From Parapedobacter luteus (lineage in GTDB: Bacteria > Bacteroidota > Bacteroidia > Sphingobacteriales > Sphingobacteriaceae), in NCBI RefSeq assembly GCF_900168055.1, contig NZ_FUYS01000003.1:434001-498000 (forward strand): a stretch of DNA of 64,000 bases, given 5' to 3'. Positions 1 through 64,000 of this stretch are shown here, piece by piece (positions within the stretch are counted from its first letter, which is position 1; every line of letters starts with the position of its first letter). The position numbers and the translations under genes were made by a program. The notes below the pieces were generated by a model. The model had not been told where the DNA came from. It was given only the letters and a program-made list of their open reading frames with translations, and ran no database searches.

Positions 1-767
1 ACATACGGTAAATTGTCTTTGAAAAACTGAGGCATGTACACCTTCGGATTGCCCTCGTAAAATTGCTGGTCAAAATCAATCGCACGAATACGGAATTGGA
101 AATCATCAAAGTCGGGCGTAATCTGCATAACAAAATTATACGCCCGCATATCACCCAAAAGCGTGATAATACACCGCTCATTGAATTTTACAAATTCCTT
201 TGCAATCCGTTTTGGATTATAGTCGGTATTATACATCAACGATTTAGCGAATACATCTCCAGGAATCCCCACAATATGTTCCTCCACGAGTGTCTGCCCA
301 TCTACCATGTAATTCACCGGATTAGGAGATATTATCTGTTCCAGTTCCAAGCCATATATCCGAGATGCATCTGCCTGCTTCACATAGAAATAATCATATA
401 CATCATTCAATCGGTTTACAATGCGTATCCGAAAAGGATGTGTATTGCCGAAAGCACAATATTCCACCCTATCAATGTATTTATGCTCCACAATCCGAGT
501 GTTACCGGAAGCTTTAAGCTGTGCATAAATAATTTTCAATCCATTGTAGAGATTTTCTTGAATATGTGGTGGATAAAGCGGCGTTTCCCATAAGGTATCC
601 TTCCCATTTTTGTCGATAACCGGTACAGTTTCATAGAAATCCAACAAATTTTTATAGCTGATGGGCATCCGGGCATCGCGCTGATAGGTACGCAGGTACT
701 TCTGCAGCGCAGGGGCCACCGGATATACCGGCTTCTTACGAGAAATTCTTACATCTTCAGCTTCCAT
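1..767 (-). CDS. Conserved hypothetical protein, 3' end cut by window edge
   Basis: The reverse strand is open from an ATG at 767 to the left edge (about 255 codons visible, C-terminus missing). The protein starts MEAEDVRISRKK and is soluble-looking, with no signal peptide or membrane segment. It is rich in Asp, Tyr and Arg, with segments such as GNTHPFRIRIVNRLNDVYDY and IRAIDFDQQFYEGNP. I do not recognise a family; it resembles a conserved Bacteroidota protein of unknown role. A -7-like box TATTTTTA (797 to 790, reverse strand) supports the start. A longer upstream ATG in another frame stops after eight codons. Confidence 0.7.
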   Translation of the reverse strand, partial: MEAEDVRISRKKPVYPVAPALQKYLRTYQRDARMPISYKNLLDFYETVPVIDKNGKDTLWETPLYPPHIQENLYNGLKIIYAQLKASGNTRIVEHKYIDRVEYCAFGNTHPFRIRIVNRLNDVYDYFYVKQADASRIYGLELEQIISPNPVNYMVDGQTLVEEHIVGIPGDVFAKSLMYNTDYNPKRIAKEFVKFNERCIITLLGDMRAYNFVMQITPDFDDFQFRIRAIDFDQQFYEGNPKVYMPQFFKDNLPY

Positions 768-942
768 ACATTCATACCGAACTAGTAGGTAAAAATACGC
801 TTTTTAATATATACATCAGAAAATTAAAAAGTCTTCATAAATAACTGTAATTTAGCCTAAATTTTTAAAGAATTGGCAATAAATACGGGTTTAATCTATC
901 AATTGAACAAAGAACCGACAAACAATATCAGATATAAAAGGA

Positions 943-969
943 AGAAGCTCCTTTGGGAGAGGAGCTTCT
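943..969 (-). terminator. Hairpin, probable intrinsic terminator of the 17-codon unit
   Basis: AGAAGCTCCT (943-952) pairs perfectly with AGGAGCTTCT (960-969) around a 7-nt loop. Read on the reverse strand the stem is followed by TCCTTTTATAT, as expected for an intrinsic terminator in that direction. No T-run follows on the forward strand. It could instead act as an attenuator for the gene starting at 767. Confidence 0.6.
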
Positions 970-980
970 ACGCTAACCAA

Positions 981-1034
981 TTATAAACCTATATTAAATT
1001 GAGGGAGGGCAATACCAAAATCAGCAGTCGTCAT
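981..1034 (-). CDS. Possible 17-codon small ORF
   Basis: The reverse strand reads MTTADFGIALPQFNIGL then TAA. It lies 24 nt downstream of a perfect TACTTTTG box and 11 nt before a hairpin with a U-rich tail, so it fills a transcript of about 120 nt. The start codon lies in the loop of a second hairpin (ATCAGCA 1020-1026 with TGCTGAT 1042-1048). No function is recognised: it could be a leader peptide, a small secreted peptide, or a chance ORF inside a small RNA. Confidence 0.4.
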   Translation of the reverse strand: MTTADFGIALPQFNIGL

Positions 1035-1048
1035 TGTTTTTTGCTGAT
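1020..1048 (-). promoter_or_regulatory. Stem-loop presenting a start codon in its loop
   Basis: ATCAGCA (1020-1026) and TGCTGAT (1042-1048) form a perfect 7-bp stem. On the reverse-strand RNA the 15-nt loop holds the ATG of the 17-codon ORF. This may control initiation or stabilise the transcript. Confidence 0.4.
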
Positions 1049-1057
1049 CGATTGATA

Positions 1058-1065
1058 CAAAAGTA
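1058..1065 (-). promoter_or_regulatory. -7 promoter box TACTTTTG
   Basis: Exact match to the Bacteroidota -7 consensus TAnnTTTG on the reverse strand. Predicted start of transcription is near 1051. No convincing -33 element is seen. It drives the 17-codon unit. Confidence 0.55.
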
Positions 1066-1129
1066 ATAATAATATTGATTTATTAAAGTTTTTTTATCAA
1101 AAAAATTCAATTTTTACGTTTTTTATAAT

Positions 1130-1137
1130 TAAATTTG
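1130..1137 (+). promoter_or_regulatory. -7 promoter box TAAATTTG of the Lrp-type gene
   Basis: Exact TAnnTTTG match 28 bp before the ATG at 1166. It argues against the upstream TTG at 1145 as start codon, because that TTG would coincide with the predicted first transcribed base. Confidence 0.55.
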
Positions 1138-1165
1138 AGATAATTTGAAAAAAACATCAATTTTT

Positions 1166-1639
1166 ATGGAAAAAAAGCACGAAAATTTAGACCTTGACAA
1201 CTTAGATATCCAAATTTTATCTATTTTAATGAACGATGCCTCCATACCTTACACCGAAATTGCAAAAAAACTGATTGTATCGGGAGGAACCATACATGTC
1301 AGGATGAAAAAAATGGAAGAATTAGGCATCATAAGAGGATCAAGCCTAATTATTAATCCACAAAAGGTTGGATTTGACATCACAGCCTTTCTTGGCATCT
1401 ATTTAGAGAAGGGCTCTCAATACAACAATGCCGTTGAACAGCTAAAACAGGTAAAGGAAGTTGTAGAATTGCATTACTGTACCGGGACGTACAGCATGTT
1501 CGCCAAGATCATTTGCCGGGATACGACACATCTGCGAAAAGTACTAAACGAAGATATTCAGTCAGTGAAAGGCATACAACGAACAGAAACCATCATTTCG
1601 CTTGAGGAAAGTATCAAACGGCAGATCAGTTTGGTATAG
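1166..1639 (+). CDS. Lrp/AsnC family transcriptional regulator
   Basis: 157-residue protein of normal Lrp/AsnC length. The N-terminal winged helix-turn-helix reads LDNLDIQILSILMNDASIPY followed by TEIAKKLIVSGGTIHVRMKK, typical of the family. The C-terminal half is the RAM ligand-binding and oligomerisation domain (about residues 65-150). These proteins are feast/famine regulators that bind amino acids and form dimers or octamers. It is divergent from the 17-codon unit and the 767 gene, with about 65 bp between the two -7 boxes, so it may control them and itself. ATG 1166 was preferred to TTG 1145 because of the promoter position. Confidence 0.9.
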   Translation: MEKKHENLDLDNLDIQILSILMNDASIPYTEIAKKLIVSGGTIHVRMKKMEELGIIRGSSLIINPQKVGFDITAFLGIYLEKGSQYNNAVEQLKQVKEVVELHYCTGTYSMFAKIICRDTTHLRKVLNEDIQSVKGIQRTETIISLEESIKRQISLV

Positions 1640-1680
1640 GCCAAAACTCAATAGCCTAAACCCAAGCATCAATCGGGAAG

Positions 1681-1711
1681 CATTGCTCCGTAAGCCATAG
1701 ACGGAGCAATG
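1681..1711. terminator. Hairpin between convergent genes
   Basis: CATTGCTCCGT (1681-1691) pairs perfectly with ACGGAGCAATG (1701-1711) across a 9-nt loop. It lies between the Lrp-type gene and the convergent gene ending at 1743. No long T-run flanks it, so it may be a bidirectional weak terminator or an RNA-stabilising stem. Confidence 0.5.
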
Positions 1712-1742
1712 TAAAATCCATTCGGAAAGCAAAGCTGACCAA

Positions 1743-3041
1743 CTACCGCTGGAGGACCCCATCCAGGCCCACCTTCACATCAAACGGTTTACAATATGCA
1801 TCCAGCAATACCGCGGTAAGCCTCCGGGTCAGCGGTATGTTTTCGTCATATTCACCATCCAACTGGAAGCGGCGTTTCCAGTATTTTTGCACCTGCCCTT
1901 CCAATTCGTTTCCGCGCTGCCCCACAAATTTGATATAGCTAAACAAGTCGGTTAGCGTTAATGTATCGACATCGGGATGATCGACAAACCAAATCTGGCT
2001 TCTTGAAAAAAGCTGGTTTGAAACCGGCTTGATTTCGTCGGCCGTCACAGGCTGATCGACATCGAAATACAGTCTGCCATCGCTGTCGGCTCTTCCCAAC
2101 AGCATACCCGTAGCACCGATGCGCTGAATAGCCGCGAAATGCGGATCTTCAATGGCTACATCACCAAAGGGAATCAGACGCGCTCCATATTGCAGTATTT
2201 CACCCTGCACGTTCCGACTATCCAATTTATCTGAGGTTGTTTTGAAAAATGCCGTGTATGCGGCCGCCGCACCGACCGCCTGCCCCACATGCATTAATAA
2301 CGGAATATCGTCAACCGTGCCGCTTAACAAACGTTCGATTACCGGCAGTCTGTGAGTCACAAAGAGGTTGCTATCGTCCGGGGGTACCAGCGAAGCTAAA
2401 GGCAATGTAAAGGATCGCCCGCCCAAATCTCCGACGGCCACTCCAGTACGGGAAAGCCCCTCATAAGCACCAGCTTGGAAATAGTCATCCGCCAATGCTG
2501 TTCGCGCCGCTATACTATCCACATTGCCCTTAGCCAATTGATAAAGATAGGCGTCAACCGATGCATCAATCACAGCCCGCACCTTGAAGCGGCTTCGATC
2601 GGCCAGCTCGATTTGCCAACTTTTACCTGATTTTTTAACGGAACGCAATTGCCCTCCTTCAATTAGTGTCAGGTTTTTATTTGCCTTTAATACACTGTCG
2701 ACGACATTCTGTACAATTCGAGGGTTTATCCGTCGTTTGGCCAGAGCCGATAGGGAATCACTGGGTTTGTCATGGCGCAACGTATTTGCCAATAGTTTGG
2801 CCCATATTCCGGCATCCAGACCGGTGTTGGCATCGACGGAAACTACCGTTGAAGTCAACTCCGGCATTACCTTATCCCCGTTTATGACCCAAACGGTATT
2901 CAGATTTGACATGCAGGATTGCAGCGCTGCGGCATACGCATCCGGACCATAACCATATACCAGCACCTCCGGATGCTTGCTTTGGGACATGCTCCACAGC
3001 GGTGCAATAAAAATTAGGAAGTATATATACAGTTTATTCAT
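1743..3041 (-). CDS. FAD-dependent oxidoreductase-like exported protein, degenerate cofactor site
   Basis: About 432 residues with an N-terminal signal sequence (MNKLYIYFLIFIAPLWSMSQ). The next strand, VLVYGYGPDAYAAALQS, resembles the dinucleotide-binding loop of the FAD_oxidored family (PF12831-like), but the usual GGGxxG is not intact. Later, SLVPPDDSNLFVTHRLP and HVGQAVGAAAAYTAF match the family's C-terminal signature, where FAD is normally held. The cofactor and substrate cannot be told. Start 3041 is chosen over an in-frame ATG at 3119 because of the signal peptide and a -7-like TAATTTTA (3072 to 3065). It may have lost catalysis. It is divergent from glnS. Confidence 0.6.
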   Translation of the reverse strand: MNKLYIYFLIFIAPLWSMSQSKHPEVLVYGYGPDAYAAALQSCMSNLNTVWVINGDKVMPELTSTVVSVDANTGLDAGIWAKLLANTLRHDKPSDSLSALAKRRINPRIVQNVVDSVLKANKNLTLIEGGQLRSVKKSGKSWQIELADRSRFKVRAVIDASVDAYLYQLAKGNVDSIAARTALADDYFQAGAYEGLSRTGVAVGDLGGRSFTLPLASLVPPDDSNLFVTHRLPVIERLLSGTVDDIPLLMHVGQAVGAAAAYTAFFKTTSDKLDSRNVQGEILQYGARLIPFGDVAIEDPHFAAIQRIGATGMLLGRADSDGRLYFDVDQPVTADEIKPVSNQLFSRSQIWFVDHPDVDTLTLTDLFSYIKFVGQRGNELEGQVQKYWKRRFQLDGEYDENIPLTRRLTAVLLDAYCKPFDVKVGLDGVLQR

Positions 3042-3111
3042 ATTAGCCGATTTGAAAGAAAACGTAAAATTAGACATAAATGCTTCACCAAGGTTTATTT
3101 TTTGATTTTTT

Positions 3112-3184
3112 GGCTGCAAGCCGTAAACTATAGACTGCAGGCTGTAAGCTGTAGGTATCGGCTGTTCGTAGCAACTACAGCTTA
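3112..3184. repeat. Short CTGTAAGC-type repeats and inverted repeat
   Basis: Imperfect copies of GCCGTAAACTATAGACTGCA and GGCTGTAAGCTGTAG lie head to tail, and TAAGCTGTAG (3145-3154) is mirrored by CTACAGCTTA (3175-3184). The element sits in the divergent gap before glnS. It resembles the dispersed AAGCTGTAAGC-type repeats I associate with Bacteroidota intergenic regions. Confidence 0.5.
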
Positions 3185-3221
3185 AAGGTCAAATCCAATA
3201 AAAAATCAGCCAACTAATAAT

Positions 3222-3229
3222 TACCTTTG
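3222..3229 (+). promoter_or_regulatory. -7 promoter box TACCTTTG of glnS
   Basis: Exact consensus, with only four bases (CGAC) between its G and the ATG at 3234. Transcription would start at or within one base of the start codon, predicting a leaderless mRNA. Confidence 0.6.
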
Positions 3230-3233
3230 CGAC

Positions 3234-4904
3234 ATGATAAATGAAGAAAAATCACTCAATTTCCTGGAGGAAATTATCGAAGAAGATATACGTAAGGGCA
3301 AACATGGTGGCAGGGTACTTACCCGTTTCCCACCCGAGCCCAATGGTTACCTTCATATCGGCCATGCAAAATCCATCGTGCTCAACTTTGGTCTTGCGCA
3401 AAAATACAACGGAAAAACCAATTTGCGGTTTGATGACACCAATCCGGTGACTGAAGAAACCGAATATGTGGACAGCATAAAAAACGACATTAGGTGGCTC
3501 GGCTTCCAATGGACCGAAGAGCTTTATACATCTGATTATTTTGAGATTTTATATGGTTACGCCATAAAACTCATCAAAAAGGGGCTCGCGTACGTAGACG
3601 ACAGCACGCCGGAAGAAATAGCCGCATCCAAGGGCACCCCCACCGAACCGGGCAAGCCTACCCCATACCGGGACCGCAGCGTGGAAGAAAACTTGCGCTT
3701 ATTCGAAGCTATGCGGGATGGTAAATTTCCCGACGGTGCTAAGGTTTTACGGGCCAAAATTGATTTGGCCAACCCCAACATGCATCTGCGGGATCCGTTG
3801 CTGTACCGAATCAAACATGCACATCATCATCGCACTGGCGATAAATGGTGTATCTATCCGATGTACGATTTCGCACACGGGCAAAGCGATTCGATCGAAC
3901 AAATCACCCATTCGGTATGTACACTTGAGTTCGTACCCCATCGACCGCTCTATGACTGGCTCATTGAACAGTTGGAAATTTTCCCGTCGAAACAATACGA
4001 GTTTGCTCGTTTAAACCTTAACTATACCGTCATGAGCAAGCGTAAACTCCTGCAACTGGTCAACGAACGGCATGTGGAGGGATGGGACGATCCCCGTATG
4101 CCAACCATCAGTGGACTGCGCCGGCGCGGATACACGCCAGCAAGCATCCGCAATTTCTGCGAACGCATAGGCGTAGCCAAACGCGAAAACATCATCGATG
4201 TAGGATTGCTGGAATTTTGCATACGTGAGGATCTCAATAAAACGGCATGGCGCCGCATGGCTGTGTTAGATCCCGTGAAATTGGTCATTACCAACTACCC
4301 TGAAGGCCGGGAAGAAATCCTCTCGGGCGAAAACAACCCCGAAGTAGCAGGCGGCGAAGGTGAACGTGACATCCCATTCGGCCGCGAGCTGTGGATAGAA
4401 CGCGAAGATTTCATGGAAAACCCGCCGAAGAAGTTTTTCAGGCTCGCACCTGGACTGATGGTCCGGCTTAAACATGCTTATATCGTCAAATGTGATGACG
4501 TTGTAAAAGATGCCACAGGGAGCGTGATCGAAATTCACTGCACTTATATACCGGAGTCCAAAAGCGGCGAAGACACCAGTGGCCTCAAGGTAAAAGGCAC
4601 CATCCACTGGGTGAGCGTAGCGCACGCCAAAACCGTGGAGATTCGACTATATGACCGGCTGTTTAACGTAGAAAACCCAGCTGCCGAGGAAGATTTCAAA
4701 GCCAGCATCAATCCGGATAGCCTCCAGATAATCAAGAGCGCATACGTAGAACCCGACCTATTGAACGCCGACCCGGGCAAAGGGTACCAATTCATTCGGA
4801 AGGGATATTTTACACTAGACACGAAGTCTCCGTCTGACAAGCTGGTATTCAACCGCACCGTAACATTGCGGGATACGTGGGCCAAGGAAATGCAGAAGGA
4901 ATAA
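3234..4904 (+). CDS. glnS: Glutaminyl-tRNA synthetase
   Basis: 556 residues, the normal length for bacterial GlnRS. It is a class I synthetase charging tRNA-Gln with glutamine using ATP. The HIGH signature is HIGH at residues 41-44 within [17 protein letters not shown], and the KMSKS-like loop is VMSKRKL around residue 267. The GlnRS-type anticodon-binding beta-barrels make up the C-terminal half. Its presence means this organism charges tRNA-Gln directly. The gene stands alone, convergent with metF 7 bp downstream, and shares a terminator hairpin with it. Confidence 0.97.
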
Positions 4905-4924
4905 GGCCGTTTCAGAAAACGGCC
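4905..4924. terminator. Hairpin shared by glnS and metF
   Basis: GGCCGTTT (4905-4912) pairs with AAACGGCC (4917-4924) with a 4-nt loop, directly after the glnS stop. The stem overlaps the last codons of the convergent metF, so it probably serves as a compact bidirectional terminator. Confidence 0.65.
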
Positions 4925-5868
4925 TGTATAATGCGTTTAGTCGGATTCGGGTTACCCATGGTGTAGAAATGCAAGACAGGGGCTCCCATGGCAATGAGCT
5001 CCTTGCATTGATGGATCATCCATTCAATTCCTACATCCCGAACTTCCTGTTCGGATCGACAAGCCTGCACCGCCTCACTCAATTCCAAGGGGATGTCCAA
5101 GTGGAATGTTTTCGGCAGGCTCACCAACTGCTTACTTCCGGTCAACGGCTTCAGCCCGGGAATAATGGGGATATGGATGCCATTGGCCCGGCACCTATCG
5201 ACAAACGCCTTGTACTTGCTGTTGTCGAAAAACATCTGGGTGACTATAAAGTCCGCACCCAAATCCACTTTCATTTTCAGGTACTTGAAATCTGTATCGA
5301 GGTTTGGCGACTCAAAATGCTTCTCCGGATAGCCCGCCACTCCGATGCAGAAGTCCGTCCGCTCGGAGTTTTCCATATCCTCATGCAGATAACGGCCATT
5401 GTTCATATTAACCACGTGCTGCAGCAAGTCGGAAGCATAAGCATGCCCGCCCGGCGTAGGGATAAACGAACTATCACTTTTGCGGGCATCGCCCCGCAAC
5501 ACCAGTACATTGTCAATCCCCAAAAACTGCAGGTCAATGAGTGCATTCTCGGTTTCCTCCTTGGTAAAGCCCCCACAGATCAGGTGAGGCACAGCATCCA
5601 CCTTATATTTATTGATAATCGCAGCGCACGTAGCCACCGTACTGGGCCGCTTGCGGTATGCCACCTTTTCAAGCAACCCATTGGGATGCTGTTTATAGAT
5701 ATAGTCTTCGCGCAGGTAAGTAACATCGATGAACGGCGGATTGAACTCCATCAACGGATCAATAGCGTTAAAGATGGATTGTATGCTCTGCCCTTTGACG
5801 GGTGGCAATATTTCAAAGGAAAATAGCGTCTTTCCTTTAGCGTTCTTAATATGTTCGGTTATTTTCAT
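4912..5868 (-). CDS. metF: Methylenetetrahydrofolate reductase
   Basis: 318 residues. It reduces 5,10-methylene-THF to 5-methyl-THF with FAD, supplying the methyl group for methionine synthesis. The beta/alpha barrel family is clear from SFEILPPVKG near the N-terminus, the PHLICGGFTKEE segment and NVLVLRGDARK, all typical of MetF. Start 5868 (MKITEHIKNAKGK) is used rather than 5898, since a -7 box TAAGTTTG lies at 5903 to 5896 inside the longer reading. No S-adenosylmethionine-responsive leader is visible. Confidence 0.95.
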   Translation of the reverse strand: MKITEHIKNAKGKTLFSFEILPPVKGQSIQSIFNAIDPLMEFNPPFIDVTYLREDYIYKQHPNGLLEKVAYRKRPSTVATCAAIINKYKVDAVPHLICGGFTKEETENALIDLQFLGIDNVLVLRGDARKSDSSFIPTPGGHAYASDLLQHVVNMNNGRYLHEDMENSERTDFCIGVAGYPEKHFESPNLDTDFKYLKMKVDLGADFIVTQMFFDNSKYKAFVDRCRANGIHIPIIPGLKPLTGSKQLVSLPKTFHLDIPLELSEAVQACRSEQEVRDVGIEWMIHQCKELIAMGAPVLHFYTMGNPNPTKRIIQAVF

Positions 5869-5895
5869 ACCAGCGAGCCCTGACTTTGCAGCCGC

Positions 5896-5903
5896 CAAAC
5901 TTA
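5896..5903 (-). promoter_or_regulatory. -7 promoter box TAAGTTTG of metF
   Basis: Exact TAnnTTTG on the reverse strand, giving a leader of about 22 nt before the ATG at 5868. Confidence 0.55.
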
Positions 5904-5958
5904 GATAAATTCGCCTTTATATGCAAAGCGAATTTGTTGCGCTGCCGCCGTTGACCGC

Positions 5959-6483
5959 TTAAGAGGAATACACATCTATCAAACCTTCCGGCAAATCCAC
6001 GTTGAGTCGGCTGTCAACTGCATCAATGGACACAATCAATTTGTCATTCAACGGAAACATGAGTTCATTACCTTTATAATTCACTGTCGCGACATGCTGC
6101 TGCGGATATTCATGAATAGCGATGATCTGGCCTAATCGGCCGTATGTCACATCGTATACGACAAAGCCCTTTAAGTCAGTGATCCGGAAGTCACCAGGAT
6201 GCCGTTCAGGCCGTTTATTATTGGGAAGATATACCTTTTTACGAACCAGCGCTTGCGCCTTGTCCACATGATCGACATCTTCAAGGAAAATATAAGCGGT
6301 ACGATTGGGCTGCAATTTCAGGTTTTCCACGAAAAAGGGCACCAGTTTACGATCAACCTCCAAAAACAGCACATCGAGTTCCAGCATCTCATAGTCTTCA
6401 AACTCGAAGAACAGTTGTACCTCCCCCTTAAGTCCCCGGGTTTTGCTAATATAACCAATATAAAAGTTGTCGGGAAATTCCAT
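5959..6483 (-). CDS. rimM: 16S rRNA processing protein RimM
   Basis: 174 residues. RimM binds ribosomal protein S19 and helps mature the 30S head. The N-terminal RimM domain starts with FYIGYISKTRGLKGEVQLFF, the hallmark of the family; the C-terminal PRC barrel includes FVVYDVTYGRLGQIIAIHEY and the terminal LPEGLIDVY. It lies directly downstream of rpsP as in many bacteria, but a terminator hairpin and its own -7 box separate the two. Confidence 0.95.
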   Translation of the reverse strand: MEFPDNFYIGYISKTRGLKGEVQLFFEFEDYEMLELDVLFLEVDRKLVPFFVENLKLQPNRTAYIFLEDVDHVDKAQALVRKKVYLPNNKRPERHPGDFRITDLKGFVVYDVTYGRLGQIIAIHEYPQQHVATVNYKGNELMFPLNDKLIVSIDAVDSRLNVDLPEGLIDVYSS

Positions 6484-6510
6484 TTTTTACTTAATACATG
6501 ATGAGCGGCT

Positions 6511-6518
6511 CAAACATA
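6511..6518 (-). promoter_or_regulatory. -7 promoter box TATGTTTG of rimM
   Basis: Exact consensus on the reverse strand, 28 bp before the rimM ATG. It abuts the T-tract of the rpsP terminator, so rimM can be transcribed independently of rpsP. Confidence 0.5.
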
Positions 6519-6553
6519 AAAAAACCGCTTCAGGTGCATATATCACGAAGCGG
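6518..6553 (-). terminator. Intrinsic terminator after rpsP
   Basis: CCGCTTC (6525-6531) and GAAGCGG (6547-6553) form the stem. On the reverse strand it is followed by a run of seven T (6524-6518). It lies between rpsP and rimM. Confidence 0.7.
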
Positions 6554-6578
6554 CTTTGTTTTTCCGGCGAAATTTGAT

Positions 6579-7097
6579 TTATTCGGCAGTCTCATCGGAG
6601 GCTGCAGCCTCTTCCTCGGCTGGAGATTCTTCAGCAGGAGGCGTATTCTTGGCTTTAATAGCCTCAGCTATTTCCGCTTTCTTTTTCGCTTCAGCAGCCA
6701 ACGCTGCTTTCTTCACCTCTTCTTTAGTTTGAGCTAAGCCTTCTTTCTTACCTTGGATTTTAGCTTCCTTGGCTTTCAACCATTCTTCAAACTTGGTATC
6801 AGCGGTAGCTTCATCAAAAGCCCCTTTTTTCACGCCACCCAACAAATGCTTCTTATAAAGCACGCCCTTGTACGACAAAATCGCGCGGGTCGTATCCGTT
6901 GGCTGTGCTCCTTTATCCAACCAGTCCAGTGCCTTATCGAAATTCAGATCGATAGTCGCCGGGTTGGTGTTGGGGTTGTACGAACCGATACGTTCGATGA
7001 ATTTTCCATCGCGGGGTGCACGTGAATCGGCCACCACTACGTAGTAAAAAGGCTTACCTTTTTTACCGTGTCTTTGCAATCTAATTTTAACTGCCAT
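6579..7097 (-). CDS. rpsP: 30S ribosomal protein S16
   Basis: 172 residues beginning [20 protein letters not shown], the S16 signature. The core S16 fold occupies about residues 1-85. It is followed by a long Lys/Ala/Glu-rich tail (about residues 95-172) ending in acidic residues, which makes it about twice the length of the E. coli protein. Such extended S16 tails are common in Bacteroidota. The start is set by the conserved N-terminus; an in-frame ATG 60 nt upstream lies beyond it. Confidence 0.97.
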
Positions 7098-7154
7098 TTC
7101 CTTTTTGTTAATATGTATCCAACATAGTCCCCGGAGTTTCGCGCTGCGGGGCTG

Positions 7155-7162
7155 CAAAGGTA
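7155..7162 (-). promoter_or_regulatory. -7 promoter box TACCTTTG of rpsP
   Basis: Exact consensus on the reverse strand, giving a leader of about 50 nt. The leader contains CCCCGCAGCGCG and CTCCGGGG, which could fold; autoregulation by S16 was not assessed. Confidence 0.5.
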
Positions 7163-7171
7163 GGAAAACTA

Positions 7172-8047
7172 TTACTCATAACCAAACCGTTTCAGGTAAT
7201 TATCTTTCTTCCGCCAATCGGGGATCACCTTTACAAAGAGTTCTAAAAACACCTTCTTTTGCAGGAACGCTTCAACATCCTCCCGCGCATAGGTACCCAC
7301 TTTCTTAATCATACTACCACCCTTCCCGATAATAATATTTTTCTGTGAATCACGCTCCACGATGATTTCCGCGCTGATGCGGGTAATGGCGGGTTCTTCC
7401 TTGAATGCCGTGATGATCACCTCCGTACTATAGGGAATTTCTTTTTCATAGAGCTTGAACACTTTTTCCCGTATGATTTCCGATACGAAGAAGCGCTCGC
7501 TCTTATCCGTAAGTGCGTCTTTTTCATAATAAGGAGGGTGTTCGGGAAGATGTTCCAAAATAAAAGACATGACCGCTGCCAGATTATGCCCGTGCAATGC
7601 GGATATTGCAAAGACCGCTTGTGGATGCAGGGTTTCTTCCCAAAAAGCGATTTTGCTTTTAACTTCTTCCTCAGTCGACTTATCTATCTTATTAATGAGC
7701 ACCGCTACCGGTGAAGTGGTCTTCCGCAACTTTTCGATGACGTCACGTTCGTCATATCGTTCCTGGATATCCGCCATCAATAAAATGACATCGGCATCGA
7801 TAAGTGAACCCTCTACAAAACTCATCATTGACGCTTGAAGTGTATAGGCTGGTTTGATGACTCCCGGGGTATCCGAAAATACAATTTGATAATCCGGTTC
7901 ATTCACAATCCCGATGATCCGATGCCGGGTAGTTTGGGCTTTAGGGGTCACGATAGACATCTTTTCACCCACTAACGCATTCATTAACGTAGACTTACCC
8001 GCGTTTGGCTTTCCAATGATGCTCACGAATCCGGCTTTGTGCGACAT
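7172..8047 (-). CDS. era: GTPase Era
   Basis: 291 residues. Era is a membrane-associated GTPase needed for 16S rRNA maturation and 30S assembly. The G1 loop is GKPNAGKST (residues 12-20), G3 is DTPG and G4 is NKID, followed by a C-terminal KH RNA-binding domain with [13 protein letters not shown]. Start 8047 (MSHKAGF) fits the family; the longer in-frame start at 8083 would overlap a -7-like TTTCTTTG (8080 to 8073). It precedes rpsP in the same direction. Confidence 0.97.
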
Positions 8048-8087
8048 TTTTTTTACAATTTGATTTGTTTTGCAAAGAAACAAATTA

Positions 8088-8095
8088 TATCTTTG
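8088..8095 (+). promoter_or_regulatory. -7 promoter box TATCTTTG of the tRNA gene
   Basis: Exact TAnnTTTG on the forward strand, about 65 bp before the tRNA. It implies a 5' leader of about 60 nt removed by RNase P. Confidence 0.5.
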
Positions 8096-8160
8096 CAGTC
8101 CAATTCGGAAATAGAATTAAAATCCGGCAGCGATTGCAGGAACTTATTATAAAGATACAT

Positions 8161-8233
8161 TGCGGGGTGGAGCAGTTGGTAGCTCGTCGGGCTCATAACC
8201 CGAAGGCCACAGGTTCGAGTCCTGTCCCCGCTA
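8161..8233 (+). tRNA. Initiator tRNA-Met (CAT anticodon)
   Basis: 73-nt cloverleaf with anticodon loop CTCATAA. Two initiator hallmarks are visible: the first base is T and faces T72, so the 1-72 pair is not Watson-Crick, and the anticodon stem carries three consecutive G-C pairs (GGG/CCC). The sequence GTGGAGCAG...GGTAGCTCGTCGGGCTCATAACCC is near the E. coli fMet tRNA. CCA is not encoded. A strong terminator follows 11 nt later. Confidence 0.95.
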
Positions 8234-8244
8234 CTTCGAGAACG

Positions 8245-8275
8245 AGGCGATTAACAAAAGTTAGTCGCCTTTTTT
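8245..8275 (+). terminator. Intrinsic terminator after tRNA-Met
   Basis: AGGCGATTAAC (8245-8255) pairs with GTTAGTCGCCT (8260-8270), with one mismatch, around an AAAA loop. It is followed by six T. Confidence 0.85.
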
Positions 8276-8559
8276 CGTTATTATGATTTATTGAATATTC
8301 CTTAATTCTTGCGGCTTGACACTTCTTATCTGAGGAGGATCGGAAATTGGGTGCACATTTCCACTCGGCGCTTGCGATCTTAAAGCTTACAGAACCGGTT
8401 GCCGCTAAGCCGTAACCATTCGGGCTATCGTGCAGCCTTATCAAATTCAGACTGGAAATAAGTAAAAAAGTCTTTACCTTTAACTCCACGGAATAAAATA
8501 AAAAAAACAATTCCAGCGGGCACCGTCACGATGTGTAGTGACAAAAACAATAGACGGAA
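8276..8559. other. Intergenic gap, no gene supported
   Basis: I see no supported gene here. A reverse-strand ORF crosses the gap but also reads through the antisense of the tRNA, so it is not believed. The right end holds a palindrome described separately. Confidence 0.5.
8525..8542. promoter_or_regulatory. GTCAC-N8-GTGAC palindrome upstream of the Crp-type gene
   Basis: Perfect 5-bp half-sites GTCAC and GTGAC are spaced by 8 bp and end 17 bp before the start codon of the Crp/Fnr-type regulator. It could be its autoregulatory operator. A single GTGAC half-site recurs at 9170-9174, ahead of the next gene. Confidence 0.35.
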
Positions 8560-9135
8560 ATGCAAGACCTGTTATTTAACTTTATCTCAAAGTTCGTTTC
8601 CCTTACGGAAGATGAAAAAAAAGCAATAGCCGCTTTCGACATATTCCGATCGGTAAAGAAGGGAACGGTCTTACTCAAAGAAGGACAGCTATCCAACAAT
8701 TGCTACTTTGTCTTAAAAGGCTGCCTGAGGACCTATTACATCATTGACGGCGACGAAAAAACAACGGCCTTTTATACCGAGATGGAAGGCATCACCCCAC
8801 ATTGTGTGATGAGCGGCAACCCATCCGTATACTACATCGCTGCTGTTGAAGATACAATCATCACCGCCTCCACACCTGAGATGGAACACGAGACATTCGC
8901 AAAATTCCCGAAGTTTGAAACGCTTTGCCGGATGTTTTCGGAACAAGAACTCGCCAAAAGCCAACTTACACTTGATGATTTCAAGACCTCATCACCCGAA
9001 CAGCGGTACCTGAAATTGCTTCGTAACCGTCCCGACCTATTGCAGCGTGTACCACAGCATCAAATTGCAAGCTTTTTAGGGATTACACCCCAGTCGCTAA
9101 GCCGGATCCGAACCCGTATATCCGGAAAGACTTAA
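8560..9135 (+). CDS. Crp/Fnr family transcriptional regulator
   Basis: 191 residues. The N-terminal cyclic-nucleotide-binding fold (about residues 10-115) includes VKKGTVLLKEGQLSNNCYFV. It lacks the full phosphate-binding cassette of true CRP, so cAMP may not be the ligand. The C-terminal helix-turn-helix is VPQHQIASFLGITPQSLSRI. No cysteine cluster for a 4Fe-4S centre is seen, so it is not an Fnr-type oxygen sensor. It lies upstream of the membrane protein and NAD(P)-binding protein genes, which it may control. Confidence 0.88.
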   Translation: MQDLLFNFISKFVSLTEDEKKAIAAFDIFRSVKKGTVLLKEGQLSNNCYFVLKGCLRTYYIIDGDEKTTAFYTEMEGITPHCVMSGNPSVYYIAAVEDTIITASTPEMEHETFAKFPKFETLCRMFSEQELAKSQLTLDDFKTSSPEQRYLKLLRNRPDLLQRVPQHQIASFLGITPQSLSRIRTRISGKT

Positions 9136-9216
9136 TGCCTGCTGGATTTCTTAACTTAAGTGAACGTTTGTGACGTCGGTGTTGCGTAATTTTCCAACGG
9201 CTAAACAGGACGAATG

Positions 9217-9224
9217 TAAATTTG
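9217..9224 (+). promoter_or_regulatory. -7 promoter box TAAATTTG
   Basis: Exact consensus. It ends nine bases before the ATG at 9234, which sets the start of the next gene and predicts a very short leader. Confidence 0.55.
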
Positions 9225-9233
9225 CAAAAAACA

Positions 9234-9632
9234 ATGGACAAAAAAGTATTGCTTTCCACGCTATGGATATTTTTGACAGTGAATTTCATCTTTTGCGATG
9301 TGTTTACACTCATGCACGCCGACGATTTGAAAAACATATTGAACGGTAGGGTCGGTGATATGCAGATAACCCAGGAGTTTCTCCTGGCGTTTGCTGTCAT
9401 GATGGAAATCCCGATGCTGATGATTTTGCTTTCCCGTCTATTGAGGTATCAATCAAACCGGATACTGAATCTAATTTTCGGCATACTGCTGGCCATTATC
9501 CAACTATGGAGTCTGACTGTCGGGGGCAACACACTGCATTATTGGTTTTTCAGCATAGTCGAGATTGCAGCCTGTATCGGTATTGTGTGGTCTGCATGGA
9601 AATGGAAGAAAGAGGAAACCGCAATTAGGTAA
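9234..9632 (+). CDS. Small four-helix membrane protein, DUF6326-like
   Basis: 132 residues with four predicted transmembrane segments (LSTLWIFLTVNFIFCDVFTL, a second near residues 50-68, a third with ILNLIFGILLAIIQLW, a fourth with FFSIVEIAACIGIVW). It resembles the DUF6326 family of Bacteroidota; no function is established. It is followed 19 bp later by an NAD(P)-binding protein gene, probably in one operon. The start was taken at 9234 instead of the ATG at 9222 because the latter lies inside the promoter box. Confidence 0.7.
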   Translation: MDKKVLLSTLWIFLTVNFIFCDVFTLMHADDLKNILNGRVGDMQITQEFLLAFAVMMEIPMLMILLSRLLRYQSNRILNLIFGILLAIIQLWSLTVGGNTLHYWFFSIVEIAACIGIVWSAWKWKKEETAIR

Positions 9633-9651
9633 CCGATGATCGAATACAAAA

Positions 9652-10389
9652 ATGAAAACGTTGATAGTCGGGGCCAGCGGGGCGACGGGAAAGCTTTTGG
9701 TGGAGCAACTTCTGGCAGCAGGGCAGCATGTTAAAGTAGTAGCCCGTCCAACGAGTAATTTACCTGACCATTGGAATAATAATAAGCAATTGATGGTAAT
9801 CCAAAGGAATATAACGGAAATCACCATCGAAGAAATGGCTAAGATCCTGTCGGACTGCGATTCGGCAGCTTCCTGCCTTGGCCATAACCTGACCTGGAAA
9901 GGTATTTTTGGAAAGCCGAGAAAACTCGTTATGGACACGGCAATTCTGTTATGCCAAGCCATTGACCAAAACGCGCCTCAAAAACCAATCCGGTTCGTTT
10001 TGATGAACACGGCGGGGAACCGGAATAGGGGTATAAACGAACCTGTTTCAATGAGGCAAAGCATAGTAACCGGATTACTCAGGTTGTTTCTTCCACCGCA
10101 CACGGACAACGAAAAAACAGCGGACTATTTAAGAAAAGAAATCGGGCAGAACAATGCATACGTTGAATGGGTTGCCGTCCGCCCCGATAATTTGATAAAT
10201 GAAGAAGAGGTAACGGAATATGCGTTGCATCAATCACCAACAAGAAGTGCAATCTTCAATCCGGGTAAAACAAGCCGTATCAATGTGGCACACTTTATGG
10301 CGAGGCTTGTATTGGACGACCAGCTATGGAATACGTGGAAAGGACAAATGCCGGTAATCTACAACCATAGCAAAGACGAAATAAAATAA
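9652..10389 (+). CDS. NAD(P)H-binding atypical SDR-type protein
   Basis: 245 residues opening with LIVGASGATGKLLVEQLLAA, the glycine-rich NAD(P) loop (GASGATG) of atypical short-chain dehydrogenases. The usual YxxxK catalytic pair is not apparent, which suits the NmrA or NAD(P)H-binding branch that often acts as a redox sensor or in flavin reduction. The substrate is unknown. It is probably cotranscribed with the preceding membrane protein gene. Confidence 0.8.
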   Translation: MKTLIVGASGATGKLLVEQLLAAGQHVKVVARPTSNLPDHWNNNKQLMVIQRNITEITIEEMAKILSDCDSAASCLGHNLTWKGIFGKPRKLVMDTAILLCQAIDQNAPQKPIRFVLMNTAGNRNRGINEPVSMRQSIVTGLLRLFLPPHTDNEKTADYLRKEIGQNNAYVEWVAVRPDNLINEEEVTEYALHQSPTRSAIFNPGKTSRINVAHFMARLVLDDQLWNTWKGQMPVIYNHSKDEIK

Positions 10390-10417
10390 CCTAAACCCGC
10401 AAACGAAAAACAATGAT

Positions 10418-11800
10418 TTATTTCTCCGACCATTGACGCTCAATGTCGGCCAGTGACCTGCCCTTGGTCTCGGGCAACAACCGGTAGACCGTGATAAAGG
10501 CGAGTATACACCACAGCGCGAAGAACCAGAATGTAACAGCAGCCCCTATACGATCCAACAGCAAGGGCGTCAATTGTCCGATGACCGTATCTGCAACCCA
10601 CATAACCATGATACTGAGCGCCATCGCCCTTCCCCGGATGTTTGAAGGGAAAATTTCGGCAGCCACTACGAACTTCAGTGGACCAATCGAAAACGCAAAG
10701 CTGGCCAAAAATATGATGACCGAAAACAACAACAGCATCCCCGGTGTATTTTCTCCATAAAGGCAGCCTCCTACCACCATCAGGCTCAATGCCGCGGCCG
10801 CCGTACCGATCAGATAGAGCGGCCTCCTGCCCAGCTTATCCACTTTCCATACCGCGATTAAGGTAAACACCAGATTGGCTACGCCAAAGACAATCTGGCT
10901 TTGCAACGAGCCGGACAGACTCACACCAGTAGTATTCAATATGCTCGGACCATAGTAAATAATCGCATTGATCCCACAGAATTGCGAAAAAAACGGTAAG
11001 AGCAACCCTAATAGGAGCGCTTTGCGTAATCTCGGCGAAAACAAATCCCGGTAAGCAGCCAAGCGTTGCCCTTGACCCCTACTTTTCAAATCTGCCGCTG
11101 CTTCCGCTTCGCCCACGAACCGATTAAGCAATGCCATTCCAGCAGCCGTTTGTCCCTTCTGCAGGAGCCATCGCGGACTTTCGGGAATACCCAGCAACCC
11201 CAGCAAAAAAACCAGTGCCGGCAGCGTACCTACGATAAACATCCCCCGCCACACCTCTTCATGGAGCCATAGACCGCCCCACCCCGACAAGCGGCCCACC
11301 ATACTGGGCGCCCCCTGTACCAAGAATGCGTTGCTCAAATACGCCACCAAGATGCCAAAGGTCACAGCCAGTTGGTAATACGTCACCAACCGCCCCCTAA
11401 TCCTTGCCGGGGCGATCTCGGAAATATACAGCGGCACCATGCTGGAGGCGATGCCCACCCCCACGCCGCCCAGGATACGCGCCACAATAATCGACGAAAA
11501 TGTCGGCAACAGTCCGCATCCCAGCGCAGACACTAAAAATAAGACGGCGGCCAATATCAATACTCGGCGCCGGCCGTACCGGTCACCGAGCTCGCCGGAC
11601 ATCGCCACCCCCACAATGCAACCCACCAACGCCGAGGACACAAACCAACCCTGCTGCAAAGCAGAAAGCGAAAACTGTTTTGTCACCAGTGGCAGTATCC
11701 CCGATACCACTGCCATATCAAATCCAAACAGAAAGCCCCCAAGTGCCGCAACCGCGCAGGCCAACCACAGAATTTTTGGAAATTTATGTTGTTGCTCCAT
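10418..11800 (-). CDS. Sugar porter family MFS transporter
   Basis: 460 residues with about twelve transmembrane helices. Family signatures are GFLFGFDMAVVSGILPLV in helix 1, GELGDRYGRRRVLI in loop 2-3, PRWLLQKGQ before the central loop, and PETKGRSLADIE at the C-terminus, as in XylE/GalP-type proton symporters. In this locus the likely cargo is mannose or another hexose released by the upstream mannosidases. The start (MEQQHKFPK) overlaps the end of the preceding isomerase gene by 17 nt, consistent with an operon. Confidence 0.93.
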   Translation of the reverse strand: MEQQHKFPKILWLACAVAALGGFLFGFDMAVVSGILPLVTKQFSLSALQQGWFVSSALVGCIVGVAMSGELGDRYGRRRVLILAAVLFLVSALGCGLLPTFSSIIVARILGGVGVGIASSMVPLYISEIAPARIRGRLVTYYQLAVTFGILVAYLSNAFLVQGAPSMVGRLSGWGGLWLHEEVWRGMFIVGTLPALVFLLGLLGIPESPRWLLQKGQTAAGMALLNRFVGEAEAAADLKSRGQGQRLAAYRDLFSPRLRKALLLGLLLPFFSQFCGINAIIYYGPSILNTTGVSLSGSLQSQIVFGVANLVFTLIAVWKVDKLGRRPLYLIGTAAAALSLMVVGGCLYGENTPGMLLLFSVIIFLASFAFSIGPLKFVVAAEIFPSNIRGRAMALSIMVMWVADTVIGQLTPLLLDRIGAAVTFWFFALWCILAFITVYRLLPETKGRSLADIERQWSEK

Positions 11801-13625
11801 GATCGTCCTTAACAAACGCTTTAACCACCTTGGCCGTCCCTCCTCCGGTATTTACCAGCGTATACTGCAATACCGCTGCGGGAATCACGAACGTTTCCGC
11901 GTATCGAAATACCGTTTCCCGATCACCTATCCGTACCGAAATTTCCGTACCCTCCACCAACATCATCACGTGACACGCCTGCCGCGTGTGTACCGTCACT
12001 TCGTTCTCAAATTCGATCCTATGCACATCATAAAAATGCGCTTCATGCGTGGGTAAGTGGATCATCTTCCAGCCTTTGCCTTCTTCCAATACATACGGCT
12101 TGGAAATAAGCTCCCGGGGCACACGTTGTCCTTTCCGGTCGAACCGTAGGTTGTTGAAGGCATGCTCGATATTAATAGGACGTGGATCTCCATTTAGATC
12201 TTTGCTCAACCAATCATACATTTTGAATGTGAAAATATATGGTGTTGCACTGATTTCTAGTACCAGGTTGTTTTTCCCTGAGCTGTGTACTGTTCCATTC
12301 GGAATCAAAAACAAATCATGCTTCGCCGCAGGAAAAGACTGCACATAATTGCCTATAGCCACTTCCGTGTTTTTTTCCAAGCTATTTTCCAGCTCTTCCC
12401 TGAATGCCGCCGGATCGATATCGTCCTGAAAGCCCAGGTATACTTTCGCATCCGGCGCACTGTCCAGGATATAATAGGTCTCGTCCTGCGTGATCACTTC
12501 GCCGAAGTTTTTCCGGATATATGGCAATGAAGGATGGCATTGGATGGATAAATTGCCTCCGTCAAATGTATCGAGAAAATCAAACCGTATTGGAAATTCG
12601 TTACCGAAACGCGCATGGTGTTTACCCAAAATCTCCAAGCCGGCGACTGTCATCAAGCAATCGAACGAGACTTCCAGCAAAATCCCATCACTTTCGAAAA
12701 CTAAACCATTCTCGGGCGCGATCAGCTCGAACGACCATGCGTAATTGGGCTCTTCCTGACTGACCTGGGGAATGTGCTTCTTAATCCATTGTCCACCCCA
12801 CGAACCAGGCGTAAACCAAGGACGCGGCCTGAACGCCGATCGGGAAAGTGTTTTCAAACCATTCACAACATCCGGCGCATACGCCCATGTGATCCAGTCG
12901 ACCCCCTGCCCGTCTGCCAATACATCCACGCTGCGCAGCAGCGATTCCTTATGTTTATTGCAGACCACCCAATCTACAAAATAAAACCGTTTGTACATTG
13001 CCGTCGGCTTTTCCGGTGCTGACTTTCCCAGGTTCGTAATTGCACCGGCATTCATGCGGTGCTGCAATTCATTCTTGGGCAAATCAACATAGATCACCGA
13101 CGCATCCCATCCGCTCAATGCGGCTCCCGTACCGATTAAGATATTGATTGCATAGTTCGGATCAGGTTCGACGCCAACCAAGTCATCCCATCGGTAAAAA
13201 TCAGTTAAGTTGAGTGCCGTCTTTGAGCCCCAAACTGAATCTTCACTTCCAAGAAAAGGTTTTACAAGTTGTTCGATGTCCGCTTCTGGCTTAAGGAAGT
13301 CATGCATAGCATACCAATTGACTTGGGTATCCAGTTTTTCCAATTCGGCCATTAAGTGAGTGGCTATGCGGTCCCAGAAGTTACCCACATAACCATCAAT
13401 GATCACTGTTTTCTGCTCCACTACCCATTGCGCCAACGTATCATAACCATAGTGAATCTTCCCGTTGCCCAGTGGGTGGGCGGGATAAATGCCATATCCC
13501 GCGCTGTCCGTGGCCCGTACTTCCGCTGGCATGATTTCCTGTTTCGTGTTCCGCAACGTTAAGGAGACACCCGTCGTCATTACTTCCTCCTGCGTCTCAC
13601 CATTACGCTTCAATTTCATTAGCAT
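11784..13625 (-). CDS. manA: Class I mannose-6-phosphate isomerase, long two-domain form
   Basis: 613 residues, longer than the roughly 390 of E. coli ManA. The C-terminal half is the cupin isomerase (LFLIPNGTVHSSGKNNLVLE carries metal-binding residues), converting mannose-6-phosphate to fructose-6-phosphate. The N-terminal half (about residues 70-290) resembles a nucleoside or uridine kinase but has IIDGYVGNFWDRIATHL where a P-loop would be, lacking the GKS/T. This bipartite form occurs in Bacteroidota. Starts at 13619 or 13580 are also possible. It closes the pathway from mannan to glycolysis. Confidence 0.85.
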   Translation of the reverse strand: MLMKLKRNGETQEEVMTTGVSLTLRNTKQEIMPAEVRATDSAGYGIYPAHPLGNGKIHYGYDTLAQWVVEQKTVIIDGYVGNFWDRIATHLMAELEKLDTQVNWYAMHDFLKPEADIEQLVKPFLGSEDSVWGSKTALNLTDFYRWDDLVGVEPDPNYAINILIGTGAALSGWDASVIYVDLPKNELQHRMNAGAITNLGKSAPEKPTAMYKRFYFVDWVVCNKHKESLLRSVDVLADGQGVDWITWAYAPDVVNGLKTLSRSAFRPRPWFTPGSWGGQWIKKHIPQVSQEEPNYAWSFELIAPENGLVFESDGILLEVSFDCLMTVAGLEILGKHHARFGNEFPIRFDFLDTFDGGNLSIQCHPSLPYIRKNFGEVITQDETYYILDSAPDAKVYLGFQDDIDPAAFREELENSLEKNTEVAIGNYVQSFPAAKHDLFLIPNGTVHSSGKNNLVLEISATPYIFTFKMYDWLSKDLNGDPRPINIEHAFNNLRFDRKGQRVPRELISKPYVLEEGKGWKMIHLPTHEAHFYDVHRIEFENEVTVHTRQACHVMMLVEGTEISVRIGDRETVFRYAETFVIPAAVLQYTLVNTGGGTAKVVKAFVKDDHGATT

Positions 13626-13723
13626 AAAAATTATTAAGTTACTACAATATGTACAAGGTTACCTTTCAGCCGTTCATCACGTAGTCAAGCGCCGGTCAGT
13701 AAGCGGATTGACGTATTAAACCC

Positions 13724-15022
13724 CTAATGAATGGTCGCTGCAAACTCCTCAAATAGGACGATGGCATCGTAAAGTACTCCCGCAGCCCCGCGGAAGGTTC
13801 CCGAACCATGCGGTTGGTTGTCGATGGTATACCATTCATAGAAACCGTTGTGATCAACGGCACGGCGCAGCATAGGCTGCACCTGTTCATAAGCTTCCGC
13901 CACGAAGCCATGGCGGATAAGCTGCTGAATCATCCGGCCCCCAAACCAGTCCCAATCACCGCCGTTCTGGTAGCCATAAGGATGCATTCCCGGGTTTTTG
14001 AAACTCCCGGCCGGGTAAGGGGGATATAAGGTTAACCCAATAGATGCAGCCCCCGAAGCCTGTACATTGGCTACCATGCGGCCGAGCGCGTGCTTCACCT
14101 GTTCCTGCGAAAGCAATCCAGCCTCGATAGCCACGGCAGTACCGCCGTGGTAATAGACCCCTGCTTCGTCGAAATCTCGGGAAAAAGGTGAACCATTAAG
14201 ATAAATATGAGGTATGAATTGCTGCCGGTCAGTATCCCAAAGATGCCTAGTGCTGTTCGCAGCCACATGATCCCGGATAGGTGTCCATTTTTCGCGGGTA
14301 TCCGGCAGAAGCTCCACCAGGTTATCCAGCGCAATCAGGAACATAGCGTTATCATAGATGTCGATAGCATAGTGTGTACTGTCAGTCAGGTAGACACCCC
14401 ACGGATGTTCCGGTTGTACGTCGCCCCAATCTGCCGTGGTAGCACCCCACAGCAATCCATATTCCTGATTGAATCGCTGAGCCATAAGAAATTCCATCGC
14501 ATGTTCCAACCGCCTGGCAACCGTCTGCCCGCCGATGGTGTCTTGCAGAAACGTATGATTCCCACTTTTACGGATGTATTTATACACGGCCTGAACCAGC
14601 GAACTTTCTTGATCGGTTTCCACCGTATTTTTGTGGCCAGCATAATTGGGCTCCAATACCGTATAGACATAGGCATACCCACCCTCTGAACGACGAGCCC
14701 TGGTTTTCGGTATAAACCCATCGACGATGTTTCCGTCCTCACCCTGCAAGCGAAAAAAAACGCGGAGGTTTTCTTCGATGGTTGTTGACGGATGGAGTTC
14801 CGTTGCCAGGGTGATAAAGGTATTATAATCACGTATCCATACCTCTTGATACCCATCGCCAGCGTTAAACCCGGATCTAACGGTTTCCCGCGCCATGGAT
14901 TTGACGGTTTGCAGAAGCGTATCCTGTTTGATCAGCGAAGCGAGTGCGCGGTCGGCGCGCGAAGAGGTACCGCAGGCCATCGTGACAACGGCTGCTACCA
15001 TTAAAAATCCTACAACTTTCAT
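13724..15022 (-). CDS. Lipoprotein glycoside hydrolase with an (alpha/alpha)6 barrel
   Basis: 432 residues. The signal peptide ends in a lipobox (VVTMAC), so it is anchored in an envelope membrane. The body has six-hairpin glycosidase features: YQEVWIRDYNTFITLATELH, where an Asp-Arg-Asp-type segment lies in the active site of GH37/GH63/GH125-like enzymes, WGATTADWGDV, and GYQNGGDWDWFGGRMIQQLI. I cannot fix the family. The context beside a GH92 suggests an alpha-mannosidase or glucosidase acting on N-glycan or mannan fragments. It sits 27 bp after the GH92 gene in the same operon. Confidence 0.7.
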   Translation of the reverse strand: MKVVGFLMVAAVVTMACGTSSRADRALASLIKQDTLLQTVKSMARETVRSGFNAGDGYQEVWIRDYNTFITLATELHPSTTIEENLRVFFRLQGEDGNIVDGFIPKTRARRSEGGYAYVYTVLEPNYAGHKNTVETDQESSLVQAVYKYIRKSGNHTFLQDTIGGQTVARRLEHAMEFLMAQRFNQEYGLLWGATTADWGDVQPEHPWGVYLTDSTHYAIDIYDNAMFLIALDNLVELLPDTREKWTPIRDHVAANSTRHLWDTDRQQFIPHIYLNGSPFSRDFDEAGVYYHGGTAVAIEAGLLSQEQVKHALGRMVANVQASGAASIGLTLYPPYPAGSFKNPGMHPYGYQNGGDWDWFGGRMIQQLIRHGFVAEAYEQVQPMLRRAVDHNGFYEWYTIDNQPHGSGTFRGAAGVLYDAIVLFEEFAATIH

Positions 15023-15049
15023 CCTTAGCTTTTCATTGTTAATGATTAA

Positions 15050-18000
15050 TTACTGATTGACAGGCGGGATTGCAGCAATACCCCAATGGGGATTAGGTTC
15101 GGGACCCATTTCCAACTCTAGTGTCCCTCCTTTCAGCAATTCCGATGCGTAAAACCAGCAATTTTCCAACGGTTTCCCGTTTAGCCGTGCTCGCTGAATA
15201 TATCGGTTTTTCCTGGAAGTGTTTATTGCAGTGATGGTAAACTGTTTGCCTCGTCCGTAGCGTTCGCCCATATCAATATCGACACGCTCGAAGATCGGAC
15301 TACCGATTTCATAAATCGGCTCGTGGCGGGCACCGCCATCGGTCTGAAACAAACCGAGGGCACTCATCACAAACCAAGCGCTCATCTGACCCTGATCTTC
15401 ATCGCCCAAATAGGCATTGGAAACCCCGTAACCATAGTAGCGGTCCATGATGGCACGGCTCCAATGTTGGGTAAGCCAGGGTTTGCCCACCCAGTTGAAC
15501 AAAAAAGCAAAATGCATGGATTGCTGATTACCCTGCACCACGGGGTAATCCCAATATTGATCATTCGGTCCGTTGAACCGCCATTTGTAACTTTCCTCGA
15601 AGCCCCACTTTAGCCGATTGATAAAGGTATCCCTTCCAATGAGCGTCGCCAGCGCGGGAATGTCCTGGGGAACGAAATACGTGAGCTGCCAAGCATTGCC
15701 CTCCACATACTGCTTATTTGCTCCAGACTTGAACGGATCAAAATCAGGAAACCAATTGCCCGCCGCATCTTTCATACGGGCGTATCCAGTAACAGGGTCA
15801 ATTGCGTTGCGCCACCATTGCCCCCTTTCCATGAATTCCCGATATTCGGAGTGTTTGTCCAGTGACTTCGCAAACTGTGCCACGGTCCAGTCATCAAAAC
15901 TGTACTCCAACGTATTGGAAAACCGACCCTCATCATACGGCACATACTGATGGGCGAGATAGGTTTCCAAATCACGGTTGCCCGCCAACCCTCCGCCGAC
16001 ACGTTCAGCCGGCGTCGTTTGCATCTTATAGACGGCCTCAAAGGCCTTTTCAGCGTCAAAATCATGAATACCCATGTGGTAGGCACCCACAATCAGCGGA
16101 ATTTCATGTTCGGCAACCATCACGGGGATGTATTCCATCCCTGCCGGTCCCTTGGCAAGCCAACCGCCGGCATCGTACATAGCCAATTGGGAGCGCACCC
16201 AGCGGCTTGACCATTCCGGCGTTACCAAGTTCCAGAATTGGTTGAGATTCCAAAAGGTATTCCAGAAAGCATCGCAACCCAGGGCTACATCGTCGGGGTT
16301 GCTAAACTGCCGGACGTGTTCATCAGCATCACGCCAACGCCCATCCACGTCGCTGAATATGTTGCGACTGGCCAAGCTCCGGTACATATTGGTATAAAAT
16401 CGCATCTTCTCCCGATAATCGTTGCTGGTAACCGTAACGCGCGTCAGCAGATCGTTCCAAACGTCTCGATGGTGTCCTTGCACGGCGGCAAAATCCCAAT
16501 TGAAGGGTTGTGTAATTTCGGTCTCCAAGTTAGCACCCGCGTTAGCCGTACTCACGTACGAAATCCCGGTACGCACTTGTACCGTCGGCGATTTTCGGGT
16601 ATCGAATTCGACAAAAATACCAGCGGCATCTACGACCGTCGCCTGCAAGTCCCCCGTGTTGCCCACGATACCGTTGAGCCAATGGCCCGCCCGGATGACC
16701 GGCTGATCAAACTCCATCACAAAATGAACAATGTAGTCTTGATCGGCATCTTTAGACCAAACGCCACGCGACAATTGCTTACTGTACCCTTCAAGGCGGT
16801 ATGGAGACACTTGCTTGATGTCAAGTTCCTCAACTTGATAACGGTATTCTGCCGGAATGGTCAAGTCGACCATCACCCGGCCGGTGTCAGCGTCGTGGTA
16901 CGTATACCGTTGAAAGCTGGCCCGGGTAGTGGCCGTAAGCTCAGCCGTAATATTATAATCTGTCAGATGCACCTTATAATACCCCAACGATGCCGCCTCG
17001 GTACTTTTATCGATCCGGGAGCGGTATCCCGACTTAGGATCCGATTGATCGCCGATTTGTGTCTCCAACGTCCCGGTTACTGGAAACGTGCCCAACCCAG
17101 CCATGGTCCACTCATGGATATGGCTGAACGTACCGATCGATTCGAAAGTCGGATCATAACCGGCTTGCCAACCACTATTCTGGTTATCGGGACTTATTTT
17201 TACCATACTGAAAGGCATCCACGGGCCGGGAGCGATCATCCAACGCGAATGACCGACCCCCATCATGGTGTTAACGTAGTCAGCGGGCGTCACCAATGGC
17301 TGCGGCGCACGAACGACCTCTCCTTCTTCGGCAAGTATATCGTCCAGATATATCGCATACCGACTGGATGTTTCAGCAGTTACCCGGGACATCGGGACCT
17401 CAAGCCCATAATCCCCCTGTTCGATTCGTTGGCTGAAAACGGTCTCCCCATCCAGCTCTACCGCCAAGGTTGGCGTATTTTTCAAATGTGCCACATCGAT
17501 CAACAATGGTTGGTAGCGTTGGTCGCTCTCTACCACTTCGTATTCAGCAGCTGTTACTCGCTTAATGAGGGCATCCCCTGGAACCGCAAGCGTAGCGGCC
17601 GAAGGTCCTTCAAGACGCACATCGTCAAACACGACCCAGCCTCCGATGAGCGTGGTCAGCATGATTTCGTTATATCCCGGTTTAATGCTTCCCCCCGGCA
17701 AATCGATAACCACCTGCTGTGCCTGTTCGCTTAAATAAGGGCCGGTTGGCTCTTCCCTTCCACTACCGCCTTTCAACTGGTGAACCCATGACACGCCATT
17801 AACGACGACTTTGAACAACGGTGGTGCTTCCTGCTCCACATCGAGCAAATCCACCACTAACCGACTTACGCCATCGGTGGGCATAGCAGTTAGTCTGAAG
17901 TAGACATTCAATTCATGCGAGCGGATGCCAGATGTCCGCCCTGTCCCTCCCCAACCATTGGCCGGACCAGGAAGCACATACGGCCAATCGGTTTCAGGCG

Positions 18001-18208
18001 AGGAATGGCCGACCAGAAAAAAGCGGTCTTCATAACCAAAATCCTTCTCGATAAATTGGGCATAATCATGGGGTGCGAGTGCCATACCCTCCGGCGAGCC
18101 ATCCTGTTGGCCGATTTGCCAGATGATATGGGACTGCGCAAATGCCGTTTGTCCTACCGCAATCAGCATGGCTAAGGCAATGGATGAAATTATGATGCTT
18201 CGTTTCAT
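15050..18208 (-). CDS. GH92 alpha-mannosidase with N-terminal beta-sandwich extension
   Basis: 1052 residues with a signal peptide ending TAFAQ. Residues about 25-300 form a separate beta-rich region (IWQIGQQDGSPEGMALAPHD resembles the N-terminal module of PL4-type enzymes and of some GH92s). The GH92 catalytic part follows from about residue 305 (NTMMGVGHSRWMIAPGPWMP, FSHIHEWTMAGLGTFPV) to the signature LGDEDQGQMSAWFVMSALGL. GH92 enzymes are calcium-dependent inverting exo-alpha-mannosidases. It probably works at the cell surface or in the periplasm on imported oligosaccharides. It belongs to the SusC-SusD operon. Confidence 0.92.
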   Translation of the reverse strand: MKRSIIISSIALAMLIAVGQTAFAQSHIIWQIGQQDGSPEGMALAPHDYAQFIEKDFGYEDRFFLVGHSSPETDWPYVLPGPANGWGGTGRTSGIRSHELNVYFRLTAMPTDGVSRLVVDLLDVEQEAPPLFKVVVNGVSWVHQLKGGSGREEPTGPYLSEQAQQVVIDLPGGSIKPGYNEIMLTTLIGGWVVFDDVRLEGPSAATLAVPGDALIKRVTAAEYEVVESDQRYQPLLIDVAHLKNTPTLAVELDGETVFSQRIEQGDYGLEVPMSRVTAETSSRYAIYLDDILAEEGEVVRAPQPLVTPADYVNTMMGVGHSRWMIAPGPWMPFSMVKISPDNQNSGWQAGYDPTFESIGTFSHIHEWTMAGLGTFPVTGTLETQIGDQSDPKSGYRSRIDKSTEAASLGYYKVHLTDYNITAELTATTRASFQRYTYHDADTGRVMVDLTIPAEYRYQVEELDIKQVSPYRLEGYSKQLSRGVWSKDADQDYIVHFVMEFDQPVIRAGHWLNGIVGNTGDLQATVVDAAGIFVEFDTRKSPTVQVRTGISYVSTANAGANLETEITQPFNWDFAAVQGHHRDVWNDLLTRVTVTSNDYREKMRFYTNMYRSLASRNIFSDVDGRWRDADEHVRQFSNPDDVALGCDAFWNTFWNLNQFWNLVTPEWSSRWVRSQLAMYDAGGWLAKGPAGMEYIPVMVAEHEIPLIVGAYHMGIHDFDAEKAFEAVYKMQTTPAERVGGGLAGNRDLETYLAHQYVPYDEGRFSNTLEYSFDDWTVAQFAKSLDKHSEYREFMERGQWWRNAIDPVTGYARMKDAAGNWFPDFDPFKSGANKQYVEGNAWQLTYFVPQDIPALATLIGRDTFINRLKWGFEESYKWRFNGPNDQYWDYPVVQGNQQSMHFAFLFNWVGKPWLTQHWSRAIMDRYYGYGVSNAYLGDEDQGQMSAWFVMSALGLFQTDGGARHEPIYEIGSPIFERVDIDMGERYGRGKQFTITAINTSRKNRYIQRARLNGKPLENCWFYASELLKGGTLELEMGPEPNPHWGIAAIPPVNQ

Positions 18209-18251
18209 GGAAGTGCTTTGTTTTATGGATATGCTTTTGTCCTAATTATGA

Positions 18252-19832
18252 TCATTCGGTGTATCCCGGATTCTGCTCAAGTGCGGGGTTACGCTGCAAC
18301 TCATCATCCGGTATAGGGTACAACAAATGCCCTTCGGTGTAGGTCGCGCCAAAACTGTTTCGGTGCCCCACCACATCCACAAAATTGATTTGCCCATTGT
18401 CAGTTACCGGAAATTGCCGTGTACGCTGGATGTCAAACCAAATATGAAATTCAAATACCAGTTCGCGCAACCGTTCTTTCCATACCTCAGCTACAAATTG
18501 CTGCGGGGTTAAACCGGCTAATGCAGCTTTGATCTGTTCCTCCGATTGTTTCCAATACGCACGACTCCTCACTTGTGCCAAATAGTTCACGGCTTCCGCG
18601 GTCACCCCCTCTGATTGGGCGATTGCCTCTGCGGCAATGAGCAACACATTGGCGTAGGTGTAGATTGGCAGATCTTTGCCGGATGTCGCCGTTTCCAATG
18701 CGGCTTGCTCATCATACCAAAGGTGTGGAGCCCACTGAAAATTGGTCACCCCGCCATCGGGTCTGGTGTAAGAGGAATGGAAATATTGCTTTTCCTGCCT
18801 GCGCAAATCATCTTGCGGGTGGTATGCCTGCAGTAGGCTGACGGAGGGCTCATAAGCGTTGTTGACAATCGCATAAGCCACTTCGGGAGAAATATTCGTG
18901 GGGAACGCCCACTGTGCGTATTGGGAGTTTTCGATGCCTACCGTATATTCAAAATAATAGATCTGTTCGTTGGGCAGGTTGTCTGCAAGCCGTGCTTTAT
19001 TGTATGCGCTCCTAGCTTGGACGACTTCGCCCTGTGCATCCCGATCGTGCTGGGTGAGGCTATAAACGCCGCTGGCAATGAGCTCTCGGGCTTCCCTGGC
19101 GGCATCGGCGTGGTGGTTGGCCTGTAGGGGGTAGCCGCTCATGGTGAGATAGACCTCAGCCAACAGCGATTTTGCGATGCCGTGGGTAATCCGGTTGCCG
19201 TTACTGGCCATCGTTGTGTTGGGAAGGCGCTCCTGTTGAGTGGCGTATTGCAGGTCGCCAACGATAAGGGCGTAAATATCAGCCACAGATGCCCGCTCGA
19301 TATACAGGTTATCCAAGCTCTCATAGGGTTCCGTAATCAACGGAACGCCCCCGAAGAAACGAACCAAGAAATAATAGTTCATTGCCCTGAAAACACGGGC
19401 TTCGGCCATAAGCCTGTCGGCTTCTGTTTCGGGAAGTCCCGGTGTTGCAGGGATGTATTTGATAGCGTTGTTAGCCCGTGCAATACCGAGGTACAGATCC
19501 CGGTAGATGCCCCCCAGGTAACCCGAAAGGTTGACACCGTTCAATGTAAGCTGCTGAGCATGTTGCACGTGTACTTCCTGTCCCTTGAATTCGTTGTCTA
19601 TGAGGCCGGAGGTGTACGGACCAAACATAATCCTTGTTCCAGAATAAACACCACCGCTAAACAGGGACGGAACACCTGACCGGTACAAGGCATTTACCGC
19701 GTTGTACGCATGGTCCGGATTCGTAAAGAACTGGCCCGAGGAAATCTCATCTTTCGGCACTTCTTTCAGGAAGTCCGAGCAGGAGGTTGCTAACACCCCT
19801 GCGGAAAATATCATTGCGATTAACTTTTTCAT
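18252..19832 (-). CDS. SusD/RagB family nutrient-binding lipoprotein
   Basis: 526 residues. The signal peptide ends with a lipobox (LATSC), followed by SDFLKEVPKDEISSGQFFTN, typical of SusD. TPR-like helices and the C-terminal FEFHIWFDIQRTRQF segment are as in the family. It forms the lid on the SusC-type transporter encoded just upstream and selects oligosaccharides for import. The following GH92 gene implies mannosides as ligands. Confidence 0.95.
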   Translation of the reverse strand: MKKLIAMIFSAGVLATSCSDFLKEVPKDEISSGQFFTNPDHAYNAVNALYRSGVPSLFSGGVYSGTRIMFGPYTSGLIDNEFKGQEVHVQHAQQLTLNGVNLSGYLGGIYRDLYLGIARANNAIKYIPATPGLPETEADRLMAEARVFRAMNYYFLVRFFGGVPLITEPYESLDNLYIERASVADIYALIVGDLQYATQQERLPNTTMASNGNRITHGIAKSLLAEVYLTMSGYPLQANHHADAAREARELIASGVYSLTQHDRDAQGEVVQARSAYNKARLADNLPNEQIYYFEYTVGIENSQYAQWAFPTNISPEVAYAIVNNAYEPSVSLLQAYHPQDDLRRQEKQYFHSSYTRPDGGVTNFQWAPHLWYDEQAALETATSGKDLPIYTYANVLLIAAEAIAQSEGVTAEAVNYLAQVRSRAYWKQSEEQIKAALAGLTPQQFVAEVWKERLRELVFEFHIWFDIQRTRQFPVTDNGQINFVDVVGHRNSFGATYTEGHLLYPIPDDELQRNPALEQNPGYTE

Positions 19833-19850
19833 AATCTGAAGTTTTGTCGG

Positions 19851-22800
19851 TTAGAATTGAAAACTGGTTCCTAAGGTGAACGTTCTCGGATTAGGGTATT
19901 GATGAAAAAAGACATTCTGCCCCCACTGGTTGCCGCTGTGGGATGTCGCTTCCGGATCGTACCCCTTGAATTCGTCCGATTTGACAAGAAACGCGTTCTG
20001 CACGCTGGCGTAGACGCGAAGTCCCCTCAGGTTAAGCCTGTTTAACGAGACGCCGCCGAAATTGTACCCCAGTGAAATCAGGTTGCCGCGCAAATATGAG
20101 CCGTTAGCCACCCAGTGGTCATCAATCTGACTGTTTTGTCCGGTATACGGACCGTTCCTGATCTGCTGGATCATCGTGTTTTGGTTGGTTTCCGTCCAGC
20201 TTTCGTAGAGGGTTGCCGCCAGGCCATTGGAATACCCCGTTCGGTCTTCCATGGAGTGCATGAATTGCTGCATGATATCCACCCCGTAAACGAATTGGAG
20301 ATCAACGGTGAGGTCGAAGTTTTTGTAGCTTATGTTGTTTACAAAACTTCCCACCCAATCGGGGAGTCCGCTGCCAATGACATAGCGGTCAGCGCTTCGT
20401 TTGGCCTCGCCGGGGACGGCACCCACCGCAGCTGCTTCTGTCGCCTCGTGGGTGCCCCACGTGCCTAGGCGCCTATAGCCCCAGTATGAGCTCAGCGGTT
20501 CGCCAACACGGAGTATAGTCATGCTACCAGACACGAAGCTTGGGCCAGGGAAGATATCCTCATCGTTTTCACCTAATGCTTCAATGCGGTTCTTGTTGAA
20601 GCTGAAATTGAGCGTAGACTGCCATGTTATCGTATTGTTGGACACCGGCGTGCCACTAAGCATCACCTCAACACCTCGGTTGGACACCGAGCCGATATTG
20701 TCTCTTACACCAGTGAAACCTGTAGACGTAGGTACCGGTTTGTCGAGCAGCAGGTCGGTGGTAAGCTTGTAATAGTAGTCGAAACTGGCGCTGAGACGGC
20801 GGTTGAACAGTGCCAGGTCGAAGCCCACATCAAACTGGTTGGTTTTTTCCCATTCCAGGTTGGGGTTAGGCAACCGATTAACATAGCTTTGCGATACCCG
20901 CGTCCCGTTAAGCAGGGTGGTACCACTGGATATGGTTCCGAGCGACAGGTAAGTCGGTATTTCCGTATTTCCCGTTATCCCGTAGCTCGACCGGATCTTG
21001 AGTTCGTCCAATCCCCGCATATCGCGAAAGAATGGCTCTTCGGACAGTACCCAGCCGATGCCAGCCGAAGGAAATATACCGTATTTGTTATTTTCACCGA
21101 ACCGCGAAGAACCGTCAACGCGGCCCGTAAGGGTAAGCAGATACTTGTTCTTGTAGCTGTAGCTGCCGCGCAGGAAATAGGAGTTCATTGTCCACTTGTC
21201 ATGCGACGAGCCAGGTGCGCCGGGTTGGCTGGCCGACTGGATGGCATTGAAACGGAAAAAATCGTCCGCAAACCCCTGTGCAGTAATCCAATTGTTTTCA
21301 TAGACACGCTGCTGCCAACTTAACCCCAGTACACCATTGATGCGGTGGTCGCCGATTTCGGTGTTGTAGTTCAGGTAGGTTTCCTCCTGCCAGTAAAACG
21401 AGCGTTGGTTTTCCAGACGGGCAGATCCCAACGGCGCCGAGATATTAATGAGGTCCGTGGGGCTGTATTCCTGAATGTTATTATCGTGCTTATCAAACCC
21501 GAATTGTGTACGCAGGTCCAATCCCGGCAGGATATGGAAGGTCAGGTAGGCATTGCCGAAAAGCTGCTGGCGTTTGCGGATCCGATCCTGTGTTTCCAAG
21601 ACATGTACCGGATTGGGTATCGCTTCCAGGCCATATGGGTCGGTGATCATGCTACTGTTGGACCACGTACCATCCGGGAATTTCACGGGGAATATCGGAG
21701 GCATCTCCAACATCGATCGGCGCGGCATTTGATAACCGCCCCCTTCATCCACTTCATTTTCGCGGGTATAGTTTGCTAATAAGTTGACGCCCAGCGACAG
21801 CCAATCCTTTGGTTTCGCATCATAAGCAATTTTTGCGTTGATCCGTTCGAGATCACTCCTGAGCATGATACCCTGCATGTTAGCATAGTTGAGGAACGCT
21901 CCGAATGATGCATTGTCGCCTTTGGTCTGCACAGAAAACTGGTGGTTATGGGATACCGCTGTGCGCGTGGCCTCTTCCTGCCAATCTGTATCATATAGCG
22001 GATTGCCTTGTGCATCAAACAGCCTTGGATCGCTGCGCGTTAATGCCGGGATACTGCTGGTGCGGTATTTCGAATGGTTGGCAAATCCACGCTCCAGCAC
22101 TTCCATAAACTCTGCGGCATTGAGCACGTCCAGCTTACGGGGCAATACCCCCACGTTCATGAATCCTTCATAACCCACGATGGTACCTCCGGCGCTGGCA
22201 CCTCGCCGAGTCGTGATCAGCACCACACCATTCGCTCCCCGTGCTCCATAAATGGCCGTGGAAGATGCGTCCTTGAGTACCTCCATGCGTTCAATGTCGT
22301 TGGGATTGAGGAACTGTATGTTTTCCATCACAACACCATCCACCACGAAAAGCGGGTTGGACGAAGAATTGATCGTACCTAACCCCCGGATGAGAATGCG
22401 AGGGCTGCTGGTTGGCGACCCGGAGTTCAAGAATACGTTGACCCCGGCAACCCGCCCTTTCATGCCCTGCAGCGCGTTGGTAACCGGAGCCTGCAATAAT
22501 TCCTTTCCGGACAGCACCCCAACGGATCCCGTCAGATCCGATTTGCGTTGGGTACCGTACCCCACGACGACGACTTCATCCAATTGCTGATCACTGGGCA
22601 CAAGCAACACGTCTATCGGTTGCTCACTTGCGACACCCACTTCCTGAGTCTGGTAACCCACGTAATTGAACACCAATACCGACCCCGTCTTTGGGACTTC
22701 AAGTCGAAACCTGCCACCCGAATCGGTCGTTGTGCCCGTAGCGCTCCCTTTTAGCGTAACACTAACCCCTTCAAGAACCGGATTGTTCCCCGAGGCGTCG

Positions 22801-22940
22801 GCGGACCGCACGACACCTGTAGCGGTGAACGTCGTCTGCGCATGGCCGATGGACGGTGATGCTCCTATCAACACTAGGCAGCAAAACACCGAGCCCCATC
22901 CCATCTTTTTTGTCAAGTAAAATAAATCATGTAAAATCAT
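19851..22940 (-). CDS. SusC/RagA family TonB-linked outer membrane protein
   Basis: 1029 residues. A signal peptide is followed by a carboxypeptidase-D-regulatory-like domain (about residues 35-115). The TonB-box-like region and plug come next (DEVVVVGYGTQRKSDLTGSV, then RILIRGLGTINSSSNPLFVV), then a 22-strand beta-barrel ending in FTLGTSFQF. It imports glycans together with SusD using TonB energy. It is the first gene of the alpha-mannoside operon. Starts at 22940 or 22904 both precede a signal peptide. No ECF anti-sigma signalling domain is seen; the neighbouring GntR regulator likely does the control. Confidence 0.95.
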   Translation of the reverse strand: MILHDLFYLTKKMGWGSVFCCLVLIGASPSIGHAQTTFTATGVVRSADASGNNPVLEGVSVTLKGSATGTTTDSGGRFRLEVPKTGSVLVFNYVGYQTQEVGVASEQPIDVLLVPSDQQLDEVVVVGYGTQRKSDLTGSVGVLSGKELLQAPVTNALQGMKGRVAGVNVFLNSGSPTSSPRILIRGLGTINSSSNPLFVVDGVVMENIQFLNPNDIERMEVLKDASSTAIYGARGANGVVLITTRRGASAGGTIVGYEGFMNVGVLPRKLDVLNAAEFMEVLERGFANHSKYRTSSIPALTRSDPRLFDAQGNPLYDTDWQEEATRTAVSHNHQFSVQTKGDNASFGAFLNYANMQGIMLRSDLERINAKIAYDAKPKDWLSLGVNLLANYTRENEVDEGGGYQMPRRSMLEMPPIFPVKFPDGTWSNSSMITDPYGLEAIPNPVHVLETQDRIRKRQQLFGNAYLTFHILPGLDLRTQFGFDKHDNNIQEYSPTDLINISAPLGSARLENQRSFYWQEETYLNYNTEIGDHRINGVLGLSWQQRVYENNWITAQGFADDFFRFNAIQSASQPGAPGSSHDKWTMNSYFLRGSYSYKNKYLLTLTGRVDGSSRFGENNKYGIFPSAGIGWVLSEEPFFRDMRGLDELKIRSSYGITGNTEIPTYLSLGTISSGTTLLNGTRVSQSYVNRLPNPNLEWEKTNQFDVGFDLALFNRRLSASFDYYYKLTTDLLLDKPVPTSTGFTGVRDNIGSVSNRGVEVMLSGTPVSNNTITWQSTLNFSFNKNRIEALGENDEDIFPGPSFVSGSMTILRVGEPLSSYWGYRRLGTWGTHEATEAAAVGAVPGEAKRSADRYVIGSGLPDWVGSFVNNISYKNFDLTVDLQFVYGVDIMQQFMHSMEDRTGYSNGLAATLYESWTETNQNTMIQQIRNGPYTGQNSQIDDHWVANGSYLRGNLISLGYNFGGVSLNRLNLRGLRVYASVQNAFLVKSDEFKGYDPEATSHSGNQWGQNVFFHQYPNPRTFTLGTSFQF

Positions 22941-22974
22941 AACAAGTTATAATTAGGTATATTGAATGTAAATA

Positions 22975-22984
22975 TGTATATACA
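22975..22984. promoter_or_regulatory. Candidate GntR operator TGTATATACA
   Basis: Perfect palindrome, 12 bp if flanking A/T is included (22974-22985), between susC and the GntR gene. Its core GTATATAC matches the GTnTAnAC pattern favoured by HutC/UTRA-type GntR proteins. It lies about 35 bp upstream of the SusC-type start. Confidence 0.5.
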
Positions 22985-23082
22985 TTTAAACGAACAACGC
23001 ACTTACAACCTCATATTAATTCTAAAAAAAACATTATATCGGCAAATATTTAGTGATTACAAAGGTTTTAATAATTTTTATA

Positions 23083-23092
23083 TGTACGTACA
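23083..23092. promoter_or_regulatory. Candidate GntR operator TGTACGTACA
   Basis: Second perfect palindrome with the same half-site TGTA/TACA, 108 bp from the first (centre to centre) in the same divergent gap. It lies about 92 bp upstream of the GntR -7 box. Confidence 0.45.
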
Positions 23093-23183
23093 AATATATG
23101 GAAATAAAAATCAAACCTCCAAATTTCCTGAGCGATTTATCGACGAGTAACCGGTTGCCCCATTTAGATATTCCCTTTTTTGG

Positions 23184-23191
23184 TATGTTTG
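23184..23191 (+). promoter_or_regulatory. -7 promoter box TATGTTTG of the GntR gene
   Basis: Exact consensus on the forward strand, giving a leader of about 20 nt before the ATG at 23217. Confidence 0.55.
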
Positions 23192-23216
23192 CACATAAAT
23201 CATACAACTATCAGGC

Positions 23217-23951
23217 ATGAAACTTTCGATTGACCATAGTAGCCCCATTCCATTACATGTACAGGCTGAGGAGTTGTTACGCTCGCTGATTAGCACGGCA
23301 GAATACCGAGACGGGAAATTATTACCCAATGAGATCGAGCTCTCCAAAAAACTCGCCATCTCCCGCGCCACCCTTCGACAGGCGCTTAATAAACTCGTTT
23401 ACGAAGGGTTACTCGTTCGTAAAAAGGGGGTAGGCACCAAAGTGGCATCGGCTCAGTCCATCAGCTCTAAATCCAAAAACTGGCTCAGTTTTTCACAGGA
23501 GATGGAAGCAAGAGGTATACCCATCCGGAATTTCGAGCTGCATATCAGCTGGGTTTTCCCTGACCAGAAAGTTGCCAACTTCTTTGAAATGAAAAGTGAA
23601 CGCAAGGTACTTAAGCTGGTCCGCTTGCGCGGACGCCCTGAAGGACCTTTCGTTTATTTCGAATCCTATTTCCACCCCCGCATAGGCCTGACAGGCGACG
23701 AGGACTTCAAGCGCCCGTTGTATGAGATGCTCGAAAAAGAACATAACACCGTTGCTTATGTCTCTAAAGAAGAAATCAGCGCCATCTTAGCCGATGACTT
23801 TATCGCCCAAAAACTGGAAACAGAAAAGGGCAGTGCCATATTGTTCCGGAAGCGTTTTGTATACGACGTCGCGGAACGACCAATCGAATACAATCTGGGC
23901 TATTATAAAGCAGACAGCTTTGTTTATACCGTGGAAAGCCGGCGGGAATGA
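23217..23951 (+). CDS. GntR family regulator with UTRA domain
   Basis: 244 residues. The N-terminal winged helix (about residues 8-76) contains LLPNEIELSKKLAISRATLR and QALNKLVYEGLLVRKKGVGT, diagnostic of GntR. The C-terminal UTRA ligand domain (about 90-240) has LVRLRGRPEGPFVYFESYFH and the terminal PIEYNLGYYKADSFVY. UTRA regulators usually sense small metabolites such as sugar phosphates. It is divergent from the SusC operon, so I infer control of mannoside uptake, likely through the two TGTAnnTACA palindromes. Confidence 0.92.
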   Translation: MKLSIDHSSPIPLHVQAEELLRSLISTAEYRDGKLLPNEIELSKKLAISRATLRQALNKLVYEGLLVRKKGVGTKVASAQSISSKSKNWLSFSQEMEARGIPIRNFELHISWVFPDQKVANFFEMKSERKVLKLVRLRGRPEGPFVYFESYFHPRIGLTGDEDFKRPLYEMLEKEHNTVAYVSKEEISAILADDFIAQKLETEKGSAILFRKRFVYDVAERPIEYNLGYYKADSFVYTVESRRE

Positions 23952-24083
23952 TCGATCAGGGAACACCAAAGACAACCCGCATAAAAGATTTGCGGTACCA
24001 CCTGCCGCATTAAATAAAAGGAACGAGGAAAACGCTACCGTTGTAAACATTGAACGCCAGTTCATGTTATATAATAGTTGATT

Positions 24084-26105
24084 ATGGGCATCGCGCAACG
24101 AATTATACAGAAAAGCACGTTAAAGAAAGGCATTGTGGTGCCGAGCCTGGCCTTCATCCTGTCTGTTTCCTTCATTTCGAGCTTTTTCCCGAAACGGGCG
24201 GCTGCGTTACTGAACCAAATACAGGGGTTTATCTTCACCAATCTAAATTGGGTATACATCTGGGCGGTCACGCTTTTTGTGTTCTTTTTGTTCTTTCTGG
24301 TAGTAAGCCGGTATGGCTCGATTAAACTGGGAGACAATGACGCCACACCGGAATACTCATTTTTTTCGTGGGTATCCATGCTGTTTGCTGCGGGTATGGG
24401 TATTGGGTTGATGTACTTCAGCGTGGCCGAACCGATTTCACATTTTTCGGATCAGGTTTTCGGCCAACACAACGAAATACAACGTGCAAAAGATGCACAG
24501 CTCTACACGTTTTTTCATTGGGGCATCCATGCCTGGGCAATTTATGGGGTCGTCGGTTTATCGCTCTCCTATTTTGCGTACCGATACAAATTGCCCTTGT
24601 CTTTGCGTAGCTGTTTTTATCCGCTGCTGAAGGATAAAATCAACAGCCCCGCGGGAGATCTCATTGATACGTTCGCATTATGCAGCACGTTTTTCGGCAT
24701 CACAACAACACTGGGCTTCGGCGTGGTGCAGTTAAATGCGGGGCTCGTGCAGGTTGGCGTGATGGACGGCTATGGCTTTGGCTACCAGGTTGTCATTGTG
24801 GCCGTCATTATGGGCATTTCAATCACGTCGGCAACAACCGGTGTAAACAAGGGCGTGAAATTCCTAAGCCAGGTCAACATTGTCGCTGCGATAGCATTGA
24901 TGTTGTTCATTTTGGCCCTTGGGCCGACGGTGTTCCTGCTCGGTTCATTTTCCGAAGGGCTGGGGCATTACATCAACGAGTTTTTCAACCTGACCTTCAA
25001 TACCCACGCGTATGAGCCAAATCTGCATCCCTGGTTTTTCAGTTGGACCATCCTCTATTGGGCGTGGTGGATTTCCTGGTCGCCATACGTTGGCTTATTT
25101 ATCGCCAGAATATCACGCGGACGGACCATCCGTGAATTCATCGGCGCGGTGCTGATTATTCCTACCGCCTTTAATTTTTTCTGGATGACGGTATTCGGAA
25201 ACAGTGCAACTTGGTTGGATAGCTATCAATTAGGCGGACTGTTGAGCAGTATGGCCGATCAGACGGATAGGTTGCTATTCGAATTCCTCAATTTTTTTCC
25301 GGCAACGGGAGCTACCAGTACACTGGCCATTTTCATCATTTTCATCTTTTTTGTCACCTCTGCAGATTCGGGGATTTTCGTAATGAATAGTATCGCCACG
25401 AAAAATGCTGCCAAATCGCCCAAATGGCAGCTTGCTTTCTGGGGTATATTGCTGGCGGTGTTGGCGCTGGTGCTGTTGAATGCGGGCGGACTGGGTTCCC
25501 TCCAAACGATGACCCTGCTTACGGCGCTTCCCTTTTCCTTCATCATGCTGCTTTTCTGCTACAGCCTCATGCAGGGTCTCACGGTAGATGTCAACTATTA
25601 TGAGAAAGAATTTTCACCCGCTACGGTCACTTGGTCTGGCGTACATTGGAAAGAGCGCCTGCAGCGCATTTTATCCTTCAAGGATCGCAAGGCTGTTGTA
25701 AACTTTCTGCAGCATACCGTTGAGCCGGCGCTTCACGAACTTGCTGCGGCGTTCAACGCACAAGGGGTGTCGGCCAATGTGGCTGCGGCGGATGATTACA
25801 TGTGGGTTGAACTGACCATCCAGCATGAGCGTATTGATAACTTCAAATACGGAGTGCGTTGCGAAAAGAAAGACATCTCCGATTTTCTGGTGAGCGAAGA
25901 AAATATCCCCGACCTCGACCAAAACCGGACCTATATCCCGCAGTCGTATTTTGGCGACAACCGCGTCGGATATAATATCGAGTATTTTATGCGGGAAGAA
26001 GTGATTGCTGATGTGCTTAAACAGTATGAGCGTTTTCTGGAGTTGTCGTCGCAGGTAAAAAACGAAATATTCACGGCAACCAATTTAAAGCGCCGGAATG
26101 AATGA
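24084..26105 (+). CDS. BCCT family betaine/carnitine/choline transporter
   Basis: 673 residues with about twelve transmembrane helices. The BCCT signature is TILYWAWWISWSPYVGLFIA followed by RISRGRTIREF, and the Gly-rich helix AAGMGIGLMYFSVAEP is present. The cytosolic C-terminal tail of about 160 residues is long, as in BetT, where it senses osmotic stress. Substrates of the family are trimethylammonium osmolytes; which one is used here is unknown. ATG 24084 is preferred to the in-frame TTG at 24078. The 3' end overlaps the convergent gene by 35 bp. Confidence 0.93.
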   Translation: MGIAQRIIQKSTLKKGIVVPSLAFILSVSFISSFFPKRAAALLNQIQGFIFTNLNWVYIWAVTLFVFFLFFLVVSRYGSIKLGDNDATPEYSFFSWVSMLFAAGMGIGLMYFSVAEPISHFSDQVFGQHNEIQRAKDAQLYTFFHWGIHAWAIYGVVGLSLSYFAYRYKLPLSLRSCFYPLLKDKINSPAGDLIDTFALCSTFFGITTTLGFGVVQLNAGLVQVGVMDGYGFGYQVVIVAVIMGISITSATTGVNKGVKFLSQVNIVAAIALMLFILALGPTVFLLGSFSEGLGHYINEFFNLTFNTHAYEPNLHPWFFSWTILYWAWWISWSPYVGLFIARISRGRTIREFIGAVLIIPTAFNFFWMTVFGNSATWLDSYQLGGLLSSMADQTDRLLFEFLNFFPATGATSTLAIFIIFIFFVTSADSGIFVMNSIATKNAAKSPKWQLAFWGILLAVLALVLLNAGGLGSLQTMTLLTALPFSFIMLLFCYSLMQGLTVDVNYYEKEFSPATVTWSGVHWKERLQRILSFKDRKAVVNFLQHTVEPALHELAAAFNAQGVSANVAAADDYMWVELTIQHERIDNFKYGVRCEKKDISDFLVSEENIPDLDQNRTYIPQSYFGDNRVGYNIEYFMREEVIADVLKQYERFLELSSQVKNEIFTATNLKRRNE

Positions 26106-27429
26106 GCTGGACCAAACTGTTGACCGACTCATCCGGCAGCGTCATCCTCCCATGGACCACCATTTCCGCGTCCGCCTTGCGGATTCCCTGTATTTCAATG
26201 GTGGAAAGCGGCGCAAGCAGGGCTTCCAAGCGTCCGGGCAGGACCCCTTGTTGCGTGGCGGAAACGATGTCGAGATAGCCATACAGGAAGTCTCCGCCGC
26301 CACTGCCTTTACCGACGGCGGCCAGCTGTTTTTCCGCATCTTGCACCGTACTGAAAAACAACCGCTTATCCGCGTCAGCATAAGTATATAGCGAAAACAA
26401 CGGAAAGACCTCCGGCTTTATCCGCGCCAAATCGGCATCCAGGATACCCTGCGCTGCCAAATAAGCGGCCAAATGCTTTGTATCCGACGAAATTGCCCCA
26501 AATAAGGCCGGTACCGACCGATCGACCGCCTCACGCACTTCCACCGGATTGAAATCGTCGTCGTACGCATAGTTAATCACGGTATCCTGTTGCGTGGTAG
26601 CTCCCCGCCACTGCACGCAGGTCTTGCCGCTGATATACCGCATCAAGCTGTCCCGGCTTACCGTATGCCCGCCAGACTGCCAGGCAGGCGGCATCAAGGA
26701 CCAGCACCAAGCAGGTAACTGTAAGAATCCGGTGTTGCCCGTTTTCAACTGCGACGGAAATTCAGCAGCATCTCCTGCCCCGTCGGTGGAGAAGGCTATT
26801 TCCCCGCGCTTAAAGTCCAGCCGGAGCGCGTGTTGCCCCATGATATTGAGGTGCCCCTTTCGGTTCTTTAACTCGCTGAATCGGCTCGCCGCCAACGGCT
26901 CCTGTTGGTCGCCCTGCAGCAGCCCCCGGAGGTGTTCCGCTACCGGCGCCAGCTGCTCACCCGGTTCCCAGCAAAGGGCGAAGGCGATACTGTCCGCGCT
27001 GTGAAGCGCAACCAAGTGCTGCGATACCACCCGGCTAAACGGCGTCGCAGCCTCATACGCCCAGTCCTGTTGGCGGATAAACGCCTGAAGCTCCCCGACA
27101 TCATTGATACGCAATACACCAAATAACACGCGCGGCCTATCTGCAAATTGGTAGAGAAACAGGTTGGCAGGTATCGCCAATCCGATACCGGACCGTAAAA
27201 AACGATAGGTCCCGCCACGTTCCGCGTCCCGTTTAATAGGCGAAGGGCTCCAAAGTTGGCTCCATAACACATCAGCAACCAATCCGTCAACTTGGACTTT
27301 GACCACCGAAACGGCGCCCCGGGGAACCTGCACGGCATACGATTGGCGCTGCCGATGGGCAAAAAACAAGCCTGTCCCCAAGGTCAGGAGTACCAATACA
27401 GCCGCTGTGATCCAAAGAAGCCGCTTCAT
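26071..27429 (-). CDS. Hypothetical single-pass membrane or exported protein
   Basis: 452 residues. An N-terminal hydrophobic segment (ITAAVLVLLTLGTGLFFA) acts as a signal anchor. The rest is predicted extracytoplasmic with no domain I can name; AVQVPRGAVSVVKVQVDGLV near the start resembles the opening of the DUF4836-like neighbour (IPEDAFAVVSVRTG), suggesting remote relationship. It is the last gene of a three-gene operon (30079 to 26071) with a palindromic operator in front. Its last 35 bp overlap the convergent BCCT gene. Confidence 0.7.
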   Translation of the reverse strand: MKRLLWITAAVLVLLTLGTGLFFAHRQRQSYAVQVPRGAVSVVKVQVDGLVADVLWSQLWSPSPIKRDAERGGTYRFLRSGIGLAIPANLFLYQFADRPRVLFGVLRINDVGELQAFIRQQDWAYEAATPFSRVVSQHLVALHSADSIAFALCWEPGEQLAPVAEHLRGLLQGDQQEPLAASRFSELKNRKGHLNIMGQHALRLDFKRGEIAFSTDGAGDAAEFPSQLKTGNTGFLQLPAWCWSLMPPAWQSGGHTVSRDSLMRYISGKTCVQWRGATTQQDTVINYAYDDDFNPVEVREAVDRSVPALFGAISSDTKHLAAYLAAQGILDADLARIKPEVFPLFSLYTYADADKRLFFSTVQDAEKQLAAVGKGSGGGDFLYGYLDIVSATQQGVLPGRLEALLAPLSTIEIQGIRKADAEMVVHGRMTLPDESVNSLVQLIHSGALNWLP

Positions 27430-27453
27430 AACCGGATATCGTTCGCAGCCGGG

Positions 27454-29391
27454 CTACCGCCTATCGTTCGACGCATAATCGACCAACCATAACAGGTATT
27501 GCAGTGCATTACTGAAATCTTTGGGCGCCTGCGCAACAAATTCACCGGAGAACGTATTCCCTTTCATTTTTCCGCTACGGAAATAGAAATTCCCCAGATG
27601 GCCAAACAATTGCTTGAACCGGATATGTTCTTCAAGTGCCGAGAGTTCCTCATCGGAAAATCGTCCCAAGGCTTGCTGGGTGTTCAGAAAACCGGTCATT
27701 ATATTCTGGCGGAGCAGTTTCCGGTGAAACCGGCTGGCTTTGCTCGCGGTGCGATTGCTTGCTATCCGTTCCAGTTGGTTGTGGGCAGTCCCGAGAAAAA
27801 CAATACCGTTTCTGTAAGTCACATAAAGCGGAGCGGGCAGTTTGCGGTGACTCAGGGCATACACCCGGTTGTCCAACGTCCCCACGCCTTTGTTCACTGT
27901 GTAGTCCATAAGCCGCTGGTACAAGGCGTGGTTGTCGGATGAAAACATCAAGAGGAAGTCGGGAATGGTCTCGGTTTTCGTCTTTTCGACTTCCGTCACA
28001 TTGTAGTCCTCGTCGTATTCATAATCGGTGTAGGCAATTTCGTGCTGGGTGAGGCCATTCAGCACGAACAATGCATCCCCCTTCACCGTTTCACCGATTG
28101 CTTTTTCATCCAGCAGCAACGCCAGGATATCCGTTCCAATATGGATTTCTTCTTCATATCCGCCCACCATCGGACCGTAAATCTTGCCGAGCATTTTGGG
28201 AAACTCCTCCATATACGCTTCCATATCAATCGCATAGGCGAAAAACCCCATCAACGAATCGCTGTCCAGGTAACGGAGGAATTTCCGGTTGATTTTGTGG
28301 TCGTAGATCCGGGCATATGAGTGAGCGAGGTCGCCCTGCACGTCGAGTGAAGTCTTCAGTGTCAGCTCATTTTCATTGGCATAGACACCGGCCTGAAGGC
28401 TGCCGAAACCTATGGCCGATGTAGACGGGTAACGCCCTGCCAGCAACGAAAGGAAAAATTGGTCATAAATCAGTCCAAGGTTACGCACCCATGCCGTCAC
28501 CAAGGCATCCTTATCCAAGCTTTGTACATAAGAAGCATTGTTTAAGATATGCTGCCGGGGCAAATCGGATAAGACCTGCTCCGCATAAGTGCCGACCCAC
28601 ACGGCCACCAATGAATCCTTCTTTTGGCGATTGGTTTCATACTGACTCCAATAACCGTCATCATAGCCGTCTGTTGCCGCGGTATCCCATGTACTATCGT
28701 CCCAACCGAAGCCGTTATCCAACGTATCGATGTCCCACCCGGCGGTGTCAATGACGACCTCGGTCGTGTCCAAACCTTCATAAGGAGGAAGCACGTACTC
28801 ATCAGCATATTCTTCCGTATACCCATCGTTGTCAAACGTGTCGGCGTATGCATAGGTATCGCCATAGTTGTCCTGTAAAATACCGTACCGGGCGGCCACC
28901 CCCTCATCATAAAAAAAATCGTCTACCACGCTGCCGAAGGTAATCACGGCCAATCGGTCATTCCACCGCACGGTGGCGCCCGGCGATGCCGTGTCGACTT
29001 CGGCACGGTATATACCGTCTGCTTCAGTGAGGGCACCGCCACCGAACCCCTTAGCAAACTGGCTGCTATTTTTCAACGGCAACAATATGGTGTGATACCA
29101 TATGCTGTCGGTCTGCCGGGTATAATAGTATAAGGATGAGTGGATGTCTACCCCCATATCTTCAATGGATGTCAGGGAAATACCTGCTTCCTTTCCGAAG
29201 GCTTGCAGCATTTTCGTGCCCAACGTGGAGGTGTTGAAATCGGCCACGTCCACTAAGTTAAAAAAGTGACCGGTCCTGACGGACACCACGGCAAAGGCGT
29301 CCTCCGGAATACGGTGCGCCAAGTCCTGCGCATACGCATAAATCTGGCATAAACACGCCATGGCGGTTAAGAAAGAAGTGGTTTTTGTCAT
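27454..29391 (-). CDS. DUF4836-like exported protein
   Basis: 645 residues with a signal peptide (MTKTTSFLTAMACLCQIYAY). HRIPEDAFAVVSVRTGHFFN followed by LGTKMLQAFGKEAGI matches the opening of the Bacteroidota DUF4836 family. Between about residues 175 and 270 an insert is extremely rich in Asp, Tyr, Gly and Glu (GDTYAYADTFDNDGYTEEY and onward). The function of the family is unknown. It lies 1 bp from the upstream gene and 24 bp from the downstream one, so the three are cotranscribed. Confidence 0.65.
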   Translation of the reverse strand: MTKTTSFLTAMACLCQIYAYAQDLAHRIPEDAFAVVSVRTGHFFNLVDVADFNTSTLGTKMLQAFGKEAGISLTSIEDMGVDIHSSLYYYTRQTDSIWYHTILLPLKNSSQFAKGFGGGALTEADGIYRAEVDTASPGATVRWNDRLAVITFGSVVDDFFYDEGVAARYGILQDNYGDTYAYADTFDNDGYTEEYADEYVLPPYEGLDTTEVVIDTAGWDIDTLDNGFGWDDSTWDTAATDGYDDGYWSQYETNRQKKDSLVAVWVGTYAEQVLSDLPRQHILNNASYVQSLDKDALVTAWVRNLGLIYDQFFLSLLAGRYPSTSAIGFGSLQAGVYANENELTLKTSLDVQGDLAHSYARIYDHKINRKFLRYLDSDSLMGFFAYAIDMEAYMEEFPKMLGKIYGPMVGGYEEEIHIGTDILALLLDEKAIGETVKGDALFVLNGLTQHEIAYTDYEYDEDYNVTEVEKTKTETIPDFLLMFSSDNHALYQRLMDYTVNKGVGTLDNRVYALSHRKLPAPLYVTYRNGIVFLGTAHNQLERIASNRTASKASRFHRKLLRQNIMTGFLNTQQALGRFSDEELSALEEHIRFKQLFGHLGNFYFRSGKMKGNTFSGEFVAQAPKDFSNALQYLLWLVDYASNDRR

Positions 29392-29392
29392 A

Positions 29393-30079
29393 CTACTGTG
29401 CTAATTGAATACGGTTAGAAAGTGATTGGTTGCCATTGATAAGATCCATGATACGGGTTTGCAACATGACGGCTTTCTTTGATGCGGCCAGCTTTGCTGT
29501 GCCGTTGCTTTGTTGGCTGACCGGCCGCTCGAAGCGGTAGATACTGGTATATAACGCGTCCTTGAATATGGCCTGATCGGCGGGCTTCAGCCGGTTATAC
29601 TCCGCCTTCGCTTGCGGAAGATGCGTATACGCCCGCCTGAATGTGCCATGGCGCCGGTCATACGCATATGAACTCTGGCTGTCCATCGGCATCTTCATTT
29701 CTTTGAACGCCATATTCATCACGTCGTTGAGGTCCGACACGTTGCTGAACGAGAATTTCATCACGGCGATGTAGGTATCGAAATTCACCTGATGCGTGAC
29801 GTTGGTAATGCCGGGTATAGCTGCCAGCCGATCGGCCAGCGCGGACATCTCGCGGCGGATATCCGCCTGTGAGGGCACCTTATAGCCGTTGACGCTGTCC
29901 AACAGCATAATCGACGCGAGCTTCGTACGGCTTTGACTCAGATTGGCCGTCAGCGTCACCGTTCCGGAACCATCCTCACGCACGGAAATGTCTTCAATAA
30001 TCTGAAAACACGAGGTGAGACAGGAGCATGACAGTACAACGCACATTAACCGGACAAGTCGACTTTTCGTCTTAATCAT
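29393..30079 (-). CDS. Hypothetical lipoprotein
   Basis: 228 residues. The signal peptide ends in a lipobox (CLTSC), followed by FQIIEDISVREDGSGTVTLT, a pattern seen in Bacteroidota lipoproteins that begin with a beta-strand domain. The helical C-terminal half has no named domain. Start 30079 is chosen because it gives the lipoprotein signal and follows a perfect -7 box TATATTTG (30108 to 30101). First gene of the operon that continues into the DUF4836-like gene. Confidence 0.7.
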   Translation of the reverse strand: MIKTKSRLVRLMCVVLSCSCLTSCFQIIEDISVREDGSGTVTLTANLSQSRTKLASIMLLDSVNGYKVPSQADIRREMSALADRLAAIPGITNVTHQVNFDTYIAVMKFSFSNVSDLNDVMNMAFKEMKMPMDSQSSYAYDRRHGTFRRAYTHLPQAKAEYNRLKPADQAIFKDALYTSIYRFERPVSQQSNGTAKLAASKKAVMLQTRIMDLINGNQSLSNRIQLAQ

Positions 30080-30100
30080 GGAAGCTTTCGATAACACCGG

Positions 30101-30146
30101 CAAATATAGTCTTTCGTTCCAGCTCATGAAACCCCTGTTTTCGGGG
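30101..30146 (-). promoter_or_regulatory. Palindromic operator plus -7 box (site 1)
   Basis: CCCTGTTTTCGGGG (30133-30146, centre 30139.5) lies 31.5 bp from the first base of TATATTTG (30108 to 30101, reverse strand). It drives the lipoprotein-DUF4836 operon. Confidence 0.65.
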
Positions 30147-30510
30147 ATGTTTTATTATCGTCTTCGATGCGATGTACCGTTGGCAGCCTACTTCAAGCAT
30201 ACGATTGGCGTAGGTCTACCTTACCCGAAATTTAGCTAAACAAGTATATTAGCATGAATATAAGTTGCATTTTCTTTTTAATATAGTAGATTAACAACTG
30301 AGCAAACTCCGAACGAACACCGATAAAATCCGAGCAAAAGGCAAGAAATGTGGAAGCAAGAGGGAGGAAAGAGGTACCGCAGGCGGAATTTGGTGTGGGC
30401 ACGGCTGCCGAACCCCGTGTTAAATGCGGTTGCCCTGCCGCTTCCACCGTGTGACATTTACATATTTACATATTTTGCTTATTTTGCAACCCATAATTGC
30501 AAAAAGGCCT
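30147..30510. other. Divergent intergenic gap before the first sensor kinase
   Basis: No gene supported. Near the right end, TATTTTGC (30471-30478) and TTATTTTG (30479-30486) are imperfect -7 boxes for the kinase. A half-site CCCTG at 30433-30437 lies at the expected distance, but its other half is absent. Confidence 0.4.
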
Positions 30511-32577
30511 ATGGACAATCCCCGCATGCATTGTTGGCTGGCCGTCGTTTCTGCTGTATGCTTCTTCGGAATCGGCACCGTGATAGCCGCGCCACGCCAA
30601 ACAAACAGCCTCACGCAGGAATTCAAGACGGCGACCACAGACTCCGCGAAGATCGCTATCCTGACGGAAATGGCCCGGCGGGTGCCACACAGCGATTCAG
30701 CCAAAGCGTTGACGCTGTGGAAACAGGTGCTGGATCTGGCCATCAGGAGCCGGGATCCGCTCAGTGAGGCGAAGACCTACCTGAATATAGGCTCCTGGCA
30801 CTACGACCATTACCGGACCGATGAAGCCGACCGCTACAATAGGCGGGTTCAGGAGTTAACTGAACACGACACCGCACGCAACGCACGGGTACTGTATGCC
30901 AAAAGCCAAATCAATGCGGCCAACATCGCCTGGCAGCGCAATCGCGTCGATGACGCGCTGAGCGGCTACCTGGACGTCCTCCCCCTGCTCAACCAGCTGG
31001 CCGACATGGAGTCCCTGGCACTCATCAATACCAACATCGGTATTTTATTCAACAACCAACAGCAATACGATAAATCGGCACACTATTTCCTGGCGGCGGC
31101 TGATCAATACAAGCAGCTAACGCCTATACGCCATAGCGATATCGCCGACATTTACATCATCCTTGCTGGGCACGGTCTACGCACCGATAACCTGCCGGAT
31201 GCACCGCCAGATACCTATAATGGTCAGGGAAATGCCTACCTCGATAGCGCACTCCACTACCTGCTGTCCTTGGATGGCCGACACCGCAAATGGGCGGATT
31301 ACTACAACATGAAAGGGCGCTACCAACTCGCTTCGGGCGACCTGACGGGAGCGGAGCAGGCCTTCCGCAGGGGTTTGCCCATTGCGCGGCAATACAACGA
31401 CACCTATACGTCCTGCGACATCCTGCTGCATCTTTCGGAGCTGTACGAGCGCCGGGGGGAGTTTGCCAAGACGAGGCCGTTGCTGGACGAACTGCTGCAG
31501 ACCAGCCAAACCAACCAGGTAGGCACGTACCAGTTGAAGGCGCTTCGGGCACTATCGCGCATGGAGCATCGCCTCAAGCAGCCAGACCGGGCCTATCGTT
31601 ACCTGGCGCAATACATCGATTTGGCAGACAGCCTGCATTACGTGGAAAATACCAAAACCCTCCATGAAATGGAGGAAAAATACAAGCTGGCCGAGGCGGA
31701 AAACAACGTATTGATGCTGCAACGGGAAAACGAGCAAAAGGATTTCGCCATTGAGCGCAACCGTTGGTACATCGGATTGCTGCTCGGTATTTCCGTCCCT
31801 TTGCTGGCCACCTGCATCCTGATTTTCCTGCTGTACCGCAATAAACGCAAGCTGTTGGTTCAGCAGCAGCGCGTGCACGCCCTTGATGTGGAACGCATGG
31901 AACAGGTACATCGGAACTCCCTGCTCTCTGCCCTGCTGGAAGGCCAGGAAAAAGAACGGGAACGGCTGGCGCGCGACCTGCACGATGGACTGGGGGGTAT
32001 TCTTTCGAGCATCAAGATGGATCTCTCACGCATTGCGCATGCCTTGCCGGAAGACGTTGCCCAGCGCCCGATGTTGGCTTCGGTAGCCAGCAACGTGGAT
32101 GGTGCGGTGGAAGAACTGCGTGGAATCGCCCACAGCATGATGCCGTCCATGCTGGTCAAGTACGGTCTGGTGGAGGCATTGCGAGAGTTTTGCGACAAAT
32201 TAAAACGCGCGGGTGTACCGGTTTTCTATCAGGTCATCCACTATCGCCAACCGGTCGCGCGGTCGCGCGAAATGGCGCTTTACCGCATTGCACAGGAACT
32301 GATCAACAATTGCGTCAAGCATGCGGAAGCAACGGAAATACTGGTGCAGTTGCAGCAATCCGATGCCACGGTCACGCTCGTGGTCGAAGACGACGGCCGG
32401 GGATTTGACACTGCGCGCTCCCGCAGCGGCGCAGGGCTCCGAAATGTGGGGATGCGCACCGATTTGCTGGAGGGCACATTCGATATCCGGTCCGACAACG
32501 GAGTCGGCACGACGTTTACCGTCGAATGCCCCATATCGGCTACGCTTGTATCAGCCCGTATTCCATCGCCAGTTTGA
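30511..32577 (+). CDS. Sensor histidine kinase with periplasmic TPR region (HisKA_3)
   Basis: 688 residues. A signal sequence (LAVVSAVCFFGIGTVIAA) precedes TPR-like helical repeats (about residues 30-380), a short coiled coil and one membrane helix (WYIGLLLGISVPLLATCILI). The cytoplasmic HisKA_3 motif ERLARDLHDGLGGIL places the phosphorylated His at about residue 491. The HATPase domain ends with VVEDDGRGFDTARSRSGAGL. This NarL-type kinase would sense an envelope signal through the TPRs. An in-frame ATG at 30424 exists but lies upstream of the promoter-like boxes. Its end overlaps the convergent response regulator gene by 38 bp. Confidence 0.9.
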   Translation: MDNPRMHCWLAVVSAVCFFGIGTVIAAPRQTNSLTQEFKTATTDSAKIAILTEMARRVPHSDSAKALTLWKQVLDLAIRSRDPLSEAKTYLNIGSWHYDHYRTDEADRYNRRVQELTEHDTARNARVLYAKSQINAANIAWQRNRVDDALSGYLDVLPLLNQLADMESLALINTNIGILFNNQQQYDKSAHYFLAAADQYKQLTPIRHSDIADIYIILAGHGLRTDNLPDAPPDTYNGQGNAYLDSALHYLLSLDGRHRKWADYYNMKGRYQLASGDLTGAEQAFRRGLPIARQYNDTYTSCDILLHLSELYERRGEFAKTRPLLDELLQTSQTNQVGTYQLKALRALSRMEHRLKQPDRAYRYLAQYIDLADSLHYVENTKTLHEMEEKYKLAEAENNVLMLQRENEQKDFAIERNRWYIGLLLGISVPLLATCILIFLLYRNKRKLLVQQQRVHALDVERMEQVHRNSLLSALLEGQEKERERLARDLHDGLGGILSSIKMDLSRIAHALPEDVAQRPMLASVASNVDGAVEELRGIAHSMMPSMLVKYGLVEALREFCDKLKRAGVPVFYQVIHYRQPVARSREMALYRIAQELINNCVKHAEATEILVQLQQSDATVTLVVEDDGRGFDTARSRSGAGLRNVGMRTDLLEGTFDIRSDNGVGTTFTVECPISATLVSARIPSPV

Positions 32578-33169
32578 TGGCCGATGCCAGGTTTTTGACC
32601 TCAAACTTTTCCATCAGGTTCTTGCGGTGGCTTTCTACGGTATGCGGACTGATAAACAGTACCGCGGCGATCTCCTGCGTGGTCAGTCCTTTGGCCGCCT
32701 GGTGGAGGATCTCTTTTTCCCGGCGGGTGACCTTGGGTACGCTCTTCAGCCCCTCCGTGGTTTTCCGCTTCATGATTTCGGCCGACTGCGAGCACAGGAA
32801 GCGCCGGCCGTTGATGACGGTACGGATGCCGTCGACGATTTCCTCCCCCACCGCATTTTTCTGAATATAGCCGTCGGCGCCTTCCTGAAACATGCTATTG
32901 ATTACCGCGTATTCATTATGCACGCTGAGCGCGATAATCCGCGTGGCCGGCGACAGCGCCTTTACTTTCCGGACCAGGTCGATGCCGTTGATATCCGGCA
33001 GGTTGATGTCAAGCAGCAGCACCGCGGGAGGTTCCGATCCAATGGCTTCCAGCGTCGCCGCGGCGTTGGCAAAGCATCCGCTGACCTGAAAGCCGTCGGC
33101 TTCGGAAAGTACATTTTTGAGCCCTTCCAACACCAGCGGATGATCATCTGTAATGAAAATGGATACCAT
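32540..33169 (-). CDS. NarL/LuxR-type response regulator
   Basis: 209 residues. The receiver domain has the acidic pair D8/D9, phospho-acceptor D54 (LLLDINLPDINGIDL) and a Lys in GYIQKNAVG. The C-terminal LuxR-type helix-turn-helix is VTRREKEILHQAAKGLTTQE, IAAVLFISPHTVESHRKNLM. It is the only response regulator in the window and sits beside a HisKA_3 kinase, its natural partner class. NarL-family proteins bind inverted heptamer repeats, so it is the prime candidate to bind the CCCTGAA/TTCAGGG palindromes found through this region. That link is inference. Confidence 0.93.
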   Translation of the reverse strand: MVSIFITDDHPLVLEGLKNVLSEADGFQVSGCFANAAATLEAIGSEPPAVLLLDINLPDINGIDLVRKVKALSPATRIIALSVHNEYAVINSMFQEGADGYIQKNAVGEEIVDGIRTVINGRRFLCSQSAEIMKRKTTEGLKSVPKVTRREKEILHQAAKGLTTQEIAAVLFISPHTVESHRKNLMEKFEVKNLASAIKLAMEYGLIQA

Positions 33170-33230
33170 AATAAAAATTGAGCTGGCTTAAAATTCGATA
33201 TAATTTCCCAAACCAGCCGTGCCGTTCTGA

Positions 33231-33271
33231 AAAATGGCTGATTTTCGGGATGCTCACATCGCGGCGGAATC
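33231..33271. repeat. Left copy of a 41-bp direct repeat flanking a toxin-antitoxin module
   Basis: Identical in 40 of 41 positions to 33853-33893. On the reverse strand it still spells the last five codons (DSAAM) and TGA of the DUF3298-like gene, so this copy is a displaced 3' end of that gene. It also holds an imperfect operator-like CCCGAAAATCAGCC. Confidence 0.9.
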
Positions 33272-33298
33272 AGAGGTTGTGGCTCTTTCCAGATGTAC

Positions 33299-33571
33299 TT
33301 AAAATAAATCGCTATGTGTGCCTGTTCTTACCAATGTAATGAGCCTTATGGTGTCCTCTTGCTCCCAAACCAACAGCCAATCGGGTTGGACATGGCATTC
33401 CCAAAACCCTTTGTACTTACCCGTCAATTTGTGCGGTTTGTTTTTTTGCGGGAGTGTACCTTTTTCAACCAACTGGGTAACGACTTCATCGAGAAGTCGC
33501 ATATCCAAACCGCGCTTTTTTGCGAGTTTAATATCTCTTTTGAACTTTCCCGTCTGTTCAAGTTGATACAT
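33299..33571 (-). CDS. YafQ-family type II toxin (RelE superfamily)
   Basis: 90 residues, typical YafQ size. KFKRDIKLAKKRGLDMRLLD, HKLTGKYKGFWECHVQPDWL and LVWEQEDTIRLITLVRTGTH match ribosome-dependent mRNA interferases; the conserved His in ECHVQPDW and the C-terminal HSDLF His fit catalytic positions of the family. The upstream antitoxin gene overlaps it by one nucleotide. Confidence 0.9.
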   Translation of the reverse strand: MYQLEQTGKFKRDIKLAKKRGLDMRLLDEVVTQLVEKGTLPQKNKPHKLTGKYKGFWECHVQPDWLLVWEQEDTIRLITLVRTGTHSDLF

Positions 33572-33765
33572 TACGAGTAAAGTTCTTTTCTGAAATCCTC
33601 CAGCGTGGTTTTGGTCGTCTTGCCTGATTTAGCCTCTTTTATCGCTTTTTCAGTATCTTTATTGTAACGAGGTTCTTCAAACTCTACAAAAGGAAGCGTT
33701 TTAAGATATTCATAGAATACTTTTGCCTGTTTGCTTCGCTTATCGATTTTTATCGTGATTTCCAT
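33571..33765 (-). CDS. Antitoxin of the YafQ-type pair
   Basis: 64 residues starting MEITIKIDKRSKQAKVFYEY. The N-terminal strand suggests a ribbon-helix-helix or similar DNA-binding fold, and the C-terminal segment EDFRKELYS could wrap the toxin. It overlaps the toxin gene by 1 nt. It has its own -7 box with a GGGGGAG Shine-Dalgarno-like stretch before the ATG. Confidence 0.75.
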   Translation of the reverse strand: MEITIKIDKRSKQAKVFYEYLKTLPFVEFEEPRYNKDTEKAIKEAKSGKTTKTTLEDFRKELYS

Positions 33766-33791
33766 ATCCGCACATTTAATGATACTCCCCC

Positions 33792-33799
33792 CAAAAGTA
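33792..33799 (-). promoter_or_regulatory. -7 promoter box TACTTTTG of the toxin-antitoxin pair
   Basis: Exact consensus on the reverse strand, 27 bp before the antitoxin ATG. No operator palindrome lies at the 31.5-bp position, so the module appears independent of the regional regulon. Confidence 0.55.
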
Positions 33800-33852
33800 C
33801 GAAAAAATAAAATTGTTCGCCATTGATAGCGAAAGAATTGAGCTTATCCATG

Positions 33853-33893
33853 AAAATGGCTGATTTTCGGGATGCTCACATTGCGGCGGAATC
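33853..33893. repeat. Right copy of the 41-bp direct repeat
   Basis: Covers the last codons and stop of the DUF3298-like gene and about 25 bp beyond. It differs from the left copy at one base (T for C at 33881). The two copies start 622 bp apart. Confidence 0.9.
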
Positions 33894-34994
33894 CGAATCG
33901 TAGCGGAATCCGGGGCGCAACACGGCCTTCAGCTTTTCATAGGGCACAAACAACCTGAAGTATCCGTATGCATAGGGCGTCAGCTCATATAACCCGTAAT
34001 GAAACGTAATGCCCTGTTTCGATAAAATGAAGTTCGATGAATAGGTGATCGAATCGGCGATGAAAATCCCGTATTCGTCTTCATTGAGCTTCACGTCCGG
34101 CTCAATACCATACTGCTCCCGCACTTCGGCATCCAGCAGTCCATTGAGGGCCTGCTCCTGACCGACATCCAGTATATCTTCCAATTGAAGCCATTTTTTG
34201 TCGCGCTTACGGTACGTGTAAAAGTGCTGGGACGACATGCCATGCGCACCGCCCGTATAACGAAAGGTGCTGAAACCCATGACCAGGTAATCAGGGGTGT
34301 TGAGCACCGGGTAAACCGAATATTCGTATTGGTGATTCAGGGTATACGCAAGCTGCTCATCCAGCTCTTCCACCCTATCCGTCATCTCGGCTTCATATCC
34401 TTCCTCGAACAAGCCAAGCTGCTGATCGGCATATGCACCGAAATCGGTGAATCCACCGCCCGTGATGAGCGCTGTCAACGCCCCGGCCAAAGCCCCGTCA
34501 TCGGGCAAAAACCCACGGAACTGCATGGTCCCTTCCAGGGCTTCCTCCAGTTGCCCGGATTCCACCGTCACAATCGTGTGCCGCTCAAACGGCAAAAACC
34601 GTTCGACCCCACGCCTATCCGACAGCGTGAAATGGAAGGCGACGGTATCCGCTTCGCTCGCCAGCATACCGGTATAGGAGCGGCCGTCAAACGCGCCGGT
34701 AAACGTTTCGCTGTCGCCCTGGTCTAACCACGTACTGAGTACCAGCGACTGAAAATTACCGCTGCGTGAACTGCGGTACAACTCAACGGGTAAGCATTCA
34801 TCGAGCAAGTAATAGTGCGCTGCAACCGGCGGTATTTCCTCGGGCAATCCGGCTTCCAGTGCCGGATAAATGGCAATTTCCATACAGGCCGCGTGCTGAC
34901 CGATTTCCCCTTCAAGGAGGTAATAACCCGGCGATTGCGCCAGAATTGCGGACGAGACACACAGTAAAAGGAGAAGTAAGGACAACCGTTTCAT
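33876..34994 (-). CDS. DUF3298-like exported protein
   Basis: 372 residues with a signal peptide (MKRLSLLLLLLCVSSAILAQ). The C-terminal half contains STFRYTGGAHGMSSQHFYTY and, further on, LQLEDILDVG and PDVKLNEDEYGIFIAD, then LTPYAYGYFRLFVPYEKLKA. That is the DUF4163/DUF3298 arrangement found in RsiV-type and PdaC-type extracytoplasmic proteins. The N-terminal half has no named domain. Function unknown. Start 34994 fits both the signal peptide and the -7 box TATTTTTG at 35022 to 35015. Confidence 0.75.
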   Translation of the reverse strand: MKRLSLLLLLLCVSSAILAQSPGYYLLEGEIGQHAACMEIAIYPALEAGLPEEIPPVAAHYYLLDECLPVELYRSSRSGNFQSLVLSTWLDQGDSETFTGAFDGRSYTGMLASEADTVAFHFTLSDRRGVERFLPFERHTIVTVESGQLEEALEGTMQFRGFLPDDGALAGALTALITGGGFTDFGAYADQQLGLFEEGYEAEMTDRVEELDEQLAYTLNHQYEYSVYPVLNTPDYLVMGFSTFRYTGGAHGMSSQHFYTYRKRDKKWLQLEDILDVGQEQALNGLLDAEVREQYGIEPDVKLNEDEYGIFIADSITYSSNFILSKQGITFHYGLYELTPYAYGYFRLFVPYEKLKAVLRPGFRYDSDSAAM

Positions 34995-35014
34995 TGCGAT
35001 AATTGACACCGGCA

Positions 35015-35059
35015 CAAAAATACCGACAAAACCGGCGACTGCCCTCACTGAAATCAGGG
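35015..35059 (-). promoter_or_regulatory. Palindromic operator plus -7 box (site 2)
   Basis: On the reverse strand CCCTGATTTCAGTG (35059 to 35046, centre 35052.5) precedes TATTTTTG (35022 to 35015) by 30.5 bp, one base less than elsewhere. It serves the DUF3298-like gene. Confidence 0.55.
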
Positions 35060-35080
35060 ATTTTCAACCGTTAAAAATAC

Positions 35081-35126
35081 CCCTGATTTCCACTATTTTT
35101 TTCCCTGCCGGGCCGCACTAACTTTG
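35081..35126 (+). promoter_or_regulatory. Palindromic operator plus -7 box (site 3)
   Basis: CCCTGATTTCCACT (35081-35094, right half degenerate, centre 35087.5) is 31.5 bp before TAACTTTG (35119-35126). The box ends four bases before the ATG at 35131, predicting a leaderless mRNA. Confidence 0.55.
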
Positions 35127-35130
35127 CGTC

Positions 35131-36654
35131 ATGCGAAATGGCTGTGCACATCCGATTGCCCTGACGCTGGCTGCCGTATTGAGCACGTCGGCCAGCGCCT
35201 GTATGGCGCCCCCTGTGCAACCGCCCAGTGGACAACGCACTGATACAATGAAACATTATCTTTACCTGGCAGCCGATGGCCGGTATGGCTATGCCGACGA
35301 ACAGATGAACGTCGTCATTCCCCCTTCGTTCCGCTCCGCCGGAACGTTTACCTCCACCGGTTTCGCCGTAGTGGAAGATGAGCAACTGCGTTATGGCGTA
35401 ATTGATAAGTCCGGCGAGCTGGTTATCCCCTTCCGGTACAGAAACATTTACTTGCGAGTGGCGGGTAACCGTACGCTCGCCCGGACGGAACGGACCTATA
35501 CCAATCGGCTCCGGTTTTGGGAGTGGCGTTTCCTGCCGGGGTTTTCCATTACCGGTGGCTCATCGGATAGCCGGTTGTTTGATACCGAGGTTAAACGCGC
35601 TCACGTGAAAATCACCGTACTGGAAACGAATCAGACCATTTATTCACAACGCGTACCAGCGGCAAGCAGTTATGGCCAGCAGTTTGCTATCAGGCCGCTG
35701 GACAAGCTACACTTCCTGCAAGGGAACAGGCTTTTTAAGCTCACCGACCGGAAGGTAAAGCGCTTGGCGCGGCATATTTTTGACGAGGTAGATGGCGGAC
35801 TGCTCCTGCAGCAGCGGGGAAACGGCTTCCGGTTGATTGACCGCGAGGGGAAACCGGCTTCCGGCACGCGGTATAGACAGGCCGACAGCCTGCACACCGC
35901 TATCAACGGCTTGCCACTTTCCATTGCCGTAAGCAGCAATCGATACGATGATGCGTGCCGTGCCATGGTGCTTGCAGACGACGAAGGACACCAGTATATC
36001 TTTCCCGATTTCAGCAAAGCATTTCCCGCAAGGATAGACGCAGCAGCCGTTCATGGCGTCGCCGCCGACACCGTACTCCGTACGGCTCGACTGATCAGCG
36101 GGATGCCCGGCACAGACCGCTTCATGCTGCGGTGGTTCAATCGGCAGGCATCCTGGTTCGAACACACCATGGTCGATACGGCGGGCCACTGGCACATGGA
36201 CCCGCCGCTTGACAATAAATTCACCGTGGTAATCCCTTCGGGAGATATACGCTGGCCTCCCGCGGGGCACATCATCCGCGATGAGGCCGTGGAAACCGGT
36301 TGGCGAATTGTCGCTTACCGCAACATAGCAGACGAGCTATATGAGGTGACCATCAAACGCGACAGTACGGAACGCATGGGCGTTTGGGATGCCGGGGCGG
36401 GGAACTGGCGCTGGAAACCTGAGCACCATTACATCCGCTGCCTGAATCTGCGCCAGGGCTATTGGACTTTTAAGCCCGGCAAAGACAGCCTCTACGGCTT
36501 GTACCATTTACCGTCGGGGCGCGTCGTCATTCCGCCGAAATACCACGACATGTCGGCCGATGGCACGGTATCTTATTACGATGAAAAGCTCGGTTATACC
36601 CGGTTTTATGTAAATTGGCAGACGCAACAGGAATTCCGGGAGAAAAGCAACTGA
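35131..36654 (+). CDS. WG-repeat lipoprotein
   Basis: 507 residues with a lipoprotein signal (SASAC lipobox). WG-type repeats at the N-terminus include LAADGRYGYADEQMNVVIPP and LRYGVIDKSGELVIPFRY; a further one lies near the C-terminus (DSLYGLYHLPSGRVVIPPKY). The middle is more divergent. WG repeats (PF14903 type) form beta-structured arrays of unknown role. It begins an operon with the DUF3142-like gene 1 bp downstream, then a large lipoprotein and a sensor kinase. Confidence 0.8.
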   Translation: MRNGCAHPIALTLAAVLSTSASACMAPPVQPPSGQRTDTMKHYLYLAADGRYGYADEQMNVVIPPSFRSAGTFTSTGFAVVEDEQLRYGVIDKSGELVIPFRYRNIYLRVAGNRTLARTERTYTNRLRFWEWRFLPGFSITGGSSDSRLFDTEVKRAHVKITVLETNQTIYSQRVPAASSYGQQFAIRPLDKLHFLQGNRLFKLTDRKVKRLARHIFDEVDGGLLLQQRGNGFRLIDREGKPASGTRYRQADSLHTAINGLPLSIAVSSNRYDDACRAMVLADDEGHQYIFPDFSKAFPARIDAAAVHGVAADTVLRTARLISGMPGTDRFMLRWFNRQASWFEHTMVDTAGHWHMDPPLDNKFTVVIPSGDIRWPPAGHIIRDEAVETGWRIVAYRNIADELYEVTIKRDSTERMGVWDAGAGNWRWKPEHHYIRCLNLRQGYWTFKPGKDSLYGLYHLPSGRVVIPPKYHDMSADGTVSYYDEKLGYTRFYVNWQTQQEFREKSN

Positions 36655-36655
36655 A

Positions 36656-37735
36656 ATGAGATGGTGGTTTGGTTTAATGGCATTCATTACCCTTTCGTAT
36701 GCCTGCACGCAGCACGGGCGGAAGGTCGAGCCGGCCTTTTATTACTGGAAGACCGTGTACCAAGCCGATGATACGGAACAAACCTACCTGAGCGGGTTAG
36801 GCGCAAAGCGGCTTTTCGTGCGGATCATGGATGTGGACAACCAAGGACCGAACGGCGAACCGATTCCGGTCTCTCCCATCGTGTTCAAGGATACGCTGCC
36901 CGATTCCCTCCAGCTGGTTCCGGTGGTGTTCATCGCCAACCAGGTGCTCAAAGACCGTACGGAAGCCGAGCTTGACAGCCTGGCCGAACGGGTAAGCGCC
37001 TTCGTGCTGGGCAAAATCAAGCAGGCAGGTAAATCGGAATTTGATGAGTTGCAAATCGATTGCGACTGGACCGCCAGTACCCGGGAGGCTTACTTCCACC
37101 TCCTTGACCGGATACGGCAGCGGATGCCGGCGGGCACGCTGCTCTCGGCCACGTTGCGCCTGCACCAGGTGCGCAATCCGCACAGCAGCGGCACGCCGCC
37201 GGTAGACAAAGTGCTGCTGATGTGCTACAACATGGGCAACTTGCGCAGGTTCGGGCCGCAAAATTCCATCCTGGACATCAACGAAATGCACGTATACCTG
37301 AAGGGGTACCTGCGCGCCTATCCGCTGCCGATGGATGTGGCGCTTCCGCTATTTAGCTGGTCAGTGGTGTTCCGTGACGGACAATATGCCGGCATCAGTA
37401 AGCGCCTGGACCCCGCCCTGCTTTCGGACACCGCCTTGTTCAACCCGCTGGACGACACGTCGCTCTTCCGGCTTAGGGAACCGCTTCCTGAAGCCGGCCT
37501 TCGGAAAGGAGATGTCATCCGCCGTGAGCATGTCGGCTATGCGGACGTACGCCGGGCCGCCCGTTTCCTCGCCGACGAGCTGCCTGCGGCAGACTTCACC
37601 CTGCTCTACTACCACCTGGATAAAAACTTGCTGGCTGGCTTTCCAGCTGAAACGCCACCGGCATCATCACATGTACCTTCACCACAACAGCTATTCACCC
37701 ATGCATCGCTTCAGGAAATTATCGATTGCTTTTAG
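36656..37735 (+). CDS. DUF3142-like lipoprotein
   Basis: 359 residues with a lipobox (LSYAC). The segment ELQIDCDWTASTREAYFHLL, followed by a Thr-rich LSATLRLHQV and VDKVLLMCYNMG, matches the (beta/alpha)-barrel DUF3142 family, which resembles glycosidases. No activity is known. It starts one base after the WG gene stop. Its 3' end overlaps the next gene by 35 nt in another frame, so the two are translationally close. Confidence 0.7.
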   Translation: MRWWFGLMAFITLSYACTQHGRKVEPAFYYWKTVYQADDTEQTYLSGLGAKRLFVRIMDVDNQGPNGEPIPVSPIVFKDTLPDSLQLVPVVFIANQVLKDRTEAELDSLAERVSAFVLGKIKQAGKSEFDELQIDCDWTASTREAYFHLLDRIRQRMPAGTLLSATLRLHQVRNPHSSGTPPVDKVLLMCYNMGNLRRFGPQNSILDINEMHVYLKGYLRAYPLPMDVALPLFSWSVVFRDGQYAGISKRLDPALLSDTALFNPLDDTSLFRLREPLPEAGLRKGDVIRREHVGYADVRRAARFLADELPAADFTLLYYHLDKNLLAGFPAETPPASSHVPSPQQLFTHASLQEIIDCF

Positions 37736-40169
37736 TGCGTTTGCCGGCGCTTTCTTCGGCGAAATCGCACTCAATATCGCCTGCGGTCCCGAACCCGACC
37801 CGTACGACTATTACGTGTCGTACTTTCACAACAACGTGGCCGGCGATGGGTATGCGCCCTTTTCGTTTACCGACCTCCGCTTTCTCTACGACGAGGAGGA
37901 ACCCGGGAGCGAGTCCCGCATCAACAGCGCGGAGTGGGCTGAATACTTAGGTGAGGCCGTACGGCCTGCTGATGTGCACGCCGCGATGTACCGCACCGAT
38001 GCCGCCACGGACTCCGCTATACGCGCTTTTCTGGAAACGCAGGCCGCCCCGCTGCCCGACAGCCTTTCGGAAAACACCTACCTCCAGGCGCTGGCGCGCA
38101 ACAAAAATGCCCGCGCGCTTTACCTGTTTGCCAAGACCGCGGAACCCCATGCACTGGCTGCGCATGCGGGTTATGACCATTACTGGAATCCCGAACCGCG
38201 TGATACCGCTAGCATGAACGTATTGGCCGCACAGGCGGAGGCATTGGCAAGGCAGCACCGGAAAGCCCCGTTTCTTCGCATACGCTACGCCTACCAGGCG
38301 GCACGCATGTACCATTATGCCGGCGATTATGCCAACTGCGTCCGCATTTACGACCGGTGGATTGATGAGGCACCCGCGACGACAGCCCTGAAAGGCTGGG
38401 CGCTGATGCTGAAAGCAGGTGCGCTGCGGCGCCTCGGGGAGCCCGCGGAAGCGGCGTACTTATTCGCAAACGTATTTTCCAGTAACCCGGAAAGGCGCGT
38501 ACAGGCCTACAAAAACATCCACTACATCGATGTGCCCGTTGAAGAAATACTGGCCCATGCACGGTCCGATAACGAACGGGCAACCATCCACGCGGCGCTG
38601 GGCTTCCGAAATGCGGACCTCGATACCGCAACCCTGAAAACGGTGTACCGGCTGGCGCCGGGCAGCCCATTGGTTGCCACGCTCCTTGTCCGCGAAGTGA
38701 ATAAGCTGGAATCGCGCCTCACGGAGCAGTCGCCCTACTACCAGGGCCGATGGGGCGGGTGGGGGTTCTACGACGGCAGCACCCCGGCATCAGCCGCGCA
38801 GGCACATGCACGGGCAATCATCGGCTTTTGTCGGCAGCTGTCGGCCGATGCCGCTTATCCCGAACCGGCGCTCGGCACCGTCGCAGAAGCCTACCTCCAT
38901 TGGCTGCTGCACGAGGATACCGAAGCCGTGGCCCTGCTGGGCGGACTGGCTCCCGGGACACTGTCGCCCCGACTGGCCGACCAATACCGCATTGTCGACC
39001 TGCTGGTACGTGCCCGGGCGCTGGAAACCCCGCAGCCGGCCGATGTAGCGCGGTTAACCGAGACCTTAAACTGGCTGGATGCCAAACGCAGTGAAGAACT
39101 ACGGGAAGCCATGGAACGGGCGGGCGACGAACCGGGCTATGCATTTTGGGCGCAGAAAGACCTGCGCTTTACCCGCACGGCTACCAATTTTTACCAATCG
39201 CTGCTTGCGCCGCACTTCATGGCGTCCGGCGATACCGCCCTCGCCGCAATGGCCATGCTGAAGGCTGACATCCCTTCCCCGGGCCACGTGGGAAATGCCG
39301 GCAGGTCCCTACTATCGCAGATATCGTGGAGCGCTGCGACGTTCTGGCAGGAGCAACTGCCCCCCACCGCACTGGAACAACTGGGGCGCTGGGCTACCGA
39401 AGGCATGGATTCGCCATGGGCGCCCCTCTTCGGCAGCCTGCTGGGCGATCTCATCGGCGACGACTACTGGGACCTGCTGGGCACCGCCTACCTGCGCACG
39501 CATGCGTATGGCGCAGCATCCCGCGCGTTTGCAAAGCTCTCTCCACAATTCCAGCGCGAATCGCCGGTAGACTGGTATGGCGGGGAGGAACAGCCGCTGT
39601 ACCCTGACCCGTTTATCACTGCCATCAACGACTACCCCAAACGTTTCGGCGGCACACCGCTCACCAAAGCCGGATTCGCGAAGGCCATGGCCGACCTGCA
39701 GCGGCGCATTGCCGAAGACCCCGGCAATGCGGCCTCCTATTACTTCCAGCTGGCCAATGGCGTGTACCAGACCGGCGCTTTCGGCAACGCATGGCAATTG
39801 ATCAGCTACCACTGGACCAGTACGCACAATTACATCCGGGGAAATTACTACTATGCCGGCGATTACCACGATGCCCGCCAGGCGGCAGCATGGTACGAGA
39901 AGGCGCGCGAGCTGAGCAAAGACCCCGAATTCCGCGCAAAATGCACGTTCATGCTGGCTAAATGCGAACAGAAGCGGTACAGTTACCCCAGCCTGAAAGC
40001 GTATTACGACGGTGGCTTCTCATACGGCAATAGGCCCGACCCCTTCTGGCTGTTCAGTCAACGGAACAGGTATTTCGGGGAACTGGAAACCCACTACGGA
40101 AATACGGCGTTTTTCCAGGCGGCCGTACGGGAATGTACCTACCTCGCTGATTTCATAAACAGGCCGTAG
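37701..40169 (+). CDS. Large exported protein, probable lipoprotein, TPR-like
   Basis: 822 residues from ATG 37701. The signal region RKLSIAFSAFAGAFFGEIAL ends in a lipobox-like NIAC. The body is Ala-rich and helical with Tyr/Asp-containing repeats (RYAYQAARMYHYAGDYANCV) that look like tetratricopeptide helices. I cannot name the family. The reading frame extends further upstream into the DUF3142-like gene, but only the part from 37701 carries a signal peptide; ATG 37671 is an alternative. It is followed 21 bp later by a sensor kinase gene, suggesting a signalling partner. Confidence 0.75.
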   Translation: MHRFRKLSIAFSAFAGAFFGEIALNIACGPEPDPYDYYVSYFHNNVAGDGYAPFSFTDLRFLYDEEEPGSESRINSAEWAEYLGEAVRPADVHAAMYRTDAATDSAIRAFLETQAAPLPDSLSENTYLQALARNKNARALYLFAKTAEPHALAAHAGYDHYWNPEPRDTASMNVLAAQAEALARQHRKAPFLRIRYAYQAARMYHYAGDYANCVRIYDRWIDEAPATTALKGWALMLKAGALRRLGEPAEAAYLFANVFSSNPERRVQAYKNIHYIDVPVEEILAHARSDNERATIHAALGFRNADLDTATLKTVYRLAPGSPLVATLLVREVNKLESRLTEQSPYYQGRWGGWGFYDGSTPASAAQAHARAIIGFCRQLSADAAYPEPALGTVAEAYLHWLLHEDTEAVALLGGLAPGTLSPRLADQYRIVDLLVRARALETPQPADVARLTETLNWLDAKRSEELREAMERAGDEPGYAFWAQKDLRFTRTATNFYQSLLAPHFMASGDTALAAMAMLKADIPSPGHVGNAGRSLLSQISWSAATFWQEQLPPTALEQLGRWATEGMDSPWAPLFGSLLGDLIGDDYWDLLGTAYLRTHAYGAASRAFAKLSPQFQRESPVDWYGGEEQPLYPDPFITAINDYPKRFGGTPLTKAGFAKAMADLQRRIAEDPGNAASYYFQLANGVYQTGAFGNAWQLISYHWTSTHNYIRGNYYYAGDYHDARQAAAWYEKARELSKDPEFRAKCTFMLAKCEQKRYSYPSLKAYYDGGFSYGNRPDPFWLFSQRNRYFGELETHYGNTAFFQAAVRECTYLADFINRP

Positions 40170-40190
40170 TGCAGGCCGATAACGGAACGC

Positions 40191-42404
40191 ATGAGAAGCA
40201 TCGTCTTATCATTCACCTGTTCGTTGGTATGCTGCCTGGCCGTGTTGGTTTGCCGTGCACAGGACGCATTGGATGCCGTGGCCAAGGCCTATCAGCAGGC
40301 CGGCTATGAAAACGGCGAGAAATTCCTGAAAGCCGGCCCCTATGTCCGCGCATTGTTTTTCAACGAACGCCGGGACGAAGCGATAGCCGTTCTGGAAGAA
40401 AACATCCGCTTGGCGCGGAAAAGGCAAGACGGCAAATATGCCGCGTACCTATACGGACTACGGGCACTCAACACGTTCATACTGGGCGATTCGGCACAGG
40501 CTGCCCGGTACATCGACAGCGCATCGGTTTTCGCGGCCCGCACGGCCGACCGCAAAATTAAGGGCTACGTGCACTATTGCCGGGGGTGGTTGCTGGCGCG
40601 CGCCGGCCGCGAGGTGGATGCCGTAACCACCTTTGTGGAGGGCCTCCGCCTGCTCGAAAACACCGGCGCCCACACCTACCAGCGTTCGATCTACAGCGAA
40701 CTATATGCGATATACGCCAATTGGCGGGCTACCGACCTTCAAACGAAGTATGCCTACCTGAATCTGGGCCTGGCCGTAAAATGGAAAGAACCATCGGCCC
40801 TGTTCGATGCACACATGCGCATGGGGCACCTGTATGAGACGCTTACCTCGGAAACCGGAAACCCATCGTTTGCCGACAGTGCAGTGCGCTATTACCGGAG
40901 CGCGATAGCCCTCTTCGAGGATAACCCGTCAACGATGGGAACCTCGCCCACCGATTTGGCGCATGTAGCCATTAACCTGGCAAACCTGCACCTCAACAAC
41001 GCCGATACGGCTGACCGGCGGCAGGCAGAAAAGTATGCGCGCAAGGCGATTGCAATCGCCGACCAGTATGGGCATACCCAATTCAAAGCCGCTGGCTACG
41101 GTATCCTGTCTGCCCTGGCACGGAGCAGCCATCAGCCTGAAAATGCAAAAACCTACCTGCTGGCCGCTCTGGCTGCCGCTTCGCAGGAGACGGCCATGAA
41201 TACCGAAACGCTTCCCCTTATTTTCCGGAACCTTGCCGAGCTGTCGGAGGAGCAGCAGGAGCATACCGAAGCGCTGCATTATTACAAGCAGTACGTAGCC
41301 GCCGCCGAGGATCGATTCGATGCAGAGAAGTTGGAATTGTCTGCACGGCTGGAAGCCCAATACGAGCGCGCCAAGCAACAACAGGCACTGGGGCAACTGC
41401 GCCTGGAGTCCGCGCAAAAGGAACAGCAACTCAAGCTGATGGATGCTCGTGCTGCCGAACAGCGGCAAGCGATTGAAGTGATGAAACTCAACGAAGAAAA
41501 CCAGCGCCAGCAACTGGCGTTTGCTAACCTCCAAAATCAGCAGAAGGAGCAGGAGCTCGCAGCCGTGCAACGCGAAGTGGCGCTCAAGTCGCGCATCAGC
41601 CAGACCTACATTATCCTCTTTGCTGTTGCATTGTTCATGATGGCGCTGCTGTTCTACGCTTACCGGCAGCGCTCAAAGACGTTGACCCAGCAAAGGCATC
41701 TTCATCGGCTGGAAATGGAACAGGTCCAGCAACAACACGAAATATCCAACCTTACCGCCATGCTCAGCGGACAGGAGCAGGAGCGTTCGCGGTTGGCGCG
41801 CGACCTACATGATGGCCTTGGCGGACTGCTTTCGGGGACTAAGATTGAGCTTTCCGCCGTATTTTCCCGCGTGAACGACGCGGCCGCCCGGGAAAAAGTC
41901 ACCCGCTCACTGAACCAGCTCGATGCGGCGGTCAATGAGCTCCGCCGTGTGGCGCACAACCTCATGCCCGAGCTGCTTTTGAAATATGGACTCACGGAGG
42001 CCATCCGCGAATACTGTAACCGGATGTCTCACGGCGACCTGGAGGTTGCCGCCGAGATTGTCAGCTACACCGACAGCCTCGACACCAATCGCCAGGTGGT
42101 CGTTTACCGCATCATCCAGGAGCTGGTAAACAACGCCATGAAGCATGCCGAGGCCAAGCACATCCTGATTCAGCTGGCACAGGCTGACGGCACCCTATAC
42201 CTGACCGTAGAAGATGACGGCAAGGGGTTCGACGTCGCCACGCTGGATGGGCGGAAGTCGGCCGGCATACACAATGTGCAATCGCGGCTGGATTACCTGA
42301 AGGGGCACCTTAACCTCATCAGCGAGCCAGGCATGGGTACCACAGTGGAGATTGAATTTCCCTTGGCACAACCGGCCAAGATTATCCAGGCGAGCGGATC
42401 GTGA
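40191..42404 (+). CDS. Sensor histidine kinase with periplasmic TPR region (HisKA_3), second copy
   Basis: 737 residues. Signal peptide (LVCCLAVLVCRAQ), TPR-like region (about 25-340), a long Gln/Glu-rich coiled coil (about 375-470), membrane helix (YIILFAVALFMMALLFYAY), HisKA_3 motif RSRLARDLHDGLGGLLSG with His about residue 540, and a HATPase domain (VYRIIQELVNNAMKHAEAKH, TVEDDGKGFD). It is a clear paralogue of the kinase at 30511 but lacks an adjacent regulator gene. It is the fourth gene of the operon starting at 35131, so the regulon may feed back on its own sensing. Confidence 0.92.
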   Translation: MRSIVLSFTCSLVCCLAVLVCRAQDALDAVAKAYQQAGYENGEKFLKAGPYVRALFFNERRDEAIAVLEENIRLARKRQDGKYAAYLYGLRALNTFILGDSAQAARYIDSASVFAARTADRKIKGYVHYCRGWLLARAGREVDAVTTFVEGLRLLENTGAHTYQRSIYSELYAIYANWRATDLQTKYAYLNLGLAVKWKEPSALFDAHMRMGHLYETLTSETGNPSFADSAVRYYRSAIALFEDNPSTMGTSPTDLAHVAINLANLHLNNADTADRRQAEKYARKAIAIADQYGHTQFKAAGYGILSALARSSHQPENAKTYLLAALAAASQETAMNTETLPLIFRNLAELSEEQQEHTEALHYYKQYVAAAEDRFDAEKLELSARLEAQYERAKQQQALGQLRLESAQKEQQLKLMDARAAEQRQAIEVMKLNEENQRQQLAFANLQNQQKEQELAAVQREVALKSRISQTYIILFAVALFMMALLFYAYRQRSKTLTQQRHLHRLEMEQVQQQHEISNLTAMLSGQEQERSRLARDLHDGLGGLLSGTKIELSAVFSRVNDAAAREKVTRSLNQLDAAVNELRRVAHNLMPELLLKYGLTEAIREYCNRMSHGDLEVAAEIVSYTDSLDTNRQVVVYRIIQELVNNAMKHAEAKHILIQLAQADGTLYLTVEDDGKGFDVATLDGRKSAGIHNVQSRLDYLKGHLNLISEPGMGTTVEIEFPLAQPAKIIQASGS

Positions 42405-42434
42405 ACGGAAAACCTGAGCGACTTCGCTAAAATT

Positions 42435-42480
42435 CCCTTTTTTCAGGGATTTATTACCTGCACCATAGCCTTGATATTTG
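42435..42480 (+). promoter_or_regulatory. Palindromic operator plus -7 box (site 4)
   Basis: CCCTTTTTTCAGGG (42435-42448, centre 42441.5) lies 31.5 bp before GATATTTG (42473-42480). ATTTATT follows the operator, as at site 6. Confidence 0.6.
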
Positions 42481-42518
42481 TTTCGGTGAACAGGCAGCAT
42501 TACCTAAAGACTACGTGG

Positions 42519-43460
42519 ATGAAAACAGCTATCTATTATCTTTTATGGGCATCATTAGCAGCACTCGTTGCCCAAGCTTGCGCATTAGAAGGCGGCAGCA
42601 GGAGCGCCCAACCAGCAACACGTATTTCCGTTGAATTGAAACCCACCGCATCTGCGATCGACACCGCGCACTTGCTAGACGAGTGGAAGGCACTGGCCAG
42701 CCTTACCCAACCCGCTGGAGGTCCATCGCGGTCGTTTGACGTTTCCATGGTGGTGAGTGATACGGCCGTCACTGCCGAAATCTGGCCGAAGCTGTCCGAC
42801 CGTCACCGCCAAAACTTTATCCGATTGTTGGACACACTAACCCGGCATCCGTCACCTATCCCACGGACACTGAGAAATCAGCAATTATCCGTCAATGAAA
42901 CGGACACCAGCCTGCTGAGACTGCTTGCACTTACACCTGACACGACGTTTGCATTGCTTCCCGACCTTGGCAGCGCGCACTGGACGTATACCCACCGTGA
43001 AGTACCGGGTTACGCCGGCATGTCGCAATCGTATGTCACGACCTACCTCACGTACCAGCTGCGGCAGCCGATCCCTTCGCTCCAGTATAGGCTCGGGTTT
43101 GCGCCTTCAGCATCGGGGGAGGAAAACCCGATCCGCGAATCGATGGAAGCTATTATGCAACAGCTGCCGCCTTCTTCGGCAGACTACTCCATCGGTACCG
43201 GCGACCCCATTGCCGACAGCCTATGGCAGCGGCTGCGCGGCAACCAGCGGCTCACTATCGATTCCAACACCATGCAAATCCGGTGGACATCGGTCGATTT
43301 TAACTTTAGGCCATTTACCCCCATACTCGATCAGGATACGCTTTTTACCGTCAGTGTTATGAAATTACTGGAAGAAACAACTCCCGAAATGTATCACCTG
43401 CTGCTTGCGCCGGAGCTGACCCGCATCATGGCCGCTTATCGGATGGACGACGATGAATAA
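42519..43460 (+). CDS. Hypothetical lipoprotein
   Basis: 313 residues starting MKTAIYYLLWASLAALVAQA then Cys, a lipobox. No domain is recognised; the body is Thr/Ser-rich with VPGYAGMSQSYVTTYLTYQL and a helical C-terminus (PEMYHLLLAPELTRIMAAYR). ATG 42519 is chosen over 42471, which lies within the -7 box. It overlaps the following gene by 8 nt. Confidence 0.7.
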   Translation: MKTAIYYLLWASLAALVAQACALEGGSRSAQPATRISVELKPTASAIDTAHLLDEWKALASLTQPAGGPSRSFDVSMVVSDTAVTAEIWPKLSDRHRQNFIRLLDTLTRHPSPIPRTLRNQQLSVNETDTSLLRLLALTPDTTFALLPDLGSAHWTYTHREVPGYAGMSQSYVTTYLTYQLRQPIPSLQYRLGFAPSASGEENPIRESMEAIMQQLPPSSADYSIGTGDPIADSLWQRLRGNQRLTIDSNTMQIRWTSVDFNFRPFTPILDQDTLFTVSVMKLLEETTPEMYHLLLAPELTRIMAAYRMDDDE

Positions 43461-43947
43461 GAACTTCTTTACTACGTTACTCGCGGTATTTGTCCTGCTT
43501 GCTCCCGTTGCAGCTCAGGAGAATTCGGGATTTATGTTCCCAAATCGTTTCGGTTTGTCCATGCAGAAAAAACTGGGGGTTGATGTCGGGCTGATTTCGT
43601 TCAATCAATTTACTGATTCTTCTCCGATGACCTTTTATGACATCTCTCTGGGTGTTGAATCCTATGTGACCAACCCCTTTACGCTGGCGCCAAAACTCAG
43701 CTTCGATTTCGGCCTTGGCGACATGATCCTATTTGGCGGAGGTATTGATGTGTCTCTGCCTACCGATTTTTCCAAACACACGTGGATGTTTACCCCAAAA
43801 GTAGGAATAAGCATAGCTTCTATTATGCGGTTGTATTACGGCTATAATCAATTTGGAAAAGAAAATGGCTTTCCAAACCTGGGTAACCACAGGGTGTCAT
43901 TGGAAATTAACCTGGCGGCTTTCCACGACTTCGGGATTGGCTTATAG
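43453..43947 (+). CDS. Small exported protein, paralogue of the gene at 59619
   Basis: 164 residues with a signal peptide (LLAVFVLLAPVAAQ). Strands alternate with glycine-rich turns (SLGVESYVTNPFTLAPKLSF, DFGLGDMILFGGGIDVSLPT), and the end is LEINLAAFHDFGIGL. This suggests a small outer-membrane beta-barrel, but no family is named. The protein coded at 59619 shares the same plan: MPLNRLG, FGGGID, TDFS, SPKAG and a similar ending. It is coupled to the lipoprotein gene upstream. Confidence 0.7.
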   Translation: MNKNFFTTLLAVFVLLAPVAAQENSGFMFPNRFGLSMQKKLGVDVGLISFNQFTDSSPMTFYDISLGVESYVTNPFTLAPKLSFDFGLGDMILFGGGIDVSLPTDFSKHTWMFTPKVGISIASIMRLYYGYNQFGKENGFPNLGNHRVSLEINLAAFHDFGIGL

Positions 43948-43966
43948 CAGCCCGGTTGAAGCCCGT

Positions 43967-45019
43967 CTACTCCAAGCTACTCCGCAAAAACGTCAATCTT
44001 CCTTTGTATACCAGGTACTCCACATGCACAGGCGTTTGCAACGGATCCAGCAGCCCCCGGTCGGCCGCAGCGATGTCATGCTGAATGTGGTGCAGTCCGC
44101 CGCATAACCGAACCCAACCATCGAACACCGATGTTACCGCATTGTTTCCGCGGTACCGGGTCACCGTCAAGTACCATTCTGTTGCGGTACCGCGATAAAT
44201 CTCGACGTACGTATCCGGATTGTGTTTGTTCAGCCACGCCCGGATTTCCGGCCAGCTTACGAGTGCATGTCCTAACATAAGCAGCAACACAGCGCCATTG
44301 AATACGACGAGCATCTCCCCGAGGTATTCCCACCCCCCGCCGACCTGCCATTCGATAAACCAGCAAATCCCTACTAGCAACAGGGAAACGAACAGACAGA
44401 TGCCAGCATATAATTTCAACATACCGGAAAGGCTACCCCCGATTACCTGCCAATCTTCGGTGCTTACCGGCCTGCGGATGGGCTCGGTCACATCCGAACC
44501 GGGATAAACCGCACCTGCAATCAATCCGCCGGGCAACAGGTACAGCTCAATCGGCAGCCGGCTCCAGGAGATCACCTCCACGATCCGCGTGTTCTGGAAC
44601 GCTTTGAATCCCATAAATGCCAGGGTACCCTCAATCGGACGGCCATCGATTACATAGCGCACCCGCTTCCCTTTGAGGCGCTGGATGCCATCCAGCCTGC
44701 CACTGATCAGCGAAAACCCCTGGTTGTTGAGGCAGTCATCCAACACCCGGCGGCGTTTGCGATGATAAAAAACAAAATACGCCGGGATTCCGAAAAACAC
44801 CATGTAAAGCAATACGAGAAGAACCTGTAACCCGACTTCTTCATCCCGTAAGCCGCCATTCCGTAAACTCAAAACGATGGCAATAAAAACCAAAAAGAAC
44901 ACAGCCGTTACAGCCACAAACGTAGCATAAAACCGGTGGTGATACCCGCGCCGCTCCTCAAGTGTCCGGCGGATCGATATCGGTAAGTCGGCGGAAGCGT
45001 TTTTGTTGTGCGGCATCAT
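43967..45019 (-). CDS. Hypothetical membrane protein with four helices
   Basis: 350 residues. Two membrane helices near the N-terminus (YATFVAVTAVFFLVFIAIVL and VLLVLLYMVFFGIPAYFVFY), a soluble beta-rich domain, then two more helices (LYAGICLFVSLLLVGICWFI and FNGAVLLLMLGHALV). The family is unknown. It starts in a TAATG overlap with the preceding gene (ATG at 45016 also possible), so it is translationally coupled. Last gene of the operon from 47662. Confidence 0.7.
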   Translation of the reverse strand: MMPHNKNASADLPISIRRTLEERRGYHHRFYATFVAVTAVFFLVFIAIVLSLRNGGLRDEEVGLQVLLVLLYMVFFGIPAYFVFYHRKRRRVLDDCLNNQGFSLISGRLDGIQRLKGKRVRYVIDGRPIEGTLAFMGFKAFQNTRIVEVISWSRLPIELYLLPGGLIAGAVYPGSDVTEPIRRPVSTEDWQVIGGSLSGMLKLYAGICLFVSLLLVGICWFIEWQVGGGWEYLGEMLVVFNGAVLLLMLGHALVSWPEIRAWLNKHNPDTYVEIYRGTATEWYLTVTRYRGNNAVTSVFDGWVRLCGGLHHIQHDIAAADRGLLDPLQTPVHVEYLVYKGRLTFLRSSLE

Positions 45020-46401
45020 TAATGATTATCGGATAACGGTTGCACCCTATATTGTTCTTGTTGTATATCCCACACGACTTTGGGCAGCGGTAGGCGCAGC
45101 ATCGCCGCATTGGAAACCAGTGCCAGGTCATGCCGACGATTCACCATGGCGATCCGGTAATCATAGTCGCCGGGGCTGATATCCGACGGTAAGACCATGC
45201 CTCCATCCGCTGCTCCGTCCAAGACATAAGCACCATCTTTCCAAACGACGAAATTATCCGCCCACATCGCCACTTCCCCTACGCCGGGGATGGGGTACGA
45301 CTGCTTATAGCTCGATACCTGCCACACCCGGTACGCTTCATCGCCCGCTTTTGGCCGGTAGAGGAGGTACACGCCTTCGGCTTCGAACGTTTCGAGATGA
45401 GTAGTCGAATTTTTTGCGCCCATATACAGCAGTGCGGCATAAACGCTATCCGCATCGCCAGCCACGCCCAGATCGCCAACGGTCAATTCGAGTCCATCGT
45501 TTGCGGCAAACACCTCCCGGTAAAAGTCCAGCCGGTTGCTGCTCGCCTCCATCACGGTGATGTATTTGTCGATGTTGCCGCGTGCCGGGTTCACATACCG
45601 GATTTTCAGCCAGCCTTTTTCCACATAGTCCAGCACTTCGTAATGATCGCCCTTGACCAGGTACATCGCCGACCGGCGTTCGGGTTGTGGGGCATCGTGC
45701 AGGTACAGCCGCTCCTGCTCCACCGGCAGGATGACCGGCTCCATGTCGTCTGTCGGCGAAAACAGGTATACCGCCCCACTGTGCACCGTATCCCCTGCCC
45801 GGTTGAAGACGGTGTGCACCGCAGTGAGCGGCACCAGTGCTGTCCAGGGAGCATCCTGTTCGACCGGGCGGAGCGACTCAGCCAGGTAGACTTCGCCCTG
45901 CGGCGTGAACTTCCAGCCTTGCCGCCGGTACATTTCCCGCTGGTCCTGCAGGACTCGTCTGTAGTCTGCCTGGACAAACAGGATTCCCTCCTCCTCCAGG
46001 AAATATGGGTTCAAAAAGCCCGTTGGCCGGCCCACATGCCCATTGCCCTCGGGCAGCGGCACTTCCCTGAAACGGCCCGCCGAAGGCTGGAATAGAAAGA
46101 TGCGCCAGCGGTGCGGCGTATGATACCTATCGCCCAGGAATTGCACCGAAAAATCGGCATAACCATCACCATTATAGTCCGCTGCCTCCACCTGAGCCGT
46201 TGCGACCATTTCGCCGAGCACGACCGCCTGGGTATCGGTTTGGTTCTCCGATAGAATCATCACTTCCATCGTGTCGCCCCGGAACTCCACTAAAGCACGC
46301 TGCTGGCCGCTGACGGCGATGGCATGCCGGTCCTGTGCCCGCGCACCAACGATGCAGACGACCCACACAGCACCGAATAGGATGGGTATACGAAACATCA
46401 T
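45019..46401 (-). CDS. Exported protein with FG-GAP-like and SH3-like parts
   Basis: 460 residues with a signal peptide ending in GARAQ. Near residues 70-85 VEAADYNGDGYADFSVQFLG resembles an FG-GAP or calcium-loop repeat. Around residue 230, HSGAVYLFSPTDDMEPVILP precedes an SH3-like segment (GDHYEVLDYVEKGWLKIRYV). The AVYLFS...PV..P block recurs in the membrane protein at 55068-56531. Function unknown. It sits between an upstream lipoprotein gene (1-bp gap) and the membrane protein gene. Confidence 0.7.
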   Translation of the reverse strand: MMFRIPILFGAVWVVCIVGARAQDRHAIAVSGQQRALVEFRGDTMEVMILSENQTDTQAVVLGEMVATAQVEAADYNGDGYADFSVQFLGDRYHTPHRWRIFLFQPSAGRFREVPLPEGNGHVGRPTGFLNPYFLEEEGILFVQADYRRVLQDQREMYRRQGWKFTPQGEVYLAESLRPVEQDAPWTALVPLTAVHTVFNRAGDTVHSGAVYLFSPTDDMEPVILPVEQERLYLHDAPQPERRSAMYLVKGDHYEVLDYVEKGWLKIRYVNPARGNIDKYITVMEASSNRLDFYREVFAANDGLELTVGDLGVAGDADSVYAALLYMGAKNSTTHLETFEAEGVYLLYRPKAGDEAYRVWQVSSYKQSYPIPGVGEVAMWADNFVVWKDGAYVLDGAADGGMVLPSDISPGDYDYRIAMVNRRHDLALVSNAAMLRLPLPKVVWDIQQEQYRVQPLSDNH

Positions 46402-46402
46402 T

Positions 46403-47662
46403 TTATTGCTTTTCTTTCCGCCTGACGGTTAGCTCATGGAGTTCATCGGTAGCGGTATTCCATTGATAACCGCACGCAACATCGCCCATGAAAAGCTGGA
46501 CTTCCCATAGGTTTCCATCCAGCCGCCGGGCATACACCTCCCTCCCCAGTAACCAGTCCGCCGCCCAATTATAGCCCAGATTATCGGAAGTCATCACGTA
46601 CGCTGCCGTCGTCAAAACCTGCGAATATTTCAATTCATTAATGGAAATCGATTCAGGCAGTATTTGGTCCCCAAACGAGTCAAATAACCCGAGGTTGGAT
46701 TGCATTTTTTCCGTCAACCCCAGGTCTTCTTGCATAAATTCTGCCCAACGTTCCCGTTGGATTGGTGGATAGCGACCGAGTACCGCATTGCGCAGGGCGG
46801 TATACGCCCCGCGGTTTTCTGCCAGAAATTGCTGCTGTCTTTCCTCGATTTCACGGTCGTCAAAATCCGGGTAGAAGTCGTCATACAACATCCATTTAAA
46901 CTCGTCGATTTTGTTCAATAGTTCCTGCTGGGGGGTAGACGCCTTCGGTAACCGTCCGGCCAGCCACCCCGGTTGCTGCTTTCCGCCGGTATAGACCAGT
47001 ACCTGCAGCAGTTCGATACCGTTCGTGGCATAGTCCCAGCTGTATTTCATGACAAAAGCCCGGTTAACTATCACTACGCTCCATTGCGTGTCCTTTATGC
47101 GATCGGCAAAACACAACCACCCCAACCCATAAAGTTGAACGTAATCCTGCCAGCGCATCCCCTTTTCCTGCGTCAGGTAGTCCGACACCGCGATGTGGAT
47201 CAGGTTTACGGAAGATAGGGTTCCTCCCGGGCCGAATGTCCGCGCCGCAGTCAGCACGCTCGTCAGGTCAATTATTTCCCGCACCGAAACGCTATCTTGC
47301 TGAAAGTATTTGTCCAGCACCTGCAAATCCAGCACTTCATAGCCGGGAAAGGCCTCCGGCGCAGGCGGCAGTGCCTCCAATCCCGCAAGGCGCAGGCGGA
47401 GATAGCGATCCTTGTTTTTTTCAATAAATACCTGCATATGCCGGGTTACCGGGTGCGCTAAAGCGGCCTCCGGATTATCTTCCCCCGCCGCCATCCAGTC
47501 TACAAATTCCGCTTTCTTTTCATCGCGGTAAGGGGCCATCCAACGGTCCAGTTCCGCGCTCAATTGCTGTTCTTCCGCTTCGGCAGATAGCGGCTTCTGG
47601 CAGGCGGCGGCGCTGCCCGCCCACAGTAAAAAGGCGATTAAAAATACTTTTGGTGTATTCAT
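46403..47662 (-). CDS. Hypothetical lipoprotein
   Basis: 419 residues from ATG 47662 (MNTPKVFLIAFLLWAGSAAA then Cys, a lipobox). The body is largely helical with many Trp, Tyr and Gln; no domain is recognised. It is first in a three-gene operon that ends in a membrane protein. The -7 box TTGTTTTG ends only four bases before the ATG, predicting a leaderless message. Confidence 0.7.
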   Translation of the reverse strand: MNTPKVFLIAFLLWAGSAAACQKPLSAEAEEQQLSAELDRWMAPYRDEKKAEFVDWMAAGEDNPEAALAHPVTRHMQVFIEKNKDRYLRLRLAGLEALPPAPEAFPGYEVLDLQVLDKYFQQDSVSVREIIDLTSVLTAARTFGPGGTLSSVNLIHIAVSDYLTQEKGMRWQDYVQLYGLGWLCFADRIKDTQWSVVIVNRAFVMKYSWDYATNGIELLQVLVYTGGKQQPGWLAGRLPKASTPQQELLNKIDEFKWMLYDDFYPDFDDREIEERQQQFLAENRGAYTALRNAVLGRYPPIQRERWAEFMQEDLGLTEKMQSNLGLFDSFGDQILPESISINELKYSQVLTTAAYVMTSDNLGYNWAADWLLGREVYARRLDGNLWEVQLFMGDVACGYQWNTATDELHELTVRRKEKQ

Positions 47663-47666
47663 CGCC

Positions 47667-47712
47667 CAAAACAACACAAAATACCGTTCGGATAAAACCC
47701 CCGTTTTCAGGG
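47667..47712 (-). promoter_or_regulatory. Palindromic operator plus -7 box (site 5)
   Basis: CCCCGTTTTCAGGG (47699-47712, centre 47705.5) lies 31.5 bp from TTGTTTTG (47674 to 47667, reverse strand), which matches TAnnTTTG at seven of eight positions. A second box-like TATTTTG is 10 bp closer. Confidence 0.55.
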
Positions 47713-47841
47713 ATTTTCTGTCAGGCAGCGATGGGTACGTTTAAAGGACGATAAGACTGAGGTTAATTTTCCGCACGTTTCCCGGGGGGTGTAGAACTCT
47801 CTCCGTAACTCACTGATAGTATATCGTTTATAAGCATCACT

Positions 47842-48507
47842 TTACAGTGTATTGTTGTATTTCTCGACAGCTTCAACAATGTCCTCTTTGATAAACTCCC
47901 AGTATTTGCCTCGTAGACATATGGGATCAAATTCGTCGTCCGCTAAGGTAAAATCTGTAAAGTTTTTTAAAATGAGGTCTTTGTCATGCGTGTAAGGATA
48001 GCGATGTTGATGTAATGCTATCATAGCCTGGACATCGTGATTAGTCAACAGCTCATGCAGGTCCCAAAAATCTTTCTTTCGGCCGACACGTTGAACGACA
48101 TCGACCTTCATTGCAATAATCTCCTCTATCGTGGCCAATCGAATGCCGTCTACTACCGAGGCAGGCTGTATGAATGAATCGGTATAAAACACATCTAACT
48201 TGACGGTATTATCGTTATCAGTACCGATACTGTAGGACTTTCCCATTGCTGGGTTAATTCCCGAAGAATGAACGTGGAAGGGAAATGTATTTTCTATAAA
48301 ATCATCAATCTCTTTAAAGTCAATACTGCCGTATGGCGCATCAGTGAATAAGTCGATATCGACCGATATACGATGACCGATCTGGAGACTTAGTGCAGTG
48401 CCACCAACCAATCGAAATTGCGTCAATGCGGAGGAGGAGGGCTTCATTAAAGCGATCAACGAATCCTTCAAGAGGTCCGTAACGGTACCATAAAATAAAC
48501 TGCTCAT
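47842..48507 (-). CDS. AbiEii/AbiGii-type nucleotidyltransferase toxin
   Basis: 221 residues. The nucleotidyltransferase signature is LVGGTALSLQIGHRISVDID with GG at 35-36 and catalytic-type Asp at 50 and 52. Later IEEIIAMKVDVVQRVGRKKD matches the family, in which Lys/Asp residues are needed for activity. AbiEii toxins transfer nucleotides to tRNA ends and take part in abortive phage defence. The gene lies 5 bp after an HTH antitoxin gene. The stop is followed by a gap up to the 47662 promoter. Confidence 0.9.
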   Translation of the reverse strand: MSSLFYGTVTDLLKDSLIALMKPSSSALTQFRLVGGTALSLQIGHRISVDIDLFTDAPYGSIDFKEIDDFIENTFPFHVHSSGINPAMGKSYSIGTDNDNTVKLDVFYTDSFIQPASVVDGIRLATIEEIIAMKVDVVQRVGRKKDFWDLHELLTNHDVQAMIALHQHRYPYTHDKDLILKNFTDFTLADDEFDPICLRGKYWEFIKEDIVEAVEKYNNTL

Positions 48508-48512
48508 CCCTA

Positions 48513-49004
48513 TTAATTTGGCTTATAGATGGTGTATGGAGTTCTGGCTTTGGACGCTTCTAACGCCTGCTTTACTTTTTCAATGCCATAAAAACGCGTT
48601 ATCTCTCCTTTTTCGTCTTCATTGCCACGTTCAAAGACGCGTTGGATGACCGCACGGTATTGCTTCTGCCAATCTATTTTGTTGATATCCGTATCCCAAA
48701 AAAGGGATGTACGGAGAACGGACAGATTTGGCGTGGATTGAATTTCTTTTTCTTTGACCTTTTGGATATCGTAATAAGCCTGTAGAACTACCAACGTACC
48801 CTCTTCCAAACCTAGTTCCCGTTCGATTTTTAACGCCAAGGCTGTACTAAGCCCACGTTTGCCTTTGGTTATTGCGTTAAACGTCTGTGGATGTTCGTCT
48901 AAAGACAATGCAAACGGTCGTTGCTTAATCGCACGCTTTTTCAATTCGCGTTCGAGAACAATCCCCGGATGTATGCCTTTATATTTTTCGAACTGCTTAA
49001 TCAC
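48513..49004 (-). CDS. HTH antitoxin of the AbiEii pair (HigA-like, DUF6922-like tail)
   Basis: 163 residues starting at a GTG. The N-terminal XRE-type helix-turn-helix includes IHPGIVLERELKKRAIKQRP and FNAITKGKRGLSTALALKIE. The C-terminal region SLFWDTDINKIDWQKQYRAV, VIQRVFERGNEDEKGEITRF is like the DUF6922 domain seen in such antitoxins. It represses the module and counters the toxin by inference. A perfect TATATTTG box ends four bases before the GTG, again a leaderless layout. Confidence 0.8.
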   Translation of the reverse strand: MIKQFEKYKGIHPGIVLERELKKRAIKQRPFALSLDEHPQTFNAITKGKRGLSTALALKIERELGLEEGTLVVLQAYYDIQKVKEKEIQSTPNLSVLRTSLFWDTDINKIDWQKQYRAVIQRVFERGNEDEKGEITRFYGIEKVKQALEASKARTPYTIYKPN

Positions 49005-49008
49005 AGAA

Positions 49009-49016
49009 CAAATATA
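49009..49016 (-). promoter_or_regulatory. -7 promoter box TATATTTG of the AbiEii module
   Basis: Exact consensus on the reverse strand. With only TTCT between it and the GTG at 49004, transcription and translation would begin at about the same base. Confidence 0.5.
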
Positions 49017-49079
49017 AACATTTTTGTTTATATAAATATAAATTTATAGAGCTAGATATTTTTACTGGTGGGATTCAAA

Positions 49080-49259
49080 TCACCGTTTTTTCTGCTCTTT
49101 ATCTAAACCTAAATATTCACAGACTTCCTCCGTACTAAGCAATTGGTGTGATTGTTTGCCACGTATTTTTTTTATCGTATTGTAAATACGTAAGCTCTGC
49201 CGGTAGCTCTTGCCGGTGATACGTGCTATATCCTTTGGATAAATACAGATTCTTCTCAT
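49080..49259 (-). CDS. 59-residue small basic protein, possible mobile-element gene
   Basis: The reverse strand encodes MRRICIYPKDIARITGKSYR, then QSLRIYNTIKKIRGKQSHQL and a C-terminal STEEVCEYLGLD. The repeated basic helices and EEVCEYLGL, resembling an excisionase-type helix-turn-helix, suggest DNA binding. Genes of this kind occur near integrative elements in Bacteroidota as far as I recall. No RBS or -7 box is evident. It lies upstream of the AbiEii module in the same direction. Confidence 0.6.
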   Translation of the reverse strand: MRRICIYPKDIARITGKSYRQSLRIYNTIKKIRGKQSHQLLSTEEVCEYLGLDKEQKKR

Positions 49260-49449
49260 TTTTATACTTTATGTACGCTTTATCTACTCTTTTGATACTG
49301 AGATAAAGTAGCGTAGCTGTTCATCATTTTGATGCCCAACTTGGTAACAAGTTGGTATAAAGTTGAGGTGGAATCTTTATTGCAATTTACAAAATAAACT
49401 TAGGAAATATTTTTCCAACTTATTTTGACTGCAGATAATGTCGGAAGTT
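49260..49449. other. AT-rich gap with an inverted repeat
   Basis: No gene supported. CCAACTTG (49336-49343) and CAAGTTGG (49348-49355) make a perfect 8-bp inverted repeat with a GTAA loop. The gap separates the AbiEii module from a gene with an odd C-terminus. Confidence 0.4.
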
Positions 49450-50226
49450 CTAAACGCTGCTCTTCAGAATTCCCTTTGACGCGCATGCAAGGGGTTTTGA
49501 TACGTTTTGTTTACTAATTTGTGAAGCCGGAGGACCCCGGAGTTCAAGCGTTTGTATCGGCTTCTCGAGCGGATCCCAGACCGCAGTTGTGTCCACTTGC
49601 ATCCGGCTAAACACGGTACGCAACGGAAACGTGCGGGTGTAATGCCCATGGAGGTGGGGCGACAAGGAAGCTGTATCACTTGCTGCCACGAAACCATCCC
49701 ACCCGCCCTGGCCATTTTCTTTCAGGAAGAGATACGGCTGGCCTATATTTTCCCGCCCGCAGCTGACGCGCAGCAGCTCTACAGGACGTTTCCAGTCCGT
49801 TACATCCATACAAAACAAGCCGTATCCTACGGCATTACCTGTTAAAAAAATACCATCATGGTGCAATCCACCCAACGTCCCGCTTACGGCATCCTCCCGG
49901 TATTCCACTTGTGTGCCCGGCACGATGACACGGCTCACCTGACCGGAATCGGGGTGGTACAGCACCACCTCGTAGCGGGAACTTATCACCAAGGTCTCCC
50001 CATCCGCTGAAAGCTTCAGGCCGATCATATCACCATCCACCCATCCGCCGTCGCCCATACCCTGCTCAAAAGGCAAATCCACGATATACTCCCTCCCCTC
50101 CCGGTTAACATAAAGTTGCCGCCCATCAAGACACCTGTATTCCGCGCCCGGGACTTCTACTGTGGATTGCGCCAACGTAACAACAGAAGCCGATAACACA
50201 ACTAAATAGGTCAGCAGCGCGTTCAT
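49450..50226 (-). CDS. Exported hypothetical protein, C-terminus possibly replaced
   Basis: 258 residues from ATG 50226 (MNALLTYLVVLSASVVTLAQ, a signal peptide). A beta-propeller-like stretch follows (LKLSADGETLVISSRYEVVL then YHPDSGQVSRV). After LELRGPPASQ the last 20 or so residues (ISKQNVSKPLACASKGILKS) look out of character and abut the AT-rich gap, so the original 3' end may have been lost when the AbiEii module arrived. Function unknown. ATG 50322 is the longer alternative but lacks a signal at its end. Confidence 0.55.
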   Translation of the reverse strand: MNALLTYLVVLSASVVTLAQSTVEVPGAEYRCLDGRQLYVNREGREYIVDLPFEQGMGDGGWVDGDMIGLKLSADGETLVISSRYEVVLYHPDSGQVSRVIVPGTQVEYREDAVSGTLGGLHHDGIFLTGNAVGYGLFCMDVTDWKRPVELLRVSCGRENIGQPYLFLKENGQGGWDGFVAASDTASLSPHLHGHYTRTFPLRTVFSRMQVDTTAVWDPLEKPIQTLELRGPPASQISKQNVSKPLACASKGILKSSV

Positions 50227-50309
50227 GTTCGGTACTTTACGGTTTTCAAACATCCCGTATCCGTATACCACAGTTATTTCGGTATTCATAGCAATGCGCG
50301 TTAGACAAG

Positions 50310-50387
50310 TAAAATAATGCAAAAAAGATCCGGCCCAAAACCCCTGAATTCAGGGATTTATTCCCCCACGCAAAAAGGTAAACTTTG
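50310..50387. promoter_or_regulatory. Perfect palindromic operator CCCTGAATTCAGGG (site 6)
   Basis: The 14-bp palindrome is at 50342-50355 (centre 50348.5). On the forward strand AAACTTTG (50380-50387) starts 31.5 bp away. On the reverse strand TTATTTTA (50317 to 50310) starts 31.5 bp away but is a weak box. It probably serves the gene at 50430 and perhaps the gene at 50226. Confidence 0.65.
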
Positions 50388-50429
50388 CAGTCACAATAAA
50401 ATACCAAACTATGCAATAATGACTGCACG

Positions 50430-51179
50430 ATGATATCCATTATCCTATTGTCAACGGCTGCCATTTACACACCGCAGCTGACGGACTCCATACCCGATAA
50501 ATACAGCTGGCATCCCGATGGGCTCATCATCTATGCAGCCCCTTCGCTAACCGCCGATTCGATCAATCGCGCCGGTTATGGGGAATTTATCCTCGTCGAG
50601 GAGTTATGGGATGGTGAGACCGTCTACGTGACCCGCTACCAACACGATGAAGATAAGTGGATTTCAGACGAATACCTGAAACTGTACCAGCATGCATCCC
50701 ATTGGCTACGGGTAAAGCACGGCGGCCGGCCGGGTTTCATCTTGGACACGTACTTGGCCCCCATTCCACCGCCGGATACCTCGCATGCGTCCGGCTTGAT
50801 CTGGGAGGAATATCTTAAAAGCCTGTCAATGGTAACGTTCGAGGAATCCGAGGGCCAAACCGAAGACTTCTGTGCAAGAAACACCCTGCATTTTGCGAAC
50901 GGCATCATATACACCTATACAGATTTCGGGCCCTGTGAGCAATGCGGTCATGTCCAAAAGCAGCTGTACCTCCCGCTCACCAGTAAAGCCGAGGCCATGA
51001 TGATGGGGTTGCATTTCTTCCGCTACTATGGTCTTTTCTCGGGAGCGAACAGCGTGTTGCTCAAGCGCGAGGGTGAAGCCGTGGCATTAGAAGGATATAT
51101 GGAGTCCGGCCAAGTAACGATCATTTCGTTTAGCAAGCAACAAGATGGCGTGTGCCTGATTGAAGACAATTACTTGTAA
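50430..51179 (+). CDS. Exported SH3-like protein
   Basis: 249 residues with a short hydrophobic N-terminus (MISIILLSTAAIYTPQ) that may be a signal peptide. Two SH3-like segments are apparent: PDGLIIYAAPSLTADSINRA with YGEFILVEELWDGETVYVTR, and SHWLRVKHGGRPGFILDTYL. The C-terminal part has CEQCGHVQKQLYLPL. SH3b-like folds often bind peptidoglycan or act as scaffold modules, but I cannot assign a role. Expressed from site 6 with a leader of about 40 nt. Confidence 0.65.
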   Translation: MISIILLSTAAIYTPQLTDSIPDKYSWHPDGLIIYAAPSLTADSINRAGYGEFILVEELWDGETVYVTRYQHDEDKWISDEYLKLYQHASHWLRVKHGGRPGFILDTYLAPIPPPDTSHASGLIWEEYLKSLSMVTFEESEGQTEDFCARNTLHFANGIIYTYTDFGPCEQCGHVQKQLYLPLTSKAEAMMMGLHFFRYYGLFSGANSVLLKREGEAVALEGYMESGQVTIISFSKQQDGVCLIEDNYL

Positions 51180-51237
51180 GCGAATCGCCAATGAAAGCTG
51201 CCTAGGGAGCGGATTTCATTCTAAACAGATAAATCAC

Positions 51238-51245
51238 TAACTTTG
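51238..51245 (+). promoter_or_regulatory. -7 promoter box TAACTTTG
   Basis: Exact consensus, 23 bp before the ATG at 51268. A GGAG Shine-Dalgarno-like element precedes that ATG. The upstream ATG at 51247 would fall at the predicted transcription start. Confidence 0.55.
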
Positions 51246-51267
51246 TATGTATCAAAACTGGAGTGCT

Positions 51268-51468
51268 ATGGAAACATTTATTGTCCACACGGAAAACAAA
51301 GCGCAAGCGAATGCGATAAAAGCAGTGCTTAAAGCATCGAATATTACGTTTGAAAAGACCACCGAGAAACCATACAACTCGGAATTTGTGAAGAAAATCC
51401 AAAAAAGTGATCAAGAATACAAAGCAGGCCAGTTTAAAACCATAAAAACCGAGGACTTGTGGAAGTAG
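51268..51468 (+). CDS. DUF2683-like small protein
   Basis: 66 residues: METFIVHTENKAQANAIKAV with a C-terminal EYKAGQFKTIKTEDLWK. It resembles the DUF2683 family of Bacteroidota, usually encoded next to RelE-type toxins and thought to be antitoxins. No toxin gene follows; the next gene is convergent and codes for a lipoprotein. It may be an orphan antitoxin. Confidence 0.65.
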   Translation: METFIVHTENKAQANAIKAVLKASNITFEKTTEKPYNSEFVKKIQKSDQEYKAGQFKTIKTEDLWK

Positions 51469-51489
51469 ATTATTCCGAGCAGGCTCGGC

Positions 51490-52101
51490 TTAAGCACTGC
51501 AATCGGTAGTGACGCGGTCAATCAATGTTAAATACCATTTATCGGCGATCAGCGTAAGGTTAAAAATTAACTCCTCATCTTCCTGGCCTGTGAGTACAAT
51601 CCGTCGGCTCTGCTGCGCAAGGTCGCGGAAACGTGCCAGTTCAGTCTCCGGAATGGAGTCCCCGCGATACTTGACGAGATTCTGCGCCGTTTGAGCGAGC
51701 TTATCGTCGCTCCGTGTGGTATCGGCAAAAAGTCCGGTTTTATCCCATACCATCTCGCCGCAGTCATAAACAGGAAGTTCCGCGTAGTGAACCGAATCGG
51801 GTACGGCAACCATATCCGGATAACCCAAATATGCCGGCACCGGTTGCTCAAAATCAATCGAATCGACGAGCACATACTCATCAAAAACACCGATCCGGTA
51901 AATCACCGCGAGTCCGGTTTCCTCCGATATCAACCCGTTGAGCGTAGCGCCATCCCGGTCATGAAACGCGTGGATAACCTTCATGACGGTCGCCTCAAAA
52001 TGATCCGGTTTGACGGGGGAATTACAAGAAGAAAACGACGCAGGCACCACCAAGGCAACGGCACATAAAGCGCTCCTTGCTTTTAATTGCAGGTGTATCA
52101 C
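51490..52101 (-). CDS. Hypothetical lipoprotein
   Basis: 203 residues from GTG 52101, which overlaps the upstream stop codon in GTGA (4 nt), so translation is coupled to the WG-repeat gene. A lipobox lies at ASFSSC. The mature part has TVMKVIHAFHDRDGATLNGL and an ending rich in Asp and Arg; no domain is recognised. A longer in-frame ATG at 52185 lies within the upstream gene and would put a non-signal stretch in front. Confidence 0.75.
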   Translation of the reverse strand: MIHLQLKARSALCAVALVVPASFSSCNSPVKPDHFEATVMKVIHAFHDRDGATLNGLISEETGLAVIYRIGVFDEYVLVDSIDFEQPVPAYLGYPDMVAVPDSVHYAELPVYDCGEMVWDKTGLFADTTRSDDKLAQTAQNLVKYRGDSIPETELARFRDLAQQSRRIVLTGQEDEELIFNLTLIADKWYLTLIDRVTTDCSA

Positions 52102-54587
52102 CACAAGCCAGTATTTACGGTAAACGTTCCCGAGGGTACGCCCTCCACCTGCAACACCTCGCCCTTGTCTGTGTAATATTGCCATTCTCCGTTTTTATAA
52201 CACAACATAGGAAAGGTAATTTCCGTTCCCTTTTCGTATCGGTTCAGCAATAGGTTGTCGAATTCCACCGGAAGGATAATTTGTCCGCTGCGATCGGCAA
52301 TGCCGAATTTGTAACCAACCGAAAGCAAAAAATATGCCCCGTTGTTGAACACCTCCACGCCGTCATATTTCGGAGGGACCAGCACCTGCCCGGTACTGTC
52401 GGCGATACCGGCCCGTAGTTCACCTGTATTTTCCTCCACCCTCCGGATGACCAGGTGCCGCCCGGTAAAATAATCCATCGCCATCAAAAACTCATTCGGA
52501 GCGGTATACACTTCGCTGGAAAGCGGTCGGCCGTCGCGGCCGAGGAACTGATAGGCTACATATCCCACTTGGGAGCGCCAGTCGGACGCCGGAAAATACC
52601 TGGCGCCGACGGCGATGCCGTGCGCGTTGAAGTCCAGTACCCGATCGTACACCGGTTCCGTCACCCAATTGCCTGCCGTATCCAGGAGACCATATCGGCC
52701 ATCAACCCGCACCCAGCCAAGGCCGAACGGCGAAAACCGCTCCAGCAGGGCATCTTCCGTCCTGTCGTCATACGCGTAAGCAAAGGCAAATTTGCTGTTT
52801 GGTACCGACTTCCCGAGCACCGGGCTGTACAGCTGTGCGCGCACGGAGTCGTCCGAAATCAACACCAAACCGGGGTACCTGACCGATTGGGCATACCGGG
52901 CAGGGAGTTTGGTTACCACTCCGCGCCGGCCATCGATGAGGATGGCTGGGCCACCGTTCCGGGCGCCGGATAACAAGGCAAACGTCCCGCCGACGCTATC
53001 GTACACCGTGTATTCGGCAGGCACAGCCTCCTGCCCGTCCATCCTGCGTATACCATATCGATAGTCGCCGTAATCGCCGTTTACCGTCAGCACAATCGGT
53101 CCCGAGCCGGGCAGTTTACGCAACTGATCGAATGCAGGCGGGATAATCTCCCGCTGCAACTCCGCATCGTACAGGCCCTGCTTACCGGCCTTGGTCACGA
53201 CAAAATACCGCAAGGACGAAGTGTCCCATAGCGACCACGATGCATAGCCGAGCGGTAGCAGCTCCCTGCCCGTGAAATCGTATACGGCCTGCTCGCCCTG
53301 ATGCTCGCCGACCACCACAGCATCGGGGCCGTCGTACGTAAGCGAAGCCAGGTCGATTTCGTGAAATTTCGGGGAAACCACTTGGCCGGTTTCCGCAAAG
53401 TACAGGCCGTACAGCGCCTTTTGCCGGGTCTTGAAGATGGTAATTCCCTTGCTGCCCGACGAATAGAAATAATCGTTCACGTGGGTTACTGCGGTATACG
53501 ATGGCGCCAGCAGTTCACGGCCCGTCGTATCATAGAGTCCCCAGCGACCGTCTTTCGCAAGGGCAAAGTAATCATCGTATACATTCACGTCGTCCCATTG
53601 CGGCGGAATCAGCACGCCTTTACCCCGTTGGTAGACACCTTTGCGCCCACCCTTCTCCACAATGGCATAGGGACCATGATACCCGCGGAAATCATTGGCA
53701 TTGGGCACGGTGATGCGCTCGTATTCGGCAGGCAGTATTTCATTGGCATCGTGATCAATCAATCCGTATCGGCCGTTTACCTGGACAACCAACTCGCCGC
53801 CGGCGAGTATTTCAAGGGGATCCCGGCCGTCAGCAGAAAACTCCCTGCCCGTCGGGATATGCACCACTACCGGGCGGCCGTTTTTCGAAAACGAGCGCAC
53901 CCATTCGTCACTCCGCATGCCCCAATGCTCGTGCTCGTATGCAAAGGGCACCCGTACTTGGCCGTCGAAACCCATGATGCCCCATTTTCCATCCCGCTGC
54001 GCATACACATAATCCGACTTCCGGCCGCATCCCCCGCAATAGTCAAAACCATCGTACTTCGCCGGAATGGCCAGCTGCGCGGCCTCCCGATCATAAACAC
54101 CCCACTTTGTTCCGGCTTTGACATCGAAATACCGGCCATCGAGGTAACCCACGTCATCAAAAAAAGGCAGCAGCATTCCCTCTTCCCTACTGTACAAGGA
54201 GTGCTTGCCGTCTTTCATCACCTTCCAGAACGCGCCGAACCGGGTATCGATCTGCTGATATTCCGGGGGTAACACCCAACCGCCCGATCGGGCCAGTACC
54301 CCATATCGGCCATCCTTGGTTACGACGCCGAGTGGTTGAGCGGCGGTATCGGCACTGCCGATATCTTCGATGTAACTATCAAACAACCGCTTGCCGGCGC
54401 GGTCGATGTAAAACGTACGGTCGCCAGCGGTTATCTGCGCAAAGCCATGGCCGTTGAAGCGCTCCGCCCGCGCCGATGCCCCCTCTTGGGCATTGGCCGG
54501 CATCGTTGCGCCGCCCAGTGTCGCCGCCAAGACGCCATACCCTACAATAGCGGATCTAAAATTGTTTTTCAGCATCACCTGTAACAT
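52098..54587 (-). CDS. WG-repeat exported protein
   Basis: 829 residues with a signal peptide ending MPANAQ. More than ten WG-type units run through the protein, such as KWGVYDREAAQLAIPAKYDG, KWGIMGFDGQVRVPFAYEHE, RYGLIDHDANEILPAEYERI and RWGLYDTTGRELLAPSYTAV. Each is about 25-40 residues and ends in a proline-tyrosine step. Such arrays are often exported; their partners are unknown. ATG 54575 is an alternative start. It follows the small membrane protein gene after 4 bp and precedes the lipoprotein gene with a 4-nt overlap. Confidence 0.88.
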   Translation of the reverse strand: MLQVMLKNNFRSAIVGYGVLAATLGGATMPANAQEGASARAERFNGHGFAQITAGDRTFYIDRAGKRLFDSYIEDIGSADTAAQPLGVVTKDGRYGVLARSGGWVLPPEYQQIDTRFGAFWKVMKDGKHSLYSREEGMLLPFFDDVGYLDGRYFDVKAGTKWGVYDREAAQLAIPAKYDGFDYCGGCGRKSDYVYAQRDGKWGIMGFDGQVRVPFAYEHEHWGMRSDEWVRSFSKNGRPVVVHIPTGREFSADGRDPLEILAGGELVVQVNGRYGLIDHDANEILPAEYERITVPNANDFRGYHGPYAIVEKGGRKGVYQRGKGVLIPPQWDDVNVYDDYFALAKDGRWGLYDTTGRELLAPSYTAVTHVNDYFYSSGSKGITIFKTRQKALYGLYFAETGQVVSPKFHEIDLASLTYDGPDAVVVGEHQGEQAVYDFTGRELLPLGYASWSLWDTSSLRYFVVTKAGKQGLYDAELQREIIPPAFDQLRKLPGSGPIVLTVNGDYGDYRYGIRRMDGQEAVPAEYTVYDSVGGTFALLSGARNGGPAILIDGRRGVVTKLPARYAQSVRYPGLVLISDDSVRAQLYSPVLGKSVPNSKFAFAYAYDDRTEDALLERFSPFGLGWVRVDGRYGLLDTAGNWVTEPVYDRVLDFNAHGIAVGARYFPASDWRSQVGYVAYQFLGRDGRPLSSEVYTAPNEFLMAMDYFTGRHLVIRRVEENTGELRAGIADSTGQVLVPPKYDGVEVFNNGAYFLLSVGYKFGIADRSGQIILPVEFDNLLLNRYEKGTEITFPMLCYKNGEWQYYTDKGEVLQVEGVPSGTFTVNTGLW

Positions 54588-54591
54588 CGGA

Positions 54592-54984
54592 CTAAAGGAA
54601 AAACAGGTAAACCAACAATCCGGCCAAGAGCGTCAACGCGATGGAAATGGCAAAATAAACAGCCACCATTTTCCAATACGCCCCAGCGGTGAGATGAGGC
54701 AAGCCCGCGGCTATCCGTTTCGCGTCTGTTATGGTGACGGGCATAAAGCTGATGGTGCCGACAAAAAAGATCAATCCCAACTCCCACAGATAGATACTGG
54801 CGTTTCCAACGCTGATGTAATCATCGATATCAGCAAAGACCAGCTTGAGCGCAACAGCCAGCAGTCCCCCCAAGGAAATGATGACTGGCCAACCGCCAAA
54901 CCGGTCTTTCTTGAAAGCCTCCTGCATTTTAGCAGCGTACTCCTCATCCGTATCTTGCCGATTTCCATTATGGTCGTTACTCAT
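54592..54984 (-). CDS. Small membrane protein
   Basis: 130 residues with about three membrane helices (WPVIISLGGLLAVALKLVFA, YLWELGLIFFVGTISFMPVT, MVAVYFAISIALTLLAGLLV). A charged N-terminal segment of about 28 residues would face the cytoplasm. ATG 54984 is preceded by AAGGAG; the ATG at 55041 lies upstream of the -7 box. First gene of the operon with the WG-repeat gene. Function unknown. Confidence 0.75.
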   Translation of the reverse strand: MSNDHNGNRQDTDEEYAAKMQEAFKKDRFGGWPVIISLGGLLAVALKLVFADIDDYISVGNASIYLWELGLIFFVGTISFMPVTITDAKRIAAGLPHLTAGAYWKMVAVYFAISIALTLLAGLLVYLFFL

Positions 54985-55010
54985 ACTCCTTATATTATAA
55001 TTTATATACA

Positions 55011-55056
55011 CAAAACTAACGGCCAACGCCATGTGCTGCAATCCCTGAAAACCGGG
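55011..55056 (-). promoter_or_regulatory. Palindromic operator plus -7 box (site 7)
   Basis: CCCTGAAAACCGGG (55043-55056, centre 55049.5) is exactly 31.5 bp from TAGTTTTG (55018 to 55011, reverse strand). It lies just before the start of the operon at 54984. Confidence 0.65.
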
Positions 55057-55067
55057 CTTTTCACCTT

Positions 55068-56531
55068 CTATCGCTTGGTCAAACCCGTTTCAAATTCGCG
55101 GTCGATGAATCCTTGGGTGTCCACGCCTTTTTCCCGCAAAGTCGTTCGGACGATTTCGGCCGCTTTAGCAAAATCTGCCCGCGTAAGCCCATGAAATTGC
55201 GACGACGCCAGATAAAATCGAACACTCGGAAAGCTTTCCAAGAACCAGCTCAAATCCGTCAAATTGGTATATCCAAAACTACCGGCCATTTTTTCGGGAA
55301 GTTCTTCCGGATGTTCGTACTCCAGCATCCACATCAGCGTGAACGGCGCACGCGGCTTCTCCCCGGTCATCCTGATTCTGAAAAACGACGACAGCTCGGC
55401 CCGTTCGTCATACAGGAAAAAATAGAGTTTCTTGGATTCGCGTGCGGCTGCGTGGGGGTGATACTGGATCTGGGGAAACTGCAGGGAATCACGCCAAAGG
55501 TAAATGCGGTAGCCGAGCGAATCTTTATTGCGGATAAAATCCTGCATGATGCGGCTGTCTTCAGCCACGTCCAGCACCGGAATACCGGTCGGCACGCGTA
55601 CGCCATCGTTCGGTATCAATACGGGTTTCAAGTTAGCCGAGGGATCGTTGCTAAACAGGTACACCGCGCCCTCACCCGCGATGGTACGCTGAAGTGCATT
55701 TTGCTGTTTGCGGTATTGCTTAGCGGTATTTTGGTGCAGGTTCGCCAAAGGGTCTGTTTTTAGTTTCTGCACGATATCGGGCATGCAGGTTCTGATAAAA
55801 AGAAACACCGAAAAGACCAGCGATACCGGAATGACGATGTTCCTGGCCCGGTTTTGCCGTTTCCGTGCTGCTTCCAGCGCTTCCCTCGCTTCGGCATGGG
55901 CGGCGGGGGCTGCCTTTTTACGTGGAACAGGCGCCGGAACAGGAACAGCCTGTGGAATGCCTGTATCGCCGGCAGTCAGCGTACTGCCCGTCTTTGGGTT
56001 GCCAATCTCCGGACCAACCCCCGCATCCGGGACCCTCCCGTGCCGTTGCCAGGCATCGATATGACTGACAAACGTATCAAGAAAAGCCATGTAGCCCTCA
56101 ATCTCCTGCTCATATTCCTTCACGTGTAAATCGAAGCGATACCTTTTCCCGGCTTTGGTAAATATCAACAGCGAAGGGGCTGGTTTGTCAAAATTCAGAC
56201 GGGAGAGGCCTTTCCGGATTTCGTAATGCTGGATGTCATCGTACCGTATCGCACCGAATATCTTAGAGATAAATCCGCCTTCCACAAAGGTGATTTCCTC
56301 TTTTGCATTCCGTGACCGGGTCTGTTTTACGGCAAAATAAACGATGCTTCCAAACCAAACGGCCATTCCGAAAATAAGGCATATGGCAGCGTACCGTGTG
56401 TCCACACGGTAATGCTCCAGGAGTAGCGCAACGGGAACGAGCACCAGAAACCCCGCAAACAAGGTGATGAGGATGGCGTAGGTGTAACGTACTTTTATGA
56501 AATAGAAGGTGTAAGACCGCCGTGTATGCAT
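55068..56531 (-). CDS. Membrane protein with PH-like domain and AVYLFS block
   Basis: 487 residues. Two membrane helices (ILITLFAGFLVLVPVALLLE and AAICLIFGMAVWFGSIVYFA) are followed by a PH-like region (ITFVEGGFISKIFGAIRYDD then IQHYEIRKGLSRL). After a Pro/Ala-rich linker (PQAVPVPAPVPRKKAAPAA) comes a third helix (IVIPVSLVFSVFLFIRTCM) and an outer domain with GEGAVYLFSNDPSANLKPVL. The last block resembles one in the protein at 45019-46401. Function unknown. It starts 18 bp after the WG-repeat gene, so both share site 8. Confidence 0.7.
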   Translation of the reverse strand: MHTRRSYTFYFIKVRYTYAILITLFAGFLVLVPVALLLEHYRVDTRYAAICLIFGMAVWFGSIVYFAVKQTRSRNAKEEITFVEGGFISKIFGAIRYDDIQHYEIRKGLSRLNFDKPAPSLLIFTKAGKRYRFDLHVKEYEQEIEGYMAFLDTFVSHIDAWQRHGRVPDAGVGPEIGNPKTGSTLTAGDTGIPQAVPVPAPVPRKKAAPAAHAEAREALEAARKRQNRARNIVIPVSLVFSVFLFIRTCMPDIVQKLKTDPLANLHQNTAKQYRKQQNALQRTIAGEGAVYLFSNDPSANLKPVLIPNDGVRVPTGIPVLDVAEDSRIMQDFIRNKDSLGYRIYLWRDSLQFPQIQYHPHAAARESKKLYFFLYDERAELSSFFRIRMTGEKPRAPFTLMWMLEYEHPEELPEKMAGSFGYTNLTDLSWFLESFPSVRFYLASSQFHGLTRADFAKAAEIVRTTLREKGVDTQGFIDREFETGLTKR

Positions 56532-56549
56532 CTGTGGTTTCTTCCTGTT

Positions 56550-58949
56550 TTAATACCCAAGCTTATCCCCCGCCGACACCGGCAGTTCCGTACCGTCGGC
56601 CTGCACATAGGTCCACTGCCCACCCACCTTCACCCGTGCCGGAAAATAGCCCGCATGGGAGTCATTCAGCCGGACCTCCTCATAGCGGGGCGCCACGAGC
56701 ACTTTCCCCGTGCTGCTCGCGAAGCCGGACTTTCCGTCCTTTTCCACGCGAAGAAGTGAATCACTTATTAAGCGGATATGATCGTATTCCGTCGGCAATA
56801 CCGTAGCACCGTCAAGGCCCACCAATCCCGCTTTGCCATTCAGGCGGACCTGAAACAAGGCAGGCTGCTTCAGGTAATCCACCGCTTCGTACGCTGCTTC
56901 CAATATCACCCGGCCACGCATATCGATCACCCCTACATTATCGTTTCGCCAGATTTTCCGCATTTCGCCGTTATAGATCTTGTCCATACCATGGTATTCA
57001 AGCGGCAATACCACGTTCCCGGCGGAGTCGATGATACCGATGAGCGCTTTACCATCCACGCTTCTCGATGCGGCGGCGAGGCCACCGAAGAAGTCATCCA
57101 CGAAGTCAAACCCCTCAAAACGGACTTCCTTACCCTGCCGGTCCACAAACAGGTTCTTTTCAGCACCCACCTTGAGCAGCCCACCTTGGAAAGGCCGAAC
57201 CTGTAGTAACCGGCTGATGCTATCGGGCATCAGTTGCTTGCTCAGCCGGTAGGGGGAGAAATCCCATTGCGGATGATGGTAAAGCTGTTTGCCATCGGCG
57301 TCAAACAGGGTGGTCGACCAATGGCTATCGTTCCGCGTTGTTACCACATAACGGTCCGTATCCACCGCATGGACAAGCAGCCTTTTGGTTGGCGGAATTA
57401 ACGGGCTGCCGTCCGCCCGGAAATAAGCAGATACCGGATCGGCTGTGGCGTTGCCATTTCCCCGCCCGCTCGTCGCCTTGATGAAGCAACCCAACTGCCA
57501 TTCCAGTTGCTCATATTCCGGTGGCAACAGGAGGTGCTTCCGCTCCAGGTCATACAAACCGATCGATTCCCCATCGGGAATGCGAATGATCGAAGCGGGG
57601 CCGGTACCCGAAACGTTTGCGCTGTAACCGCCCATGGGAAACCGGTAAGAAACCGGTAGCAGTTCTTTCCCCTGCAAGTCGGCCAATCCGTATCGTTCAC
57701 CCGCAACGACATAGAGGCAACTCCGCGCTCCCGTGTTACCAAACTGTATACCGTCGTATTCCATCGGGAGCAGTTTCTTGCCAGCGCGGTTGAACAAATT
57801 GTATTTGCCTGCTGCCCGAGCCATGAAATACAGGTCGCCGCCCGTTGTTTCTTTATCGTTTCGCTGGCCAGATGACTTACTCGGGCTACCCGGAATCATG
57901 GGAGGCCCGTCGATGATTACCGAACCGGATATGGCCGGTCTGCCACGGTCGTCGAGGATTTTGATATCGCTATATTGGCAAGGCACGATCAGTTGGCCAT
58001 CGTCGGCAAGCACACCCTTTTTTCCATTTTGGGTCACGATACACCGCCCATCCACCCAATCTGCCGCATCGTCATATATCGGCAGAATCCGCACGCTCCC
58101 GTCGGCGGCTAGCCATCCGGTTTTTCCGCCGCGTTCTATCCGCACCAGTGGGCCGTCGGCGCTCATCCGGTCATATTGCTCCATCGTCAGCCGCTTGCCG
58201 AGCGTATCCAGCAAGAAAATCTCATTCCCCTGCTGGCCTAAAAGTAGCGGCCCGCCATCCAGCCGTATACCCATCAGATCATCATAAACAGCCGGCATCA
58301 CTTCCCGCTTTCCATCAGGCGATCGGAGTCCCTTCTTGCCGGCGGCGGTTACCTCCAGGTAGCCGTCCGGCACATAACAACGGGTCAGATCGTCATAGGT
58401 AAACGGCAGTACCTCCCCGCCGTCGGTCAACGACAGCAACCCCCATTTTCCCGCTTTCTGGGCAGCCAATACGTGTGCATTGATGGGGCGGAGGTCGTCA
58501 TATACCGGTTCGGCAACTGTTTTGCCCAATGTATCGATAGCTCCCACCTTACCATCAAGCTGCACGATAGCCAGAAAATAATGATAGCTTTTATCCGCGC
58601 CCGGATGACGCTTATCGGCATATTCATAACGGATATCATCATAAATGAAATCCGCAATCACGTCCCCTTTGCTATTTATGGCACCGTATGCCCCATCGGT
58701 TACCGCGATGCACACCGGGGCACCGTATCGCACAGGCTTATCCACCACCACCTTTCCCGAGCGGTGCAGGTACCGGGATTTTCCGGCCACCCGTATTTCC
58801 GCAAAGTCGCCCTTGAACGGGCCAAGCGCATCGGCATGGAGCGTATCAGTCGGCAGATGGTGAATGGCGGGTGTAGCCGACAAAGGGGCTGATAAAAAGA
58901 CCACACTGCCAAGCAGTGTAACAGCGATGAAGTAAACGAATCGGAACAT
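56550..58949 (-). CDS. WG-repeat exported protein
   Basis: 799 residues with a signal peptide (FIAVTLLGSVVFLSAPLSAT). Many WG-type units follow, for example GAYGAINSKGDVIADFIYDD, KVGAIDTLGKTVAEPVYDDL, KWGLLSLTDGGEVLPFTYDD and KTGWLAADGSVRILPIYDDA. It shares the repeat style of the proteins at 52098 and 61783 and is probably their paralogue. It heads the operon that continues into the 55068 gene. Confidence 0.88.
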   Translation of the reverse strand: MFRFVYFIAVTLLGSVVFLSAPLSATPAIHHLPTDTLHADALGPFKGDFAEIRVAGKSRYLHRSGKVVVDKPVRYGAPVCIAVTDGAYGAINSKGDVIADFIYDDIRYEYADKRHPGADKSYHYFLAIVQLDGKVGAIDTLGKTVAEPVYDDLRPINAHVLAAQKAGKWGLLSLTDGGEVLPFTYDDLTRCYVPDGYLEVTAAGKKGLRSPDGKREVMPAVYDDLMGIRLDGGPLLLGQQGNEIFLLDTLGKRLTMEQYDRMSADGPLVRIERGGKTGWLAADGSVRILPIYDDAADWVDGRCIVTQNGKKGVLADDGQLIVPCQYSDIKILDDRGRPAISGSVIIDGPPMIPGSPSKSSGQRNDKETTGGDLYFMARAAGKYNLFNRAGKKLLPMEYDGIQFGNTGARSCLYVVAGERYGLADLQGKELLPVSYRFPMGGYSANVSGTGPASIIRIPDGESIGLYDLERKHLLLPPEYEQLEWQLGCFIKATSGRGNGNATADPVSAYFRADGSPLIPPTKRLLVHAVDTDRYVVTTRNDSHWSTTLFDADGKQLYHHPQWDFSPYRLSKQLMPDSISRLLQVRPFQGGLLKVGAEKNLFVDRQGKEVRFEGFDFVDDFFGGLAAASRSVDGKALIGIIDSAGNVVLPLEYHGMDKIYNGEMRKIWRNDNVGVIDMRGRVILEAAYEAVDYLKQPALFQVRLNGKAGLVGLDGATVLPTEYDHIRLISDSLLRVEKDGKSGFASSTGKVLVAPRYEEVRLNDSHAGYFPARVKVGGQWTYVQADGTELPVSAGDKLGY

Positions 58950-58973
58950 GATAAATCACTAATCTTAACCCTG

Positions 58974-59051
58974 CAAAAATAGCCTTTGTTGTTCCGGGTA
59001 TAAATACCGGATTTCAGGGGTTTTAAATGCCGAGCCTGACGACTAACTTTG
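58974..59051. promoter_or_regulatory. Shared palindromic operator between two divergent promoters (site 8)
   Basis: ACCGGATTTCAGGG (59006-59019, centre 59012.5) lies 31.5 bp from both -7 boxes: TATTTTTG (58981 to 58974, reverse) for the WG-repeat gene at 58949 and TAACTTTG (59044-59051, forward) for the gene at 59068. Confidence 0.7.
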
Positions 59052-59067
59052 TTTACAAAGCCAACGG

Positions 59068-59478
59068 ATGAATACATATACATCACCTGATCAGAAACAT
59101 CGCCTGACGTTTACGTACGAAGGTGAGATCCGTTTTGGACCTGAGTTTTACACCGTTAAGCTAGACGGTATGCCCATTTCCGAAAGAATATTTGGGGATT
59201 ACTGCCTGTGGCAGCCAAATTCCCGCATGGTAGCCTTGCAAGAATGGCTCAAAACGGGGGCTCACTTAGGTGTCGTAACAGCGCTGACCTTAATCGATCT
59301 TCAGGAAATGAAATTGGCGCAAATACCAAAGGTGGATATGAGACGTATTTTTTCGGTCAGATTTGAAAATGAATCGATTCGTTATCGGGAAAAACAGTTG
59401 TGGACAACAGTGGAACGTGAAATCAAGCTGGATGACATTCATGACTGGCAAAACTTAACTGATGAGACCGGCACATGA
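59068..59478 (+). CDS. Hypothetical cytoplasmic-type protein
   Basis: 136 residues with no signal peptide. It contains FTYEGEIRFGPEFYTVKLDG and LWQPNSRMVALQEWLKTGAH, then IDLQEMKLAQIPKVDMRR, suggesting a small beta-propeller blade or immunity-type fold. I cannot name a family. The leader is about 12 nt. Its TGA overlaps an ATG at 59475 in the order ATGA. Confidence 0.6.
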   Translation: MNTYTSPDQKHRLTFTYEGEIRFGPEFYTVKLDGMPISERIFGDYCLWQPNSRMVALQEWLKTGAHLGVVTALTLIDLQEMKLAQIPKVDMRRIFSVRFENESIRYREKQLWTTVEREIKLDDIHDWQNLTDETGT

Positions 59479-59618
59479 TAGATCATTTAACAGCACCATG
59501 GACATGCGGCGACAGGTTCATCTACCGAAAAAATCACGGATTTCGGCTATTGCCTGGGTATTGTGTCGTTAATAGCTTTAAAAAAGTGATTGCCATGACG
59601 ATGAAAGAAAATATCCCG

Positions 59619-60131
59619 ATGAAATCCAACTTTTTTCACACGCTGTTTATAGGTGCCTTAATCGTCTGTGTCGGCATCTCCCCCGTTCGCGCGCAACGTG
59701 CAACCGGTTTTATGCCCCTCAATAGGCTGGGCGTATCGTATCAGAAAGCCGTTGGCGTAGACCTTGGTTTCGGCGCATACAATCTCCTCTTTGGTCGCCA
59801 GCTGACGCATTTCTTCGATGTTTCGCTTGGCTCCGAAGCTGTCTTCGCTAATCAGTTGATATTAGTCCCTAAGGTGAACGCTGATATCGGGTTCGACATT
59901 ATAGAGGCGCTGACCTTCGGTGGCGGAATTGATGCGGGATGGCATACCGATTTCTCACAAGGTACTTGGCGATTTTCGCCGAAGGCCGGTTTTACGGCCG
60001 GTTCGGTAATCCGTTTGTATTACGCCCGTCACCTGTACGGTAATCCACAGCAGTTCGCTCATATCGGGCAGCACCGCATATCGCTGGAAGTAAACATTGC
60101 CGCCTTCCATAATATGAAAATAGGTTTTTAA
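59619..60131 (+). CDS. Small exported protein, paralogue of the gene at 43453
   Basis: 170 residues from MKSNFFHTLFIGALIVCVGI, a signal peptide ending VRAQ. The mature part repeats the plan of the 43453 protein: FMPLNRLGVSYQKAVGVDLG, TFGGGIDAGWHTDFSQGTWR, FSPKAGFTAGSVIRLYYARH and the ending LEVNIAAFHNMKIGF. The reading frame extends back to ATG 59475, which overlaps the upstream stop, but those 48 extra residues do not look coding. ATG 59601 is a third option. It may be a small outer-membrane barrel. Confidence 0.65.
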   Translation: MKSNFFHTLFIGALIVCVGISPVRAQRATGFMPLNRLGVSYQKAVGVDLGFGAYNLLFGRQLTHFFDVSLGSEAVFANQLILVPKVNADIGFDIIEALTFGGGIDAGWHTDFSQGTWRFSPKAGFTAGSVIRLYYARHLYGNPQQFAHIGQHRISLEVNIAAFHNMKIGF

Positions 60132-60141
60132 TATCACTGTT

Positions 60142-60432
60142 ATGAGCAATGCTTATCCATCGAAAAAAAAGCAAGTACTTACTACCTGGTCGTGGTTGTT
60201 CCTGGCATTGGCCGTTCTTTCGACGCTCTCGTGGACGTTCATGGACGTCCATCCGGATATTGGTATTTCGTTGGCCGTCCTAGCGGCAGCCATCGCAGCC
60301 ATCCTCGGTGGAATCGGTGTCGCTACGAAACGAACGGTCGGCGGCGTGGTATGCATCGTGGTGTCGGTACTGGTCATCGCCTTTCACGTGATCTTGATCA
60401 TCGCGCTTCGCAACATGTGCGTTATTTGTTAG
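60142..60432 (+). CDS. Small membrane protein
   Basis: 96 residues with three hydrophobic helices (WSWLFLALAVLSTLSWTFM, ISLAVLAAAIAAILGGIGVA, VCIVVSVLVIAFHVILIIAL). It follows the exported paralogue by 10 bp in the same direction and is probably in the same operon. No function is recognised. It converges with the gene ending at 60438, 5 bp away. Confidence 0.65.
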   Translation: MSNAYPSKKKQVLTTWSWLFLALAVLSTLSWTFMDVHPDIGISLAVLAAAIAAILGGIGVATKRTVGGVVCIVVSVLVIAFHVILIIALRNMCVIC

Positions 60433-60437
60433 TATAG

Positions 60438-61028
60438 TTACTGCACGTACATATCCGCGCCCATTGTTTCGAGTCTGGTTTCCTTTGCTTTCAGCTGCTC
60501 ATACCGTTTCAGACCACGCGCCGCCTGCTTTGCATGGTCAGACGCATCCAATGCCCCCGCTTGCACCCGGATTTCCTCACGTGTGCTGATCCGTCTCAAC
60601 AACCGGTTTTTAAGCCTTTCGGCATTCTTCTGCGTGGGATCATACGGAACCAGATCGACGCGGGCGCGGGTCAGCCCTGACGTGACCCGCGTGTTGACCA
60701 GGTATACCCGGCCCGCTTCCAGGTCTGCGTCGATAAAACTCATGTTTTCGGATTTACCCCAAAGGACGTGGCTGCCGGGATCGCATTCATAGACCAGGTA
60801 ACTGCCCGGCCCGATTTTACCGAGGTATTGGCCGCCGTCGTAATACTGAAACTGGATAACCGGCGCTTCCAATGGCGGGCGCGTAAAAATCACCAATGCC
60901 TTATCCGGCGCTGGGGCGGGCAGCTCGAAAGCGATAGGTGTATCGTCTTCTTCACTATCCTGCGCGACCACGTGGCGCTGGAACAGCAGCAACACGGCAA
61001 ATAGCGTGATAATAGCTATGCGATTCAT
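60438..61028 (-). CDS. DUF2846-like exported protein
   Basis: 196 residues with a signal peptide (IAIITLFAVLLLFQRHVVAQ). KALVIFTRPPLEAPVIQFQY, GKIGPGSYLVYECDPGSHVL and LEAGRVYLVNTRV fit the DUF2846 pattern of envelope proteins of unknown role. The C-terminal extension (about 150-196) is helical and ends in TRLETMGADMYVQ. It follows the lipoprotein gene of 61674 after 13 bp. Confidence 0.7.
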   Translation of the reverse strand: MNRIAIITLFAVLLLFQRHVVAQDSEEDDTPIAFELPAPAPDKALVIFTRPPLEAPVIQFQYYDGGQYLGKIGPGSYLVYECDPGSHVLWGKSENMSFIDADLEAGRVYLVNTRVTSGLTRARVDLVPYDPTQKNAERLKNRLLRRISTREEIRVQAGALDASDHAKQAARGLKRYEQLKAKETRLETMGADMYVQ

Positions 61029-61041
61029 GGTGTAATTATAA

Positions 61042-61674
61042 TTAGTTAAACAATCTACTGACCGGTCCCGCTTTTTGCATCCATTGGCTGACTTTGCCCT
61101 GCACGCCCGATTGCGCAGCGTGGGGTGCCACACGCTCAAAGGTGCCGCCATAGCTGCCCTTCACGGACTCGCCATTGTTCATCATCAGGTCGAATTCAAT
61201 CTTATAGTTGTTTCCACTCCCGGCCACTTTGACGGTGCCCCCTGAAATGAAGGCGATTTCATCGGCATCCGCACTGCTTATCCGCATGTTCAAGATAAGG
61301 TATCCGTCGTCGAAATAATGTTTGCCTGTTACATCTTCTGCCTCGTAGTCGGCGAAACTAAAAATGCCCTGCTGGAACGTTTGCTCACTTGCCGAGTACA
61401 GGTCTAAAAACAGGTGTACCGGTACATTGTCGTCGTCATCCTCGGCAAATTGAAACAAGTAAAATTCCTGGTTGTAATGCGACCCATCGAAACCGTAGTC
61501 GCTATAGCCAGCGTCGTTAAGGCGGTAGGTGTGCCCCTTATATACGAGGCTGTTGGTTGGGTTGATGTCCGGTTCAATTCCTTCATCGTCGTCTTTTGAA
61601 CATCCGCCGACACCCAGCGCTGCCACGATAAGGAGCAGCGTGATCTTGCGGCTTTGTTTCCATAGCTGTTGCAT
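61042..61674 (-). CDS. Hypothetical lipoprotein
   Basis: 210 residues. The lipobox is LGVGGC, followed by SKDDDEGIEPD, a typical acidic linker. The mature domain has beta-strands such as HTYRLNDAGYSDYGFDGSHY and SGNNYKIEFDLMMNNGESVK, common in Bacteroidota surface lipoproteins of unknown function. It is driven by the reverse arm of site 9. Confidence 0.7.
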   Translation of the reverse strand: MQQLWKQSRKITLLLIVAALGVGGCSKDDDEGIEPDINPTNSLVYKGHTYRLNDAGYSDYGFDGSHYNQEFYLFQFAEDDDDNVPVHLFLDLYSASEQTFQQGIFSFADYEAEDVTGKHYFDDGYLILNMRISSADADEIAFISGGTVKVAGSGNNYKIEFDLMMNNGESVKGSYGGTFERVAPHAAQSGVQGKVSQWMQKAGPVSRLFN

Positions 61675-61698
61675 GATTTTTCATTATTGGTACTACGA

Positions 61699-61776
61699 CA
61701 AAGGTCGTTACCTCGTTCAAATGAAAAAATCCCTGAAAACATGGATTTATCTGCCGAGCTTCGCCGCTTAATTTTG
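61699..61776. promoter_or_regulatory. Shared palindromic operator between two divergent promoters (site 9)
   Basis: CCCTGAAAACATGG (61731-61744, centre 61737.5) lies 31.5 bp from both -7 boxes: GACCTTTG (61706 to 61699, reverse) for the lipoprotein at 61674 and TAATTTTG (61769-61776, forward) for the WG-repeat gene at 61783. Confidence 0.7.
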
Positions 61777-61782
61777 AAAACG

Positions 61783-64000
61783 ATGACAAGCAACTCGTCC
61801 ATACTTCCGTTAATCGGCCTGGCAGCTGTCCTATGGTCGTCATGCACCACAAAACGGCTGGCTACCGCTATAGAAATCCAACCCGCCATATTGGACTATA
61901 TCGGCGATCGTTCCTGCGGTTGGCAGCGCATCCGTCAGGACACGCGCTGGGGTTATATCCACACATCGTCAAAACGGTTCATCACACCACGGTTTGATTG
62001 GGGAGACGATTTCCATGACGGCTTTGCCGTGGTGCAGCGCGGCGGCCGCGCCGGGTTCATTACGTCAACGGGGGGACGTTGGGGACGGCTCAAGTATCAA
62101 CGGGCCGGCCATTTTTCCGATGGGGTAGCCCCGGTAAAAATCCGCGGTAAGTATGGCTACCTGGATGCAAGGCGGAAGTGGGTTGTCCGCCCCCAGTATG
62201 ACCACGCGCTGCCGTTTCAGGAAGGCCGCGCCGTAGTGGCCGATGGGCTGCACTATGGTTTCATCGATCGCACAGGCAACCGGGTAACCCGGTTGGAATA
62301 CGAGGATGCCACGCCATTCCGAAATGGGCTGGCCAGGGTGCGGAAAAACGGACATTTCGGGCTGATCGATACCCATGGCGTGGAGGTGCTGCCATTGGTG
62401 TATACCGCCATTGAACCGCTTGCCGGAGGGGACTATCGGCTCACGGGAAAGGATGGCGTTGGACTGGCCGACGCAAACGGGCGGCTGCTGGTCAATGCGC
62501 GATACCGCCGGGTTCAGCTCCGGGACGACGGGAATTATTCCATCGAGAACCATTTGGGAAAGGTGGGCCTATTCCATCTAAATCAGCGGCGGTTGATTTT
62601 ACCGGTCGTCTTTGACGCCATTTATGACGCCGGTGAAGGGATATACCTCTGCCACCAAAACAACAACCATTATGTATACGCAGACTCCACCGGCCACCTG
62701 TTATATGGATTGGCATTTGAAGATGCCGGCACATTCAGCGAAGGACTCGCAGCCGTTAAAAAAGATGGCAAATGGGGATACATCGATACCGCCGGCCGAT
62801 TGGCGATTCCCTTCCAATTCGATGCCTTTGACAACCGGCATTATGCGCGGATGCGGTTCAGCAGCAACCGGGCCTGGGTACGGAAAGGCGGGATGACCGC
62901 GCTCATCGACCGGTATGGGCATACCGTTGCCTTAACCGACTACCCATCTGCCCTTCCGTTTACCTGCAATCGCGCCTTGGTGGTGGATCAATCCGGTCGC
63001 ATCGGCTACGTAGACACGATGGGAGCGGTACGTATTCCGTTGATGTATACCGGCGGCAGCGCCTTCAATACGTATGGCATCGGCTGGGTAACGAAGTCCC
63101 CTTACGACATACCGTCCTACCACACCATCAACACCGCGGGCGAAATCATCGACAGCCTGGGCTTTCAACCTCCCAAGATTTTTAATGCCCGATACTGGTA
63201 TACCGACCGGCCGAAGCGGTCGCTGCTGGTCGACCGCCGCACAGGGAAGATCACGGATTATCCGTATGATAACATGTACCGATCATCGTATATGCCTGAT
63301 GACCTGTTTCACGCCACCCGGGATCAACTGTCGGGACTGATCGACACTTCCATGGCCGTAGTGATCCCATTGCGTTACCGGACGGTCGAAACGTTTCACC
63401 ACAACCGTGCCCGGGTAGTCAGCGATACCGGCGAAGGGTTTGTGGACCGGCTCGGCCGCGAAATCCTGCCGTTGCATTACGAAAAGTTTTCCTATTTCCG
63501 TTATCCGGTCACCGTGGCCATACGCAATGGCCGGCGCGGCGTGCTGGACACCGCAGGGCGCGTCGTCATACCGCTCGACTACGATGCAGTGGACATCGAC
63601 TATGCGAACAACCGCATCATCGCAACCGACAGCCTCGGCGCGCGGATATTCGACCGGCATGGGTACCTGCTCCATGACCGGCAATACGACAGGGTATCTG
63701 CCTTCCATGCCAACCGCGCCACCGTACGGAAAAACGGAAAAACCGGTGTTGTGGACTACCTCTTCCGGGAGCTGTGTCCACCCATCTACGACCGGATAGG
63801 CCCTTTTAAAGCCGATGGGATGGCCTGGGTGGTCAATGACGGAAAAATCGGATACCTGGATTCAGCCTATCAGGTTTGCATTCCCATCATCTACGATGAC
63901 GGGGACATCTTTATCCACGGCATGGCCAAGGTCAAACTAAACGGCGAGGAGCTATTCGTCGACCGCGCGGGGAAACGGGTTTATCCGGATGAAGCGACTA
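61783..64000 (+). CDS. WG-repeat lipoprotein, 3' end beyond the window
   Basis: At least 739 codons, open to the right edge. ATG 61783 is followed by a lipobox (LWSSC), so this is a lipoprotein. WG-type units include WGYIHTSSKRFITPRFDWG, YGYLDARRKWVVRPQYDHAL, KWGYIDTAGRLAIPFQFDAF and KTGVVDYLFRELCPPIYDRI. It is the fourth WG-repeat gene in the window. The -7 box ends six bases before the ATG, so its leader is nearly absent. The C-terminus is not seen. Confidence 0.85.
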   Translation, partial: MTSNSSILPLIGLAAVLWSSCTTKRLATAIEIQPAILDYIGDRSCGWQRIRQDTRWGYIHTSSKRFITPRFDWGDDFHDGFAVVQRGGRAGFITSTGGRWGRLKYQRAGHFSDGVAPVKIRGKYGYLDARRKWVVRPQYDHALPFQEGRAVVADGLHYGFIDRTGNRVTRLEYEDATPFRNGLARVRKNGHFGLIDTHGVEVLPLVYTAIEPLAGGDYRLTGKDGVGLADANGRLLVNARYRRVQLRDDGNYSIENHLGKVGLFHLNQRRLILPVVFDAIYDAGEGIYLCHQNNNHYVYADSTGHLLYGLAFEDAGTFSEGLAAVKKDGKWGYIDTAGRLAIPFQFDAFDNRHYARMRFSSNRAWVRKGGMTALIDRYGHTVALTDYPSALPFTCNRALVVDQSGRIGYVDTMGAVRIPLMYTGGSAFNTYGIGWVTKSPYDIPSYHTINTAGEIIDSLGFQPPKIFNARYWYTDRPKRSLLVDRRTGKITDYPYDNMYRSSYMPDDLFHATRDQLSGLIDTSMAVVIPLRYRTVETFHHNRARVVSDTGEGFVDRLGREILPLHYEKFSYFRYPVTVAIRNGRRGVLDTAGRVVIPLDYDAVDIDYANNRIIATDSLGARIFDRHGYLLHDRQYDRVSAFHANRATVRKNGKTGVVDYLFRELCPPIYDRIGPFKADGMAWVVNDGKIGYLDSAYQVCIPIIYDDGDIFIHGMAKVKLNGEELFVDRAGKRVYPDEAT

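Follow-up and report, generated by a model that had tools for sequence, protein, structure and literature searches.

One palindrome (approximately AAAYCCCTGAWWTCAGGGRTTT) occurs in nine copies across a 32-kb gene cluster of Parapedobacter luteus, mostly with the same spacing to a promoter box, and was judged, with a probability of about two in three, to be the operator of the response regulator encoded at 32540-33169, whose dimer would be a class II activator and, at 59012.5 and 61737.5, would serve both promoters of a divergent pair from a single site. The window (the whole stretch of 64,000 nucleotides analysed), together with the 40 kb downstream of it, was scanned with the 22-mer at up to five mismatches, and 10 places were found, namely the nine cluster sites and one intragenic match at 19391.5, with none in the downstream 40 kb. 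A -7 box of the TAnnTTTG type, matching at least 5 of 6 letters, was found at exactly 31.5 bp (first T of the box to palindrome centre) on 10 of the 18 site sides. The three sites with boxes at this distance on both strands, and those boxes, are as follows.

59002-59023, two-sided operator, centre 59012.5, boxes 6/6 and 6/6, both at 31.5 bp
59044-59051, forward strand, -7 box TAACTTTG, preceding genes 59068 (136 aa), 59475 and 60142
58974-58981, reverse strand, -7 box TATTTTTG, preceding the WG-repeat gene 56550-58949
61727-61748, two-sided operator, centre 61737.5, boxes 6/6 and 5/6, both at 31.5 bp
61769-61776, forward strand, -7 box TAATTTTG (6/6), preceding the WG-repeat gene that starts at 61783
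61699-61706, reverse strand, -7 box GACCTTTG (5/6), preceding gene 61042-61674
50338-50359, operator with a perfect core, centre 50348.5, boxes 5/6 forward and 4/6 reverse, both at 31.5 bp
50380-50387, forward strand, -7 box AAACTTTG (5/6), preceding gene 50430-51179
50310-50317, reverse strand, weak -7 box TTATTTTA (4/6), preceding the gene that starts at 50289

The remaining six sites are listed with their boxes.

30129-30150, operator, centre 30139.5, reverse-strand box TATATTTG at 30108-30101, preceding genes 29393-30079 and 27454-29391
35042-35063, operator, centre 35052.5, reverse-strand box TATTTTTG at 30.5 bp, one base short
35077-35098, degenerate operator (5 of 22 positions off), centre 35087.5, forward-strand box TAACTTTG at 35119-35126, preceding the WG-repeat gene 35131
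42431-42452, operator, centre 42441.5, forward-strand box GATATTTG (5/6)
47695-47716, operator, centre 47705.5, reverse-strand box TTGTTTTG (5/6) at 47674-47667
55039-55060, operator, centre 55049.5, reverse-strand box TAGTTTTG at 55018-55011, preceding gene 54592 and then the WG-repeat gene 52098

The sequence-only reading had placed a palindrome 31.5 bp from the -7 box on each strand at 59012.5 and 61737.5, and had given 50348.5 the same forward spacing with a weak reverse box also at 31.5; scoring of the boxes at every offset confirmed all of these placements. It had named neither a regulator nor a regulon. At 59012.5 and 61737.5 the palindrome is imperfect, with 2 of its 12 core positions deviating, and the intergenic gaps around them measure 118 and 108 bp, respectively. 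In each of these two gaps the box at 31.5 is the only one on the forward strand that reaches 5/6, and the reverse strand holds one additional 5/6 match besides its box at 31.5. By sequence geometry, one site at each of these two places lies at activating distance from both promoters. The further claim of two-way use is supported, as a prediction, for 59012.5 and 61737.5 and is doubtful for 50348.5, where the reverse box is weak.

In the mechanism proposed, one or both histidine kinases of the cluster would feed the NarL-family regulator 32540-33169, and a dimer of this regulator, whose centre would lie some 42.5 bp before the start and which would overlap the -33 region, would recruit RNA polymerase by class II activation. 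The value follows from the spacing, as 31.5 bp from the centre to the first T corresponds to about -42.5 relative to a predicted start, assuming a box centre at -7, where a class II site would be expected near -41.5. The majority of sites would act on one promoter each, and at 59012.5 and 61737.5 a dimer at the midpoint would act on both divergent promoters across the two gaps. Since a palindromic dimer shows the same face both ways, one site is enough for a divergent gap of suitable length. The predicted starts lie about 85 bp apart, which suggests partly exclusive occupancy by polymerase at a shared site.

Activation in one direction only, with each site serving a single promoter and the other box in either divergent gap being fortuitous or part of an activator-independent promoter, was considered unlikely. 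For 7 of the 9 window sites, no more than one side has a box of at least 5/6 at 31.5, as this explanation would have it, and two-sided boxes elsewhere sometimes come without two clear flanking genes: at C23:162560.5, the one place in this genome outside the cluster where palindrome and box occur together, two good boxes are present and the close right-hand side holds only a 98-codon frame of doubtful meaning, and on contig C15 of genome G007 there are two good boxes, yet the long frame on the right is oriented the other way. Chance, however, accounts poorly for the two two-sided sites observed, given that 5000 dinucleotide shuffles of the arms gave none (4816 times) or at most one (184 times) and that a two-sided core with boxes appeared 0 times in 300 shuffled windows. 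Moreover, in three of the four directions of the two gaps the box at 31.5 is the sole 6/6 box on its own strand.

The spacing as a whole was likewise far from random expectation. The background for a box of at least 5/6 is 0.37% per position, and in the arm shuffles the best offset never gathered more than 4 sides, against the 10 observed at 31.5. The 300 shuffled windows contained a core (up to three mismatches) with such a box on at least one side 0.2 times on average and twice at most, compared with 7 observed. Without its box the palindrome barely exceeds chance expectation in the window (12-mer, up to three mismatches: 35 matches against 25.4 in shuffles, sd 4.4, with 2 of 100 shuffles as high); the intergenic position and the box spacing distinguish the cluster sites from other matches.

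The promoter elements described in PMC7366714 are TAnnTTTG at -7 and TTTG near -33. Among 54 collected sites (L164 and L191 dropped as duplicates), the -33 TTTG would be expected 19 bp before the box, where the edge of the operator lies, and 4% have the final G of that motif, in a collection where many relative loci were fetched by a pattern containing the flanks, so that the flanks are biased. The near absence of the element fits promoters that require an activator, but alone it proves little, and as a sign of an activator it is weak because PMC7366714 also states that no -33 motif was identifiable in Flavobacterium johnsoniae. That the palindrome is a repressor operator, or forms an RNA hairpin acting as a terminator, and is not an activator site was held to be very improbable: the sequence is indeed palindromic, and in genome G004 a similar palindrome (C3:221852-221873) lies at or just past the end of the gene for a distant regulator homologue, a possible place for a terminator, but the cluster palindromes keep a single fixed distance ahead of the boxes and do not span a box or start. 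This rigid 31.5-bp spacing, which recurs across the cluster and in other genera, supports the activator reading well as far as sequence goes. The classical promoter TTTG-N(18-20)-TAnnTTTG, sought separately, has 0 exact matches in the cluster and 3 in the window, all below 8.1 kb.

The candidate binder and the two kinases of the cluster are encoded as follows.

32540-33169, reverse strand, NarL/LuxR-type response regulator (PF00072 and PF00196, 209 residues), the proposed binder
30424-32577, forward strand, TPR sensor histidine kinase (HisKA_3, HATPase_c; TPR repeats called), convergent with the regulator gene
40191-42404, forward strand, second sensor kinase (HisKA_3, HATPase_c)

The regulator consists of a receiver domain (PF00072, 3.1e-23) followed by a GerE HTH domain (PF00196, 1.9e-19), the architecture of the NarL/FixJ regulators NarL, VraR, DesR and DevR. 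Among solved proteins its best match is NarL (1a04, 1e-24), with VraR and DesR also among the nearest, and receiver residue D54 is invariant across 9 aligned sequences. Response regulators of the NarL/FixJ family have palindromic targets; the cluster regulator, if the reading is right, differs from those named in acting on Bacteroidota -7 (TAnnTTTG) promoters and in its operator sequence. No site lies directly upstream of the regulator gene, the nearest on its strand being 35052.5 with three genes between. A homologous regulator gene directly follows a kinase gene whose product has the 40191 kinase as its best match at L167 and L168 (Sphingobacterium), L171 (Chryseobacterium), L178 (Elizabethkingia) and L183 (Chitinophaga).

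The linkage between motif and regulator was evaluated on loci from named genomes that encode a relative of the regulator, limited to the best 80 of 486. At the 32 closest loci, many of them Chryseobacterium and hence non-independent, 18 palindrome sides carry a perfect box at 31.5, and no other offset from 20.5 to 49.5 has more than 3; the 48 distant loci have 1 perfect box at 31.5, no more than several other offsets. In a tree of 86 homologues (79 of the best 80 loci, L218 being left out, six relatives and the window), a clade of 37 (SH-aLRT 99, quick search) contains 25 of the 27 motif loci. The spaced motif was thus found within up to about 10 kb on each side, in loci that differ in length, for 25 of 37 members inside the clade vs 2 of 49 outside (Fisher p 1.4e-10, not corrected for kinship), and the motif label changes 14 times on the tree vs 23 in shuffles, with 0 of 500 as low. 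The linkage spans loci of Sphingobacterium, Chryseobacterium, Elizabethkingia, Pedobacter, Dyadobacter and Chitinophaga. Judged from these sequence comparisons, the protein at 32540-33169 is the best candidate for binding the palindrome.

A different transcription factor on the operator, with the regulator a mere neighbour or a member of the regulon, was regarded as rather improbable. It would explain why no motif turned up in the flanking DNA (about 10 kb at most on either side) of 12 of the 37 clade members. One of these is G006, which has an 81% identical homologue and a nearby site with its box at 30.5. A different factor would also explain the pattern-bearing genomes that lack a close homologue: among 100 genomes, the window's own included, 10 have a homologue scoring 189 bits or more, and the full pattern was present in 6 of these vs 5 of the 90 others (G004, G008, G023, G061 and G074, i.e. 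5 of the 11 pattern genomes), the cut-off having been chosen afterwards. Against it, the linkage tracks the regulator clade across six genera while most neighbour genes differ from those of the window, as comparison of 14 loci with the window left most of them unmatched. The pattern is also present in G106, G107 and G124, with regulator homologues at 50, 59 and 59%, respectively.

In the P. luteus genome as a whole, a similar 22-mer (up to three mismatches) occurs at 19 places, of which 7 are cluster sites, among them every one of the 4 places with no more than one mismatch; palindrome plus box is confined to this cluster and the single place on contig C23. Of 150 genomes, counting that of the window and its near copy G002, 14 contain palindrome plus box, compared with 1 row in the 150 for the reversed control. 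A looser pattern gave 62 rows vs 2 for the control in 15 chosen genomes, a set in which 10 of the 11 named-genome handles had been chosen from among the 32 closest loci since their locus had shown a site (L182 had none). In the 8 named genomes with the regulator placed (G153, G159 and G160 falling outside), 10 of 20 pattern rows lie at most 10 kb from the best homologue; for G158 the figure is 0 of 3. The palindrome alone is unspecific, as the 22-mer with up to three mismatches was found in 38 of 100 genomes vs 10 for the reversed control. G002, at 99% identity, is so near a copy that conservation there says little except at 42441.5, where the spacer differs at 9 of 20 bases and palindrome, box and spacing are unchanged. 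On contig C20 of G007, the site at 3288.5 is two-sided and looks divergent, with a 280-residue gene and then the regulator gene on the left, and small forward frames on the right.

The LuxR-type HTH is common to TraR and NarL-type regulators. A close known likeness in layout is tra box I of the Agrobacterium Ti plasmid (traAFBH-traCDG), where, according to PMC3907764, the LuxR-type activator TraR uses a palindromic operator, one box serving two divergent operons, from a class II position about 45 nt upstream that partly overlaps the -35 element. TraR differs in being a quorum-sensing receptor with -35-type promoters and another operator sequence, whereas the cluster candidate is a response regulator. 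Single CRP sites of E. coli also act in both directions, at 11 divergent pairs listed in PMC3105977, which cites El-Robh and Busby 2002; CRP belongs to an unrelated protein family and is a global regulator, in contrast to the cluster-centred regulon considered here. Similarly, FlhD4C2 at a single site activates both divergent promoters, flgA and flgB, as stated in PMC12781870. The single-site divergent layout is already known from TraR and CRP and is not new in kind. These precedents weaken the earlier description of the layout as unusually tidy, all the more so as a midpoint site arises by itself from a palindromic activator site with fixed spacing.

In the literature searched, work on WG-repeat proteins included, no description of a regulon joining this regulator, motif and WG-repeat genes was found, although most subscription papers were beyond reach and absence is unproven; the literature searched on divergent layouts likewise held nothing on point. 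What the analysis offers is a connection between a Bacteroidota regulator clade, a defined operator, a promoter geometry with fixed spacing, and predicted targets that comprise WG-repeat proteins and others of unknown function, and the two midpoint sites would be natural test pieces for one activator dimer and two polymerases at Bacteroidota promoters.

A broader proposal, that a NarL-type dimer replaces the -33 element at TAnnTTTG promoters with base-exact spacing in a widespread Bacteroidota regulon, and that A-tracts at the operator edges alone set one-way or two-way activation, is tentative and on balance doubted. In its A-tract part, a tract at the upstream edge would mark the direction, and tracts at both edges, as at 59012.5, 61737.5 and 50348.5, would mark a two-way switch. 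At 23 one-sided sites whose loci had been retrieved by protein, several of them orthologous Chryseobacterium sites and hence non-independent, TTT at positions 8.5-10.5 outward is distal in 19 cases and faces the promoter in 1. As a rule for the window it fails, as 30139.5, 35087.5 and 42441.5 were seen by eye to have TTT on the promoter side only.

The WG-repeat genes of the window are the following, and each of these four large genes is first or second behind a site.

35131-36654, forward strand, WG-repeat protein (PF14903)
52098-54587, reverse strand, WG-repeat protein (PF14903)
56550-58949, reverse strand, WG-repeat protein (PF14903)
61783-64000, forward strand, WG-repeat protein (PF14903), extending past the window end

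The cluster also encodes many further proteins without Pfam matches. Among the relatives, G006 (C17), G007 (C20 and C12) and G106 (C1) have WG-repeat frames preceded by a spaced site; many other WG frames have no site that was found, e.g. all those in G003, G005 and G044, and a smaller WG protein of the window's genome on C23 (about 380 residues) is about 28 kb from that contig's sole pattern site. Operons of the 29393/27454 kind (28-40% identity) follow a 31.5-spaced site in the window (30139.5), in G044 and in S. shayense; in the last, the operon's first two genes match 29393 and 27454 of the window with 37 and 28% identity, respectively. Some 30 bp past the end of the regulator gene, S. prati and S. 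shayense each have a site, which in S. shayense is the one that precedes the operon. Within the window, the start of the WG-repeat protein at 61783 resembles, by eye, a lipoprotein signal.

Two of the 22-bp palindromic operators, centred at 35052.5 and 35087.5, were found to be separated by 35 bp and to provide one operator for each promoter of a single divergent gene pair, with the box (the TAnnTTTG-type -7 element) of site 35052.5 lying at 30.5. Likewise, the Dyadobacter loci L186 and L188 each carry two sites, 35 bp apart and pointing away from each other. On contig C23 of the window's own genome (G000:C23:162560.5, equivalent to 1511.5 in locus L034), an additional site was located whose left and right boxes are both perfect; a gene lies to its left, and the only frame close to its right spans 98 codons and is of doubtful meaning.

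When the centre of the box was set to -7, a calculation by hand placed a likely ATG 1–3 nt past the predicted transcription start in three site-driven genes (35131, 47662 and 61783), and the mRNAs of these genes would therefore be leaderless or nearly so. In B. thetaiotaomicron, 5' UTRs shorter than 10 nt are given as only ~3.7% (PMC7366714).

Among 23 one-sided operators drawn from loci L163–L191, L204, L211 and L218 of relatives, 19 had an A-tract (TTT at 8.5–10.5 outward) at their upstream edge and one had it at the promoter edge, a tendency contradicted by three sites of the window.

The following genes were also recorded, the first inside the regulon cluster, right of site 47705.5, and the second not part of the regulon:

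47842–49004, toxin of the AbiEii type (PF08843) and its DUF6922/HTH partner
23217–26105, GntR/UTRA regulator adjoining a BCCT-family transporter

Two small adjacent genes at 33299–33765, upstream of the NarL-type response regulator gene (32540–33169), resemble, by eye, a toxin-antitoxin pair.
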